Shown here piece after piece: positions 1-64,000 of a DNA stretch of 64,000 bases. The first letter of the stretch is position 1. The number at the start of each line of letters is the position of its first letter. Origin of the DNA: Agarophyton chilense (taxonomy: Eukaryota; Rhodophyta; Florideophyceae; Gracilariales; Gracilariaceae); assembly GCA_030374765.1 (NCBI GenBank), contig JARGXX010000116.1:124001-188000 (forward strand). The letters are read 5' to 3'. Made by a program: the position numbers and the translations under genes. The notes under the pieces were generated by a model. That model was not told the DNA's origin, made no database searches, and saw only the letters and a program-made list of their open reading frames with translations.

Positions 1-2838
1 GGTGTGCGGCACCACTATCCTCGGGCGAGGTCCAACGGTCCTGATTAGGTAACCCTGATCGTCGTCCTCGAAAGGTAACTGAAATCCTCCGTTGAGGCGA
101 GCCCGAATCCGTGTACAGAATGGGTTGAGCTGTTGCTCGCGTATCATCTCCTCTGGAGAGATAGGTATAAAAGAGCCGGTCGGCGAATCCAGACTCTCGT
201 TGACGAGTATATCGTCACAAACATCATCCGTCAGCGGTTGAGCTCCTCCCTCGAGGTCCGATACCATAAAACATGGGATATCATCGTCCTCGTAGGGTTC
301 CGTTTCCGCTGTGGTTCCCAAGCGGGATAGTGCATCAGCCTGAGTGTTCAGCTTCCCTTTCTTGTACAGGATCTCAAAGTCGAATTCCGACAGTCAAAGA
401 CGCCAGCGCATAAGGCGGCCCGAGGGTTCGGAGATCTCCGGGAGCCAAGGCAAGCATGCGTGGTCCGTATGGACTTTGAAACGAGTACCCATCAGATAGG
501 GGCGAAGTATAGCTAAGGCCCACACAACGGCTAAACATTCTTTCTCGGAGACCGAGTAGTTCCTTTCATGGACATGCAGGGAACGTGACCAGTACCCAAT
601 AGGGTGACTTTCACCATCCTCAGAGGATTGGAACAGTGCACACCCTACTCGGTTTGCACTAGAATCAGTGTCCACTTCGTAAGGGAGCCCAGGATTGGGT
701 AGAGCCAAGATTGGCGGTGATGTTACGGCATTCACCAGTGCCGTGAAGGCAGACGCTTCCGCGTCGCCAAAAGGTTCCAGTTCAACTGGTTCTCCTTTCG
801 GCAGGAGCCTGTTGAGGGGGGTGGCAATATCGGCAAAGTTCGGGACGAATCGGCGATACACGTTACACAGACCTAAGAAGGATCGCAACTCCGTTTGAGT
901 TTTCGGGTGTTTTGCTTCCTTCAAGGATTTCACTCGTACTTCATCGATTGAAAGCTGTCCCGGACGGATAAGATGACCCAGATACTTAACCGAATCGGTG
1001 AAAAACTCGCACTTCTTGAGTTTCAAGGTGATTCCCGCGTCGCGGAGTATCTTCATTACGTCCCTGACGTGTTCGAGGTGGTCATCCAGGTTGTTGGAAA
1101 AGACAATAATGTCGTCTAAATACACTAGACACGTCCTCCACTTGAAGGGAGCCAACAGAATGTCTATCGCCCGTTGAAACGTTGCGGGGGCATTTGTCAA
1201 CCCAAAAGGCATCTTCCGGAATCGGAAAAGTCCTTGATGACACACGAAAGCCGTTTTGTCTCGAGCTTCCTCCCTAATAGGGACTTGCCAGTAGCCCGAA
1301 TTGGCGTCGAGGGTAGAGAAAACAGTAGCGCTCCCAAGGGAGTCGATGTATTCGTCCATCCGAGGGATCGGGTACACATCCTTAATGGTTACCTCGTTCA
1401 GGCGTCTGTAATCGATGCAGAAACGCCACGATCCATCCAGTTTCGGAACTAACACCACTGGTGAGGCCGAAGTGGACTGGGCTGGTTCAATTACGCCCGC
1501 TTTAAGCATCTTCTCCACCTGAGATTTCTCCTCTTCCCGAGCTTTTGGGCCAGCCCTGTAAGGGTGTTGGGCAATAGGCCGAGTGTTCGGTAACAAGTCG
1601 ATGCGGTGTTCTGTAATCCCAATAGTTCCAAGGGAACCATCCCACATGGGGGTAAATTCACAAAGCATGTGCCTCAGCTTCTCCCGATGAGATGCGGGTA
1701 CATGGTTGAGATCCCATTTCTCCAATTCCTGAACAGGATCCGTCTGGTCTGCTCCTGTGATAGGGGCCGTAACCTTCTGAGGTTTAAAGTGTTCAGCGTG
1801 TGCGTGTGGAGCTGCAGTCGTATGCTCACCGTCTTCTGCGATTTCGGCAGTGTTCTCCCCCTCCTTAGGGTCCACCACACCAAGGAACTCTGCGATAGAG
1901 ATCTTTGTAGGTACGACCGCATGCGGGTGTGGAAGAACAGAACCCAGGATCTGGTGTTTGACCAAATGCTGCGTTGTCTTTCCAAAGTTGGCTACCAAAA
2001 CCTTGAAAGATTTATCCGGTTCCACGGAGACAACCCCATTCGCAAGGGCAAGTGGACGCCGCGTATACAGAGACGGGTTCGGTTGTACCACATGCACACC
2101 AATTTGCTTGGTAACAACTGTGACCCAAACCTGGGTTTCTGGCGGGATAGCCACTGACTTCGCAACCTTCACCCGTGTAGACACCGGGTCTTTCTTCACA
2201 GATTCCTGCGCGACAGGGAGAGGAACGCGTGTTCGCGCTGCTCCCTGTAAGGGTTTACGAACGATTGGGATCGTAGACCCGTCTTCGAGTTCCACAGTTC
2301 TATTCCGAGGACGGATGGCTTCCACGAAGCGGTCGCAAAAGTCACAACCCAGTATGACTGGTGCTGCAAGTGACTTGCATACATTAAACTCTAGCTGAAC
2401 GAGATAGGAGCCTAACCTCACCATGAGGGAAATTGTACCCAGTGTCCGTAGCGGGTGGTTGTTCGCATCGGCGATATCCAAACGTGGACCGGTAAGAACT
2501 TGAACCCGGAGCAGTGGGGGTAACAATTCACCATGAATTAAGTTAGGAGCGGCTCCTGTATCCAGGACAGATATTTGACGAACCATAAACTGGTTGGACA
2601 GGCCGAAGTCAGCGAATACCTTATAATTTCGCTTGGCCATTACCATAACTCGATCCGGAATACGGAGATTACGGGACCGTATCCACGGGCGACGGAGGAC
2701 ACTAAAGTATCCCGAGTTAACGTCGGTGTCAGCCGTTTTCCTTGAAAGGATAGTCACAGCTGGGGAGCGAAGCTGGAGCGCCTCGGGCGTCTTCAACTCC
2801 GGCTTAGAAGACGCCCCTCCCGCAGGGGAGACTCCCAA
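1..2838 (-). CDS. pol: Ty3/gypsy pol region: protease, reverse transcriptase, RNase H (partial)
   Basis: The polyprotein begins next to the end of gag and in another frame, a layout known in this superfamily. In order it shows an aspartic protease with DTGAAP, a reverse transcriptase with the YLDD catalytic box, and an RNase H region with the HTDHA motif. Coding similarity continues to the left window edge, including the phrase LNTQADALSRL that is typical of the RNase H/connection end of gypsy elements. Integrase is not inside the window. This is a fossil-type element with about one break in the visible part. Confidence 0.9.
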
Positions 2839-2840
2839 GT

Positions 2841-4871
2841 TTAGTTTTTCGAAGCGGACCCCACCGAATTCGGTGCAGCTGCCTCGAAGGGGACCGGTTG
2901 TTCCCCGTTCGCGGGTACAAGTTCTGTATCCCTGTCAGCAAGGTGAGCTCGGAGTATCCTTTCTTCCTCATAGGACCTACTCGGGACTCGAGCTTTCTCC
3001 TCAGGGGTCAGAGCCTCGTACTGAGCGATAATTCGTGAACCCTCCCGCAGGGGAAATGTGCAGTCTGGTGCTTTGTGACCACGGAGGTAACACAAATAGC
3101 AAATCAGCTCTGCCGGGTTCGGTTGTGGACGTGAATCCACGCGACGTGGTGCTGTATCCCTCCATCCGGGGCGAGAGAACCGAGCAGCGGTATTCGCAAA
3201 AGGTAGCGATGCGGCTGGCACCCTCCGTCCTTGGGTATAGAGCGCAGGGTCTTCATCCGTAGTCGGAGCGGATGTCGACGGCCACTCAGACGTACCCATA
3301 GATTCGGGGTTACTTCCCATGAAGTGAATGTTATCTTCGACCCCCACAGGGGCAGAGCCTCCTGCGAGTGACAAAGACGAGTTACCTCCATCGGCGAGGA
3401 GTGCACGTGTCGGCCGAATCTTTCGGTTCTGCCGGGCACGGAGAGTATCCCCCTCAGCCTGGGCGTACTGAACCAGTTCCAAGTAGGTCAGCTTGCGCTT
3501 CTCTTCCCGATGTCGGGCAACCAATGCCCTTATAGAGGGTTCCAAACCATCCACAAACATGGAGCATCTCTCGTAGGCGGGAAATACATTCCCGCATCTG
3601 TGAAACGCTTTATTCAAGCGAGTTGAATACACCGTTTCGGTTTCCATCGGCTTCTGTCGCGTATCCCTTAATGCAAGGATTGCTTCCTGAGTCGCATTTC
3701 CAGTAGCGTATGACCTCAAGAGGTACTGCACCGCTTCGGGCCAGCACGTGACTCCCCCTTTCGAGGCTCGGGATGATCCACGGACGGAGTTGAACTGGTC
3801 TTCAGCCATCCCCTTTAAGAAATAGGGTAATGCAAGATACGCTTGCGCTTCACTCATACCGAGGATGTCAGCTTCCTGGACGAACCTCGCAAGGAAATCG
3901 AGCACCAGAATTGGGTCTGTTCCTGTGAACTCCCTCTTCTGTAGGGTGATGCTCAGCCTTTTGATGTAGTCCTTGACCTTACCCGTTCCGCGGGATGTTC
4001 GATCTCCCGAAGGGTTATCCAACCGGTAATAGCGGTACGATAGCAGCTTCCGATAGAGGGGATTCGTCGGCTTCAGCTCCCTTAATCTAAGGTGTTTCCT
4101 ACTCTTCTTCCGGGTACGGATTGCCCCTTGAGAGGTGTAAGTAGCCTTCGACCGAGTCGCCCGGGATGACCGGCGTTCATCTTCACTATCCGAAGATTCG
4201 GAGGACGAACTCGATGACGAGCGATTGGAATCGGAATCCGATAAATCCTCTTGGAGGTGAACCCTCTTCTTGGACTTGCGGCGGTCCCGTTTAGCGGAGC
4301 GGTGTTCTTCGTCTTCCGAAACGTCGGGTTTATCCTTCGAGGCTTCTGCGTCTCCGTCCATACGGATAATGGCCTCGAGGGTGTCCAGCCGAGCTCGGAA
4401 GCGTTCCGCTTGCACGCGGTGTTCCTCCACGAGGCTCCGGTACTCCTGGATAAAGACCCCAGGGGTACCAAAGCTTTCCAAAAGGGAGTTCACATCCCTC
4501 CTCAGGGTACGAAGGTCATCGGCGACTCCCCGCACCTGGGCGTCCTCCACCTTGAGGCGGAGGGTAGTAACCTCCTGAAGGAGCTCGATGTGAGCCGCGT
4601 TGGCGATATCAATTCGAGTCTCCAGGCGCTGTAATTCAGGGTCGGCCCGACTTCGGGGTGCTGCTGAGGGGGTCTCCACCACTGGAGCTGGGCCCACAGC
4701 CACGACCTCTCGAGGACCTGAAACCACTGAGGGTGCTCTCCGAGTGTCCGGATCGATACCGGAATCGTTCCGACCTTCGGGAATTGAGCTCCTCGACCTA
4801 GGCGGGGCCGGGGGCACTGAATCCGCTTGACGGTTCGATCCAGTCCTGGAACCACGGGTAGGCGGCGACAT
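2841..4871 (-). CDS. gag: Ty3/gypsy Gag-like protein with zinc knuckle
   Basis: An open frame of 676 codons just upstream of pol in the element's orientation. The N-terminal third is low-complexity and charged, with a run of serines and acidic residues around residues 180-235. A Gag-like helical region follows (about residues 290-470). Near the C-terminus is a CCHC knuckle, CYLCYLRGHKAPDC (about residue 600), which binds nucleic acid in Gag proteins. It would form the particle shell during retrotransposition. The frame is intact. Confidence 0.88.
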   Translation of the reverse strand: MSPPTRGSRTGSNRQADSVPPAPPRSRSSIPEGRNDSGIDPDTRRAPSVVSGPREVVAVGPAPVVETPSAAPRSRADPELQRLETRIDIANAAHIELLQEVTTLRLKVEDAQVRGVADDLRTLRRDVNSLLESFGTPGVFIQEYRSLVEEHRVQAERFRARLDTLEAIIRMDGDAEASKDKPDVSEDEEHRSAKRDRRKSKKRVHLQEDLSDSDSNRSSSSSSSESSDSEDERRSSRATRSKATYTSQGAIRTRKKSRKHLRLRELKPTNPLYRKLLSYRYYRLDNPSGDRTSRGTGKVKDYIKRLSITLQKREFTGTDPILVLDFLARFVQEADILGMSEAQAYLALPYFLKGMAEDQFNSVRGSSRASKGGVTCWPEAVQYLLRSYATGNATQEAILALRDTRQKPMETETVYSTRLNKAFHRCGNVFPAYERCSMFVDGLEPSIRALVARHREEKRKLTYLELVQYAQAEGDTLRARQNRKIRPTRALLADGGNSSLSLAGGSAPVGVEDNIHFMGSNPESMGTSEWPSTSAPTTDEDPALYTQGRRVPAASLPFANTAARFSRPGWRDTAPRRVDSRPQPNPAELICYLCYLRGHKAPDCTFPLREGSRIIAQYEALTPEEKARVPSRSYEEERILRAHLADRDTELVPANGEQPVPFEAAAPNSVGSASKN

Positions 4872-4949
4872 GCTGCAGACACGACACCGACGATTCGGGG
4901 TAACGATGAAATTCGATCACGAGATTCCCGGAGAACGGATGACGTAACA

Positions 4950-6016
4950 CAAAACAAAAATAAAAACCAATTCCACCCTTTCCAAAGGGGACCACTACAA
5001 AAAATCTTCACGACGGTGCTTCCTCTTCCAAGAGATATTCCAACACGTGGATGACCAACCCAAAAGTCCGAGAACGGATTCTAAGTCGGGAGACCACTTG
5101 TGTGTGGAGCAAAACCCGGCGACGAGAAGTGCTCTCAAGGTGTTCGAAGCCTTGCTCCCTGGGGGAGGCAGAATCAGAGACAGAGCCCTCCGTTCCACCC
5201 GTAGTGTGGGGTGTAACTCCCACGGGGGATTCCGGCAGTACCGACGGAGGTGAGGGGTAGAAACCGTTGGATCAGGAATGGGTATGGGTATCCCACAGAA
5301 TGGGGGAAAATCCGGCGAAGAGGAAAAACGGGGCGAGGGTCGGGCACTAACAGGTACCGGACCCGAGAACCAGAAAAGGGGCGAAACAACAAAAGAAACC
5401 CAATACAGGGGCGAAAACCTGTCCTCGAAAGGAAACACAAAAAGCACGCAACAAGTAAGCAGAAACCCCACGGGGTATCGTGCACGCAGGTCGTCTGAGC
5501 GGTCCCAAGGGGGTGGTTGCACGGAACCCAAACGTGGGCACTCTACAAGTGGAGTCGTGTCCCTACGCGGGCGTTGCTAACCAGAGCCCGTTCCGGGTTG
5601 TAAGGCCGAAACGCTGGCGACGAAGAACCTCTAAAGGTATCGAAGACCAACCTTGGTTACCATTTACTCTGAGCTTCGGACTGTCAGATCTCATCTCCCT
5701 AAGTAGGGCCCACTAACTAAACTCTACAGTAGTGCACACCTGCTCAGGGCCATAAACGTGGAGATCCAACTGTCAGGGCCCAAGAGTCCAACGTTCTACA
5801 AATATCCGAAAATTGGTGCCAAAATTAAGCCACGTGTATCACGGGGCCAATCCAACCATGGCCCATCCGAATTTTTCCTTATAGGCGAATTCTAACCAGA
5901 AAACAGTGCCACCTCAGCACACCTTAGAGGGGATCATATTCATAACCCTCGGAGGGTTCAATCCTCATTCTATGAGTTGCATCTTCAAGTATCCCCTAAG
6001 TGGGCGTTGCTCTACA
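4950..6016 (-). repeat. 5' LTR and untranslated leader of the Ty3/gypsy element
   Basis: The non-coding stretch between gag and the outer end at 6016. Its minus-strand start (TGTAGAGCAACG) and several internal words (ATTGGCCCC, ACACGTGGC) resemble the solo LTR at 21757-22622, so the two are related families. The inner LTR end and the primer-binding site could not be fixed by eye, so the left coordinate is approximate. Confidence 0.6.
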
Positions 6017-6020
6017 TTTT

Positions 6021-6251
6021 GAGGCCAAAAATATTTGTTTGTTGTTTTTTTGCGACTAATTATGTTTTCTACACCAAAAGTATTTTTTTTTAAAGAAGAG
6101 TATTATATATCTGTTTTATTAGATTCGCCCAGCTTTTTTTCAACGATAAAGAGGTACGGTTTTTATTTTTATTTTCTTCCTTTCTGCTCTATATTTGAAA
6201 ATTCATATTTTGATTGAATTTGAGTTACTTTTAAAGAAAATTTTTGGCCTC
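6021..6251. repeat. MITE-like inverted-repeat element, AT-rich
   Basis: GAGGCCAAAAATATTT at 6021 is matched in inverse orientation by AAAATTTTTGGCCTC ending at 6251, enclosing about 200 bp of AT-rich, non-coding DNA. This is the structure of a small non-autonomous DNA transposon. Its left edge touches the outer end of the LTR element and its right end forms half of the 18-bp palindrome at 6245. No clear target duplication is seen, so it is tentative. Confidence 0.4.
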
Positions 6252-6262
6252 ATATGAGGCCA
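6245..6262. repeat. 18-bp palindrome TGGCCTCATATGAGGCCA, copy 1
   Basis: A perfect 18-bp palindrome. The same sequence occurs at 26550 and near-identical versions occur at 9398 and 29350. Confidence 0.7.
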
Positions 6263-7099
6263 AGCTGGCCTCAGTTAAGGGCAATTTTCCGGGCGTGTAC
6301 TCACTAGCGAGAATACTTTTAAGTTGGTGGTTGTTAGCATACATTGTTGTAGACGGTTTTGTGCCAAGTTGTATAGAATGATTATCGTGTGCGAGTATTG
6401 CGTTGCAAAAGAGGTTGAAGACGTAAAAATTGTTGTCGATTTGAGTTTTCTGTAAACTTTTTTGAGAAGTAGTTTGATTACGTTTGAGTTCGGAATGGAA
6501 AGAATATGGTGTCGTAGGAGGTAGAGACTTCAGAGGGTGAACGAGCTTCAGGTGAGTACTGGGCCTATGAGACTGATGACTCGATTCTCTCTTTGCTAAC
6601 CGTCGGCGCTGCACTACGTAAGTTTCTTCTACTACGCTTGCTTTGATCTGATCGTGATCTGTTGTGCAATCTTGCAATACAGGTGTGCGCTTCGCCACAA
6701 AAGCGATTCTATTCCTTTGTGTCCCTTTTTGATTGGTTCCCTTTTTTGAAGCTAGTTACTTTGTTGTCACCCTTATAGAGCACAAAAGACTATCTCTCGG
6801 CCTTGTCGCTGGCGTCCTGGACTATGTTGGAGCCTCTCGCCGAACGCGGCTAAATAAGTGAGCCAGCGAAGGAAGACCACATACATAGTAAGCCAATCGT
6901 CCACTTTTCGAACACATCCGGCATCGCCTCGCTCGCAGGACTCCACGGCCTCCCTCTTGACCGGCGCTCGCGGTAAGATCTTAGCCCCGTCTTCCGCCCC
7001 GAAGCGGCGCTCAGCTTACCATATTGGAACTCCGAGATCCTTTCTTTGTTCTCATTACTCTGTTGTATTCCCGCATTCTTGTGAGGAATCCTGCCCACC
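6263..7099. other. Intergenic region upstream of the RING gene
   Basis: No gene is supported here. A minus-strand frame of about 155 codons (6231-6698) lacks an ATG start and has no recognisable domain. The stretch probably holds the promoter and 5' leader of the gene starting at 7100. Confidence 0.4.
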
Positions 7100-7984
7100 A
7101 TGCCCTTCCTCCGAACGTTTCTGGATGATGATTCATTTCTCCCCCAAAGCGCCAATCGCGGTCGCACCTCTCTTTTCAACTCCCTTCGTCATGCGAGACA
7201 TCACCGTCGTCACTCAGCGCCAACAACTCAAGTATCTACACACCCGTGCTCCAATCCGGCCACACATCTCAAGCCAATATATATATACCCCGGGCTCTTG
7301 CGGATTGTGCGTGAAAAGGCCATCGCCCTAGATAACCAATGCCCAGCAGTGCACTATAAATGCCGTAAGTGCGACGAAGAGAGCTCTCCAGCACAACCAA
7401 AACCTCAATGCGAGCATGATGTCTGCTGCCCTGTCTGCCTCGACAAGTTCCACGGAAAGGACTTGGTCCGAAAGCTGCCTTGCGATTCCAATCACATGTT
7501 TCATTCGAAGTGCATTCTAGACTGGTTTGCTTTCCAACAACGGTGTCCACTTTGCAACGAATACGTGTCGAATAGCCTGCAGGTATGCGTTCCATGTCAA
7601 CCTGATTCACCTGCGCTTCCGCTCGATTTGCCGCGTCGCTTTGCTGAAGATCGCAGATTCATCGGGCAACGAAACTTACGCTTTCTGGGCGTCGACATCA
7701 ACTTGGCTCGCTTTTCAAGAGAAATAACAAATGCACCAGTGGACCGGCCGTCGCGTGCTGATATTGGTGACCTCTTTTGTCCATCAACTTCAAGTCATGG
7801 GGATCAGCAATCCAGTTCGCAAGTTATACGTCATCGGCAAAATGATAAGGATAGCTCTGAACAAAGCACAGCTTCTGGGACAGGTACAGCAACTGAGAAA
7901 CAGAAATCTCATGGCCCGAGAATATATTCATACATAGTACATGATAACGTTCGAATGGAGATGAACACTCGCATTCCCGTATGA
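7100..7984 (+). CDS. RING-H2 zinc finger protein, probable E3 ubiquitin ligase
   Basis: Predicted 294-residue protein. A RING-H2 finger spans about residues 110-152: C110-x2-C113, C128, H132, H135, C138, then C149-x2-C152 (motif RCPLC). This C3H2C3 pattern binds two zinc ions and recruits an E2 enzyme in RING ligases, so a role in ubiquitin transfer is inferred. The region before it has further cysteines (residues 81, 88, 91, 104), perhaps a second zinc site. The C-terminal 90 residues are Ser/Gln-rich and look disordered. No membrane segment is seen. The chosen ATG has a good context (CCACCATG); an upstream start in the same frame is not evident. The substrate is unknown. Confidence 0.8.
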   Translation: MPFLRTFLDDDSFLPQSANRGRTSLFNSLRHARHHRRHSAPTTQVSTHPCSNPATHLKPIYIYPGLLRIVREKAIALDNQCPAVHYKCRKCDEESSPAQPKPQCEHDVCCPVCLDKFHGKDLVRKLPCDSNHMFHSKCILDWFAFQQRCPLCNEYVSNSLQVCVPCQPDSPALPLDLPRRFAEDRRFIGQRNLRFLGVDINLARFSREITNAPVDRPSRADIGDLFCPSTSSHGDQQSSSQVIRHRQNDKDSSEQSTASGTGTATEKQKSHGPRIYSYIVHDNVRMEMNTRIPV

Positions 7985-8480
7985 ACAAGTATCTACTTCG
8001 AACATTGAACAGGAACAATGCCTCTCTTCCCATATTGTCGTATCGCACACAGCATTTACTGCAATGGTATCGTATTTTTGAAATTTGTTGACGCATTCTA
8101 TGATGTCGGATCAATGGTCGACCTATGTAAAAAATCTCTGTCCGTCTACTTGTGGGGCGACAAATGTTTTTGCACTGGAACGGTTTGCGTAATTGACATA
8201 GATCGATTCGACCATCCCAGTGTCAATGTTATCATTCATTTCAGTTGGACGTCAACATAACCCTATGGTTTTTGTATCACGCGTAATTAGCTTTTTATTC
8301 TCTTGTACGCTGGTATCCCTCTCTTCTAGATGAGATTACGTTGTGAAGCCGTGGCCTAGGCCTGTGGTAATAAGTTTGCGGATCTTTGGTTTTAGTATCT
8401 CCGATAATTGATGATGAGATTCTCGTTATGTATACCTCGTTGCTAGCGATTATGACTGTGAAAGCATAACGCGCAACAGG

Positions 8481-8576
8481 CTTTCTTTCCCTTAGAAAGA
8501 CGTGGGTGGGTGTTCTCCGGGGAGAACATACGGATGTGCTGGGGTGCTGTTTCCTTCAGTTAGCACAGCCCTACTT
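8481..8576. other. Cluster of three stem-loops, possible structured RNA
   Basis: Three inverted repeats follow each other: CTTTCT/AGAAAG, TGTTCTCC-GG-GGAGAACA (8511-8528, perfect 8-bp arms) and TGTGCT/AGCACA. The cluster is intergenic. It resembles no snRNA, SRP RNA or RNase P RNA that I can recall, so it is only a candidate. Confidence 0.25.
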
Positions 8577-9397
8577 ATTCTTAAAACTACATGGACCATT
8601 AAACCAATTTCGCCTCATTACTTTCGTTTATTAGATTGTTGCCATTTAGAGAGGGCAAGATAGGGATTAGGCGCATGACCGTTCATGTAGATAAGTTAAG
8701 GATTCTGGCGAATTGCGTGGAACGCTTCACATGTCTTCATCGTAACCGCATACCTGTGTTCATGGCGTAGTGCTTAAATGCCTGAAGAGAGCATTGTTGA
8801 GCTGAGCGCACTTCCTACATCAAGATGAACGTAGAGGACTCAATGTTCAATGAGTTGTCATGAAATCTGAGATGTTGTCAGCTTTTTCTTGGGAGGAAAT
8901 TCTTTTAGAAATGTTCTGGTCTACTTTCGAATAATATTTCACCCGAAAGCGAGAGGGCGTTTCAAGTTTCAAGTTGGGTTTTTTGGGTTGAAAGATGGAA
9001 AGCCTTGAAAAAGAGTACCAGTTTTGAGTTGTCGTGTACACAAATACATGAAAAAGAGACCTCGTGTTTTTACGACAGGGGCGACTGTTCGAAATTAATT
9101 TTTTTTTGTGGTAGTTCTGTTTCACATGCAGCTCTAGAACAATTTTTTAGTTTGAAACCACTGTTGTTGCACCCAAAAAAGCCTGCTTTATATGCTAATA
9201 TAGTAATTACCCTGCTGGTCATTTAAAAATATATTCTATATCACTTTATTCCTTTAGTTTTCTTCTTTCACGTAAAAAAAATCCATGAAGCGTAGATTTT
9301 TTTTGAAAAGATGAAACGAAGTCTTCACTGCTTTGGGGTCAAAACACGAAAAAAATCCCCTCAACATAACAAAAAAACAGCACAAAAATTTTCAGTT

Positions 9398-9415
9398 TGG
9401 CCTCATAAGAGGCCA
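9398..9415. repeat. 18-bp palindrome, copy 2 (TGGCCTCATAAGAGGCCA)
   Basis: Differs at one central base from copies at 6245 and 26550. It is followed by GTGGTG, like the copy at 29350. Confidence 0.65.
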
Positions 9416-9871
9416 GTGGTGTTTTTGGTTTTTTCAAGGGTAGATTTCGCTCCATCACAAAAAATTACGAAATAGCTTGTGGGATGGGCATCTTTAGCTA
9501 GAGATCCTCTGAAAAAGCTTTTTCGTTTCTGATGAGTAAATTTACTGGCTCATTCCGTCGGCGTGACCGAGGCTGGTGAGAACAGTACTTTGCTTGTCTG
9601 TGAAGCACTAGGGAGCAAATATCTTCCCAATCCTTGCCACACGTACATCTACCTTTCTCTTTTGCTCTCTGGAAAGCTTCTGGTGCAAAAGAAAGTTGCA
9701 AGGAAAACTTTGGGTAGCCAGATAGCTTATCAATCGCGGATCACCTGACGCGCCGGTTCCTCAGAGCCTCGACGAGCACTCGCTGGCTGATCTCATTTGT
9801 TCACTTCCCTACACAATCGAATTCGCCTTCACTGCTCTGGCTCTGAGCCGCATCAGCTTGCACCTATCATC

Positions 9872-10855
9872 ATGAGACCATTTCTCCTGAAAGGCCATGA
9901 AAGGCCTCTAACTCGTGTCAGGTTCAACCGTGAAGGTGATCTTCTCTTTACCACGGCAATGGACAAGTCGCCTACATGTTGGCGTTCCAGTAATGGTGAG
10001 AGGATTGGAACATATAAAGGTCACAACGGTGCTGTACGAGATATCGCTATTACCTACAATACAGATAGAGTTATAACGGCTTCGGCCGATAACTCCGCAA
10101 TTCTATGGCGCGCCGACAATGGCGAGAAGTTGTATCAGTGGCATTTCAAATCTCCATCTCGTGCCGTAACATTCAGCCCTGGAGATAATTACATTGCACT
10201 TGCCACAGCGAAGCTTATGGGACAACCATCGCTTGTTTACATTTTCGAGCACGATAGGGATTCGAGTGAGCAAAATGAAGAGCCTGTTGCTATATTGGAA
10301 GGGCACAGTGGAACGATCGTAACGGTTGATTGGTATCCAACGGGCGAATACCTGCTTACTGCCTCAGAAGATGGTACGGTTCGAAAGTGGGATGCGGAAA
10401 CATGGGAAGAAATCGATCGCATCGAAGCCCACAAGAAACTTATCACCGATTGTCAATTCTCTTCAGACTACACCATGTTCATTAGTTCTTCGAAGGACCA
10501 CACTGCCAAGTTATGGAGCTTCCATGACTTTGAGTTATTGAAGACATTCTCTGTAGACCATCCCGTGAACTCTGCATCTTTGTCTCCAATTTTTTCTCAC
10601 ATATTGCTTGGTGGTGGTCAAGAAGCTAGCATGGTGACAACAACAACTGATCGACAAGGAAAGTTTGAAGCGAAAATCTTTCACCTCGTGTACGAAGAGG
10701 AGCTTGGAAGAGTCAAGGGGCATTTCGGCCCTATCAATACTGTCTCATTTTCGCCTGACGGACGGATGTACGTGTCAGGAGGAGAGGATGGATTTGTACG
10801 GTTACATGAATTTGACGAGGAGTATTTTGTCAAAGGAAGAGAAGAAACAGTTTGA
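9872..10855 (+). CDS. EIF3I: Eukaryotic translation initiation factor 3 subunit I (WD40 protein)
   Basis: Predicted 327-residue WD-repeat protein, the usual length of eIF3i (TRIP-1/TIF34). The start MRPFLLKGHERPLT and the phrases NREGDLLF, ASADNSAILW and WDAETWEEI are characteristic, and the C-terminus has GHFGPINTVSFSPDGR. The WD40 repeats fold into a beta-propeller that sits in the eIF3 complex with subunits b and g and helps bring mRNA and Met-tRNA to the 40S ribosome. An in-frame codon 75 bases upstream would give a longer protein, but the family starts at MRPFLLKGHE, so the ATG at 9872 is chosen. No intron is needed. It is convergent with the ferredoxin gene. Confidence 0.96.
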   Translation: MRPFLLKGHERPLTRVRFNREGDLLFTTAMDKSPTCWRSSNGERIGTYKGHNGAVRDIAITYNTDRVITASADNSAILWRADNGEKLYQWHFKSPSRAVTFSPGDNYIALATAKLMGQPSLVYIFEHDRDSSEQNEEPVAILEGHSGTIVTVDWYPTGEYLLTASEDGTVRKWDAETWEEIDRIEAHKKLITDCQFSSDYTMFISSSKDHTAKLWSFHDFELLKTFSVDHPVNSASLSPIFSHILLGGGQEASMVTTTTDRQGKFEAKIFHLVYEEELGRVKGHFGPINTVSFSPDGRMYVSGGEDGFVRLHEFDEEYFVKGREETV

Positions 10856-10994
10856 AAAACATGAATGCTGTGAGACTGTAGCTTGGTCTTTTGACTTCAT
10901 CGCGCGAACATACTGCGTCTAATTTTTTCTTTAAACCTGAAAATATAGTTTTTACTCATTAAGAGGCAAAGAACAACGAAACGGGGCTTGATGG

Positions 10995-11646
10995 CTAGTC
11001 ATCCTCCGGCATAAAACCACCCCATTCGACGCCACCACCCTCAAAGGAAGAACCAAATTGCTTAATATAGACTTCGTCTTTATCTTGAAGAACACAGTGT
11101 ATGTCGCTCATCGGGTAACTGACACACAATAGCGCGTAGCCTTTCGCTCTCATGTTCTTCAGCAGTCCTAACGCCTGGTCTTGTTGGACTTGGCCGCTAG
11201 TAATCTTCACAGCGCACGTTGTGCAACAGCCGTTTCGACATGACGCTGGGATATCCGCACCTTGATCTGTCATGCTATGCCAAACATAACGATCTTCCGG
11301 AACAGAGTATTTGTGAACCACGCCGTTGTGAGGGTCTTCTACTGTTACTTGATAGGTTTTCGCACCTTGTCTCTGTGAAAATGTGATTTGAATCGGGAGG
11401 AAGGTGTGAGCGAGCGGTTATATGTACTGATGACGGCGAGAAGTGAGGTTTCAGTGTAAATGAACAACGTACGCTTGGCAGTGATCCATCCCTTCTACGA
11501 CTTGACGGCTCTATGGAAGACTTTGATGATGGTGGTGGGGGAGACATTGACTTATGAACACATTTCGCACCTTCACGAATGCGTCTTTCTTGTGGTACGA
11601 ATGGGGACAGAAATGCGAGATACATTGCGGACTGACAACAGCGCAT
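10995..11646 (-). CDS. Plastid-type [2Fe-2S] ferredoxin-like protein, two exons
   Basis: Exon 2 (10995-11372) encodes the plant-type ferredoxin fold: AKTYQVTVEDP, then ASCRNGCCTTCAV, whose C-x4-C-x2-C plus the later LLC supply the four iron-sulphur ligands. It passes electrons to partner enzymes in the plastid. Exon 1 (11428-11646) encodes a Ser/Arg-rich leader (AFLSPFVP..., SSRRRDGSLPS) resembling a transit peptide. A 55-nt intron, 11373-11427, begins GTACAT and ends CACAG; splicing in phase 0 joins the frames, whereas unspliced the ferredoxin frame meets a stop just upstream. The tail after the fold (EVYIKQFGSSF...VEWGGFMPEDD) is longer than in photosynthetic ferredoxin, suggesting an FdC-like specialised member. 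The start could also be the ATG at 11625. Confidence 0.82.
11373..11427 (-). other. Spliceosomal intron in the ferredoxin gene
   Basis: A GT...AG interval of 55 nt on the minus strand with the acceptor TTTTCACAG. Its removal restores a single frame across the leader and the ferredoxin domain. Confidence 0.7.
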
Positions 11647-12478
11647 ACAAGACAAAGAGACAGTCAAGAGTCGTAACTTAATTAGCTCTTATGGGCGACA
11701 GGGAGCAGTAGGTCGTTGTGGTGCACGAGAAAGGTGCCTCAGAAATCGGCCGAAGCTCAAGGAACGTGTGAAAACGTACGATGTGGACAGAGTCATGTCA
11801 GATCACTTCGTCCTCAGAGGTACAGGGGAATTATTCATAAGGAATCGGACTGGTTTTGGTGTTATTCCCAGGTACACAACTGTAGTAGACTGGAAAAAAA
11901 GAGATATGAAAGGTGTCCACGTTTCTACAATGTGTTAGATCATGAATGGCAATCAAATCAGAAAGTTACACATACACTCGTTTATCTCTATCATGATGTT
12001 GGCTGGCCGAAGCAGAAACTTCTTTCTAGTGGCAACTTGTCGCAGAGGGCTGTTTGCTTTGGGCTGAATGTGGTGGAGATGTCGAGCGGAAACACTTCAA
12101 AAATCGTAATGAGAAAGTGCCCCTCGCTTCACAACTAATAACTCTGGGAGATATCATGAAGGATACCATCGGAATCTTGTTAGAGGGCCGCTGTCAACCA
12201 GGTGAAGAAAATCGAGGATAACCGAGCAGCCGACCAGCGTGCGTGACACCGTCACGCTCGAGGCGGCCGCCAGCGCTGTGATTGCGCTGTTGCAGTTTTT
12301 GTATCACGTGTGACTCATCGTGCCGGTCGGCGCTTTTCAGATCAGCGACCGCTTCGAGCCGCGGTGGCACTACGATTTCTGCGAAACGCTTAGCAGTCTC
12401 AAAAATAGCTGTCGTACAGGAGCTCCGCGCGCGCCGACATGTTCAGGCTCAGCGATGAGCTGCGTTCACCTACATCTG
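11647..12478. other. Intergenic region with an orphan coding-like stretch
   Basis: No firm gene. A plus-strand frame at about 11719-11938 reads like protein (KLKERVKTYDV, TGFGVIPRYTTV) but has no ATG near its start and matches no family I know. It may be an exon or relic. The rest probably holds promoters of the divergent flanking genes. Confidence 0.3.
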
Positions 12479-12511
12479 TCGCACCCTCCTCGCACCCTCC
12501 TCGCACCCTTT
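12479..12511 (+). repeat. Triplicated 11-bp tandem repeat before the membrane RING gene
   Basis: TCGCACCCTCC occurs three times in tandem (the last copy ends CTT), 17 bp upstream of the ATG at 12528. It lies in the probable 5' leader. Confidence 0.7.
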
Positions 12512-12527
12512 GATTCTGTCTTATGTC

Positions 12528-13565
12528 ATGGCGCTGCGTCTGGGGCACGTGTTCTGGGCCTTGCTTTTTCTCATCATGTTTGCCGTCGCCCTGGCTGTCA
12601 ATCTTATTCGCTTCCCGTCGTACGAGCAGGTGGAATGCAAGAAAAGGGGCAGAAATAGCTTCTCCCGCATACCACTGGCCGGCTCCGATCCGAAAGAATT
12701 CTGCATCCTGAAGGTAAACGTCACCGTCACGCGGGAAAGCTCACAGTTTGATACGGAGGCGAGCACAAAGCCAACTACTTGTAAGCAGCCAGAACTCGAC
12801 GTTCGTCGATGCTGGCTTTCTGAATCCAACAAATATTTCATCCCAATAGATAGGGAAGATGCTCAAGAATACAAGCAGGCCTCCCGTGTTTTCCACCGTT
12901 TACGCGTGGCTTTTATCGCGTTTGCAGGAGTCTTTGCTTTGTTCTTCATCTACGTGGTTATTCGTAGCTTCGACTCGCGCCTGTTCAATTGTTGTTGTCC
13001 TACATTCTCTCGAAATGATACCAATAATATGCATGACAATGACCCTTATCTGCGCCCTCCGTCGTCTAACTTTTCTGCTACTACGCTTAATGATATCGCT
13101 TTTCCTAATTCTGCCCTTCAGTACCGCATTTCGCTCTTCATTCGACAGCATTCCATGATACCAGACCAAATCAAAAAGATTGCCGATGAACAGTGGACCT
13201 GTTGCATATGTCTTGAACAGATTCCAGATGTACAACGACTGCCACACATAGTACGCCTCCGCTGCTCACATGCCATACATGCCGAATGTTTTCGAATGTG
13301 GGTATCTAAAGGCCGTGCCGTTTGTTGCATTTGCAATTCTCCGGTGTTTTCTGATTCTCAAATAGATGATAATGACTCATATGCACCTAGTTCACCATCC
13401 ATGGTTGGCAGCAGACCACCAGGTTCGCTCATTGTGGAAATAACAGAGTATTCTCCATCGTCTCCTGCAACATCTGATGTCGTGCAGGCCTCTCAACCGC
13501 AAGCTGACAGCAATGCTATTCAACGCAACTCTGCCCAACATGATAACTCATTTGTCATTGTTTGA
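12528..13565 (+). CDS. Two-pass membrane RING-H2 protein, probable E3 ubiquitin ligase
   Basis: Predicted 345-residue protein. Residues 5-25 form a hydrophobic segment (signal anchor), followed by about 95 residues with an NVT glycosylation site, and a second membrane span at about residues 125-147 (FIAFAGVFALFFIYVVI). The C-terminal half holds a RING-H2 finger: C225-x2-C228, the run RCSHAIHAEC, and C266-x2-C269. The finger would face the cytosol and recruit an E2, while the loop between the spans lies in the lumen or outside. The tail is Ser/Pro-rich. The start at 12528 is the first ATG in the frame. Membrane and substrate are unknown. Confidence 0.82.
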   Translation: MALRLGHVFWALLFLIMFAVALAVNLIRFPSYEQVECKKRGRNSFSRIPLAGSDPKEFCILKVNVTVTRESSQFDTEASTKPTTCKQPELDVRRCWLSESNKYFIPIDREDAQEYKQASRVFHRLRVAFIAFAGVFALFFIYVVIRSFDSRLFNCCCPTFSRNDTNNMHDNDPYLRPPSSNFSATTLNDIAFPNSALQYRISLFIRQHSMIPDQIKKIADEQWTCCICLEQIPDVQRLPHIVRLRCSHAIHAECFRMWVSKGRAVCCICNSPVFSDSQIDDNDSYAPSSPSMVGSRPPGSLIVEITEYSPSSPATSDVVQASQPQADSNAIQRNSAQHDNSFVIV

Positions 13566-14085
13566 TTTAATAGCCAGTTAGTTCCCACGCCTCAATTTGG
13601 ACTGGATTCCATTCCGGCCATTCAACGAGCTACTTCTCACCGAAATTCAATAACTGATCAACTATACGACCGCTAAGAGAGGATGCCTCCACTACACAAA
13701 TCACAATCGAGTCGATTCCGGGAATTCAGTATTTCTTGGACTGTCTTGACACGAAATCATGCTTCCCAGTCCGTCGTGCAGGCGCATTTCAGGATGGCGG
13801 CGATGTACAATTCGCAGATTTCTGCATCAGCTATGGTTGTGAAACTTGATTCTTTGGAAATCAGGTTTTGAATGCTACCTATCCGAAGAATTCAACCCGT
13901 AGCGCAACCCAAATCCTTTTTCATGAAGTGTGAATAAGACATTGGCAGTCTGGGCAAATTTGAACTAATATTCTGAAATCCCATACTTGCTACGTATGCT
14001 TGACATGGAAAACCACAGAGCTTCCTGAAAACAGCCAGACCATTTTCTCATTAAGTCTTATAGGACTTAACACCAATTCAAGGTT
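13566..14085. other. Intergenic region between RING and kinase genes
   Basis: Only short frames without recognisable motifs. It probably contains the 3' end of the RING gene and the promoter of the kinase. Confidence 0.4.
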
Positions 14086-16125
14086 ATGGGGCTGTTCAAT
14101 CGTAAGGCTTCCTCGAGATATACTGGGCAAACAGAAAAGGGCAGTCAAGGTGGCCTTTCTCCGCGACAACAGTCCTCGTCACATCGAAAGTCCAGACTAA
14201 ATGATTTGTTTTCTGATGGAAAGTCAAGCAATGGGATGCCTGGAACGCCCGTAACTGGTACCCACCATTTCCAGAATCATGTCTCAGCACCGACCGTAGC
14301 GTTGGACGACTTTGTTCAAGATTCGAAGCAACCTTCTGAAGTGGAAGGTTTTTCGCATGTGAATCAAGTCAATGATGGAGACAGGAATGGCATAACTTCT
14401 GATCGAAGGGACAGAGACCGTTCCAATTCAACCACTAATGGCCAAGACCGAGATACAGTTTCAATGCTGGCAAGGCGAAACACTATCAAACGTTCAGTAT
14501 CGAGAAAGATCGCACGGTCCGAAAGTCGAAGGCAGTTGTTGAATATCAGGGATAGTAGTCTTCACGAAGACCGTACTGCGAACACTATGATGAGCCGCTC
14601 TAAGTCTTCCCTGGTCTCAAGGCACAGCTCTATCAACCGCAGTCTTGACCGCTCGAGCTCCATCAAAGCCAGCGTAAATGAGAAGAAGTTTTCTATACCA
14701 ATGTCTCGGTCAAGCTCATTCTCTGCACGTTTGCGGGCTTTAAGTTCGAATGACCAGTTGTCCACCGAAGTTAAAGTCGATCAATCTTTGAATGCAATGG
14801 GTGTCTTGGGGCTAACCGATGAAGTCGATGAAGAACTGGAACTAGATCATTCCAGCTTGCGAGAAGTTTCTCAAATGGGGGAGATAAGAGCTGACGAGAA
14901 TTTTGATTTGATGATGAGTGATGCTGTTGTGGATAACTCTAATGCACCTGAACAATTCTTAGGCGAGCAGAAGAGTAAAACAGCCAAATCCAGAAAGCGG
15001 CCTCCCCCCCTTCTGGCAAAAATAGAGGTGAACTCTGTGACAAACTCTGCAGCAGATTGGCCGAGCGGGGGGCACTTCGGTAGTGATGGGGGTTTCGTCA
15101 CTGGTGGTTTCCGGATCACCGCTGAAGGTGTGCTTGACAAGCCTCTTATCGCTACACGTCAGGATTCAGAAGATAACAACGAAGGTGGAGTTCCACAATC
15201 GCATCGAACGATAGTTATTGCAAAGGGTTTGAAAGAGTTTCGAACGGGCCCCACAATCGGAACTGGAGCCGCCGGAAGGGTGTACATTGCAGAGCACATC
15301 CCTTCCAGGACGCCCATGGCGATGAAAGTAGTCAATGTCTACGATAAACATCGCAGGAACCAACTGCTGAAAGAATTGGAGACGTTATCGACTTATATCA
15401 GCCGATATCTAGTCAGATTTTATGGCGCCTTCTATGACGGCTCAGGGGCTGTACACATTGCTCTCGAGTACATGGACCATGGATGTCTATCCACATTCAT
15501 TCAGCGTGTTGGACCAATACCTGAACGGGTTGTACAGATGATTGCTCACGACTGCCTTAGGGGCCTTCGCTTTTTGCATCGGCATCATGTGCTTCACCGT
15601 GATTTCAAGACGGCTAACATCCTTTTGTCTCGTCGATTATGTCGAGCGAAACTGAGCGACTTCGGTCTGGCTCGAGATTTGAACCCTGGTGTTTCAAAAG
15701 TTGATACATTTGTCGGAACTGTCGCATATATGTCACCTGAGCGTCTGAACGGCACTAACTACACGTACGCTTCAGATATTTGGGCTCTTGGGGTTTCGAT
15801 CATGGAATGCCTTCTAGGAAAGTATCCATTTGATCGACCGCAAAACTACTTTGATTATATTGAGGCCACAACGACAATTAACGTTCTCAGTGGGTTCAAG
15901 AGAGAATGTGCAAAATTCTCTCCGGAGGTGAGAGATTTTGTGGAAAGGTGTACCTACACAGACCCCAAGAGGAGGGCGACCGTTGCGGAGCTAATGGAGC
16001 ATCCGTGGTTGAAGGAATTGATAAGGGATACTGAGCTTTTTGGGTCGTGGTTGGATGAATGTAGGATTATATCGATGCGCCCAACTCGCTCACAGACCTC
16101 AGGAAGGAAGGGAATAGTAGGATAG
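14086..16125 (+). CDS. MAP kinase kinase-like protein kinase
   Basis: Predicted 679-residue protein. Residues 1-380 are Ser/Arg-rich, low-complexity and probably disordered. The kinase domain covers about 383-645: glycine loop GTGAAGRV, catalytic Lys in MAMK414, HRDFKTANILL with Asp506, DFG at 525, and the activation segment SKVDTFVGTVAYMSPERL. The S-x3-T spacing and the MSPERL end resemble STE7-type MAP kinase kinases, which phosphorylate a MAPK on Thr and Tyr after being activated by a MAPKKK. All catalytic residues are present. The long N-terminal extension is unusual for MKKs. No MAPK docking motif was confirmed. It has no intron. An alternative is a looser STE-family kinase. Confidence 0.87.
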   Translation: MGLFNRKASSRYTGQTEKGSQGGLSPRQQSSSHRKSRLNDLFSDGKSSNGMPGTPVTGTHHFQNHVSAPTVALDDFVQDSKQPSEVEGFSHVNQVNDGDRNGITSDRRDRDRSNSTTNGQDRDTVSMLARRNTIKRSVSRKIARSESRRQLLNIRDSSLHEDRTANTMMSRSKSSLVSRHSSINRSLDRSSSIKASVNEKKFSIPMSRSSSFSARLRALSSNDQLSTEVKVDQSLNAMGVLGLTDEVDEELELDHSSLREVSQMGEIRADENFDLMMSDAVVDNSNAPEQFLGEQKSKTAKSRKRPPPLLAKIEVNSVTNSAADWPSGGHFGSDGGFVTGGFRITAEGVLDKPLIATRQDSEDNNEGGVPQSHRTIVIAKGLKEFRTGPTIGTGAAGRVYIAEHIPSRTPMAMKVVNVYDKHRRNQLLKELETLSTYISRYLVRFYGAFYDGSGAVHIALEYMDHGCLSTFIQRVGPIPERVVQMIAHDCLRGLRFLHRHHVLHRDFKTANILLSRRLCRAKLSDFGLARDLNPGVSKVDTFVGTVAYMSPERLNGTNYTYASDIWALGVSIMECLLGKYPFDRPQNYFDYIEATTTINVLSGFKRECAKFSPEVRDFVERCTYTDPKRRATVAELMEHPWLKELIRDTELFGSWLDECRIISMRPTRSQTSGRKGIVG

Positions 16126-16139
16126 GACAAATTTATCTG

Positions 16140-16157
16140 TGCCGAATTGCTTCGGCA
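16140..16157 (+). other. 3' hairpin after the kinase stop codon
   Basis: TGCCGAA-TTGC-TTCGGCA forms a perfect 7-bp stem with a 4-nt loop, 14 bases after the stop codon. A similar 7-bp/tetraloop hairpin follows SMC2. Confidence 0.45.
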
Positions 16158-16312
16158 ATTTAGGACGGTTCTTTCACGATACTACTCCTCGACTTTCCTC
16201 TACTTTGAAATGGAAGCATCGCTCTTATCTACGCCTTTCGGTTTTAAAATGAACACAACGCCCTAGCCACTAACGCTTTTCTACTGGTTCACTGCATGAA
16301 CTATTTCGAAAA

Positions 16313-16954
16313 TCATTTCTTAACCAATACGAAGAGGTTTCCCTTATTCCCCCTCGATATACGGAGCTTTTCGTCGAGATATGTGACTTCTAACCAGCCA
16401 GTGAACCGCTCGTTATCTCTTACATTGATCTTCAATAGATTGAGTATGACAAACTGAACAAAGTTGACTTCAAACCTGCTTGGGGAGGATGCAGTGAGCT
16501 CAAAATTCACTGAGTTGACAAACTCAATCGGTCCGAACTTAAATGTTTCAGCGTTACATCCCTTTAGCTCTTGTGCGTTAATTTCCTGTACAATTCGAGA
16601 GCTCTGCAAAAATCCGGGTTTATCAACAGCTAGAATACTTCTTGAGGTGGTGTAAATCATGTCCCAGACTCCAGACAAGTTTGAGTCTGTACCGGGGGTG
16701 AGAGATGGGTTGGTGGCCTCGACTTGACGTACCAGGTCTTCAATTTCCTGTTGTTTATCGGAATCATTGACTACGGCACGGCCGAAGTTGAGGGGCTGAA
16801 CTAGATTTATGAGAGCTTCCTTGAAGCCGCTTGGTGCTTGAACGCTCATCCTGGTCTGGTTGATGGTTGTACGTAAGATACGTCGTGAGGAAACTTGAGG
16901 GATAGTGCACCTGTTTGCTGTGGACGGCGTCAGGTTTGGATAGACGAATGCCAT
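16313..16954 (-). CDS. Plastid lipid-associated protein (PAP/fibrillin family)
   Basis: Predicted 213 residues. The fibrillin domain contains SGVWDMIYTTSRSIL, GFLQSSRIVQEI and the C-terminal family signature EKLRISRGNKGNLFVLVK. Fibrillins are plastid proteins that coat plastoglobules or thylakoids and bind lipids. The first 40 residues (MAFVYPNLTPSTANRC...) are rich in Ser/Thr/Arg with few acidic residues, like a plastid transit peptide. The frame stays open for 76 more codons upstream, but that part is hydrophobic and unlike the family, so the MAF start is chosen. It is divergent from YIPF6 across about 730 bp. Confidence 0.88.
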   Translation of the reverse strand: MAFVYPNLTPSTANRCTIPQVSSRRILRTTINQTRMSVQAPSGFKEALINLVQPLNFGRAVVNDSDKQQEIEDLVRQVEATNPSLTPGTDSNLSGVWDMIYTTSRSILAVDKPGFLQSSRIVQEINAQELKGCNAETFKFGPIEFVNSVNFELTASSPSRFEVNFVQFVILNLLKINVRDNERFTGWLEVTYLDEKLRISRGNKGNLFVLVKK

Positions 16955-17688
16955 GTGGCTACTGCGGTTTGGTTTCAGCAAGAAAAGAACCGGCGTTCTC
17001 GTTGCCTCGCACAAAGTGGTGAAGTGAATGAATGCACGACGAATGCGGAAGCACGCAGAGGTTTGAATGGGGCTTTGTGTTGGGTGCAAAGGGTCGACAT
17101 CACCAATTGAGGATGGGGAGCTGTGGCCATAAAGGCGGATCAAGAATAATAATATTAGTGATACAGATAAAGTATTGAGCAAGTATCCCTCGTGCTCGGG
17201 AGAGCCGCCGATTCCTGCCCTGTGTTGGTGACCTTGCGGTGGCGCTTCTTTTCAACAGCCAATTATCATGAGCAATGTATCCTGCAATCCTTTTTTTCGC
17301 ATTCGCGTTGGATATGCTTTCTTTGAATTTGTTCTCTACCCTTGGTAGACGGACGATTGAGATGTGCCACTTTCCAATCCTCGCTGTCACGGCGGTTTCG
17401 ACTCGGCCACATGGTTGTTACATACGCAGTAACATCGGTAGTGCTTCGACCTTTCCATCATCATTCAGTCCTTGGCAAGTCGTGTCCCCTCTCTGGAGGT
17501 TTGCTTTTTCTTACTACATATCCGTGAATAGCTTCGTGAGAGCACTTCTTCTAATTCATCTCAACGTGCCCAAAGAAGAACTTTCTCTATTTGTTCTTCT
17601 CTCTCATTGCCCTGGGCTATCTCAAACATCCGTCAACTTTGGGCTGTTTATAGTATTGTGTCGAACACAGTTCATCACACTTCTCACC
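16955..17688. other. Intergenic region between divergent fibrillin and YIPF6 genes
   Basis: Probably a shared promoter region. The YIPF6 exon 1 frame is open back to 17275, but the extra residues are hydrophobic and not part of the family. Confidence 0.4.
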
Positions 17689-18740
17689 ATGACTGACTTA
17701 TCCCAGCAATTTGGGGAGAATACAATCGAAGAACCTGTTTCAGAGACAATCCTTCGTGATCTTCGACTGGTAAGTTCATTCCCTTTACGTGTGTACACTA
17801 GAAGCTCCAACTCATTCTAATGCGTTTCTGGCTCATACCTAAATGTTGCGATAAAAGGTCGGAAGACGACTCCTCATGGTCATGATTCCATCAATCAGTT
17901 CTGTAAGCGTATTCGCTCTTTGTTTGAATCACTCTGCGAATACACCATTCTTAAATACTAACTATACCACAGAGTGCAAAGCGTGCTGAGCTTCGCGATT
18001 GGGATCTTTGGGGCCCGTTTTTCTTATGCATGTCTTTGGCTGTCATGCTCAGCATCACTGCCCATGACGAAGCTTCAGTTGTCTTCTCTGTTATTTTCGT
18101 CATTATTTGGGTTGGTGCGGCTGTGATCACTATCAATGGACAACTTCTTGGGGGAAGACTGTGAGTTGTTCTCTTCTACATCCACGTATTTCATACGCTA
18201 GAGTGCTAACCACATCATTCTGGTTTACAGCTCGTTCTTTCAAAGCGTTTGCTTTTTGGGGTATTGTATTTTCCCCATTCTTCTCAGCGCTGTTGCGTGC
18301 TGGCTTATCAATTCATTTGTCAAGAACGACCTAGCCGTAGTATTTCGATTTTTGTCCGTTTTTATATCGCTGCTATGGTCAATATGGGGTAAGTTTGCGA
18401 TCCTATGTTTTGGACAAGAGCCAAGGCGATGCAAAAAAGCGCTAACTCACGTACATCTATCTCTCTTTTATCCTCTTTTACTTCTGAAACAGCCTCATCC
18501 AGTTTCATGACTGATGCTAGATTTCCAGAAGGCCGTAAGCTGTTGGCTTTGTATCCAGTCATTCTGTTTTACCTGTCCCTTGCATGGATTGTTCTCATCG
18601 GCTTCCAACGCGAGTCTTCCCCACATTCAGCTATAGCTGAAGGCACTCTACCAAATAATGTGACTGTTGGAGGTGGTTCAGAAGGAAGCCATATGTTTTC
18701 ACAAGGTAGTCGTCTCATTGCACCACACGGTTCACTCTAG
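17689..18740 (+). CDS. YIPF6: YIPF6/Yip4-type Golgi membrane protein, five exons
   Basis: Exons 17689-17769, 17858-17902, 17973-18160, 18231-18388 and 18493-18740 give a 239-residue protein. Every intron starts GT and ends AG, and intron 2 has a TACTAAC branch site 10 nt before its acceptor. The product follows YIPF6 closely: ETILRDLRLVGRRLL, LRDWDLWGP, INGQLLGG, SFFQSVCFLGYC and a final ALYPVILFY span. About five transmembrane helices are seen. Yip proteins bind Rab GTPases at the Golgi and act in vesicle traffic. The C-terminus carries about 50 extra Ser/Gly-rich residues compared with animal YIPF6, and the N-terminus is shorter. Its stop codon overlaps that of the convergent thiamine gene. 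Confidence 0.92.
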
Positions 18741-19591
18741 GTTCGTCTTTCCGTTTCATGTTTGTTTCGCTCCCTAGCCTGATACGCTATCTTGCACAAC
18801 TTTACGAGCGAGGCAGATTTTCTTTGAGGATCGGTGGCGCGGGAGAGCTGGGTGATGACTGCGATACCGTCTGCCCCATGTTTGATGACGGAGGCTAGGT
18901 TGCTTTCTTTTATACCACCGACGCCAAAAAGCAACGTGGATCCCTCTACAGCGTTACGAATCTGTGTTAAAAGCTTTGGCCCTTCAGGTATCTTACCAGG
19001 GTGGCTTTGGGTCGAGTACATGGTGCCGACCTGGAGGTATGAAGGTTCATGGATATCTATCGTTTTTATAGCTGAGAGAACTGAATGAACTGCGCATCCA
19101 ATTGTGCCACCATGCGGCATGATCTCTATTGCTTCTCGGAGATACTTGTCAATGTCTTTTTCTTTAATATGGACCCCAAGCCCCGAGTGAATTGCCAACA
19201 CGTCGATGGGAGCCATTCCGTTTATAACAAGCTTTTGAGCCGGAGCCCCACTGGCTAGGAGAGCATGAATGAGCTGTTTTATATGAAATGGAGAGCTGTT
19301 TTTGTCTCGTACCTGTACCAAAGATATTCCTCCAGCCAGAACAGCTTGTACTGTTTGTACTGCGGCACCAATGTTCTGGCAAATGTCTTCAGGTGTAATG
19401 AAGATCACCGACGGTTTGGGAAGCGTTTTGAACTTTTTGGATGCAGACATTCGTGAGCAAGAACATTGATGTTGACGAATTCCCTTGCACCTAGAACGAT
19501 ATAATCCACCGAAGCAGGGAAACGAGAACGATAGACGCTTTTGTAATATCCAGAACTTCATACCATACATGGGCCTAGAACAAGAAGGCAT
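18737..19591 (-). CDS. thiE: Thiamine-phosphate synthase (ThiE-like), probably organelle-targeted
   Basis: Predicted 284 residues. From about residue 60 on it is a TIM-barrel TMP synthase: LVQVRDK (pyrimidine and pyrophosphate binding), GVHIKEKDI, YLQVGTMYSTQSHPGK (the GT-x-x-x-T loop), and GVGGIKESNLASVIKHGADGIAVI (phosphate loop). It joins HMP-PP and HET-P to make thiamine monophosphate. Typical ThiE is about 215 residues, so the N-terminal 48-60 residues are an extension with Arg, Ser and Cys, perhaps a transit peptide. In land plants this domain is fused to HMP kinase; here it stands alone. It is tail-to-tail with YIPF6. Confidence 0.88.
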   Translation of the reverse strand: MPSCSRPMYGMKFWILQKRLSFSFPCFGGLYRSRCKGIRQHQCSCSRMSASKKFKTLPKPSVIFITPEDICQNIGAAVQTVQAVLAGGISLVQVRDKNSSPFHIKQLIHALLASGAPAQKLVINGMAPIDVLAIHSGLGVHIKEKDIDKYLREAIEIMPHGGTIGCAVHSVLSAIKTIDIHEPSYLQVGTMYSTQSHPGKIPEGPKLLTQIRNAVEGSTLLFGVGGIKESNLASVIKHGADGIAVITQLSRATDPQRKSASLVKLCKIAYQARERNKHETERRT

Positions 19592-19647
19592 CTGTCTGTA
19601 AGCACGTAGCCTGCTCAGTTTGTTAGCTTAGATCCAGTTGAATAATA

Positions 19648-20942
19648 CAGTGCGTTTCAAAAACATATCCCTTTACAAAAACTGGGCCAAAAAGGCATTT
19701 CACGTACTGTAGAGCACATTTCACAACAAATAAAAACCACGTCAAAAACACTGTTTCAAAAGTATATCCTTTATACAATCATTCGCTCAATTATGGCTCG
19801 TGGCGCACCTCTGACACGCTCTGAACAGCTGGAAATCATGGAATTAGTAGGTCAGGGTATGATTCCAGCAGATATAGCCCGACAACTCAAGCGCAGCCCA
19901 AAAACAATCAGTAACTTCATCAAACACCCGGCTACATACGGAACAAAGCGTTCAACCGGCCGTCCTACGTCACTATCCCCGGCCGATAAGCGTGTAATTA
20001 AGCGACAACTATGCCACAACACTTCATCTTGCGGAAAAATTGTCAAAAATCTAATTTTCTTCTATCAAGATTAACAATATAGCGTGTAGTCAACCGTCAA
20101 GATTTGTTCAAGTACACAAAAATGAGGAAAACTTTTTTTAAAAGATAATCACAAAAAAAACGAGTTGAATGGTGTGCTCAAAAGGTTTATTGGAAAACGG
20201 AATGGAATAATGTTATCTTTTCCGACGAAAAAAAGTTTTACCTTGATGGTCCAGATTGCTATAAATTTTATTGGCATGATCTACGAAAAGAAAAGAAAGA
20301 ATTTGTGACCAGGCATTCAAGAGGCGCATCAGTAATGGTTTGGGCTGAAATCTTCACGAAAGAAGCAACTGATATGGCTTTTTTTGAAACTACAATAAAC
20401 TCTGAGAAGTATGCTGAGGTTCTAGAAAAATATCTTTTACCTTTTGCATATTGTATGCACGGAGAAGAATTCATTTTTCAGCAAGACAATGCACCTGTGC
20501 ATGAGTCTAATTCTATGAAACAGTGGTTCAATAGTCTAAACTTGTCGGTTATGGAATGGCCTGCGCGCTCTCCTGACCTCAACCCTATCGAAAACATTTT
20601 GGGAATGTTGGTTCGAATGGGTTATGGGCAAGTAAGGCAATTTGATACAGTTTTTGATCTGAAAAATTGTATCAAAGATTGCTGGGAAAAGATTGTCTGT
20701 AACGCTTTCAATCCTTTTATATGATCAATGCCAAAGCGTTTTATAAGTGTTATACAAACTAGAGGAGCCAAAATAAACTACTGAACTCGCGTTAGAATAA
20801 AAAGGATGCAATAAAAGTTATGATTTTGAAACAGTTTTTTTACTTGAAAATTTTTTCACAATGTTTTTGTTAGTTTTACTGTGGCCAAAACGTCGATTTT
20901 TGGAAAATTTGCGCGAGGGATATGATTTTGAAACAGACTTTG
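19648..20942 (+). mobile_element. Tc1-type DNA transposon, copy 1, with IR/DR ends
   Basis: The left end CAGTGCGTTTCAAAAACATATCC follows TA and is mirrored at the right by GGATATGATTTTGAAACAG, again next to TA (20943-20944). A second, internal copy of the repeat lies at about 19755 (ACTGTTTCAAAAGTATATCC) and at about 20815-20840, giving the two-repeats-per-end (IR/DR) layout known from Tc1/Sleeping Beauty types. Length is about 1.3 kb. The second copy lies inverted at 48813-50110. Confidence 0.88.
19793..20724 (+). pseudogene. Tc1-like DD34E transposase, frame-disrupted
   Basis: The first part (19793-20074) encodes a helix-turn-helix DNA-binding domain (MARGAPLTRSEQ, ARQLKRSPKTISNF). From about 20161 to 20724, in another frame, comes the DDE catalytic domain: FSDEKKF, QQDNAPVH and PDLNPIEN, with 34 residues between the second Asp and the Glu. 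Between the two parts the frame is lost, and a segment of the linker is missing or altered. All three catalytic residues are present, but no single open frame covers the protein, so the copy is probably inactive by itself. Confidence 0.85.
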
Positions 20943-21180
20943 TAGTGGTGTTCAGAAGTATAAAAACACCCCGCAAACCTGGTATGTGGGGCGCACAAAG
21001 TAGAGAGGTAACCCTTGAACACGGTAAAATGTCGGCAACAAGGTTAAAATGAGTTTCATGAACTCTTTTTTAATAAAACAGGCACCTAACGAACGGCAGC
21101 TACAGAATAACATATAATGCCCGCGTCAAAAGTAAAAGAACGATATTTTGTTTATTGCAAAACACAACAGCAAAGGAGTC

Positions 21181-22944
21181 TTAATACTTTGTTTTCTTCC
21201 CATTGGCTCTAATTGCAGCCATGCAACGACGTGTCATGCTTCTGAAAAGCATAGTGAGCCCGTTTGCGTCTATTTTCGACCACTCATCACGTAGTGCCTG
21301 TTTTCGGTCTTCAATTGAACCAAACTGGCGATTATCACCATACACTTTGTAAGCCAAAATACTCCAAAGGTTCTCGATAGGGTTAAGATCTGGTGAGTGA
21401 GCAGGCCATTCCAAGAGCTCAATATTTTCTTCGTTAAACCAAGCCTTATACATATCGCTCCAAATTAATATTTCCATCAATAAAAGCCAAAGGTGCATAA
21501 CAAGAAACAAATGCCCAAACCATTTCTGAAAATCCTCCATTCTTCCTCTTAGAAAAAAATATTTCATGATGACGTAAATCATGGCAGTAAAAAGCTTATC
21601 TATCTTGGCCCGCACCCTTAAATTTTTTTCTCGTCGGACCATACAACCATATTCCATTCGTGAGGATAAAATAGATTGTATCGCATGGCCCATTCGAGAC
21701 GCCCAATTCGATGCTGTTCGGTAATCAGGGGTGCCGATTTTTTGTTCTTCTACTCGTGAAGAGCAACGTCCTCCCGAGAGGTTTTTGGGGACTTAAGTTT
21801 TTTTCGGAGCCTCCGGCGTGCAACCTCGTTATGAGTAGGAGTAATCCGTTTTCACGGCGATGGCCGGAACGCCGGTGATGCACCGTCGGGACCGGGTGCC
21901 ATACACGTGGCCGCAGCGCCCGCGCGACACGTGGCCGCCAGATTGGCCCCTTTTGTTAGACGGACATTTAGCTATTTAGGATAGACTTTATTTATTCTAT
22001 TCTACGGTGACTACAGTACTTAGGCCGCCGGCCTCGCGGCCGCCGGTCCAGTAAAGTCTCCCCAACAAGGGTGATCTTGGTCTTCCAGATCTTGGCTCTG
22101 GGTCGAACCGCGTGCGCGAATATACAACTCCTTACGGAGGGATTTCCCGTGGTGCACAGCTTCCCAACCCCCTTGGACGTTCAAGCAGCCTTCGTGCGTT
22201 GGGTATCTATTCCCACTTTCGTGGTTCCGCCCGTGTATACGGTTTGCTACACCCGGCAGTGCCGGCTATTCCCGAGTCCCCTCTTGCGACTCGTGGTCAA
22301 CCTCGCCCTCTTGCCTCCGTTCCCATTTTCCTTCCCTTTTTCTCCCCTTCATTGGGCAATTCCCGCTCTTGCAGCTCGCACTGACACCTGTCGTGCTCGC
22401 CACTCTCGTGGGTTTTGCCTCCTCAGAGGATACGCAAGCACCGCATTACGCGGATATTCTCGGCTTTTTCCAGCCTCCCTGCGCCCGTCGCGACGGTTCG
22501 GCTCCAGCTTACACCCGGCATTGCGCGCTGATCCCTGGGAGGGCTCTACCGCGCCGGTTACCTCGTGAGAGGAAGATCCGGACGTCTTCGTAGGTTTTCC
22601 CCCTTGGGGGCATTGTCCTACAACTCGAAGGTGTTCAAGCGATGGATAGACCTCGTCACAGTAGAAACTGAGACGTCGAGAATGAGATCCTTTTTTAGGA
22701 CTTTAACAGAGCAGGATTGCTTAAAAAGCAGCCGCTGTATGTGACGGGTATCATGGGGTGTGAGTTTTTGTGGCCTTTCACTTCTTTTCTTCGTAACATC
22801 TACGCTTTGTCGCTTCAGTCATTGATATACAGCTGTTTTGGAGCGAATAACTTGAGTTCTTATGCTTTTTGAGGACATATTGTTGCCATAAAGTACAAGT
22901 AAGTAGGCGAATTCTGTGCTGGTAGGTTTTTTACCCTTAGGCAT
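21181..22944 (-). pseudogene. Tc1-like transposase relic split by the LTR insertion
   Basis: The 3' part (from about 21750 down to 21181) ends with ELLEWPAHSPDLNPIENLW and a C-terminal KKTKY. The 5' part (22944 down to about 22628) starts MPKGKKPTSTEFAYLL with an HTH-like region. In-frame stops are present in both parts, and the LTR at 21757-22622 separates them. The family differs from copy 1 (C-terminal RCMAAIRANGKKTKY). It is a dead DNA transposon. Confidence 0.78.
21757..22622 (+). mobile_element. Solo LTR (Ty3/gypsy-related) with 5-bp target duplication ACTCG
   Basis: The 866-bp GC-rich insertion starts TGAAGAGC and ends CCTACA, and is flanked by ACTCG at 21752-21756 and at 22623-22627. 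The start resembles the LTR end of the gypsy element at 6016. The clean duplication and lack of internal genes show that an LTR element inserted and then lost its body by LTR recombination. Confidence 0.88.
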
Positions 22945-23400
22945 AGTTTTATATCTTTAAATAACCTTCGAATCGTCTAAAACTACGAATGAGAATGGGT
23001 CGTAGTACATACTGTCGTACAATCACCTCTGAGGTATGCTACTGTCTCGGACACTATACGACACATATGCACAATGAATACTGTGTTTTGTACGTGGAAC
23101 ATCAGTGCGCGCCTTTTTTGAAATCGTTCTTATATTTTTGCACTTCTGCAGAAACAGTGCTTTTAAAACTGTAAAGAATGTATAATTTTTGGCCCTGAAT
23201 TGAATGAATAGTGTTAATTGATGATGGTTCAGCTTGCTGTCCTTTAAATCGTTTCTTCATCTGGCTCTCGGAAGCCCTTTTTGTTCGAAAAACACACCGT
23301 TCGTATGTTTTTGCACACCACTGTATGTGTGCTTATAGACTCAAATATTTGAGATAGCACACGTAATCCAAAGGATGACCCCCGAAAATGTGCACATGTA

Positions 23401-24745
23401 CAGTGCGCGAAATCCAATTAAAGCCACCCCCCTTTTTGTTGATGTACTGTTTTTGTTTCCCTCAACCTAATCTCTTGTAACGCTTTAAGAAAATGAAACA
23501 CTTCAGACGCCATTAATAAAACTTTTCTACTTCTCCTCACTGTCAATAACACTATGTACGAAAAACACCCCCGAAATCTAGTTAAAGTCCACTAAAGTAT
23601 TTCTTCCGCTGAACAAACGCGCGCGCTTTTTGAATAAAATAAAAGCTCTAACAACATTCTCTTCTACAGTTTCTACAACTTCAAAATTTAAAAACATAAA
23701 AATGGGCCGTGGAAAACCTTTGAAAGATAAAGAAAAGGTATGATACTTGCAGCTTCATTTCATTGCTGTTCTCAAATAAAAATGACTGAGACTATCGAAC
23801 GTTCTCGCCCTGTGGTCAAAAATTTACTTAAAGATCCTAAAAATTAAAAAAAGCGCTATAAAGGCTCTAAGAACAACAAAAATGAGTTTAATGGCTTAAA
23901 AAGCTCGACGTTGTTGATCTCCAAGCTCATCTGGCTCAAACGGTGAACCCCATAACAATCTTTCTTTTCAGGCTTCTATTAGACGCATACAACCGGTATT
24001 CAATGATAGTCCAAGTTCAATCCTGCAAAGATATATAAAATATCAATAATGAATAAAATACATAAACAGAAAAAATGTTTATGGGCTTCAGAGATATGAC
24101 TTTTTCTATTACGAAGTGGAAGACAACAATTTTTTTCGATGAAAGCAAATATGAATTATACTTATCAGATGAATATGTTCAGTATCGGTTGGATAAAATG
24201 AAGACAGAGAATTATTTTTCTAAGCTACAAAAAGAGGGAATTTTTTGATGCTATGGGGTGCCTACTTTTACTATGTTTTAAGTTATCAGGTCGTCTGCGC
24301 CAGTAAATTGAACTCTACAAAGTATTGCAACGTTTCATAGAAATATGTTTTACCATTTGTGTTCAAAACCATTAGAGAAAGTTTTATTTACAGCGAAACG
24401 GGTCTTTTATACACCGTTCAGTGTAAAATACGAAGTGGTTGGCTGACCATATTGTTAACGTTTCATAGTGACCGGTTAAGTCCCTTGACTTGAACATTAT
24501 GGAAAACATTTGGGGGTTTTTAGCACGCCGAGTTTACGCCAACTAGCACCAGTTCCAAAATGTATGAAAGCGCTCGAAATGTGTGATTGACTGTTGGAAT
24601 AATTTGTACGAAGAGTTTTTGAAATATTAAAGCTCTACCAAGGAGTGCTGTATTCAAGTGGTAAACAAAAATGGTGAAATGACCAAGTGTTGAATGAAAT
24701 GTACTTGTTTTTTGTTCTAGCCTTTATTTAGATTTCGCTATCTTG
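23401..24745 (+). mobile_element. Third Tc1-like transposon, decayed
   Basis: The left end CAGTGCGCGAAATCCAATTAAAG follows TA and is mirrored imperfectly by CCTTTATTTAGATTTCGC near 24741. A second repeat (CCGAAATCTAGTTAAAG) lies at about 23571. Inside, MGRGKPLKDKEK at 23702 resembles a Tc1 transposase start, and IMENIWGFLARRVYAN at about 24500 resembles the region around the third catalytic residue. Many stops and shifts lie between them, so it is old and dead. The right end is approximate. Confidence 0.65.
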
Positions 24746-26090
24746 TCCAGGATTTTTTATAGAGCAGAAAGCTGTGCAGTGGGTCTGGTACTGCAAGTCT
24801 TGGAAACTAGTTTTCCCATTGGTTTTTAAGTACTGATTACGATAAAAGACCCATTTGACGACTGTTGATGGCAGTAAGGAAGAATATGGTAGTTTGTTTA
24901 TCCAAATTTTGCACATTTAAGAAGGACATTTTTCGTCTAGCCCTGCGTGTAGTATGTCAAATTGCACATACACACGAACGCCACCTGCAGAGCCTCAATC
25001 ATAGATAGTATCGCTGGCCGTCTGGATACAGTTGTAAACGACCGACCAAGCTCTCCTTGTGATAGATAATGGGCCGATTAAGAGTTTCTAATAACCCATC
25101 CCCCCGCTCGCCTTCATCTCTTGTCTGCGTTGCAGTATCTATATCCAAACCCACCGCTTCGTACTTTTCTACTCTTCAAATTCTCTTTATTTTCTGAAAC
25201 AAAGCACGTAGTCTTCTAACATGGACCCAAAACGGCTAATTCAAAGTTCAGAGAGAGCCAATATCTAATTCCCTAGGCTTACCTACTACACAACAAATTT
25301 TTCTCAAAAAATTGTCTCATACGCTCGTAGAAATGCTTTTGAGAACAATACTCTCTACAATACCACTCAGAATCTTACCTTGATCACGGACCAACATTGC
25401 ATCATTTCAAATCTTAAAATTAATAACCTATTGTTTTGGAAAATGGCTCTTCAGTTTAACGCTACCGATTTGGACTAACTCTAACATCCTCCTCAATCTT
25501 AAATCCTCCAATAGATACTGCACTATTTCCTACTTTTATCAATAACAAACACACACTCCGTTCGTTGGTTTTCTGTCCAGTATTCTCAAAAATGCTCAAC
25601 GTACTCCACATTCCGAGAGATCTAACTCCAACAAATCTACTGGGCGTCATTATAGACCACTGGTAAACGAACACAAAAAATTGTCACGAATATTTCAATT
25701 GAAAAGCTAAAAGTCATACACATGGATAAGAAATTGTGATTTAAACATTATGTTTCGAAACACCATACTATACCCGAGTGAGTTATCACCGCTAAATACG
25801 TAATAATTTTTGACGAATCAAAATCAGAATAATTTCCAATTGATAGCTTACGGTTTAACCCTGAATCCGTCGAAATAAAAAAGAAACTTGATCATCAATC
25901 CTCCATTTATTAAGAACTCTATTTTCCAGTTTTATCGCCTCAAATGGTACGTTTTGACTGGACGCAAACCGCTAAACTTGAATCAATACCCCCACAACAT
26001 CCTACACAAAAGCATAAGTTACAAATCTCCACCCGCTCTACCCCATCCTCCTCAGCAACTCCCACAGTGACAGCGGCCATCCGGTATTAG
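24746..26090. other. AT-rich region with short decayed coding fragments
   Basis: No gene is supported. A frame from 25221 begins MDPKRLIQSSER and stays protein-like for about 80 codons with one stop, but fits no family I recognise. Probably transposon remains. Confidence 0.3.
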
Positions 26091-26099
26091 AAAATGCTC

Positions 26100-26400
26100 C
26101 TTCGACCAAACATTAGTGCGATTCATACTTGTGGTATTCCACTAATGACTGTAGTGGGCGGTAGCAGAGTTGATGTCTACAAAACCCACCGCCAGGGGCA
26201 CTTGCTGCCTTGCGAGCGACTGTTCTTGGAAGAAAACATTTGTGAGGGAAAAGGCCAGGGAATTCTGATGAATGCAACGATACGTGTAGACACGAAACAG
26301 TAGTCCAGATACGGTAGTACGTATGAAACACGGTATCAGCTCTACAACCCTATGCAAAACACAAAAGAACGACCATAAGAGAGACAAACATACACACAAG
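26100..26400 (-). repeat. Dispersed repeat, inverse copy of 50830-51120
   Basis: On the minus strand this stretch shares an ordered series of words with 50830-51120, for example ATATCTGGAC or TATCTGGAC, ACACGTATCGT, GCTCGCAAGGC and CTACAGTC then AGTGGAATACCA. The copies are clearly diverged. The sense strand can be read as protein (VARKA...) in both, so the repeat may derive from a coding element. Confidence 0.6.
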
Positions 26401-26549
26401 ACACGGTTAGGAACAGGGGAAAATGGCGTAAAAGTGGGGTAGATCTTCGGAACAAGAGCTACAACTCAGATACGGTTAGCACTGATGCTATAGTTGCTTC
26501 TACGCCGATAACGACTTTAAAATTCCTAGTGTCTACAGGCCCGGAGAAT

Positions 26550-26567
26550 TGGCCTCATATGAGGCCA
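26550..26567. repeat. 18-bp palindrome TGGCCTCATATGAGGCCA, copy 3
   Basis: Identical to the copy at 6245. Confidence 0.7.
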
Positions 26568-26710
26568 GTTCATTTTTCCAAACAACTAGTAAAAAATGCT
26601 GGTTTCCATACTGCAGCGACATATACTATTTTCTAAGTAAAAAACCAATTTTCTAATCATGTTTCACCTGCTTTAAACTACATTGTTTAGAAAGTTGTCT
26701 TCAGTAACAC

Positions 26711-26764
26711 TAGCTCAGTGGTTTCACGACCACTCGGAGACTAATAAACACATGGTTCAAACCT
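26711..26764 (+). other. tRNA-like A box and B box, possible SINE head or tRNA relic
   Basis: TAGCTCAGTGG (26711-26721) matches a tRNA A box and GGTTCAAACCT (26754-26764) matches a B box, 32 bases apart, as in RNA polymerase III promoters inside tRNAs and SINEs. No acceptor stem or proper D stem could be folded, so it is not a working tRNA. Confidence 0.4.
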
Positions 26765-27558
26765 CTTTGAGTTCAGTAGAACTCGAAAACTTCTAGGGGA
26801 GCTCGATTAGTTTTAAAAAATATTATGGTCTAAGAACGCATTTTTGTCCTCTTGAACAGCAGACAGAATAAGAAGGTGGCATCCGCCAAAGGGATAGTTT
26901 CGTCAGATACCACATTATATCTAGAAAGTTAAATAACGCAATTTGAATTAGTAGGCGTTTTAAGATAATTTGGACTTCTGCTTTATACTTTTAAAAATGC
27001 CTCTGAAACAGCCTAAAAACGCATTTTGACACATGAACAACAATGTTGTTGAGTAGATGTTGTTCGAAATGGGATGAATATCACGCAGATGATCTGAAAA
27101 ACAATCACGACAGGTTCCATTGTGACATATATAAACATTCATATCATTGTAAGTTTTGCATTCTGAACAAACAAATTTTGATTTGTAAGTTGTTTTTCAG
27201 ACTTTAAATCGTCCTTGATAAGTTTGAGACGTCAAAAAGCCATCTAATTTCCTTTGTTTTCGATTGGTCTTCATTAAATGAATGCCGGTACTAGCCATAT
27301 ATGAATTTTCTATTTCATCTTCCTCCTTACATTTGCTTTTAATAGTTCGAATAGCATCCCAGTTGTTATCTTTAAAACTTCTGCGATGCTACAATAGAAA
27401 CTATGTGGTGTAAAATTTAATGTGCTCCCCTATGTCCCCTCGTACAGATTCCAAGCATCAAACACGCACATTGCAAGCAAAGAATTATTTACTCTAAAAG
27501 AACAATCTTTCACTTCGAACTTCTTTTCCATATTCAGATCATCTTGACGTGACGTATT

Positions 27559-28260
27559 ATGCCTTTCAATTCTTTAACAACAGGAATATTACTCCTCGCA
27601 AAACTCTGTAAAAGCAATAGAAAGCGAACTTTACTTTGTTATTCTATCAGTTGTCCTCCATCGTTCAGGAAAAATGGGAGTTTTTGGTTGGGTACTGCTG
27701 CCATTGCTAATGAAATATATCCTTTCACTGTCCAACCAGAGCACACACATCAACTTTAGATCCATTTCAGGCAGTTTCGCGACGATTGACACGTGCTGGC
27801 CTCGTGCCGTCAACGTAAGATCGGAAAGATGTTTCATAGGAAACCTTCTAGTGGCTGTTTTTGTAACCGCAATAATCGCATTCCTCTTCTTAAAAGATCT
27901 TCGACTGTTTCAACAGAAGCAAAATATGAATCTGCGCAAACAATTCGATCAGTTGCGAATCACTTCTCAACAGGTCTCATTGAAACAGGTGTTTGATGCC
28001 CATGTTCCGATTCAAAAGGCTGCACATCTGGTTGCATAGCTCCAATCGTGATTTCTCTTTTGGAAATCTTCCCACTCCTTCCACAACACACTATCTTTAA
28101 TTTGCAACCATTTTCAGGTTCCTATCAAGAGCAGTGTAGAGTGAAAATCCAATTTCAATCCAGTTCCAGTTTCTTCCGAGGCTATACAAACGTGATATAC
28201 TTTCTTCCACGCACAACGTGTGCCAAGAAGTTACGAAAGCTTTGCGATGGTCATTTATAG
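27559..28260 (+). pseudogene. Decayed protein-coding stretch, family unknown
   Basis: A first frame of 66 codons starts MPFNSLTTGILLLAKL, with a hydrophobic start. Then a frame from 27793 to 28260 runs 156 codons with one stop and is rich in Cys and Ser (GCFCNRNN, CPCSDSKGCTSGC). The pieces are not in one frame. It could be a decayed secreted or membrane protein gene. No homologue is recognised. Confidence 0.3.
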
Positions 28261-28579
28261 CTTTCAAAAGTCAGAAACGCATGACCACCTGGATTTGTCT
28301 GAATTTTGATCGTCTTCACTGCAACTGAAAACGATAAGATGTCGTATTTATTAAAAACAATAGCGTGACATGATCTTACTGAGCTGGGATGATTCAATAT
28401 ATTTTGAAGACATGTCTTTAAACCAAAATTAACTTCTATAAGAAAATTCAAAGCGGATCATTAACACCAACAAACCAAAAAACTTCAAAATTTCACCCCC
28501 TGTAGTCTGCTTGTAGCCTTTTTTCCAGCCGAGAGTTGGTAGGTCAAACTATTTTTTTCAAATAAGCTACAGGAAACAT

Positions 28580-29178
28580 CTACATGAAGAAATCATATAG
28601 AGAGAGTCCCAAAGGCGCATGAATGACGCAGATAAAATCTCCAACAGGTCCCGTGTCTTTCCATTGATGCTTTTGCACTGGACCATTCAGAGTCAAAGAT
28701 ACATTTTCTGTTGTCCATTGGGTTGAATGAACTTCTACCAAGCTGTCTTGCGTGTCACTGTTTGTCACAGTACGAGGGCTCGACAGATTCATTGTGTGAC
28801 TGTCATTGCCGTACGTGGCAGTATGCTGCTCTTCATTGTTCGAAACTTCATTAGTAAGAGCAGCACCATTATCTCCATGTTCGACTTAACTGCTTCCTGG
28901 GCAGATTTCTGAAACGTAGGATGATTCCCTGGTGTCACAATACAAATTGTTAGAGTGCACACCTTCTTGCGACTAGGTGGCTCGAAGTTTTCGGTGACAA
29001 AAGTGTGTCTTCGATTATTTTGGACAACAACGTCGACTTTTGTCACACTTTCGCTTACGAGTTTCGTCTTCCATTGCGTGCCGAAGAATTGTTTACAGTC
29101 GCTCTCTGATGTTACGAAACATGCGCGGGTGTTCACTCTATTTCGCACTATACCTCGAGGATCTATAGATGAGACCAT
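28580..29178 (-). pseudogene. Orphan gene in two overlapping frames, probably frameshifted
   Basis: The upstream frame (29178-28789) encodes 129 residues from an ATG (MVSSIDPRGIVRNRV). The downstream frame (28792-28580) continues with MNLSSPRTVTNSD and overlaps it by ATGA. Protein-like sequence in the second frame extends upstream into the first (GDNGAALTNEVSNNEEQ), which suggests one original gene with a single shift near 28860, or an unrecognised splice. No domain is recognised. Confidence 0.4.
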
Positions 29179-29349
29179 ATTTGATAAATTATGAAGGAAT
29201 GAAGTAAAGATGATGTTTTGTGCCGGTTATGGACGATCATTTGTGATCTTTGAGGTTGACACCAGAGAAGAAGAGAGTGTTGGCAACGTCTAGGCACAAA
29301 AATTTAAGAAAACTGACAAAGCTTACAAAATTTATCGATGTTGTAATTC

Positions 29350-29367
29350 TGGCCTTATATGAGGCCA
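29350..29367. repeat. 18-bp palindrome, copy 4 (TGGCCTTATATGAGGCCA)
   Basis: One arm position differs from the copy at 6245. Like the copy at 9398 it is followed by GTGGT. Confidence 0.65.
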
Positions 29368-30100
29368 GTGGTTGTATAGACATTAGAGAACACCAAGAAG
29401 GTGATAAGATGGTTTTTTGTTGGTCTCTGCCTTTTTCACTCGGGGCCAAGCGCTCTTTATTACGCCAGGAGGCATAGGAGTTACTGTACTGTTGTGGGAA
29501 TCTCCCGAAGTGACATAATTGGTGGCAAAAAGATAGATGACAGGGCTCTACTCTACAGAAACCAGATAGAGTACAGTGGCGTTTGAAGAGTTTGCTTCGT
29601 CTCCACTATCGTGTTTGTCCCCCAGGACGCCCCGCCCCCTCTTCTACCTCGCTCTCCCTACTTCCGGTTACCCGTTTTATATCCACTTTTCTATACCCTT
29701 TCGCCATCTTCCTGCTAACTGTCTTCTTATGTACATTATCAGCTCACGGCCGACGGTGCGCGCTGCTCGACTCTTCACGTTGTACATAATTTGGGCCGAA
29801 TGACCTCTGCGCGTTAGTATATGCACCGTTTATGTCTTCTTGTCGCACCATGTCATCACTGTATTGTCACAAATGTAAAGTCTACACTGTGGTGTGCCAC
29901 AAAGTAATTTTTCTGAAATAAAAAAATTGATTATTTGGTGCTCACACCATGCAAAGGTACAGTAGTACAGTGCTCTTAAATAAGTCTTTATTTCCAAATT
30001 TTCCCAAAAGTATTCTTCTCATAAGATCTCGTTACCGAGTACAGTACCAAGAACAGATTATGAATGCCGTATATCGACTTCGATGATTTTCGATCCCTAT
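29368..30100. other. Intergenic stretch before the C-rich island
   Basis: Only short frames without motifs. Base composition changes to strongly C-rich on the plus strand from about 29600 onward. Confidence 0.35.
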
Positions 30101-30618
30101 AATCACTATGCATCTGGAATTATACACCTTCCAATTACTCCGATGCTCATTGCCTAGATTCACTCCATCTCAAGATCAACATATCCGGCATATTCCCGAA
30201 AGTCGAACATCCATCACCACGAGCACACCGGACAGCAGCAGACAACCCCACCTTGTCCCTCCTGGCCCCCCGTACCGTCGTATATCCATGCCAAACCACT
30301 ATGAATTCCCATTAGATCAACCAAACAATGCTCCAAACAACGGCAAAAAAGAGTCCGATAATGACATCGTCAAAGGTATGTTCCTTCTGGACTCTCCTCC
30401 ATCAAAGGTTCAATTCACGTCTTTCGCCATAATTATCCCGCCAAGTCCTTCTTCCTTTCCCTTCACTGGAGATTCAACCGCTCCTACGATAACAGAGTCT
30501 ACAGAGACCTACGTGCTAGTTCATACGTCTCCAATCAAAGCGAACACGCTTGAACTTCATATCCATAACACTAAGCATCCTCTCACAAGAAGTAAACACA
30601 TTTTCCTCCCAGTCTCAT

Positions 30619-31477
30619 TCACGCATTGTCGAAACCTTCTCCTACCCCCTCTTCTCCCTCTTGTAGCAATGCATGATCCTCTCCTCCATGAGCAGAACTT
30701 TCCACAACCTTCGGATCGCAGTGTAATGGCTCAAACTCCATGTGATACGGCCTACAACTCCCTTTATAACAGTCCGCCACGCATCCCAGGTGGTCCTTGA
30801 ACGCGTTCATGAACACTTCTTCACGAACTGCCAAATAAACCATTTGCTTCGAAGGCATCAATAGTGCAACAGTCCCGACACTCTCCGAATTGCCAAAAAC
30901 ATGCCTCGATTCTTCCCTACTCACTTCCTGTGCTTTAGTTCCTCCCTGTATATCTCCTTCACCATCCCCCTCGCCGTCTCTAAAATTCCTTCTACAGCCA
31001 GCAGAAGGTACTTTGAAAACAAATTCGTGAACATTCTCTGCCGTATTACACCTCTTCCACCATCACAATCCCTCACGTGCACCACACACGCAATCCACGC
31101 ATCCAGGCGCCCCAGCTGCACAACACTCCCATTCACATACATATACCCTTCCTTCGCTTCCCGCGACCGTTCCTGCAAGTCGTACCAAGAAAATCCTTCA
31201 GCACTTGGAAACTCACTCCGTTCCGGAAGTACATGTCATCAGGCTCATTTTCATACTTCTCCGACGACACACTAAACCCAGAGAAACATATCTCTTCTAC
31301 TTTCCTCACCCTCCATGTCGACAACACTTCATTTTCACCAATATCCTTCGGTAGCAGCTTCTGAAGCGCCTCCTGCACGTACAACACATACCTCCTCTGT
31401 ACTTCGTTGTTCTCTCCATGTCTAGGACGCCTAGCTATCAAATTATATCCCAGTCCTAAGAACAGCTTCTCGCTCAC
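30619..31477 (-). pseudogene. Orphan family copy A
   Basis: Minus-strand coding-like sequence matched piece by piece to copy B: GLGYNLIARR, DDMYFRNGVSFQVL, GRLDAWIACV, and SVGTVALLMPS. The order of these pieces is the same in both copies, so they share an ancestor. The copy is broken. The function is unknown; viral or plasmid origin is not excluded. Confidence 0.45.
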
Positions 31478-31699
31478 ATTCGTCTGTGTTCTCGTAATGC
31501 TAGTTTAGGCGTAAAAAACGGACGAACTAAAATTGATAGAAAACCCATCAGTTTTTCCATTTATGCAGTTCCATATTTTCTCAACATAACTTCACCCATT
31601 TAAAGTTGCTAGTTTTTAGCGAAAATGAACAAGCAAAAAACTGCATAATCCGTATTTTTAGCCAGCCCCAATCAGGTGTACATAGTAAAACACTATGCA

Positions 31700-34600
31700 T
31701 GTATTTGAAATTTTCGCGTTATTGTAAATGAAGCCTGGCCATAGCAATAAATATCAAAACAGGAATAGAAATCTGCCATATTGGCGGCACATAGCCAATT
31801 TCCCAAATTACCACAACGCAGATGTCAGTTCCCGCAGTCCGTTCTCGACTTCTCCCCATAGCCCTGCATCACGTGAATTGCATGCCCCACAACTCTCCCC
31901 ATATAATTATCACCGCACCCTATGCGCCATAACCTCTACGCCCCCTGCTTCTTTTCCCTTCTTCCGCATCAACGCGCACCCCCTATTCCACACCATACCT
32001 CGCTGTTGCTTTTACAGTTGCTACTTCTTCGTCCGCACCACCGCTGCCCTACAGTGCCACCAACGAAGGTGCCCTCACCGGCTCGCCTCCACAAAACGCA
32101 GGCTCCCACCAACCATAACCCACTCTCTCCCAGACACAGAGCGCCACAAGTCCACTCCTCTACTGCACGCCCCTCTCACCCTCTCAAACCGCAACTTCGA
32201 TAACGTCCTCCTCGCAGATGAGGACTCCTACCACCACCAGCAACATGCCCTCTCCCTCCACACCGCAGACGCACTCCAAATCTCTAACAGTACTCTCTGC
32301 TCCGTTTCATCCTCAGCCCCACTCCCCCATCCCCCTTCACCCCCATCTTCGAACACCAAAAAGTAGAACAGCTCTACCTCTACATCTCCTTCATTGCCAC
32401 CAATCTCGGCCACCGAAAAGCGGACTAGCTCATCACCATACTCAACGATCCAAGCTCCTCCAAGTCAACCTTCCAGCCAACCATCTCCTCCGCCCGCCAA
32501 TGCATCGAGCTCAAGGAAAATCTCTTCAAGCACCGCATCGGTTCCTTCGGCCTCGTCCCACTCTCCATCACCGACAATCTCAACCGCTTCACTTCAAAAA
32601 CGCAATAGATGTCCTCAAACATCAACTCTCCCTCGCACACCCCCCCAACACCTTCTTCCACCCCATCGACCAAAAGTCACATTACGGTTCCCCCGCATTC
32701 GCTCACCCAATGGCCGCCTCTCTCGAGCACGACGTCTTCCCTGCACTCAAATCAGCCATCATGCAGTCCAAGAACGACAGAATCATATGGCACTGTCCCC
32801 ACACAACCGGAATGGACTCCTTCATCAGTTTCATCCAGCTATACTCGGACAAATCCTCCACCTCCCTGAAAGCCTCCTCCATCATCTCCTAACCCCTCCA
32901 CATCACCCTCCTTAACTTCTCAGACTCATTCAGACGAAAATGCTTCTATCAAAACCTCACCATCATCGGTTGCCTCCCTACCTCCTTCCAACCCACCGCA
33001 TATGCCCCGAAGCAGACGCTATCCGACGCTCGACCGTAGATATCCATCGCGAAACAAGAATCAAACTCACACAAGCCGCCATCAAAACTATCCTCCAGCC
33101 CCTTCCCTGTTCTGGTCTCCTCGGCTTCCCCTTCTACGATGCTCACAAAGTCCTCTGTCAATGTCACCCGGCCCTCCCAAGTTACTGCGCAGACATCCCC
33201 GAGGTAAAAGACATCCTCGCCATCTTCCACGGAACACGCCCCAGGAGACCCTGGCACCGATGTCTCTTTACTCGCTCCCTCCTCCACGAACCCTCTCACA
33301 ACGCTCCCTCCCGCACCCCCCATCACAACTCCGACACTCGAAAGCTGCACGCCTCTCTCCTTCTTGACTCTGAACAGGCGCACCTCTCCCGAAAATCAAG
33401 AGTCGCCCGCACCCAGAAAGAGGAAGCACTCACAGCCCTCCATGAAGTATCCATCGCTAAAAACAGCTCCATTCTCGAACCCTACCCCCTCCCCACCATC
33501 TCCCAAGAGCTCACCTTCTACATCATCTTCGCATTTGATCCCCCTGCACAACTTCCACCTCGTAGTCTCCAAGCCCACCAAACTCACAGCCATCGAAAGG
33601 CTCAAGTCCCAATCTCTCTTCACCACCATCGGGCCCTCCAACACCTCTCGCTCCTTCATGTCCGTCCGCACCTTCATATTCAACCACTCAAACTCCATTT
33701 TCGCTGCGATCGAAGCACACTTCCCCGCCCAAGGCCTCCGCATCAACTTCTCAACCTCCGATAGCGCTCGTAACCTGAACGGATTCATTACTCTAGAAGG
33801 CATACGCGGCATGCTCGAAACTAAAGACTACCACGCTCTCGACAATGTCTTCCCCTTCTTCGGCGTTTTCTTCGACAGATGCTGCAACGAAGTACAAACC
33901 GCCCCGATCACCACCGTCTTCACCAAATACACCGGCCTCCTCTTCATGTACATGCGCTACAAAACCGTCCTAGAATGAACAGAAGATACACTTTCAACAC
34001 TAGAGAACCACATTTGTTCCTTCTAACTCGCGGCAGTCAACACTCTCGGCCCTCACCACACCTCCAACCTCAGCCCCCTCAAGTTTCACCTCTTTGATCA
34101 CATTGTCGAAGACATTAGAAGATAAGGCGGCCTCCACTTCAACGATGCTGGCATCTACGAACACGCCCACACCCTCTTCAAAGCTCATTACCGCCACACC
34201 TCCAAGCGCCGATCCAACTCCCACACCGAAACCATCCGCGCCATCGACCGGTCGCACGCACTCCAGCACTAGAACCCCATCCCCTCTCACCCTTCCCTCT
34301 CCTCCTCCTCCTCCCGAACTCCTCTCACACCCCGTCCACCCGTTTTAGTACGTGACGGCAGAACCATACCACTCTCAGACCTCATCACCGCATACAGGCT
34401 CCTCCGCCTCAACCGCCTCTCCAACTCATGCTCCCTCAAAGATCTCTTCTCTCCAGACACCACTTTCACCCTCTCACAAATAGAAATCACTGCCCTCGCC
34501 TCCTTCATGACCTTCTACCTCAAAACACTTTCCCTCCACGAGCATTACTGCGGCATCTGTCTCTTTCATCTCAGCGTAGTGAAGTCCGCGTACATCGTCG

Positions 34601-35180
34601 GTGGATACATCCACAAATTGCAATATTACCGGCCGACACAAAACGAAATTGCACTCAAGGATCCCTCCATCCCAGTCATTCAACGTATCTTCGCCGCCCC
34701 CTCCTTCGGTCCCTTCAAGTCCTCAAAAATCTCACACGTTATCGTCGCCAGAAAAACCTCCTCAACCTCTTCCCTCACCATTTCGGTGTGCAAACTCAAC
34801 TCCTTCATTCGAATCTCATCAAAAACACCCCCAACATCTCCACCGAACTCGAATTCGTTGAGTTCTTGGAGATAGTCCCCCCAAGGGACAACATTAGCCC
34901 AGCCCTCAACTCCATCTCCCTTCGGTGGGCAACAGACGAATACTACAACCACACAGTGCACTCTGTACCCATTTCTCCAGCCTCAACCTCTGAAAACGTC
35001 TCCCCTTGGTTCGGTCTCATTCCTTCTCCCTCCATCATCGGCTCCGTCCATGTCATCCGTGAAAACTACCCCGCTTCCCCTTTCGCACCACGCCTTTACT
35101 GGCGCTTCCACTACTTCTACATCAACCGTTTGTATTGGGAACCAGGTGTACAGCCATTCATTAAACCCACGCCTTAGTTC
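31700..35180 (+). pseudogene. Plus-strand coding-like block of the island
   Basis: Several frames overlap and look protein-like in parts, for example MSVRTFIFNHSNSIFAAIEA (about 33660), DNVFPFFGVFFDRC (about 33840) and FYINRLYWEPGVQPF (about 35115). Composition is strongly Pro/Ser/His-rich in alternative frames because of the C-rich strand. The block is broken and no family is recognised. Confidence 0.35.
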
Positions 35181-35299
35181 ACGTCTCCTAATACTCCAAT
35201 ACTCCTTGTGTTGCACCCACCGTTCGCAATTTTTCTTCCATTGGCTTCTCCACTTCGCTCCCATTCACTCTCTGCGAACGATTAAAATACGACTATTCC

Positions 35300-36350
35300 G
35301 GGTTTCAGGCTCCAACGTAGCAATCCGGTACAGCACCAAGACGTTTCTTCAAGTTTTCTACAAAGAACTGCTCTTTCACTGCAAGGTTCATCTTGCCAGA
35401 TGAGGGCATCCAAATTCCCACCGTCGCAACCCTCTCCGAATTTCTTGCCACCCTCCTCCCTTCCCCCGCAAGAAACACACAGTGCTCAAACTCCACACCA
35501 TTCCTCTCTTTCACTACTTCCGAAGCAACCCCCGAAATCCCCTCCAGTGCAAGCGGTAAATACTTACCTTATAAAGTAGAAAACAATAATTGCCTCAGAC
35601 AACCGCGTCCAACCTCCCAGTCCATCGCCGCCAGAACGCAAGCAATCCACGCATCCAGTCTTGCGAGATGCATCCCATCCACGTACTTAATCTTCCCATC
35701 CTTTTCCATCCTAACATAGTACCCCATAAACTTCTCCAGCACTTCCACCGCAAGTCCATTCCTAAAGTACAAATCTCCATCATCAAATCTTCTGAACCTC
35801 GGAAGAGCCTTCGACCCTGAATATATCAGATTTTCAATCCGGCGCATGCGCCATACAAATAGCCTTCTCGTTCCATCCTCATCCCTCATCTAAAATATAT
35901 CTCGCGCCTCTTTTATCTTCTTCTTTAATTCCATTCCGAGCTCCTTGTCCTCCTGCAACTTCACACGCCTCGCAATAAAGTCATAACCGAGCAGCCCAAA
36001 ACAGTCGGTCACATGCATCCCGCTTTCATACCCCTACCACATCGCTCAGCGTCTGTCTCATCCGCTGTCTCAAACACATATCCTCACTCACCTTCTCAAC
36101 ACACTCCTCCTTCCTTCCCGCAGTTGTCATGGACTCCCACTGTTTCTCTTCCACCTCCGTGACCAAAAAAATACTTCAGCAACGGATCGTTTTCCACTTG
36201 AAATAAGGGCGTGTACGACCTCATCTCTGTCGCCACCTGAAACAGACAATTCGGTACTACCTCGTTTGGCACTACCACAACAATACTATCTTCGTTTTGC
36301 GCTCCCACCGTCTCACTTCGATTCATCCAATTCCTTGCAATCACATTGGT
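35300..36350 (-). pseudogene. Orphan family copy B
   Basis: Matches copy A with LLGYDFIARR, GDLYFRNGLAVEVL, ARLDAWIACV and RVATVGIWMPS in the same order. Identity is clearly below that of a recent duplication, so the pair is old. The copy is broken and of unknown function. Confidence 0.45.
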
Positions 36351-37106
36351 CTTGATGGAACACTCCGACTATTCCAGCTTCGTATAATGTAGAATCCTGT
36401 CATAGACTTACCGGAAAACCCCATAGAAGCTCTTCTGTACTCCAATGTCATACTTACGTCACTTCGACATCTCCCCCGATCCACGCCCTTTCCCTCCCCT
36501 TTTCAGAGTGTTCGACGCTTCCCTAAAGCTTTCCACCAACACATTCTGTCCAATTACATCCCCCTCAAGCGATCCTCTTCCTTCTGCGTCAACTTCAGAC
36601 TCACCATCACACTCAAGTAATCATCCTTCACCTTACTAAGCGTCCCCTTCAAAACATTCTCCCTTGGTCACCCATCGCAGTCCTCGCTGCCATTACTGAT
36701 ATTATTCTCGTTCTTCTCACACGCATGCCATCTGAAGTCTCCGATCTACTTCTACCACCAACCCCCTGTTCTCAACCAGACGCACTTACTAAACGCTCCC
36801 CCACATTACGAGGCCCTTCTGCCCTTCCCTCTGCTACTACTTTCAGGTTTTCCACTCCTCTTATTCGCCATGCTTCTAATCCTCGCCCTGTTTTCGTTTT
36901 CCCGAAGATTCTCTTGTGAGCTTTACTTCTACAGCGGTTTCCTCACGTTGGGAATAATTCCTCGCGACCCTGGCTTTGTACTCAACCCTTTCTTCTAATC
37001 GGGCAGGTTTTCCATCCTGTTCATTTTTAGTAGTACGTCTGATTCCTGCGAGGTCAGCTGCGCGTCTGGTACTGGCTCCAATACCCCTCTCGATATCACC
37101 TGTTAT

Positions 37107-37727
37107 TCATGTTTCCTTTCGTATGGTGTGGTGAAGTGTTGCTATCCTTTGCCTCGAATCTCTTTTTCGTACTACCTGTGGCTCCTCTCGCCGTGCTGAA
37201 TCGTTCACGGCGCTTCTCGACTGCCCTTTTCGTTCTTTCTCACCTCCTACTATTCTTTTATTTTCAATCTCCTCAATCATTTCATCTGCACATGTCTTAA
37301 CGAGCGTACTCTCTTTCTCAACCTGTTCGGAAGCTTTTCTTTCCTCTTTTACACAATCAAGTCTAGTTCTAGAAGTTCTGCCACTCAAACCACCTCCATG
37401 TCCTCCCCGCCTTGCACCAACGGTCACAACTTTGGGATTTCCGTTCTGCATTGCGTGCATCTTCTCAACGCCCACGTTTCGTCTTCGTTTCACTTTCTTG
37501 CCATTGTTGATGTTCGGATTTGCGGCAATCTCCTCACTTGCCGTTCTCTTCGAAAAAACCCCATCGCCGCGCAACCTTTCATCTCTTACAATCCTTAGCT
37601 CGCTTCTCGGCGGGCCTTTTCTATCACCACCGGCTCCACCGCTATTTCTCCCAGAGGCACGGCGCTGGGTCTTGCAATCTCGGCGCACATCCGGTGTACC
37701 TGACCCTCGATTCCTCTTCGATACCAT
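37107..37727 (-). CDS. Hypothetical very basic protein
   Basis: An uninterrupted ATG frame of 206 codons at the right end of the C-rich island. The product is rich in Arg, Lys, Gly and Ser (KKVKRRRN, GARRGGHGGGLSGRTSR) with a more acidic helical part (EQVEKEST, DEMIEEIENKR). Such composition fits a nucleic-acid-binding or nucleolar protein, but strand skew alone can give Arg/Gly-rich frames. No domain is recognised and the frame may be a chance one. Confidence 0.35.
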   Translation of the reverse strand: MVSKRNRGSGTPDVRRDCKTQRRASGRNSGGAGGDRKGPPRSELRIVRDERLRGDGVFSKRTASEEIAANPNINNGKKVKRRRNVGVEKMHAMQNGNPKVVTVGARRGGHGGGLSGRTSRTRLDCVKEERKASEQVEKESTLVKTCADEMIEEIENKRIVGGEKERKGQSRSAVNDSARREEPQVVRKRDSRQRIATLHHTIRKET

Positions 37728-37800
37728 TCGATATTCCCAACGGTAACCGTGGAATCAGTTCCAGAGCCGACTACGACGGACCATTAAAACACCACGCCGC

Positions 37801-39836
37801 TTAGTTTTCGCGAAAAATGCAGAAAATTAAAGAAATGGAAAACTGCAAACAGGTTTCCGCCGCTGGAACTGCATCATCCAAACTGCCCGTCCGTCTCGGA
37901 CGATTGGCGGTGAAAGATCTCTCCCCCCCTATTAAGTTTGACTTGCTCTTCTTCGCATTCCTTTTTTTCTGCATTGACCTCAAATTTTAATTCGTAATCA
38001 TGCCCAATGTACATTCGCCACAGAACATGTGTGCGTAACGGTTAGACTTGATAGCGTATCCGACCCCCAAGATATATCGAACATGATTGGGAATTCTCGT
38101 TCTCGGTCTTTTCATGATCACTTGAAGCGCAGCATTCAACACTAGGACGCAGGTTATGGATGAGCAGACATCGTTCATAACACGAGATACCTTAAAAATG
38201 AACTACCTTGGGTATTGTAAAGAAGCTTTGGGCGTGCGTGTCGTCACAGCTTGTCACCTTCTTCGTCGTGCACTCGGCTCTCAGCGTGTTCTTAACGCTT
38301 GTGTGCGCGCTGCAGAGTCCAGTGGCGTGTCTGCTTATATTGAAATTGCTTCACGCCATTATCTCCGTGCCAAGACGCGTGTCTGTCGAATACAGGCGCG
38401 TCATGACAGCGCACTTTGGAAAGCTGTCCATGGTACCGAACACCGATATGATCGGCACGGTGGAGGCAGTGTCAGTGCAGCACATGCAGTTGGCGTCATT
38501 CGTAGGTGGCATTTGTGGAAGCCACCCGAAATAGGTGGAGAAGTACGCTCAACGTGGTACTGGCGCGGTTGAAGACGGTGCAGAGCGTGGTCAGTGCACT
38601 AATTAAGCCCGATTTATTGTACATGCCTAGAAATATGTTTTTCTCCTTCATTTTCCGAGCCGGACAACACATCTAGTTCCATTTGTTTCAAAATCGATGG
38701 TTACGAATACGATCGACCATAAGATAAAACAAGGCGACCTGCAACTTGTTTCCCACGCCTTCCTTTCCGCAGAGAATCCTCTTTTCTTCATAACACTACT
38801 CAATTCGCGAAGGCTGGTTCGAGCCTTCTGTAAAGATTCATAACGCGCATCATATGTACCTGCGCCGGACAGTCGGGCCAAAAACAAATGACCATTACGA
38901 CCTAAGTATTGCGATTTTGAAACAAAAGCTTTCCGTCTGCTTCATCGCATGTCAACTTCACGCGCGCTTCTTTTTCTTACTTGTCTCAATCTTTGACCGC
39001 AGATTTGCTTTTTCAACACCATAAGTCCTGAAAGAGTATCGAGGACTTAAATTGAGAAAATATCTGGTGCTAAGCCTGTGTGAACTCGTCTGTGACCGAA
39101 GCTGCGAAAAAGCCGGGTTTCCTAGTTATCTAGTGATGCGGTAGACACTTAAGAAATATCACGGTCTTTCAGGAACTGGTTACAGCCTTTTAATGTGTCT
39201 CCATTTGCCTGAAACGATAAATTTGAAGGTCGTCATAGGCCAAGGTCAGAAGTCTTTAGACTTTTCGATCGGAGGTGTCTTCATTGTGGTTTCTGACTGA
39301 AACTAATACTAGGAGTGACCACCGATAGTCGACGGCTAGCAGTACCTTTCTCATCCAATACCATGTCGCTTTCAGCTCTAGCACAGTCGTTGGTGGGCAA
39401 AGTCTTCGAATAATTCAATGTTCCAACTGATCTTGAACACAAGATTCGACGAGATGAGCGTGCTGGCCCCACATGTGAGTATTTCAGATCTCTGGAGAAC
39501 TTCTTCTTCGAATGATGACTGACTCTTGTTGAACACCTACTATCCTTTTTCTCATCACACATGTCTACATATATCTGTCCTAGTGCGTCGGTCATAAACA
39601 GAATCATTCTTTGTTTGAAGTCTGTTTTGTATATTCCTAAAGAAATCCCAATCATTTTTCTATGCGTCATTCGAACAATTCCATTCCGTGATTGGTTAGA
39701 AACTTACAAATTTCGCCACAAGGCCCGACCGCTCGCTTTGAACAGTAGGCTTTCTCATGGAAGAAGAGGAGTTTAAATCGCTTTCCAAAACATGTTCTAT
39801 CGTTGATGTGTTTGCCACTAAAACATGAATCCAAAG
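37801..39836. other. Region with weak orphan frames only
   Basis: Frames at 38156-38572 (+, 138 codons, ATG start), 38648-38887 (-) and 39281-39670 (-, 129 codons, ATG start) are open but lack recognisable domains and have competing frames. None is asserted as a gene. Confidence 0.3.
38156..38572 (+). CDS. Hypothetical protein, weakly supported
   Basis: A 138-codon ATG frame (MDEQTSFITRDT). The first third could form helices (RVVTACHLLRRALGSQR). An alternative frame over the same bases is hydrophobic and equally long, so the coding frame is uncertain. Confidence 0.22.
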   Translation: MDEQTSFITRDTLKMNYLGYCKEALGVRVVTACHLLRRALGSQRVLNACVRAAESSGVSAYIEIASRHYLRAKTRVCRIQARHDSALWKAVHGTEHRYDRHGGGSVSAAHAVGVIRRWHLWKPPEIGGEVRSTWYWRG

Positions 39837-40646
39837 TTAGTTCAGATTTTCTAATCTTCTCTGCGATGAAAGATCTAGAACTTTTGTGGAGTGAAGCAGG
39901 TTCAAGGACCCTCTCGGAGAATCATTCTGTACAAATAGAGACGTTTTCTGTACGCTAACGGAAATCGGACCACAGAAGTCGTGTTGCTGTGTTTCTCGAC
40001 TTAGTTTCCTTTCCGCAGTGGGAGGATATATATCATATTTCATTGCTTTCAACTGACTTCTTTTCTGTATGAAACGAGCAGGAATGTCCAAAATGAGAAC
40101 ATCATCCTCAACCAATTCACTTCCCGGTATGAAGACGTTCTCCATAATTTGTTCCTCTGCAAGTAGAGTCCCCCAAGTCAGCAATAATGACTGAAAGGCA
40201 TCGATTTCATCCCCTGGAATATCATTTCTTCGGGTTTGATTCATCGAAATAGATGCAGTACCCCTTCTGATTTTGGTTTCCCATACATTAAAAAGGCGTG
40301 GCATTTCCCGGCGTTGGGAGGCCGACATTAACGTCTTTTGGAAAGCGTTGTGCTGCGATTCGTTTTCTTCGATATGGTTGTTGAGTCTTTTGAGGTCGTT
40401 GCGAACTAGCCTCAACGACATTAAAGTCGACTTTTGGCGAAGTGCTTCTTCCGTAAGACTGGAAGGGCTAAGGCTGTATTCATACCATTTGCTGGCACTA
40501 CGAGTCATACCAATTGTCGTTTGTAGACTGAATATTTCGTGCACCGTTTCGTCGTCCTCGCCAGGTGTCTCTTGTGCTGGGCTATACCTGACAGTACTCG
40601 AGATATATATATAACTGTTGGATTCATTGAAACTGAGAGGAATCAT
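39837..40646 (-). CDS. Hypothetical protein, 269 residues
   Basis: An uninterrupted ATG frame. The middle is charged and helical (LRLVRNDLKRLNNHIEENES), followed by AFQSLLLTWGTLLAEEQIMENVFIPGS and a Leu/Ser-rich end. Composition is protein-like, not skewed, and the length is well above chance for this AT content. No domain is recognised. The upstream frame 40624-40950 overlaps its start by 23 bases in another frame and may belong to the same gene. Confidence 0.45.
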   Translation of the reverse strand: MIPLSFNESNSYIYISSTVRYSPAQETPGEDDETVHEIFSLQTTIGMTRSASKWYEYSLSPSSLTEEALRQKSTLMSLRLVRNDLKRLNNHIEENESQHNAFQKTLMSASQRREMPRLFNVWETKIRRGTASISMNQTRRNDIPGDEIDAFQSLLLTWGTLLAEEQIMENVFIPGSELVEDDVLILDIPARFIQKRSQLKAMKYDIYPPTAERKLSRETQQHDFCGPISVSVQKTSLFVQNDSPRGSLNLLHSTKVLDLSSQRRLENLN

Positions 40647-40950
40647 TCATGCGTGATGCCCGGACGCTGTTGTGCTTAACATATCTCTCAATATCGCTTG
40701 CTCTATGTCGCAGGATGACGATTTCGATGAATAAACCATTACCAGGCGCTTCGCACGCCATGCTGTCAGTGTGAGGGGGAGGACTGTGCTGTGTAAGATG
40801 GAAGGGAAACAAATCTGCACCGCACAGCAAAAGGCAGGTGTGGGAGGATTGTGCGCGCATAGCGGCATCGATGGCCGATATGAGAGAGTCGCAGTGTAAA
40901 ATTGATGTGGAAGTCTCATTGAGAGAGCGTTTAGAAAAGAGTGCTTCCAT
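40624..40950 (-). CDS. Hypothetical protein or upstream exon of the 269-residue gene
   Basis: A 108-codon ATG frame (MEALFSKRSLNETS), with HTCLLLCGADLFPF and IEIVILRHRASDIERY. It ends inside the start of the next frame. No GT-AG pair in the right phase was found to join them, so either an indel separates them or only one is real. Confidence 0.3.
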   Translation of the reverse strand: MEALFSKRSLNETSTSILHCDSLISAIDAAMRAQSSHTCLLLCGADLFPFHLTQHSPPPHTDSMACEAPGNGLFIEIVILRHRASDIERYVKHNSVRASRMNDSSQFQ

Positions 40951-41639
40951 TATTTACCGTGCAATTCGTCAAAACGTTCCAGCTTTAGAGAGGTTGGTTA
41001 CGCGGGATTATGAAAGAGCCAATTTTCATCGGAGCCGGAGGTTTGAAAATGGTTACGTGATTTTTCATTAACGATTTGAGTTGAAGGGAGGATGTGACCC
41101 TTTAGACCCATTCACTCCGTATTTTACTATGAAGTGGTTTGTGATGCCGTGTTTATCGTTTCGGGAAAGTACAAAGCAAGTAGACTAAGCCCTACTCAGC
41201 ATCGGCGTGAATTACCGATCAGCGGTATTGTTACTTCATTGGCACCAAACACTTGAAGTGAGGCGGTGTTTACCCAATCATTGTCATATACTAGCCACTC
41301 ATTTGGTAATCTGGATCTCGATTACTAATTTCAAAATTGGGCAGCTTTTGAAGCCTACGTTCTGTTCATCTTGGTAGTCTGCTTCACGAGATTTATCTGA
41401 AAAACGGTTGTGTGGGTTTCATGGGACTGTATGGGTGTTCGAGAGTACAGTTATGGAATCAGAACTCTTAAATTCTAACACGATACATGATGCTCAAATA
41501 TCGCGAAGCTGGACTTCTGATACCCGTGAGGATACTTTTGTGCCTAATGCACAGAGCTCATCGAAAATTATCATATTTTCACTTGTGCCAGAAACCATTA
41601 CCTCACTTCGTTAACGAAAAAGACCAACCTCTTTAGTAC

Positions 41640-44600
41640 ACTATTTCAGTGGGAACTGAACATTTTCAGGGCTCTGCTCCATAATCTATTACTATTAGCG
41701 AGAAAGAACTGGACTTACATCAGTTTTTGTGTAATGATTCATCTTACACATTGAGTGACTCATCAACTCTTTCTGTTTTAGAGAATAATAGAGAAAAGGT
41801 ACGCAAGTACAGAGCCAGAGACAGAGATAAAGATAGTTGATATGACAGAAAACGTTATAGGCTGCGTAAATCCCAGGAAGGAGGCTTTCAACAGCCTGTG
41901 AGCATACATAAACCAGAAATTTTGAAGCACAGTGCTCTTGATAACAGTGAATGTCCGTCGGAGAATGGAGGCTTGTAAAAAGTACAAACTGCGAAACCCA
42001 TCGATGAATTTACGCAGTACTACCATTCGTTTACATCTAGGACCACTGGTGCTAAGAAAAGGACTCTTACACGGACTCATAGAACTAGTAATGGAAAGCG
42101 AAGAATCGTTGGTTCTTTTCCATGTAATGATACTCACATTGGATAACCGATGATGTAACCATTCTCTATGGGTAGAAAATAACCAACGGTCCTCAAGTTG
42201 CAAGTTAGTATCACTGCCAGTACCGCTTGTTGTTTTTATGGAACAAGCACCAGATAGTCAGGCCTTTGTTGATGAGCTTTAATAAGACGGAAACGCGGCG
42301 AAACCAGGAGGTTTAGAGATTGGAGATGTTCTTACCGCCGTATCATTGCCGTTTGGAAATACTCTTTTTCCGATTTCTACAACCGTTGGTGTGTAAATAA
42401 TACCTAATTAAATTGCGCGTCGAGATCCTAAAGAGCCACTGTTTCACATGGCCGTTTCGAATGATCATGACATTGAGGACCTTTTCGGGCGGATTTGAGC
42501 TGACGAATCGTGGCCAACTGCAGACGAAGGCAAAAAGTTAGCCGAAAATATTCACATCAGCAGCTATTTCAAAGAACCATTTGACAGTCAAAAGGAGGAA
42601 CTGGATTCGGTACCGTCAGTTAAGGAGCTTCGTGAGTAATGATTTCATATGGAACCCATCAAGTCTGTCCTTGAGGAAAAGAGCCAGCGGTAGATGAAAG
42701 GCTTCTGCTGTCAAACGATTGGAGTGCCCCACGCCTTGCCTCGATTTGGTATCTGTTACTTCGTTTGGGCAAACTCTTGAATAACTTTCTGAAAACCTTC
42801 TTTTCGCCTAAATAGATTGAGAGTCCTGATTCGCTCGTTTAGGAGATACACCCCAACACAAGACTGTCCAAGTGGAACCTGTATTACAGGAGCATCGAAT
42901 GTGTTTGAGAAAAAGAAGAATACATGCCTATTTCCCCCGTCGCATACATATTGTGGCTCAGTTCCTCACACCGACCTAATACCTCGAACGGAGATTTGGA
43001 ATTGCTGACGGGAGAAATCTTCTAGCCACAAATCCCCTCAGTTTATACGAAACTGTGAGTATGCTCGGTGAGTTCCGTTGTTGTATCTGAGTGTGCAAGA
43101 AGCGCTCCGATGCACAGAGGAGCTTCTCAGAACTTTTGTCTGGAACGAAGAGGATCGAGATCTTTGCCGAAGCTTGACAAGGCACAACTGAAAACACACC
43201 TGATTCGTTACTGCTGTCTATAGATGAGATGGAAATAGAAAGCCTTCGCCACCTTGACTCCAGCAATTTCATGTCGTCCTCGACAGTAAACTGGGTGACC
43301 TCAGTTCACTTTTGATATTCTGTCATGTTGAATTCGACTCCTTTCAAAAAGGCCCTTTCATTATTAGTAAAGGACCGTATGTCAGCGTCAATTCCTGGCA
43401 TGCAGACAGATCCGTCTTTGGAGACCATTTTCGAGAGAATGCCCTGGGACAAATCCATCCCAATCGCCGACAAGCATGAGTAGATTCATAACGAAATCCT
43501 TGTCCAGAAAAGGGTCTCATTGTGTGAGGGGCCAAGTGACTAACAATCTCTGTCGGAAATGTGCTTAAAGAGGGAGTGAGTTCTCTCGGCCGCCATTGTT
43601 TGTTGACGATAAATTGAATCATCTGCGCTATCGTCAAACTCAGCACGAATATGGAATCCATCGCGCGAGTACTTTGACTGAGTAGGACCACAACAATTCA
43701 GGGTTGTACAAGTTTTTGTCGCTCCGTTTGTTGCACGTAGAGCTGCACGCATGCTCGCCGTAGGTCCTGAAATCTGGAACAAATGCTCCACAGCGCGTTC
43801 CTTGCAAAGAATCCTCATGCCGTAATGACAAATCGAAGGTCGGCAGTTTCTTAGTTGAGCGCAACGGCAAAAGGGCGAGGTGATGGCGATGAGGGCGAGG
43901 AAGCAGCGGGATATGAAGTTGAAGTTAACGTATTGGGAACGGGGCGCTCGAGTGGCAAAGGCCAAGTTGGAAGTGGATGACGAAAGAAGGGGATAGCTCG
44001 GCGTGAAAAGCCACTACCTCGAGGGGTATCGCCCGGTATCGGCGATGTGGAAATCCCCCCTGCGTAGCACCGAGTTAGAAGCTGGCGTGACGTAGGCCAA
44101 GGAGGTAGATGAGCTGAGGTAGGCGTCAAGATACGCAGTTGGTAGTTTTGCTAAGCGCTGAAAGAGGGGACATTGGAGATTTTGGATCGAGATTTTCGAA
44201 CAATTTGCGCGCCGGCCGGTGAACCGCTCCACTGCACCATGCAGAACCAAAGCAACCGTCTTTGCAGGACATATTTGTGCAGGTCTTTTGGGCGTTCTTG
44301 GCTCCAGCTGTGTGACAAACTTGTTTTCCAGTAAGAATTTTCCTCCGAAACTCTTTCCAGCAACTTTATAGACAGTTATGAAGACTTTTTGAGCAATTTT
44401 AAGCCGCGATTAGCTTCTTGCCGCAAAAGAAGCGCTCGTATCCATTGCTCGTCAATGTAGTCAAGCTATGGGAAAACGTCAATTACGCGCAGTGCACCCC
44501 GGTGCCGGTCGGTGCCTCCGCCGTGCGCCGCGTATTAGGCGTAAAAACACCCGCAGCCGGTGTTTTTATTTTTGGACACTTCGGCAACCCTATTATAGGA

Positions 44601-45040
44601 CAATTCACTAAGACAAGTCCATTGTAATCGTTTAAATTGGCTTGATTGTGCGGGTTGCATTTGTCTCGAAGTTGGTACGCGCCAATTTGATTCAGTGGGG
44701 AACGGGTCCCGCGCTGGTGATTAAGGAACTAGATTCTCCATCACCAAAAAGATAATCCGAGGAGTTCGAAAAAGCTGGTCTTAAATTATTTGAATCAGTT
44801 CGGAGGTACTTCAAAGCCAACGAAAAGAAAATAGACGTTAAGAAGTCTGACAACTTAAAAACTGTTGCTGAAAGATCCACTCTTTCAGTGACTTACTCCC
44901 TGAATCGAAATAAACTGTTGGACGAGAATTCTGTAGCGGATATTCGACTGAAGGAAGAAAAGCACACGAAGAGATGCAAGAATAAAAGTGAAATGCTTAC
45001 TCGAGCTCTTGATAAACTAGATGAGGATGCTCCTTGATTA
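41640..45040 (+). pseudogene. Old decayed coding region, family unknown
   Basis: Protein-like phrases recur on the plus strand with interruptions: ENNREKVRKYRARDRD (about 41785), KPIDEFTQYYHSFTSRTTG (about 42000), GLEIGDVLTAVSLPFGNTLF (about 42315), GKKLAENIHISSYFKEPFD (about 42530) and, at 44766-45036, LKLFESVRRYFKANEKK to ALDKLDEDAP. The frame is kept over 100-140 codons at a time. It may be one or more dead genes or an old element. No family is recognised. Confidence 0.35.
43540..43965 (-). CDS. Hypothetical protein, weakly supported
   Basis: A 141-codon frame starting MAFATRAPRSQYVNF, with a hydrophobic, Cys-containing stretch (RCFLALIAITSPFCRC) and TMAAERTHSLFKHI near the end. It lies inside a decayed region and has competing frames on the same strand. 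Confidence 0.22.
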   Translation of the reverse strand: MAFATRAPRSQYVNFNFISRCFLALIAITSPFCRCAQLRNCRPSICHYGMRILCKERAVEHLFQISGPTASMRAALRATNGATKTCTTLNCCGPTQSKYSRDGFHIRAEFDDSADDSIYRQQTMAAERTHSLFKHISDRDC

Positions 45041-48000
45041 ACATATTTTAGGTTGCCTGTTGGCTTTCGCTTTTCTTCTGATTATTTCGTTCCATCCTTG
45101 TTGAATACTTCTTATGAGTTTCTGACCGTCCCTATTTCCCAGAGTAACACTCAAGTCCACCAATTATAGCTTCAGATGAATAAAACCATCGCAGTCATCG
45201 CTGCCCGACTGTAGCGCAGTTGGCTCATCTTCCTAGTACTACAATTATACCTCGACATGCACTAATAAATTACAGTTATTGCTGACACATCGTAGTACAG
45301 TTGCTCTACATGTAGCAAACAAAAATGATGAGTACTAAGTGGATACAGTGGTCTGCTGCTCTTCGTTGAAAAAGAGACCGATCTGTCGAAAGGAGTTTTT
45401 ATAGCCATCGATGTCACGATCGTCGTCATGATCTTAATAATTTTCGTCTGCCCGTGTGCTGTTATTACTTTTTTTGATTCCACCCGCCCGCCTCCGCGAG
45501 TTATGTTCTCTCTGTTTTGTCGCTAAATTCTACCGTGCCCGTCTACTTCAACGCAGCATTTGAACTTCTATAGTTCTGTAAGGCAACTAAAAGAATATCT
45601 TCTTCTAATACTTTGAACCACGAGGCTTAACAATTTCCATGTACTGTTCACTGCGCTTGCGTATTGCGTGTTCTGAAACGATTTTTTCTATGCCAAACGT
45701 CTGGAGAATCCTCCGAAGATTCATTATTGTAGAATATTACTTTCCAGCTGCTTTATCACTCACAGTCAAAGTAAATACTTTCTTCCACCACTCTATCCGC
45801 ATAAAACCTTTCTTCGCACAGGTATCACAAATGCTTTCTGGAGTTCCACGACAGTACTGCTCGAACGGCAGTTAACCGGTTTCGTGCCTGTTCTGTACTC
45901 GTTGCCATTCTTTTGTGCTCCGTGTTATCTCTTAAGTCACCAATCGTTAAATCTTACCATTGTGCGCGAGAGGAAGCGGTATCGCCATTTCTGGGGTAAC
46001 GGAAACGCTTGTGAAGCGTTCATGTCGTGATCAACATGCTCCATCAATTTCAATGTAGTATCCACTTTTGCGGTAAGAGCAGACACCTGTGAAAGCATTC
46101 AGATTGCCGATGGGTTGCTTGCGGATAAAGGAAAACTTGGTGGTATAGCTACAACATCAGTGAGCTGGCAGTGGGTTGTGAGGATCACTACTCTCCAGCG
46201 ATGGTGAACAGTGCAACTTTATAGGGAAGATTGAACATAGGACGAGACTGCTCGAAGAGTATATATGGGTTGACTATCTATTGTAGCTCGACCGTATATC
46301 CGCTTCACGAATCTTAAGTGAGGAACTGAAGAGTCATGACACCCATGTTATCTCCTTTACTTGGAGTCGGAGCTCATCTCTGCTACCTTATACACTGTGT
46401 CCCAGAGTTAGTGCCAAAGTATTATATAAATAATACCCAGTGGTAAGCCACTTAGCTGAACCACTATATTAGTATAGTCCCTAATGGACATCTATCTATA
46501 AAGGGAAGAAAGACCGACACGTAGATCGCCACTACATGTGCCTTTGCCAATATGGAATTCCTCTAAGAAGTGTTGCAAATGCGCACGGGCCTTGGAAATC
46601 CACTCGATCCGTGCTAACACTTGTTCTTCTAATACATTCTACCTCTAGGCATCCTAAGCCGGAAACCACTTCATATCATCATAATGAGCATAACTCTCAC
46701 TCATGAGTTTCAACCGCGATCTTGCGATAAAATAACCCCATCGGATAAACAAAACCAGTAGAATATTACAGGCATAGGCATTTAAACCATTTTTGCGGGT
46801 GTGTGTTTCTGGAATAATAAAATGTGAGAGATAAAATGCGATGGAAACATACTCAGGCGATTCGCCGATCGTGTTGAATAGATGTGATGTGCTTTATCAT
46901 ATATGTTATGGCTAAATACTTTTGCTACCTTATCATATAACCCTTTTGATGTTCCCTTGTATTTGACTCTTCTGCAATGCGTTTGCACTTTCTTTCATTT
47001 TGTTTTCGTTTTAAAAAGTCTGGGCGTTGTTCAAAATCCTCACAAACAATCATGTCAACGAGCTCATTTTAATGAGCCGCCGCTTTGCTCGGTTGCTTTC
47101 GATCCTTCCGGATCTGCGCGATGTCAGTACCATCGTAGTTCAATCCATCAAAATTGTTTTTCTCGCCGTCTTTTTAGTTTTGATCAAGTTTTTTATATTT
47201 ATAAGCTCATCTTGAACGCTGGGAAACACAAATATCCTCGAAAAAATGACTATTTTGCAGCAAAAAATTTTTTTTTGTCCAGGGCTGAGCTACATCTATA
47301 GTTTCTCTGGGAGCTGGAAAGCCTAAATATTTTGGAGTTTAAATTTATTGGCGGGAGTCGATTGCTCTTCAGCTGACAATAGTGCATTTTTTCTTGTTTT
47401 CAAGCGCAGTAATTCCTTAAAAATGAGTGGAAGCAGGAAGGGTGGCAGTTTGAGTATGCTTTAGAAGAAGATTAAACAGAATAAGGATGACGGTGGAAAA
47501 CGTTGGTAAACAGATAGAGAACCAAACCAAAAACAGCGGATGAGGTGGTTCCGGGTACCAATCAACAAGAACGCAGAAAAGTAAGCTTCGTAATGATGCT
47601 ACACAGCTTGAATCTCGTTTTCGAGTGTTATCAGGAAACCTCGTCATTTACTTCAGAAAAATCATTGTTGGTAGTGAAGTTGTCGTCTTCCAACCACACA
47701 AAACAAAAGAAATTACCCATTTGTTGTCGTTCTAAGCCATTTATTCAAATATTGACAAGCTTCACACCAAAAAACCCCTACCAGAAGAGAACAAAAGAGC
47801 ACTAGACTCACCAAAATGGATAAAATAGTTAGGGAGCCGCATCGCAATGTTTAAATATACTAAAGACTTTTGCAAGTCGTACTAAAGTAATAGCCACAGA
47901 ATCCGCATCGTCTTTCTAGCCTTTTAAAATTCTGTTTTACATGTAAAAGATGAAAAAAGGAAATTTTTGAATCCATTTTGATACATATTTCTGTTCGCTA

Positions 48001-48812
48001 TCGAGCATGTAATCGGAGTCACTATGTAGATTTTGCACCTATACACCTCATCTTCTGCAATCCAGAATCCTTAAAAAGAACCTTCCTGTTACAGAAACCT
48101 GTCAATATTTGGGAACATAAGATCTATGGCAGCAACATTAGATCCAACAAAAACTCCAGAGGACGCAGTGAACAGATACTTTGCGACAAAAATCGCCCCC
48201 CGAATACACATCCAATAGACTTCGACCTACTTCGTAAAATGGTTACCTTCGTCAAAGCGCTCTGCCCAAGATCCTGCGACGAGAGTTAGTGAAGTAGTAA
48301 AAGGCCAATAATGTCCCTGTAATGGAAAGGGTACGAAGTTTTTGCTTCCTTTATTTCTTTCTGAATGGATTTAATGACACATTACAAGGCGCTCCCGATA
48401 TGAAGGGACTTAAAACGCGAGGCGACTGTCAAATCGTGATATCACAGTATCTCCGTTGTTCACACAGTGACTGTGGGTTCAGCTTTTTGACTTCGTTAGG
48501 CCTGAAAAATTGTGGGGCCATTATATGAAGGTTTTTCTAAGGGGCTTTTTTTGACAATCCGTATATGATCGCATCTTGTCGCTATGGACAGCCCTTAGTG
48601 GTCAAGCTGAATCTCAAACGCATGCATCGAGTAACCTCGCTTTGTTTTGGACTAAATGGGATGATTTCTCAAAATACCAATGGTTCTGCCAAAGGCAAAG
48701 CAGATAAGGTGGCCCGATTACGAGCGAGGCGTCCAAAGACTCTCAAAAAGTCGAAAACGCGTTGTTGACCTTGAGAACTGCGCTGAGTTTCATGGTGCTT
48801 ATATAGGAAGGT
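45041..48812. other. Gene-poor stretch
   Basis: No gene is supported. A tRNA A-box-like word (TAGCGCAGTTGG, about 45213) has no B box. TACACTGTGTCCCAGAGTTAG at about 46391 resembles a mariner-type end but no partner end was found. Scattered protein-like fragments (about 47420-47830, MSGSRKGG; and 48565-48768) are too broken to name. Confidence 0.35.
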
Positions 48813-50110
48813 CAAGTCTGTTTTAAAATCATATCCTTCGCCCAAAATCTCCGAAAATCGACGTTTTTGCTACAGTGAAACTAACAAAATCGGTGTGAAA
48901 ATTTTTGAAGTAAAAATACTGTTTCAAAAACATAACCTTCATCCCATTATTTTTTACTCTAATGCGAGCTCAGTAGTTTATTTTGTATCCTTTAGCATGT
49001 GTAACCCTCTTACAACGCATCGGCATTGATACAATAAAAAGATTGATATCATTACTCCCAATCTTTTCCCAGCAATCTTTGATACCATTTTTTAAATCAA
49101 AAACTGTATCAAATTGCCTTCATTGCCCGTAAACCATTCGGGCCAACATTTCCCAAACTTTTTCCATAGAACATAGGTCAGAACAGCGCGCAGGCCATTC
49201 CATAACCGACATATGTAGACTATTCAACCATTGTTTCATAGAATTATACTCATGCACAGGTCCATTATCTTGCTGAAAAACGAATTCTTCCCAGAGCATA
49301 CAGTATGAAAAAAGTAGCATATAGTTTTCTAGAACCTTATCATACTTCCCAGAGTGCATATTAGTTTCAAAAAAGCAATTTCAGTTGATCTTTTCGTAGA
49401 TATGCCAGCCTAAATCGTGACTGATGCCTCTCCTGAATGCGTCGTGACGATTTATTCCTTTTCTTTTTTTGTGTATCATGCCAATAAAATTTACAGCAAT
49501 CTCAACCATCAAGGTTAAACTTTTTTCGTCAGAAAAGATAACGTTATTCGATTCAGTGGTCCAATGGGCCTTTTCAGCACATCATTCCACACGGTTATTC
49601 TTGTGATGGTCTTTTTAAAATAGATTTTCCCTCATTTTGTGTACTTGAACAAATGCTGACCGTTAACTTAACGCTATATAGTAGATCTTGAAAAAGTCAA
49701 CTTTAGATATTTGACAAATTTTCCGCAAAATGAAGTGTTACGGCAGAGTTCTCGCTTTACTCCACGTTTATCGGCTGGACAAGGTGACGTAGGGCGTCTA
49801 GTTGAACGCTTTCTTCCGTATGTAGATGGGTTATTGATGAAGTGGCTGATTGTTTTTAGGCTGTGCTTAAGTTTTCGCGCTATATTGCAGGAATCTTATC
49901 CTGATCCACTATTTCCTTGATTTGCAGCTGTTCAGAATGCGTAAGAGGCGGGCCACGAGCCCTAATCGAGCTAATGATTGTATAAAGGATATACTTTTGA
50001 AACAGTGTTTTGGACTTGGTGGTTTATATTTTTTGTGAAAGGTGCTCCATATTACATGAAATGCCTTTTGGCGCAGTTTTTGTCAAAAGATTTATTTTTG
50101 AAACGCACTC
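48813..50110 (-). mobile_element. Tc1-type DNA transposon, copy 2, inverted relative to copy 1
   Basis: The left end CAAGTCTGTTTTAAAATCATATCC and right end ATTTATTTTTGAAACGCACTC match the two ends of the element at 19648-20942 in inverse order, including the inner repeats (CTGTTTCAAAAACATAACC; GGATATACTTTTGAAACAG). TA follows the right end. Length is about 1.3 kb. Confidence 0.85.
49120..49920 (-). pseudogene. Decayed transposase of Tc1 copy 2
   Basis: The C-terminal catalytic region reads FQQDNGPVHEYNSMKQWLNS and EWPARCSDL in which PDLNPIEN is changed, so the third catalytic region is altered. The N-terminal HTH region is visible in reverse at about 49711-49920. Stops and shifts separate the parts. 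It is more decayed than copy 1. Confidence 0.75.
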
Positions 50111-50829
50111 TACAGTGCACATCAAAAGTATAAGACCAAGTCCCTTCCTATTTTCCACATTCAAACAGAACGAGTAGAGTACCGGAGGAAAAAACATATA
50201 TAAAACATTCAATAATAAGAACACCTCCAGTTTAAACACCCCCTAAGTTCTCGAGATATGCTTAAAACACTGTTTCTCTTTGTTACAAAACTATAGGACC
50301 AAAACGGGAACACTTCTTATCGCGCCAAATGTAGCTTTCTGGATGCACCTGAGTTCGACCGTTCGAAATACTACGAAGTCGCGATACGGCATTCATAAGC
50401 TATTGCTTGGGCGATACTCGATTACGAAGAGTTATGGGAAGAATTACTTCATGGAAAGGTTTTGACAGGAGAAATTTAATTAGGAAGTACTGTATTTAGT
50501 GTACACTGTAAGGTGCCATCACCAACTGTTTCATTTGGTATTATTTAGATAATTGTGTTGTGGCACGCCACGTGTATGCATTACTGCACAGTACTTGCTT
50601 TGCTTCCTGGCACATTAAAGGGCGAAAGGCCCAGGTGAGAACGGCGTAAGGCCAACCAACAACCACCGTAAACAGCATCTTGGTGAGTCCTAAAAATCCT
50701 AAATTGGTTCACCACAAAGGCGCACCTATAGTATCAGTTTTTAGCCGTTCTGAGCTATAGCTCATGATCCGAAAATACCACCTATTGTTGCGTATTTACC
50801 GCCCTTTTTCTACAGCTTTCTGTGTGGGT
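50111..50829. other. Intergenic, nothing recognised
   Basis: Only short frames. The stretch from 50600 has mildly GC-rich transposon-like text but no end repeats were found. Confidence 0.3.
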
Positions 50830-51120
50830 GGTTTCTTTGTTGTTTTCTCTACTGTTACCTGGTTATTTGGGTTATCACAAGGATTGTCGAGCCAATCTCG
50901 TGTGCATTCCGTACCGCCATATCTGGACATCCGCCTCGTGAATACACGTATCGTCCCCATTTTTCAGGCACACCTGGTTGCTTTTCGCACACTCTCCACT
51001 TCTCTAAAAACCGTTGCTCGCAAGGCGACACCCGCTCTTCGCGGTTTTTTCTGTGGATACCCACTGCACCGAGACCTCTACAGTCTTCAGTGGAATACCA
51101 AACCAAACATGAATTCCAGA
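50830..51120 (+). repeat. Dispersed repeat, partner of 26100-26400
   Basis: Shares the same ordered words as the minus strand of 26100-26400. A 120-codon frame (50764-51126) crosses it, with a hydrophobic N-terminal part and VARKATPALRGFFCGYP. The partner copy keeps a similar VARKA... frame, so the repeat may once have been coding. Confidence 0.55.
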
Positions 51121-51192
51121 CAGTAGCAACCCATACGGACTCTAGATAAGAGGTAGAAACAGCTATAACGAAATGTAAAATCGTAATGTATG

Positions 51193-52185
51193 CATGAAAA
51201 GTGCCTCGAGAAACCCCCCTTACCGCCGAGGAAAAAAAACCATTCTTGCTCATTTTCAAAACAATTTGACGCACATAGATATTGCAAAGGCTACTGACAG
51301 CTATATAACAGCAGTCACCAACTTCTTAAATGCTCCAGCCGCGTACAGAACAGAAAAAAAGAAGTGGTAGACCCAAAAAGTTTCCTGTTGCCGACAAAAG
51401 GCGTTTATTTCGAGAAGCTTCACGCACAGGAGAAGCTTCTTTCAAGCTAGAAAACTTCTCTTCAGCTAAACGTTTTGAAATCCACAATTTGTCGCGCTAT
51501 TCATGTCGACAAATAATTCAGTACGAAAAAATGAAGAAGGCATTTTTCTTTACCCCGATTCATTAAAAATTTACATATAAAGTGGGCAATGGAAAATTGT
51601 ACATGGACAGAAGCCAAATGGAAAAAAGTCATCTCTACTGATGAGAAGAGGTTTAAGTTGAATGTTACAGATGATATTTCATGATATTGGCACAAATTGG
51701 GTTCAGAAGATAGAATTTTTTCTAAGAGGCAAGGAGGGAAGGAAGTGTCAGGGTTTGGGGTTCTTTTTCTTATTATGGTATTGGTGATTTGGCTTTCATT
51801 GAAGGAATACAGAATTCTAAGAGGTATACGAAAACTCCAGAAAATTATCTATGACCCTGGGCGGCAATTAATCATGGTTAAAACTGGAAATCATAACAGA
51901 ACAACTGTCCTGTACATGTTCCTTTTCATACAAAAAGCTGGTTTGCTGCAAATAAATGGGTCCGTACGCCCACCTGTTTTACAGCCCATTGAGAATCTCT
52001 GGGGTTTATTGGCGAGATCTGTCTACCGCAATGGTCGACAGGTTTTTTCCAAAAGATGATTTGAAAGAGTGCATTGCAGAAAAGTGAACTAAGATGTCAG
52101 ACAGTGTTTTAAAAACACTTGATCAGGGAACGCAGCGTCGTTGCATTGTTGTACTAGCCAAAAATAGATCAAATACGAAGTATTG
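51193..52185 (+). pseudogene. Another Tc1/mariner transposase relic
   Basis: From 51195 a frame reads KTILAHFQNNLTHIDIAKA, then KKRSGRPKKFPVADKRR, then KWKKVISTDEKRFKLN, and PIENLWGLLARSVYRNGRQ, ending near TQRRCIVVLAKNRSNTKY. This is a full-length Tc1-like transposase with HTH, GRPKK linker and DDE regions, spread over several frames. The central QDN-type block is degraded. Terminal repeats were not found. Confidence 0.75.
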
Positions 52186-52454
52186 ATGCTTTTAAAGGCT
52201 TTGAAATAATTGTTAGTCCCGTAATGCGTACAGTCTTCCAGAATTGCTGGAATAAACGTTTAGGGAATGCGAGCATGGTCCTAACTCTGTATTTCACCGC
52301 TGGCGTCCAAAGCCATAATGGCGCATTAAGGAAAACGTTCTAGTTATTATTTGTTTATTGGTTTGTGTGCTGATTTAAACGCTGCTAGCAGGGATAGAGT
52401 AACCTAGAAGCACAGAGTAGTAACTATCGAGTACTAAAGCGTTTCAGCTCCATT

Positions 52455-52850
52455 TTGATGGTTCGAGATCTCTATAAAAAGGGCTCTGATGTCTATGAGT
52501 TCTCTCTCGGACGACTCAAACCAACAATCAAAACCCTAAAACATTCTTTTACGTTGAATGCGAGCCCTTTAACTTCATCAAAAGCTGAGACGTTAGCCCC
52601 CTGGGGTCAAGAGAGGCGACTGTCGGTGAAAGATCAACCCCATACATTATAAAAAATCCGTGAGGGGGTTGACGCAGTACAAGGGTCCAGTGAGGCTTCT
52701 GCTGCTGGGTGGAGCACACCCTGTCATCCCACTGCCCCAGTTGAAGCGCTTTTGGCGTGGAATGGGGACAATCTGTGTGTACCAACGGTATTGGCTTTGA
52801 CTAGAGAGCCCCCACAGAGTGAAAATCCTGTGATGGTCGTAAAGACTTGA
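52455..52850 (+). pseudogene. Decayed coding fragment, family unknown
   Basis: A frame starting MVRDLYKKGSDVYEF keeps protein-like text for about 130 codons with one stop (VEALLAWNGDNLCVPTVLAL). No family is recognised. Confidence 0.3.
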
Positions 52851-52859
52851 TGGCGATCT

Positions 52860-53802
52860 GGGATCTAGTACTGAACGGGAATCTACCGCAAGTGGTGCCG
52901 CGTAATCTTTTCTGCAAAAGGCCAGCTTTGGGTATAGAGTGAAAAGATATCCTTTTGTTATCAACTCTCCTCGGGAAGACTTATAGGGATTGTTACGTTT
53001 CGTTCTGGCTAACGTCGAAGTGGGAAGGCAGAAGAAATCGCTACCTATCCGGAGTGTCTTACCGGAAACCAAAGTGTCTGACCTCTAGTGATTATTGAAA
53101 TAAGTCTTTGATTGCGTTTGTTTAAGAAGATCAAATGAAAGATTCTATTGAAGTACTTATATCTCATTTCATCTATCTGGGCCCTTCATTAATGCAAAAG
53201 GCTTATTATCGCCGAAGTTTACTGTAAAGTCTGGCCCACGGCCTCACATCCAAAGATAGCGCACACATTAATGTTTGAGTGCGGTCTTATATTTTTGACT
53301 AAAAGTATTGTTTTTTAGTTGTTTCAAAGCTACTGACCCTTTTGACAGACACTGATCTGTAATCTATTCAGATTTATTTGTCTTTGCGTACGACAAGCGT
53401 TTCTTTGGTCATGGCGTATTTGGACTAGCTGAGATTGCAGGTCTTATAGTGTTGACGCGCACTGTAAGCCTCAAACAAAACCATCAGTGACAGTCTGCGC
53501 TTCAAGTCTGTATTTGTGTAAGCTTTAAATATGTGATTTGGTCACTGCATTCAGAGCGTGAGATATCAGAAAATTTTAGAAATCCCCCGAAATTCTGTGT
53601 GAATAAAAAACTGAGGGGTCAGTCGAATGGCCATTTTTGCGTTCTTGTTCGATAAAATTAACCGGCGAACTCAACGCTGTTGAAGCCTTACCTTGCAGCA
53701 GAACATCTTTCGTCGCGTCGGTTAACGCGCAGCATCAAAAATTTCCACATTCCTTTTGATCACCATATATCTCCAGCCTACATTATTTAATGTTCAGAGG
53801 AC
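52860..53802. other. Intergenic, nothing recognised
   Basis: Short frames only. The last 150 bases are probably the promoter of the gene at 53803. Confidence 0.35.
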
Positions 53803-54126
53803 ATGGCTGCAACGGAAAGGAGACTGTTCCAAGTGGTTCATGATCTCACTTTGAACCCCTTTGCTAAAGTTTGTGCAGCTTGTGGACAGTTTTATGCAAA
53901 GAAGCCTACCAAGTACGTTCAATTAAGTTCCAAACAAGTCCAGGAAAGAGCAGAAATACAAACCTCCCCTTTCCCAAATCCGTTTGCTGGAAAGAGTGCA
54001 GGACCATTCTTGATGTGCTCATCTTGCCGAGACAAACCCATTGGTTGGTCGTCAATTGTCCTGAAGAAGCAGGGTCGTACATTAAGGACCATTTTGAAGA
54101 AATACAGAGATAGAGTTCAAAAATAA
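53803..54126 (+). CDS. Small CxxC protein of unknown function
   Basis: Predicted 107 residues with balanced, protein-like composition. Two CxxC pairs (C24-AA-C27 and C72-SS-C75) could together hold one zinc ion as in zinc ribbons. The C-terminus is strongly basic (KKQGRTLRTILKKYRDRVQK). It could bind nucleic acid or a ribonucleoprotein, but that is inference. ATG context is fair (GACATGG). The gene marks the left end of the second gene island. Confidence 0.6.
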   Translation: MAATERRLFQVVHDLTLNPFAKVCAACGQFYAKKPTKYVQLSSKQVQERAEIQTSPFPNPFAGKSAGPFLMCSSCRDKPIGWSSIVLKKQGRTLRTILKKYRDRVQK

Positions 54127-54647
54127 GTTCAAAGACTGACAATGTTTGTTTCATTTGCTCAAAATTACGTCAGACTAATGGACGAAGTTCTGAAGCCACT
54201 GCACATCCTCGACCCGTGTCACTCAATTTACCTCTTTATAAGGTTTCAATGGGATCTAACCATGTGCAAAAAAGTATCAGTGAAGACCTATGTCTTGGCT
54301 TCGTAATAGAAGTTGGAGATGCTGAATAAATTCTGAAAACCATTTCGAAAGCACTTTTTTTACAAGTTTCATCGCAATCAGTGCGGATGCGCTTCAAACA
54401 AAGCACTAAGATCTGATCGTACAATGCGCTGGGCCTTCGCTGGTTGTTATGATTTTAAGGGGTTAGCGTGTTCTAGTTTAAGTGAGAATCTAATGTCTCT
54501 GCCATTTTTGTCGCAGAAACGATAGGCAACCAGCAAGAATGGGAGTGAGAAAGTTAGCTTGCGATTAGAGAGTTGATGTTCATTGTTTAACACGATACGA
54601 ATGCGCAAGCGGTAAAACTACACATCTACAGTATGCAGTTGTTGCTA
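54127..54647. other. Intergenic, nothing recognised
   Basis: No frame with recognisable features. Confidence 0.35.
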
Positions 54648-54965
54648 TTACCCTTCTTCAAATTCAGTCATCATTTCATGATGAAATCTCTTTTTGAAAG
54701 GTGTATTTCCGCCTGTTCTTTCAATTACATTTTCCACTTCTTGCCACCTACCCATTAAATTGAAAACGAAATCTTCATCATCAATAATACAATATTTTTG
54801 CAGTACTTCACTCTCATTAAAAGCGTCTGCAAATAGTTCCGTAGTGATTCTATGACAAAGAAACCGAAGTGAGTACAAGTCGGGAGTGACTGTCCGTGAG
54901 AGCGCATTTAAACATATTTTGTACTTTCGGCATGCAGCGAGACAAAAAGTAAATAAGAAATACAT
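54648..54965 (-). CDS. Hypothetical protein, 105 residues
   Basis: ATG frame with natural composition: LRFLCHRITTELFADAFNES, YCIIDDEDFVFNLMGRWQEVENVIERTGG. The N-terminus is hydrophobic (MYFLFTFCLAACR), perhaps a signal peptide or intron-derived sequence. It may be the last exon of a longer minus-strand gene. No domain is recognised. Confidence 0.4.
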   Translation of the reverse strand: MYFLFTFCLAACRKYKICLNALSRTVTPDLYSLRFLCHRITTELFADAFNESEVLQKYCIIDDEDFVFNLMGRWQEVENVIERTGGNTPFKKRFHHEMMTEFEEG

Positions 54966-55954
54966 GGCGTTTTATCCCAGTAGTTTCTTGGAGAACATAT
55001 ATTTACCCATAAAGGTACAGGTACATTTTCTGTGACGTTGAAAACTGCTGTTTTTATTACGGGATGAGTAAGAATGCCAATCTACGAAACGGGTTTACAA
55101 CCGTTGTGCAACGTCATAGTGTATAACCACCTTCATAGCTCGAGCACCTGAAATTGAGGCTGTATTATGTAACTGAATGCAATACAAAACGCAACCATAT
55201 CCATAACATCATCCTCTTATAAGTTTGATCAGGGACACCTTGTGCTTTGAGACGTTAACAATGCCCAAACTTTACGTAGGAAGAAGATTGCATCTGCATG
55301 GAGGGTTAAAGTCATGTGAATGGGACGCATAGCTTTGTCGGCCCCAGCGCATTTGCAATTAACAAATGTATGTTCCAACCGACATTTCAACGCCCTTGGT
55401 TTTGTCCCGGTGTGACGGAGGAAAGTGGTGCAGGTCAAAATCTGGCATGTGTGGTGCTTATGTAACATGATGAGTCTCGAGACTGCGTGAAACCCCATTG
55501 CAAAACATACATTGTCAAAGTGCACAGGAACATAGCAGTAAGTCACAAGCAACAAACGAGCGCAAAAATGTTGTAAAGGGAAGATAGCCGTCCTCAACGT
55601 TTCTCGAGCAAATGTAGGGCGTTGAACGAGGGTGGAGATGCTCTCGAGGTGGAGTGAGTGGCTGAGACACCAGTACTGCAGCTGCCAGGATGTGCATTCT
55701 TGAACTGCTCTGAGGGCCAAAAAACGCATTTTTCCAAATGAGGTGCCTTTTGCTCGGATTCTCACGGACTGCATTAGGTCTTTTTCTTGATAAGCTAAGG
55801 TGTGTCAAACCAAGCCTTTGTAAGGGTTAGATTTACCTCCTTTCAGTCACACTGATCATGGTTATGAAGAAGTCTATGGCTAATGTATCCAAATAGTCTT
55901 TGCACATTTTCCCGTGCCTTATGTTACGTTCGAGGAACTGAGCCTTATCAAGAT
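54966..55954. other. Region between hypothetical gene and beta-oxidation fusion
   Basis: Contains a 181-codon minus-strand frame (55229-55774, starts MQSVRIRAKGTSFGK) rich in Cys, His and Leu, without a recognisable domain and with a competing frame. It may be the 3' region of the neighbouring gene or a chance frame. Confidence 0.3.
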
Positions 55955-58900
55955 TTATAATTTAGCTGGATTCCTTGCCCTATTAATTTCGTAGATGGCA
56001 GCAGCTCCCATACCAGAACCAATACACATGGAAACAACACCGTACCTTCCATTCCTTCGGCGAAGCTCGTGTATGATCGACACAGACAGACGAGCTCCTG
56101 TCATTCCTAGTGGATGACCTATCGCAATTGCTCCTCCCATAACGTTGACGATGTCTCTATTCAAGGACAACTTTTCAATACAATAATCCGCCTGTGAACC
56201 AAATGCCTCGTTGATCTCGAAAAGATCAATATCATCTACACTCAAACCGGCTTTCTGCAAAACCGCAGGTATTGCAATCGCTGGCCCAATACCCATAACT
56301 GCGGGATCAACACCTAAGACGCTGAACGCTTTCAAAGACGCCAATGTTTCCAGATTTCTTGCCTCTGCTTCGGATCGTTTCATCAGCATGACCAGGGCAG
56401 CCCCATCACTTAGTTGGGACGAGTTTCCCGGCGTTGTGCTTCCACCCTTTTTGAAAACTGCAGGTAATTTCGCAAGTGTGGACATGGTTACTCCCAAACG
56501 TACACCTTCATCTGTGTTAACAATGATGTCTTTCACTCCAGTGACTTTCTTCGTTGCTGTGTCTATAACCTTCACTTGAGTTTTGACTGGGACAATTTCA
56601 TGACGCTGCCTTCCAGAAAGCTTGACCAGGGCTGCACGAGCATGGCTGCAGACAGCGAGTCTATCTTGCCGTTCACGAGAAATTCCGAATCGCTCAGCAA
56701 CATTCTCAGACGTCTGTCCCATTGTTAGGTAACAACTACTTGCCTCTACTCTTCTCCGAACCTTCGGATTTGGTCTGAGTTCAGTGTTTCTCATAGATGC
56801 CATGCTCATGCTTTCTATGCCACCAGCAATGGCGATATGGTAGTGACCAGCTTGAATTGCTGCTGCGGCATCAACAATAGCTTGCAGGCCTGACGAACAT
56901 AGTCGATTAACGGTTTTGACAGGTACAGACTCCGAAAGACCGGCAATCATCTCAGCTACCCGGAGTTGGACGACGCCAGTATCCCCTCGCTGCAAAACAT
57001 TACCAGCGATTATATCTCCTACTTCATCCAATCCTACACCAGTTTCTTTGAGAATTCTCTTCAGCAATGGAATGAGAAGGTCCTCTGGTAGTGTATCCTT
57101 GAAGCCACCTCTCCCAGCCCGTCCAACAGCTGTGCGATATGCCGAAACTACAACAACGTCATCGGCCATTCCGGAAAAGAGAGTGGGATTAGGAACATGT
57201 CCTAAAGGCATGACGGCCATTCCTGACCTTGTGAGGGGAAAAGACGGCTTGAAAAGCGGGAAACCATCCGAAAGGCGATGAAAAGTTTCAAGCCTCTTCT
57301 TCACACCCAGAGAACCACCAAACTTGTTTTGAGCCCAATACATTAGACCTCCCTTGAATGCAGGAAATGCCATACCCATGACAGAGCATATGTCCAGATC
57401 GGAGGTGGACGTCGCAACACCCTCAGCTAGGATACGGCAACCCTCATTCACACATGGCAGAAGAATCATGTCCACGATATCTTCATCTGAAATATTTCCA
57501 GCTCTTTTTCGCATAGCTTGAATGTAACCCATACCGAGGTTGCTTCGTGCTTCATTCAAGAATGGTGCAATTATATTTTGATCAGGAACACCCATCTTGG
57601 TTCCCGCCTTGTATGAGTAGAACCCATTTCCTGTCTTTTGTCCCTTTCGCCCTGCCGCTAAAAGACTCTTCACCAACGACCTTGTTCCTACAGCTCTGTC
57701 TGCATAAGATGTTTCAAACACTTCTCCCACTGCAACTCCAATGTCCAGTCCGACTAAATCTAACACTCGAAAAGGGCCCATTGGAATTCCGAATGCTTCT
57801 AATGCTCGGTCAATTCGATACGGATCGATATCTAAGTCAACAACCAAGAAACTTGCGACCATGCTTTGAGGAAAGTACATTCGATTTACAGCAAAGCCAG
57901 GACAATTGCCCACCAAAACAGGGGTCTTTTTTGTCTTCTTTCCCAGGGCAATAACATCCTTTATGACGTTAGGACTTGTGGATTCGGAGCGAACAACCTC
58001 GAGCAATGGCATTTTATGAGCTGGGGAGAAAAAGTGTGCTCCAATGATCCGCCCTTCTCTCTGCGCCTGGGGTGCACCCATTCCAATGAGGTCAAGATTA
58101 AGAGTGGAAGTGTTTGTGGCAAGTATACAGCCATCCTTGCAGACAGATTGAAGCTCGCTGAATATTTTTTGCTTCAGGATGGGATTCTCCAACGCAGCTT
58201 CAATAACAATATCCACTTGTGAAAGCTTGGAGTATTCTGTTGTCACGGTAAGAAGAGCTAGTTTAGAAACATGCTTTCCAAGATTCTTCTTCACCCTCTG
58301 TTTGGCCCCCTGTGCAAGTTTTTCGTTTAGTTCCTTGATGCAAACAGGAATATCGACCATTAGCATAACTGTCGCAATGCCCGCACCCATAAATCCACCC
58401 CCAATCACACCCACAGACTTTGCAGGGTCCCCATCCTGACCTGGATTCGGGTCATTCGGGAAGTTAATTTTCGTGGTTCCCCTGCTGGCAAAGAATGTAT
58501 GAATGAGACTAAGGGAATGCGGAGAAGTCACAAGAGCCATAAACACCCGAGCTTCTTCTACTAAGCCCTTTCGACCTCCGTGAACAACACCGAACAAAGC
58601 CACGTCGATCAGCGCTTGGTATTGCATGAGGTGCCCTCCCCGTGAAAGCTTGGGCACCATCCTGGCGCTAAATGCCCCGGCAATCCTGGTACATTTCGCT
58701 TCAGGTTCCAGCCTATCTCTCCGATCGATTGTACACGTACGTGGAACTGAGCCGATGACTACTTTGTTAGCAAGTTCCACAGCCGCAGAAACAGCGTCTT
58801 CTGCAACGATATCAATCAAACCTATGGATTCTGCTTCTCGCGCGCTAACGACAGTGCTGAGTAGCATCATTGAAACTGCCTTTTCGAAACCTACGAGTCT

Positions 58901-59347
58901 TGGCAACCTCTGAGTTCCGCCGAGACCAGGAATAATGCCGAGCTTCAACTCTGGCAGTGAGAAAGAGCTTTTTGGAGAAGCAGTTCTCGCTGAGCAAGAA
59001 AGCACGAGTTCCAAGCCGCCACCAAAGCAAATACCATCAATCGCTGCGATGACAGGCTTCTGGCCATCCTCCGCGAGAGAATAGCAACGAGATGTTTCTG
59101 GTGTGAAAATACTCTCGACAGCTGAAGCAGATGAAAACTCTGAAATGTCTGCTCCCGGAGAAAAGAAAGTAGAGGATCCCATCGCCGTAACGACAATTGC
59201 TTTCGTCTGTGGGCGACTCACAACCATATCTAAGGTTTCAGAGAGTTTTGCCTGCATGACTGACGAAAGTGCATTTACCGGGGGGTTCGTAAAGGTGATG
59301 ATGGATATGCCATCGTGGCGATGATTTGTGGTAATTTCAGGCGCCAT
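55955..59347 (-). CDS. Trifunctional beta-oxidation enzyme: enoyl-CoA hydratase / 3-hydroxyacyl-CoA dehydrogenase / thiolase fusion, peroxisomal
   Basis: A single 1130-residue frame with three enzymes. Residues 1-200: crotonase fold with catalytic Glu113 (GGGLEL) and Glu133 (PELKLG), spaced as in bacterial FadB. About 308-690: 3-hydroxyacyl-CoA dehydrogenase with the NAD loop GVIGGGFMGAGIA, the catalytic His in GAHFFSPAHKMP (about 437) and a second C-terminal helical domain. About 726-1125: thiolase with nucleophile Cys in NRLCSSGLQ (about 817), EINEAFGS, GHPLGMTGAR and the second Cys in MCIGSGMGAA (about 1106). It would carry out the last three steps of fatty-acid beta-oxidation. The C-terminus AKL is a PTS1 signal, so peroxisomal. 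In plants (MFP2 plus KAT) and bacteria (FadB plus FadA) the thiolase is a separate chain. No frame disruption. Confidence 0.93.
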   Translation of the reverse strand: MAPEITTNHRHDGISIITFTNPPVNALSSVMQAKLSETLDMVVSRPQTKAIVVTAMGSSTFFSPGADISEFSSASAVESIFTPETSRCYSLAEDGQKPVIAAIDGICFGGGLELVLSCSARTASPKSSFSLPELKLGIIPGLGGTQRLPRLVGFEKAVSMMLLSTVVSAREAESIGLIDIVAEDAVSAAVELANKVVIGSVPRTCTIDRRDRLEPEAKCTRIAGAFSARMVPKLSRGGHLMQYQALIDVALFGVVHGGRKGLVEEARVFMALVTSPHSLSLIHTFFASRGTTKINFPNDPNPGQDGDPAKSVGVIGGGFMGAGIATVMLMVDIPVCIKELNEKLAQGAKQRVKKNLGKHVSKLALLTVTTEYSKLSQVDIVIEAALENPILKQKIFSELQSVCKDGCILATNTSTLNLDLIGMGAPQAQREGRIIGAHFFSPAHKMPLLEVVRSESTSPNVIKDVIALGKKTKKTPVLVGNCPGFAVNRMYFPQSMVASFLVVDLDIDPYRIDRALEAFGIPMGPFRVLDLVGLDIGVAVGEVFETSYADRAVGTRSLVKSLLAAGRKGQKTGNGFYSYKAGTKMGVPDQNIIAPFLNEARSNLGMGYIQAMRKRAGNISDEDIVDMILLPCVNEGCRILAEGVATSTSDLDICSVMGMAFPAFKGGLMYWAQNKFGGSLGVKKRLETFHRLSDGFPLFKPSFPLTRSGMAVMPLGHVPNPTLFSGMADDVVVVSAYRTAVGRAGRGGFKDTLPEDLLIPLLKRILKETGVGLDEVGDIIAGNVLQRGDTGVVQLRVAEMIAGLSESVPVKTVNRLCSSGLQAIVDAAAAIQAGHYHIAIAGGIESMSMASMRNTELRPNPKVRRRVEASSCYLTMGQTSENVAERFGISRERQDRLAVCSHARAALVKLSGRQRHEIVPVKTQVKVIDTATKKVTGVKDIIVNTDEGVRLGVTMSTLAKLPAVFKKGGSTTPGNSSQLSDGAALVMLMKRSEAEARNLETLASLKAFSVLGVDPAVMGIGPAIAIPAVLQKAGLSVDDIDLFEINEAFGSQADYCIEKLSLNRDIVNVMGGAIAIGHPLGMTGARLSVSIIHELRRRNGRYGVVSMCIGSGMGAAAIYEINRARNPAKL

Positions 59348-60101
59348 ACTTCAACCCAAGTGAAGGTTTTATGAAACACTCAAAACAGACTGCAGAAATA
59401 TATGTGCTCAGCGAACCGTGAATAGAAGCTCTAGATATTCGAGAGATGTTGCTACGGATCAAATCGAGGACCAGTTCCGAAGCAAAAAATGTGCCTTCTT
59501 TAATCTTCCAGGTCCGGGAAACGCGCCGAGAAATTTTCCGAAGGCTGGCTCTCGCTTTGATATCTTGTAGCTGTGAGTCTCATCAAACAATGCACATCTG
59601 CGTCCAATAGCAACAGTGTCCCGAAGAAAACTTAGGAGTGAATCTTCTGTTGGGAGATCTATAACGGCACCCCTGCGCATATGGCCACTGGCAAACGTTC
59701 CGAACAGATTGCACCATCCTGACGAAACCTGGATTTGATTTGCGAGCTTGAAATTTTCTGTGGAATCTGGATCTGTGGATCTGTGATCTAAAACTGAAAA
59801 CCATTTTTATCCCTGCTGGGTAGTAGAAAGTAAAGTACAAAAGTTCAGTTGGCTTGGGCAGTACGAACTTTGCACAAAATTTTGAATGCAGTGCGATTGC
59901 AGTTTGTTTTGAAGTTTTGAACGCGAAGGTTGCAGTGCTCTTCAAGCCTGAGGACGACCAGGACGTATAGAAGCATTCTACATATTAACATTTAAACGTT
60001 CGGCAGCGCCTCTCTTGCTGGCCGTTCGATAGTTCCACGGACTGAGCGTCGGCGCGCGTCTCCTAGAATCTATCCTCGAAGTATCGTCCTCTCCCCAATC
60101 A
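59348..60101. other. Region between divergent beta-oxidation fusion and SMC2 genes
   Basis: Holds both promoters and a small minus-strand frame described separately. No TATA box stands out. Confidence 0.35.
59459..59806 (-). CDS. Hypothetical small protein or terminal exon
   Basis: The frame is open for 115 codons and reads protein-like (NQIQVSSGWCNLFGTFASGH, RRGAVIDLPTEDSLLSFLRD, LFDETHSYKISKREPAFGKF). The only ATG is at 59680, giving 73 residues. A possible splice acceptor, TTTTCAG, lies at 59795, so an upstream exon may exist. No family is recognised. Confidence 0.4.
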   Translation of the reverse strand, partial: KWFSVLDHRSTDPDSTENFKLANQIQVSSGWCNLFGTFASGHMRRGAVIDLPTEDSLLSFLRDTVAIGRRCALFDETHSYKISKREPAFGKFLGAFPGPGRLKKAHFLLRNWSSI

Positions 60102-63100
60102 ATGTATTTGGAAAGGATAATCCTTGAGGGTTTCAAGAGCTATGCGACTCGGACTGAAGTTAAAGATTTCGATCCTTACTTCAATGCCATCACTGGCCTC
60201 AATGGGTCGGGAAAGTCAAATATTTTGGACTCAATATGCTTCGTTCTGGGTATAACCAACCTGTCTCAGGTTCGGGCATCATCGCTGCAGGATCTCGTGT
60301 ACAAAAGCGGACAAGCTGGTATCACAAAAGCAAGCGTCACGTTAGTGCTCAACAATACCGATAAGAGTACATCCCCTGTTGGATACGAGCAGCCCGACCA
60401 AATCACTGTTTGTCGGCAAATCGTGATTGGAGGCCGGAACAAGTATCTTATCAATGGAATCAATGCACAGCCGAGTCGCATTCAGAATCTGTTTCATTCA
60501 GTTGGCCTCAATGTAAATAACCCACACTTTCTCATCATGCAGGGTCGAATTACAAAAGTTATCAACATGAAGCCGGCGGAAGTCTTGTCGATGATCGAAG
60601 AAGCAGCTGGTACAAAAATGTATGAGAACAAAAAAGAAGCAGCTTTACGTACCATTGAGAAGAAAGAGCGCAAAGTGGAAGAGATCAATTCTCTTCTTGT
60701 GGAAAAAATCAACCCTTCTATTGAGAAGCTGGAGCTCGAACGAGAGCACTACCTTGAATGGAACACAAATAACAACGATATTGAGGCATTGAATCGATAC
60801 GTCATAGCAAAAAAGTATTGGCGTGCAGAGCAGAGACTTATGAGAAGCTCAGGAGAAGGAGCAAAGCTCGAAGAGAAGTTGAACGACGCTCAAGATTCGA
60901 TCGCTGACCTCGAGAAGAGTCATTCAGAGGCTTCAAATGGATTGAAACAAATGCTTCAAGAATATGACAAAGAACGACAAGATGGAAGTCTAGAATCTAA
61001 GCAAGATATGGTAGATGAGCTCAGCAAGAAGCTTGTTCAGATGCGAAGCTCTTGGTCAAATCAGAAAGTAGCTCTTGAATCGGAGGAGAAAACAGTGATG
61101 TCTGTCGACGATAAACTTTGTAGTCTGAAACAAAAACTTGAATCTCTTCGCGTACAAGCTGACAAAGCCAAGAGTAATATCCCACGAGATGAAGAGAGTT
61201 TAAAAACCGCCAAAGAAGAATTGGAGTCTGTTGAGACTGCGATGTTAACTGGAGCGAGTACTCAAAGGTCACAGGGATCAAGTGCCGGCTCCATCATCGA
61301 TCAGCTGGAAGCGGCAAGACGCGCCACTAGTAACGCTCAGACTGAAATTGAGTCATTCCAGGTCGAAAAGAGACATGTAACAGAAGAGATGACCACCAAA
61401 GCAGACCAACTTTCAAGAGACAGAGCAAACGTTCGAAATTTGGAGAGTAAGAAGAAAGCTGCCGAAAAAGCTATTTCGGACGCCAAACTGGCTGTTCATG
61501 AATTAGACTTCGATGGTCGGGAAGCGGAAACCCTAAAAATACAGCTAGGCGAAGAGAAGAAGCGGGCTGTCCTACTTACGGAGAAAGTGGATCAGCTACG
61601 AGCTCGGTTGGGGGCCTGTGACTTCAGATACTCAGATCCACATCCGAGTTTTGACCGTAGAAAGGTTCACGGATTAGTTGCAAAGCTCATTTGCGTCAAA
61701 GATCCCAAATTGACAACGGCGATTGAAGTTACAGCTGGTGGAAGACTGTATCAAGTTGTCGTTGACACAGATAGCACTGCGAATGAGTTGTTGAAGAGAG
61801 GAAGATTGATTCGTCGAGTCACAATTTTGCCGCTTAACAAGATTAGACATGAGGTCCTTCATGAGTCCAAAATTCGAAGGGCGAAACATATTGAAAGGTC
61901 TGCCGAATTGGCTCTCAGTATGATTGGGTACGATCATGAAGTTGTAAATGCCATTGAGCACGTTTTTGGCCGAACTCTAATATGCTCTGACATGGATTCT
62001 GCGAGACGAGTAACCTTTGATAGGGGAATTAGGACGAGGACCGTTACTTATGACGGAGACAGTTATGACCCATCAGGCACAGCTTCCGGTGGTTCTTCAA
62101 CACAAGCGCGTTCTTCGGTTTTATCCCTGTTAAGCAGTCTATCCGACGCAGAATCTGAGTTAGAAATACATCATGGCCACGTGACTCGCCTTCAATGTCG
62201 GGTTGACATGGTTGATGAGAGAGCAAGAAAATATCGGCAGCTTCAGACAACAGTTCAAGTTCGGGAGGATGAGGCTAAGCTGCTTGAGCAACAATTAGAA
62301 GAGACATCTACTGGACGACTCATGAAGGAAGTTGAAATTCTGCGAAAACGAGTTTCAGAGATACCGTCTGTCCTTGCAAAGGCCAAGGATTCTCTCCGAG
62401 AAAACGTCTTAAAAGTCCAAGAGCTAGAACTTGCCATGGAAAACCGGGAAAGTGCAAAGGACAGAGAAAAGAAGGAAGCTGAAGCTGCCCTCATAAAAAT
62501 TCGTAGTTCTTACGAGAAAGCTGTATCTGCTCTCCAGAATACGAAAGACGAGCATTCGCGTCTCATTGTTGAAGCAGAAGCGACTGAGGAGGAGATCGAA
62601 AGACTTCAAACACAGCTTATAGGTACCCTTCGTCCTGCTTTGGAAAAGCTTACAAAAGAAGTCAAAGATCTGGGGTCCAAAACTGTGGATACTGCTAATA
62701 TTTTTGAGGTTGCGAAAGAAGAGCTGCAAGGAGAGAAGGACCGACTGATCAATTCAAGCAAATCTATAAGCATTGCTCGGAAGAGAACTGAAGACCTTGC
62801 AGAAAAGATTGAGGGACTCAATCTTGAGGTAGCACGGTTAAAGAGCAAGTTAAAAGAATCAGAGAGAGCAAAATTCACCGCGAAACAAGTAGTCGCAGAA
62901 CTGGACGACAAGTTCGCTTGGATTGCGCAAGAAAAGGGGCGCTTTGGAGCTACAGATTCGGAGTATGAGTTCTCTGAAGAGAAGCTCTCATCAAGTTCCC
63001 ATAAGCTGAATGCTCTTGAGCATCGGCAGGACTATCTTTCGAAAAAAATAAACAAAAAGGCAATTCATATGTTCGAAACAGCGAAGGAAGAGTACAGGGG

Positions 63101-63752
63101 ATTGCTAAAGAAGAAGAAAATCATTGAAGAGGATAAAGAAAAGATTGAAAAAGTTATAAATGGCCTAGACGAAAAGAAAATGGTTGCCGTGGAGAAAACA
63201 TGGAGAAAAGTCAATGAAGACTTTGGTAATATCTTTTCGGATTTGCTCCCGGGTACAAACGCAAAGCTGGAACCACCAGAAGGACACTCTGTTGAGTCTG
63301 GTCTCGAGATTCGTGTCGCTTTTGGTGATGTGTGGAAAGATTCCCTCTCCGAATTATCCGGTGGTCAACGTAGTCTAATTGCACTTTCTCTCATTCTAGC
63401 GATGTTGAGGTTCAAACCAGCCCCTATGTATATTCTTGATGAGGTTGACGCTGCCCTTGACTTGAGCCATACCCAGAATATTGGTAGAATGCTTCGTCGT
63501 CATTTTACGGGTTCACAGTTTCTTGTGGTTTCCCTCAAGGAAGGTATGTTCAGCAACGCAAACGTGATTTTCCGAACAAAGTTTGTGAACGGCCTTTCAA
63601 CTGTGAAGCGTACAGAAAACACCGCTGTGCAGGATGACGCTGCATCTCCCAAGATTACACTTGGAAGTTCGAGTTCCATGCACGACAAGGAGAATATTGA
63701 CAACGAGTCGCGAGGAAACACAAGACGCCGAAAACGCACTGTACGGGAATGA
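60102..63752 (+). CDS. SMC2: SMC2, condensin ATPase subunit
   Basis: Predicted 1216-residue protein, the normal size of SMC2. The N-terminus MYLERIILEGFKSYATRT and Walker A GLNGSGKS (residues 32-39) are typical, as is FLIMQGRITKVINMKP. Long coiled coils at about 170-510 and 670-1030 flank the hinge (about 515-660, from HPSFDRRKVHGLV to GTASGGSS). The C-terminal head has the signature LSGGQRSL (about 1085) and Walker B YILDEVDAALD (about 1108). With SMC4 and the kleisin and HEAT subunits it forms condensin, which compacts mitotic chromosomes in the nucleus. It has no intron. The tail after residue 1150 is Ser/Arg-rich and ends RRRKRTVRE. Confidence 0.97.
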   Translation: MYLERIILEGFKSYATRTEVKDFDPYFNAITGLNGSGKSNILDSICFVLGITNLSQVRASSLQDLVYKSGQAGITKASVTLVLNNTDKSTSPVGYEQPDQITVCRQIVIGGRNKYLINGINAQPSRIQNLFHSVGLNVNNPHFLIMQGRITKVINMKPAEVLSMIEEAAGTKMYENKKEAALRTIEKKERKVEEINSLLVEKINPSIEKLELEREHYLEWNTNNNDIEALNRYVIAKKYWRAEQRLMRSSGEGAKLEEKLNDAQDSIADLEKSHSEASNGLKQMLQEYDKERQDGSLESKQDMVDELSKKLVQMRSSWSNQKVALESEEKTVMSVDDKLCSLKQKLESLRVQADKAKSNIPRDEESLKTAKEELESVETAMLTGASTQRSQGSSAGSIIDQLEAARRATSNAQTEIESFQVEKRHVTEEMTTKADQLSRDRANVRNLESKKKAAEKAISDAKLAVHELDFDGREAETLKIQLGEEKKRAVLLTEKVDQLRARLGACDFRYSDPHPSFDRRKVHGLVAKLICVKDPKLTTAIEVTAGGRLYQVVVDTDSTANELLKRGRLIRRVTILPLNKIRHEVLHESKIRRAKHIERSAELALSMIGYDHEVVNAIEHVFGRTLICSDMDSARRVTFDRGIRTRTVTYDGDSYDPSGTASGGSSTQARSSVLSLLSSLSDAESELEIHHGHVTRLQCRVDMVDERARKYRQLQTTVQVREDEAKLLEQQLEETSTGRLMKEVEILRKRVSEIPSVLAKAKDSLRENVLKVQELELAMENRESAKDREKKEAEAALIKIRSSYEKAVSALQNTKDEHSRLIVEAEATEEEIERLQTQLIGTLRPALEKLTKEVKDLGSKTVDTANIFEVAKEELQGEKDRLINSSKSISIARKRTEDLAEKIEGLNLEVARLKSKLKESERAKFTAKQVVAELDDKFAWIAQEKGRFGATDSEYEFSEEKLSSSSHKLNALEHRQDYLSKKINKKAIHMFETAKEEYRGLLKKKKIIEEDKEKIEKVINGLDEKKMVAVEKTWRKVNEDFGNIFSDLLPGTNAKLEPPEGHSVESGLEIRVAFGDVWKDSLSELSGGQRSLIALSLILAMLRFKPAPMYILDEVDAALDLSHTQNIGRMLRRHFTGSQFLVVSLKEGMFSNANVIFRTKFVNGLSTVKRTENTAVQDDAASPKITLGSSSSMHDKENIDNESRGNTRRRKRTVRE

Positions 63753-64000
63753 GCTGTAGTGAATTTCGCTTCGAAAGAAGGGGAATTGGCTTCATTTTAC
63801 CTTCACGAGAATGGACGTGTTCATTTTCCACCTCGAAAGTGAAGTTCGGAGTGTAGCTGTACTGCAATCGTATACATTTACAAAGTCATGCAGTTTGACC
63901 GAATAAAAGTTATGCTGAGCTCTTCCTTGCGGTCACGCAAGGACCATAATCGTTCCTAGCATGTTTAAAATGGATTTGGTCCAAAACAAGCTGGGACCCC
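63753..64000. other. 3' flank of SMC2
   Basis: Contains a polyadenylation-type AATAAA (63902-63907) and the hairpin listed next. No further gene begins before the edge. Confidence 0.5.
63925..63942 (+). other. 3' hairpin after SMC2
   Basis: CCTTGCG-GTCA-CGCAAGG is a perfect 7-bp stem with a 4-nt loop, about 170 bases after the SMC2 stop and 18 bases after AATAAA. Confidence 0.45.

Follow-up and report, generated by a model that had tools for sequence, protein, structure and literature searches.

A single reading frame with three beta-oxidation domains

The stretch of A. chilense DNA analysed here (the window, 64,000 nucleotides) carries a frame on its minus strand that translates from ATG to TAA into 1130 aa with zero internal stops, while the five remaining frames over the same positions contain 25 to 64 stops each. 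Its Pfam domains follow one another in the order ECH_1 (residues 11-197), 3HCDH_N (312-481), 3HCDH (484-579), Thiolase_N (731-992) and Thiolase_C (1000-1119), with all five matches exceeding their curated cut-offs. Translation and Pfam therefore agree with the sequence-only reading, in which one uninterrupted chain of hydratase, 3-hydroxyacyl-CoA dehydrogenase (HACDH) and thiolase had been proposed at this place. The same frame has a stop just two codons before the ATG, so a hidden presequence would require an upstream exon. The features of the locus are as follows:

55955..59347, minus strand: three-domain multifunctional protein (MFP-KAT fusion), whole frame, 1130 aa
58757..59317, minus strand: enoyl-CoA hydratase (ECH) domain, residues 11-197, with Glu113 and Glu133 (Pfam, homologue alignment)
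57905..58414, minus strand: HACDH NAD-binding domain, residues 312-481, with the GGGFMG loop, His438 and Glu450 (Pfam, homologue alignment)
58259..58264, minus strand: site of an 11-residue deletion, residues 362/363, CoA-clamp region (homologue alignment, both structure models)
57611..57898, minus strand: HACDH C-terminal domain, residues 484-579 (Pfam)
57269..57580, minus strand: counterpart of the C-terminal helical part of Arabidopsis MFP2 (AtMFP2), residues about 590-693 (similarity and model)
57170..57223, minus strand: junction, residues 709-726 (last AtMFP2-aligned position 708, first AtKAT2-aligned position 727)
55985..57169, minus strand: thiolase domain of the peroxisomal KAT/ACAA1 type, residues 727-1121, with Cys817, His1078 and Cys1108 (Pfam, similarity, alignment)
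55958..55966, minus strand: C-terminal AKL, canonical PTS1 form (translation)

Relatives of the two halves

Among solved structures, residues 11-708 scored best with AtMFP2 (2wtb, 520 bits), aligning over nearly its whole length at 44% identity, followed by the Ralstonia MFP (390 bits), rat MFE1 (340), P. fragi FadB (298) and the mitochondrial trifunctional alpha subunit (251). The thiolase half (727-1121) was closest to AtKAT2 (424 bits), the sunflower entry (419) and human ACAA1 (404), with lower scores for P. fragi FadA (232) and a mitochondrial 3-ketoacyl-CoA thiolase (226); over the six peroxisomal KAT2/ACAA1 chains listed, identity was 51-53% and TMt 0.93-0.96. Overall, the fusion shares 48% identity with a concatenated AtMFP2-AtKAT2 sequence. 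Among the NCBIfam matches listed, it remains far under the cut-offs of all five FadB, FadJ and mitochondrial-alpha equivalogs (for example 416.7 bits against 869 for FadJ, 391.5 against 870 for FadB and 326.8 against 964.65 for mitochondrial alpha), and the broad subfamily TIGR01930 is the sole pass of the thiolase half among the 25 of 129 matches listed. Since both halves score best with AtMFP2 and AtKAT2, the chain joins two enzymes of the peroxisomal type rather than trifunctional subunits from mitochondria or bacteria. Similarity scores and equivalog cut-offs thereby rule out joined TFP subunits (FadB with FadA, or HADHA with HADHB) as its origin.

The closest known enzymes differ from the fusion in how the three activities are distributed. 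AtMFP2 and rat MFE1 lack a thiolase, whereas the fusion continues in frame into one after its HACDH part. The peroxisomal KAT2 and ACAA1 are separate proteins, while the thiolase here comes after the MFP and a PTS1 closes the chain. The FadB/FadA, FadJ/FadI and HADHA/HADHB complexes have the three activities in common with the fusion, but hold them on two chains with the thiolase on its own subunit. The view of the sequence-only reading that known systems split the thiolase off does not hold in general, however, as a three-domain chain was published in 2016. In the available text of that paper (PMC4928187), Mori et al. describe ECH, HACDH and KAT domains on a single chain in Cyanidioschyzon merolae (CMR380C), report a similar domain structure for the MFP of Porphyridium purpureum, and regard the three-domain MFP as a likely red-algal feature. 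Going by these published descriptions, both proteins share the ECH, HACDH and thiolase architecture of the A. chilense chain, so that this architecture itself is not new. Our literature search, judged mostly from listings, returned no further report of the fusion besides this one.

To place the fusion among prokaryotic enzymes, we used 80 prokaryotic MFP loci, the best of at least 258 confirmed relatives, many of them cut by contig ends. A thiolase within the MFP frame was found in none of these 80 loci; 33 encode one elsewhere in the locus and 47 gave no thiolase match. Several loci carry the thiolase just downstream, in the same order as in the fusion, as in one with the MFP at 3914-6067 and the thiolase at 6101-7297 (L035). 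A prokaryotic precedent for the fusion is thus ruled out within this sample of 80. A first scan using the single fusion protein as query had confirmed zero relatives, and a search of the viral collection and contigs gave no match.

Genome context and C-terminal signals

The A. chilense genome (79.8 Mb, 135 contigs) was searched with family profiles exon by exon, and only the best candidates were scored, so that absences are not absolute. Both 3HCDH_N (13 candidates scored) and 3HCDH (one candidate scored) gave one match each, namely the fusion gene, and no other HACDH was found. In contrast, the accessible sections of PMC4928187 give C. merolae two KAT entries and an independent HACDH besides its fusion. 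The thiolase families matched twice, in the fusion and in a protein ending in NSQ that scores best with acetyl-CoA acetyltransferases of the biosynthetic type; no second KAT-type thiolase appeared among the best candidates. The fusion is therefore the only HACDH and the only KAT-type thiolase found by these searches. In addition, we found two acyl-CoA oxidases (ACOX), two matches to the acyl-CoA dehydrogenase profile PF00441 (an ACAD11-like protein and one of the oxidases), three Pex2/10/12-type matches (one at a contig end), one Pex14 match, and eight matches to ABC_membrane_2, a family that includes peroxisomal fatty-acyl importers (two of them with internal stops). Phycobilisome matches fell almost entirely (14/15) on one contig, C39, which is probably plastid, and fit a red alga; phycobilisome genes also occur in cryptophytes and glaucophytes.

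The chain ends in ARNPAKL, confirming the AKL terminus of the sequence-only reading and matching the PTS1 form [SAC][KRH][LM], which would arise by chance from the protein's own composition with a probability of 0.003. Among eleven frames of acyl-CoA enzymes (the fusion and ten others, read as genomic frames), six end in A[KR]L: the fusion and the ACAD11-like protein in AKL, and the two acyl-CoA oxidases, MenB and a 3-hydroxyisobutyryl-CoA hydrolase in ARL. One further frame ends in ARI, and four, including the second thiolase, carry neither ending. Together with the Pex14 and Pex2/10/12-type matches, AKL on the fusion and A[KR]L on further acyl-CoA enzymes make its peroxisomal delivery likely, as far as sequence can indicate.

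A different location has been suggested for C. merolae. In the parts of PMC4928187 at hand, no peroxisomal signal was detected on its beta-oxidation enzymes, the fusion included, except on acyl-CoA oxidase; GFP carrying C-terminal peptides was not peroxisomal for three tested enzymes, and the enzymes were missing from the peroxisome proteome; a cytosolic site was suggested. Transferred to A. chilense, this would place the fusion in the cytosol, and the GFP and proteome results for the extra-mitochondrial enzymes of C. merolae speak for such a reading. However, the C. merolae fusion lacked a detected PTS, whereas that of A. chilense ends in AKL, a signal it shares in AKL or ARL form with the two oxidases, the ACAD11-like enzyme and MenB of a genome that also matches Pex14 and Pex2/10/12-type profiles. 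Moreover, the GFP test may be insensitive, since the PTS-bearing acyl-CoA oxidase failed it too. We therefore regard a cytosolic fusion as improbable.

How a thiolase reaches the peroxisome depends on the import routes present. In one table (PMC3178647, the part accessible), thiolase is PTS2-imported in most organisms and is listed with a PTS1 in those that lack PEX7; for C. merolae a possible unusual form, AAL, is given in a section that names no gene. PEX7 has been reported absent from C. merolae and G. sulphuraria in the available text of two papers (PMC7710942, PMC8172628), and thiolase in these species would consequently need the PTS1 route.

Catalytic residues and a deletion in the HACDH domain

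The sequence-only reading had listed two Glu, the NAD loop, a His and two Cys as present, and each of these columns is conserved in our homologue alignments. Across AtMFP2 and the best 80 of at least 258 prokaryotic loci (81 rows), Gly316, Gly318 and Gly321 of the GxGxxG loop, His438 and Glu450 are identical throughout; the Glu113 column holds Glu in 78 rows and a gap in three, that of Glu133 Glu in 80 and a gap in one, and that of Asn488 Asn in 77 and Thr in four. In the thiolase half, Cys817, His1078 and Cys1108 are identical in 26/26 rows, drawn from the 29 usable thiolase frames of the prokaryotic loci. All of these are active-site residues in their families.

A feature that the sequence-only reading had not noted lies in the HACDH NAD domain, where 11 residues are missing after Lys362. 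The segment 352-372 comprises 21 aa in the fusion and 32 in AtMFP2 as well as in 80/80 prokaryotic homologues (best 80 of at least 258); these loci were retrieved with patterns flanking the deletion site, which biases the sample but left the length free. The same deletion appears against 45/45 homologues in the second alignment used for modelling, and five PDB alignments (AtMFP2, Ralstonia and three entries of the rat-type peroxisomal bifunctional enzyme) give the known enzymes 9 to 11 extra residues at this site; AtMFP2 and rat MFE1 thus both retain what the fusion has lost. As the length is a multiple of three within an intact frame, a sequencing slip is argued against.

Both halves fold in the predicted models. 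The full chain was modelled with an alignment of 41 of the 76 usable MFP frames and 26 of the 29 thiolase frames, in which the MFP rows were wrongly aligned at their C-terminal tails, so that this model is of low quality at 595-724; for the MFP half, a new fold was computed with an alignment of 45 of the 76 MFP frames. The pTM was 0.85 for the MFP half alone and 0.54 for the full chain, and the relative placement of the halves in the latter was set aside. In both models one continuous helix (342-365) crosses the deletion site with high pLDDT, and the fold thus seems to tolerate the loss. In a related 3-hydroxybutyryl-CoA dehydrogenase, according to the part of PMC11476959 available, a helix-turn-helix between strands 2 and 3 forms the 'clamp-roof', whose lysines contact the CoA ribose and 3'-phosphate. 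By its place in the fold, the deleted segment would correspond to this element.

The fusion could accordingly be bifunctional in practice, should the loss in the clamp abolish or retard HACDH catalysis. The missing residues would belong to the region where the related dehydrogenase has its CoA-contacting helix-turn-helix (PMC11476959, same part), and both models instead show a single uninterrupted helix. Nevertheless, this helix is predicted with high pLDDT, the NAD loop, Ser414, His438, Glu450 and Asn488 are intact, and the searches found no other HACDH; we consider a disabled or slow dehydrogenase very improbable.

The junction between the two halves

Between the AtMFP2-aligned and AtKAT2-aligned parts lie 18 residues (709-726). 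Bacterial MFPs have C-terminal tails whose alignment extends into the beginning of this segment, so that the true spacer may comprise only about ten residues, and the chain resembles an almost whole MFP followed by an almost whole thiolase. An estimate of a 25-residue flexible linker was dropped for these reasons; the AtMFP2 sequence row behind it ends at residue 707 of 725. A fossil PTS2 at the junction (MAVMPLGHV) was likewise rejected, since, judged by eye, it agrees with [RK][LVI]x5[HQ][LAF] in a single residue, the His at position 8.

Residues 710, 713 and 727 are encoded by in-frame ATGs, and the third of these coincides exactly with the start of the thiolase, as would be expected if a sequence error near 57170 had merged two adjacent genes. 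However, the junction shows neither a stop nor a frame break, GC3 is similar on its two sides (0.42 and 0.37), no other copy of either half was found in the genome searches, and the architecture recurs in C. merolae and P. purpureum as described in PMC4928187 (text seen in part). An assembly artefact is thus hardly credible.

Another possible explanation could be that the fusion is a delivery form, cut at the junction after import by a Tysnd1/Deg15-type protease, and that its benefit lies in import and stoichiometry, not in catalysis. The junction spans 18 residues or fewer, and in the full-chain model most of 692-727 has a pLDDT below 50. PTS1 proteins processed by Tysnd1 in mammals include Hsd17b4 and the thiolase-domain protein ScpX (PMC3573110, accessible portion), and the reported absence of PEX7 from C. 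merolae and G. sulphuraria (PMC7710942, PMC8172628), by which thiolase there would need a PTS1 route, also favours such a carrier. ScpX and Hsd17b4 resemble the fusion as multidomain peroxisomal beta-oxidation enzymes with a PTS1 but consist of different domains. The full-chain alignment is poor in this part, however, and the better-aligned MFP-half model shows less disorder, with a helix at 703-711, block-mean pLDDT of 60-71 up to residue 720 and, within the junction, values below 50 only at 721-726. The junction is thus likely to be flexible, though to a limited degree, and we find a delivery form that is cut after import unlikely.

Proposed function

Taken together, the chain is very probably a natural fusion of a plant-type MFP2 and a KAT-type thiolase that is imported by its PTS1 and acts as a three-step homodimeric peroxisomal enzyme of the red-algal kind; expression, import, activity and dimerisation are inferred. 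A processed junction or a weak HACDH would also be compatible with this three-step enzyme, and the likelihoods given here overlap and do not sum to one. The protein would be made in the cytosol, bound at its AKL by the PTS1 receptor and taken up by the peroxisome in folded form. There the acyl-CoA oxidases, possibly joined by the ACAD11-like enzyme, would supply 2-enoyl-CoA. The fusion would hydrate this substrate, oxidise the product with NAD+ as an L-3-hydroxyacyl-CoA dehydrogenase and cleave the resulting 3-ketoacyl-CoA (steps 2-4 of beta-oxidation), releasing acetyl-CoA and a shortened acyl-CoA. With three activities on one AKL-ended chain, a single PTS1 would serve all of them and fix thiolase and MFP at 1:1.

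The thiolase halves would be expected to dimerise, and the working unit would hence be a homodimer carrying two MFP arms. Channelling without assembly had been suggested in the sequence-only reading; the 'without assembly' part is questionable, given that thiolases are found as dimers or tetramers (PMC3406046, part available), while channelling itself is plausible as a hypothesis. A broader proposal would be that red seaweeds run all post-oxidase peroxisomal beta-oxidation of fatty acids through a single PTS1 chain, on which the MFP carries the thiolase because its PTS2 route was lost, with the shortened clamp easing the hand-over of 3-ketoacyl-CoA to the tethered thiolase; we offer it as speculation that is probably wrong in this full form.

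To what has been described for red-algal chains, the A. chilense fusion adds a canonical PTS1, an apparent dependence on a single HACDH and the 11-residue CoA-clamp deletion. A known fusion with a clear peroxisomal signal bears on where red algae carry out beta-oxidation, a question raised for C. merolae, and as a natural covalent trifunctional enzyme it could be used for testing channelling.

Acyl-CoA dehydrogenases and the fusion protein

Genome-wide, our exon-by-exon profile searches, in which the best candidates were scored, returned only two PF00441 matches, at acyl-CoA-enzyme loci L018 and L019/L013, corresponding to an ACAD11-like protein ending in AKL and an acyl-CoA oxidase ending in ARL. 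This pair of matches hints that the alga may lack mitochondrial fatty-acid oxidation.

Within the fusion protein, the 3-hydroxyacyl-CoA dehydrogenase part carries a deletion:
58259-58264, 11-residue in-frame deletion in the CoA-clamp region, residues 362/363

In the alignment, this deletion was absent from all 80 prokaryotic homologues (80/80) and from Arabidopsis peroxisomal MFP2.

Genomic surroundings

The fusion gene lies head-to-head with an SMC-family frame, separated by a gap of about 750 bases:
60102-63752, + strand, uninterrupted SMC-family frame of 1216 aa

Further features in the window were:
394-2838, - strand, retrotransposon-like frame encoding a reverse transcriptase domain and an RNase H domain
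9797-10855, + strand, eIF3i WD40 protein (EIF3I match, 425.8 bits)
30000-38000, GC-skewed stretch of 8 kb
32940-33764, frame resembling Plavaka transposase, inside the GC-skewed stretch (match just under the cut-off)

No repeats of at least 20 bases were reported in 27500-40500, covering the GC-skewed stretch and its flanks. Calculated per 500 bases on the + strand, the skew is strongly negative (-0.25 to -0.56), with borders near 30 and 38 kb.
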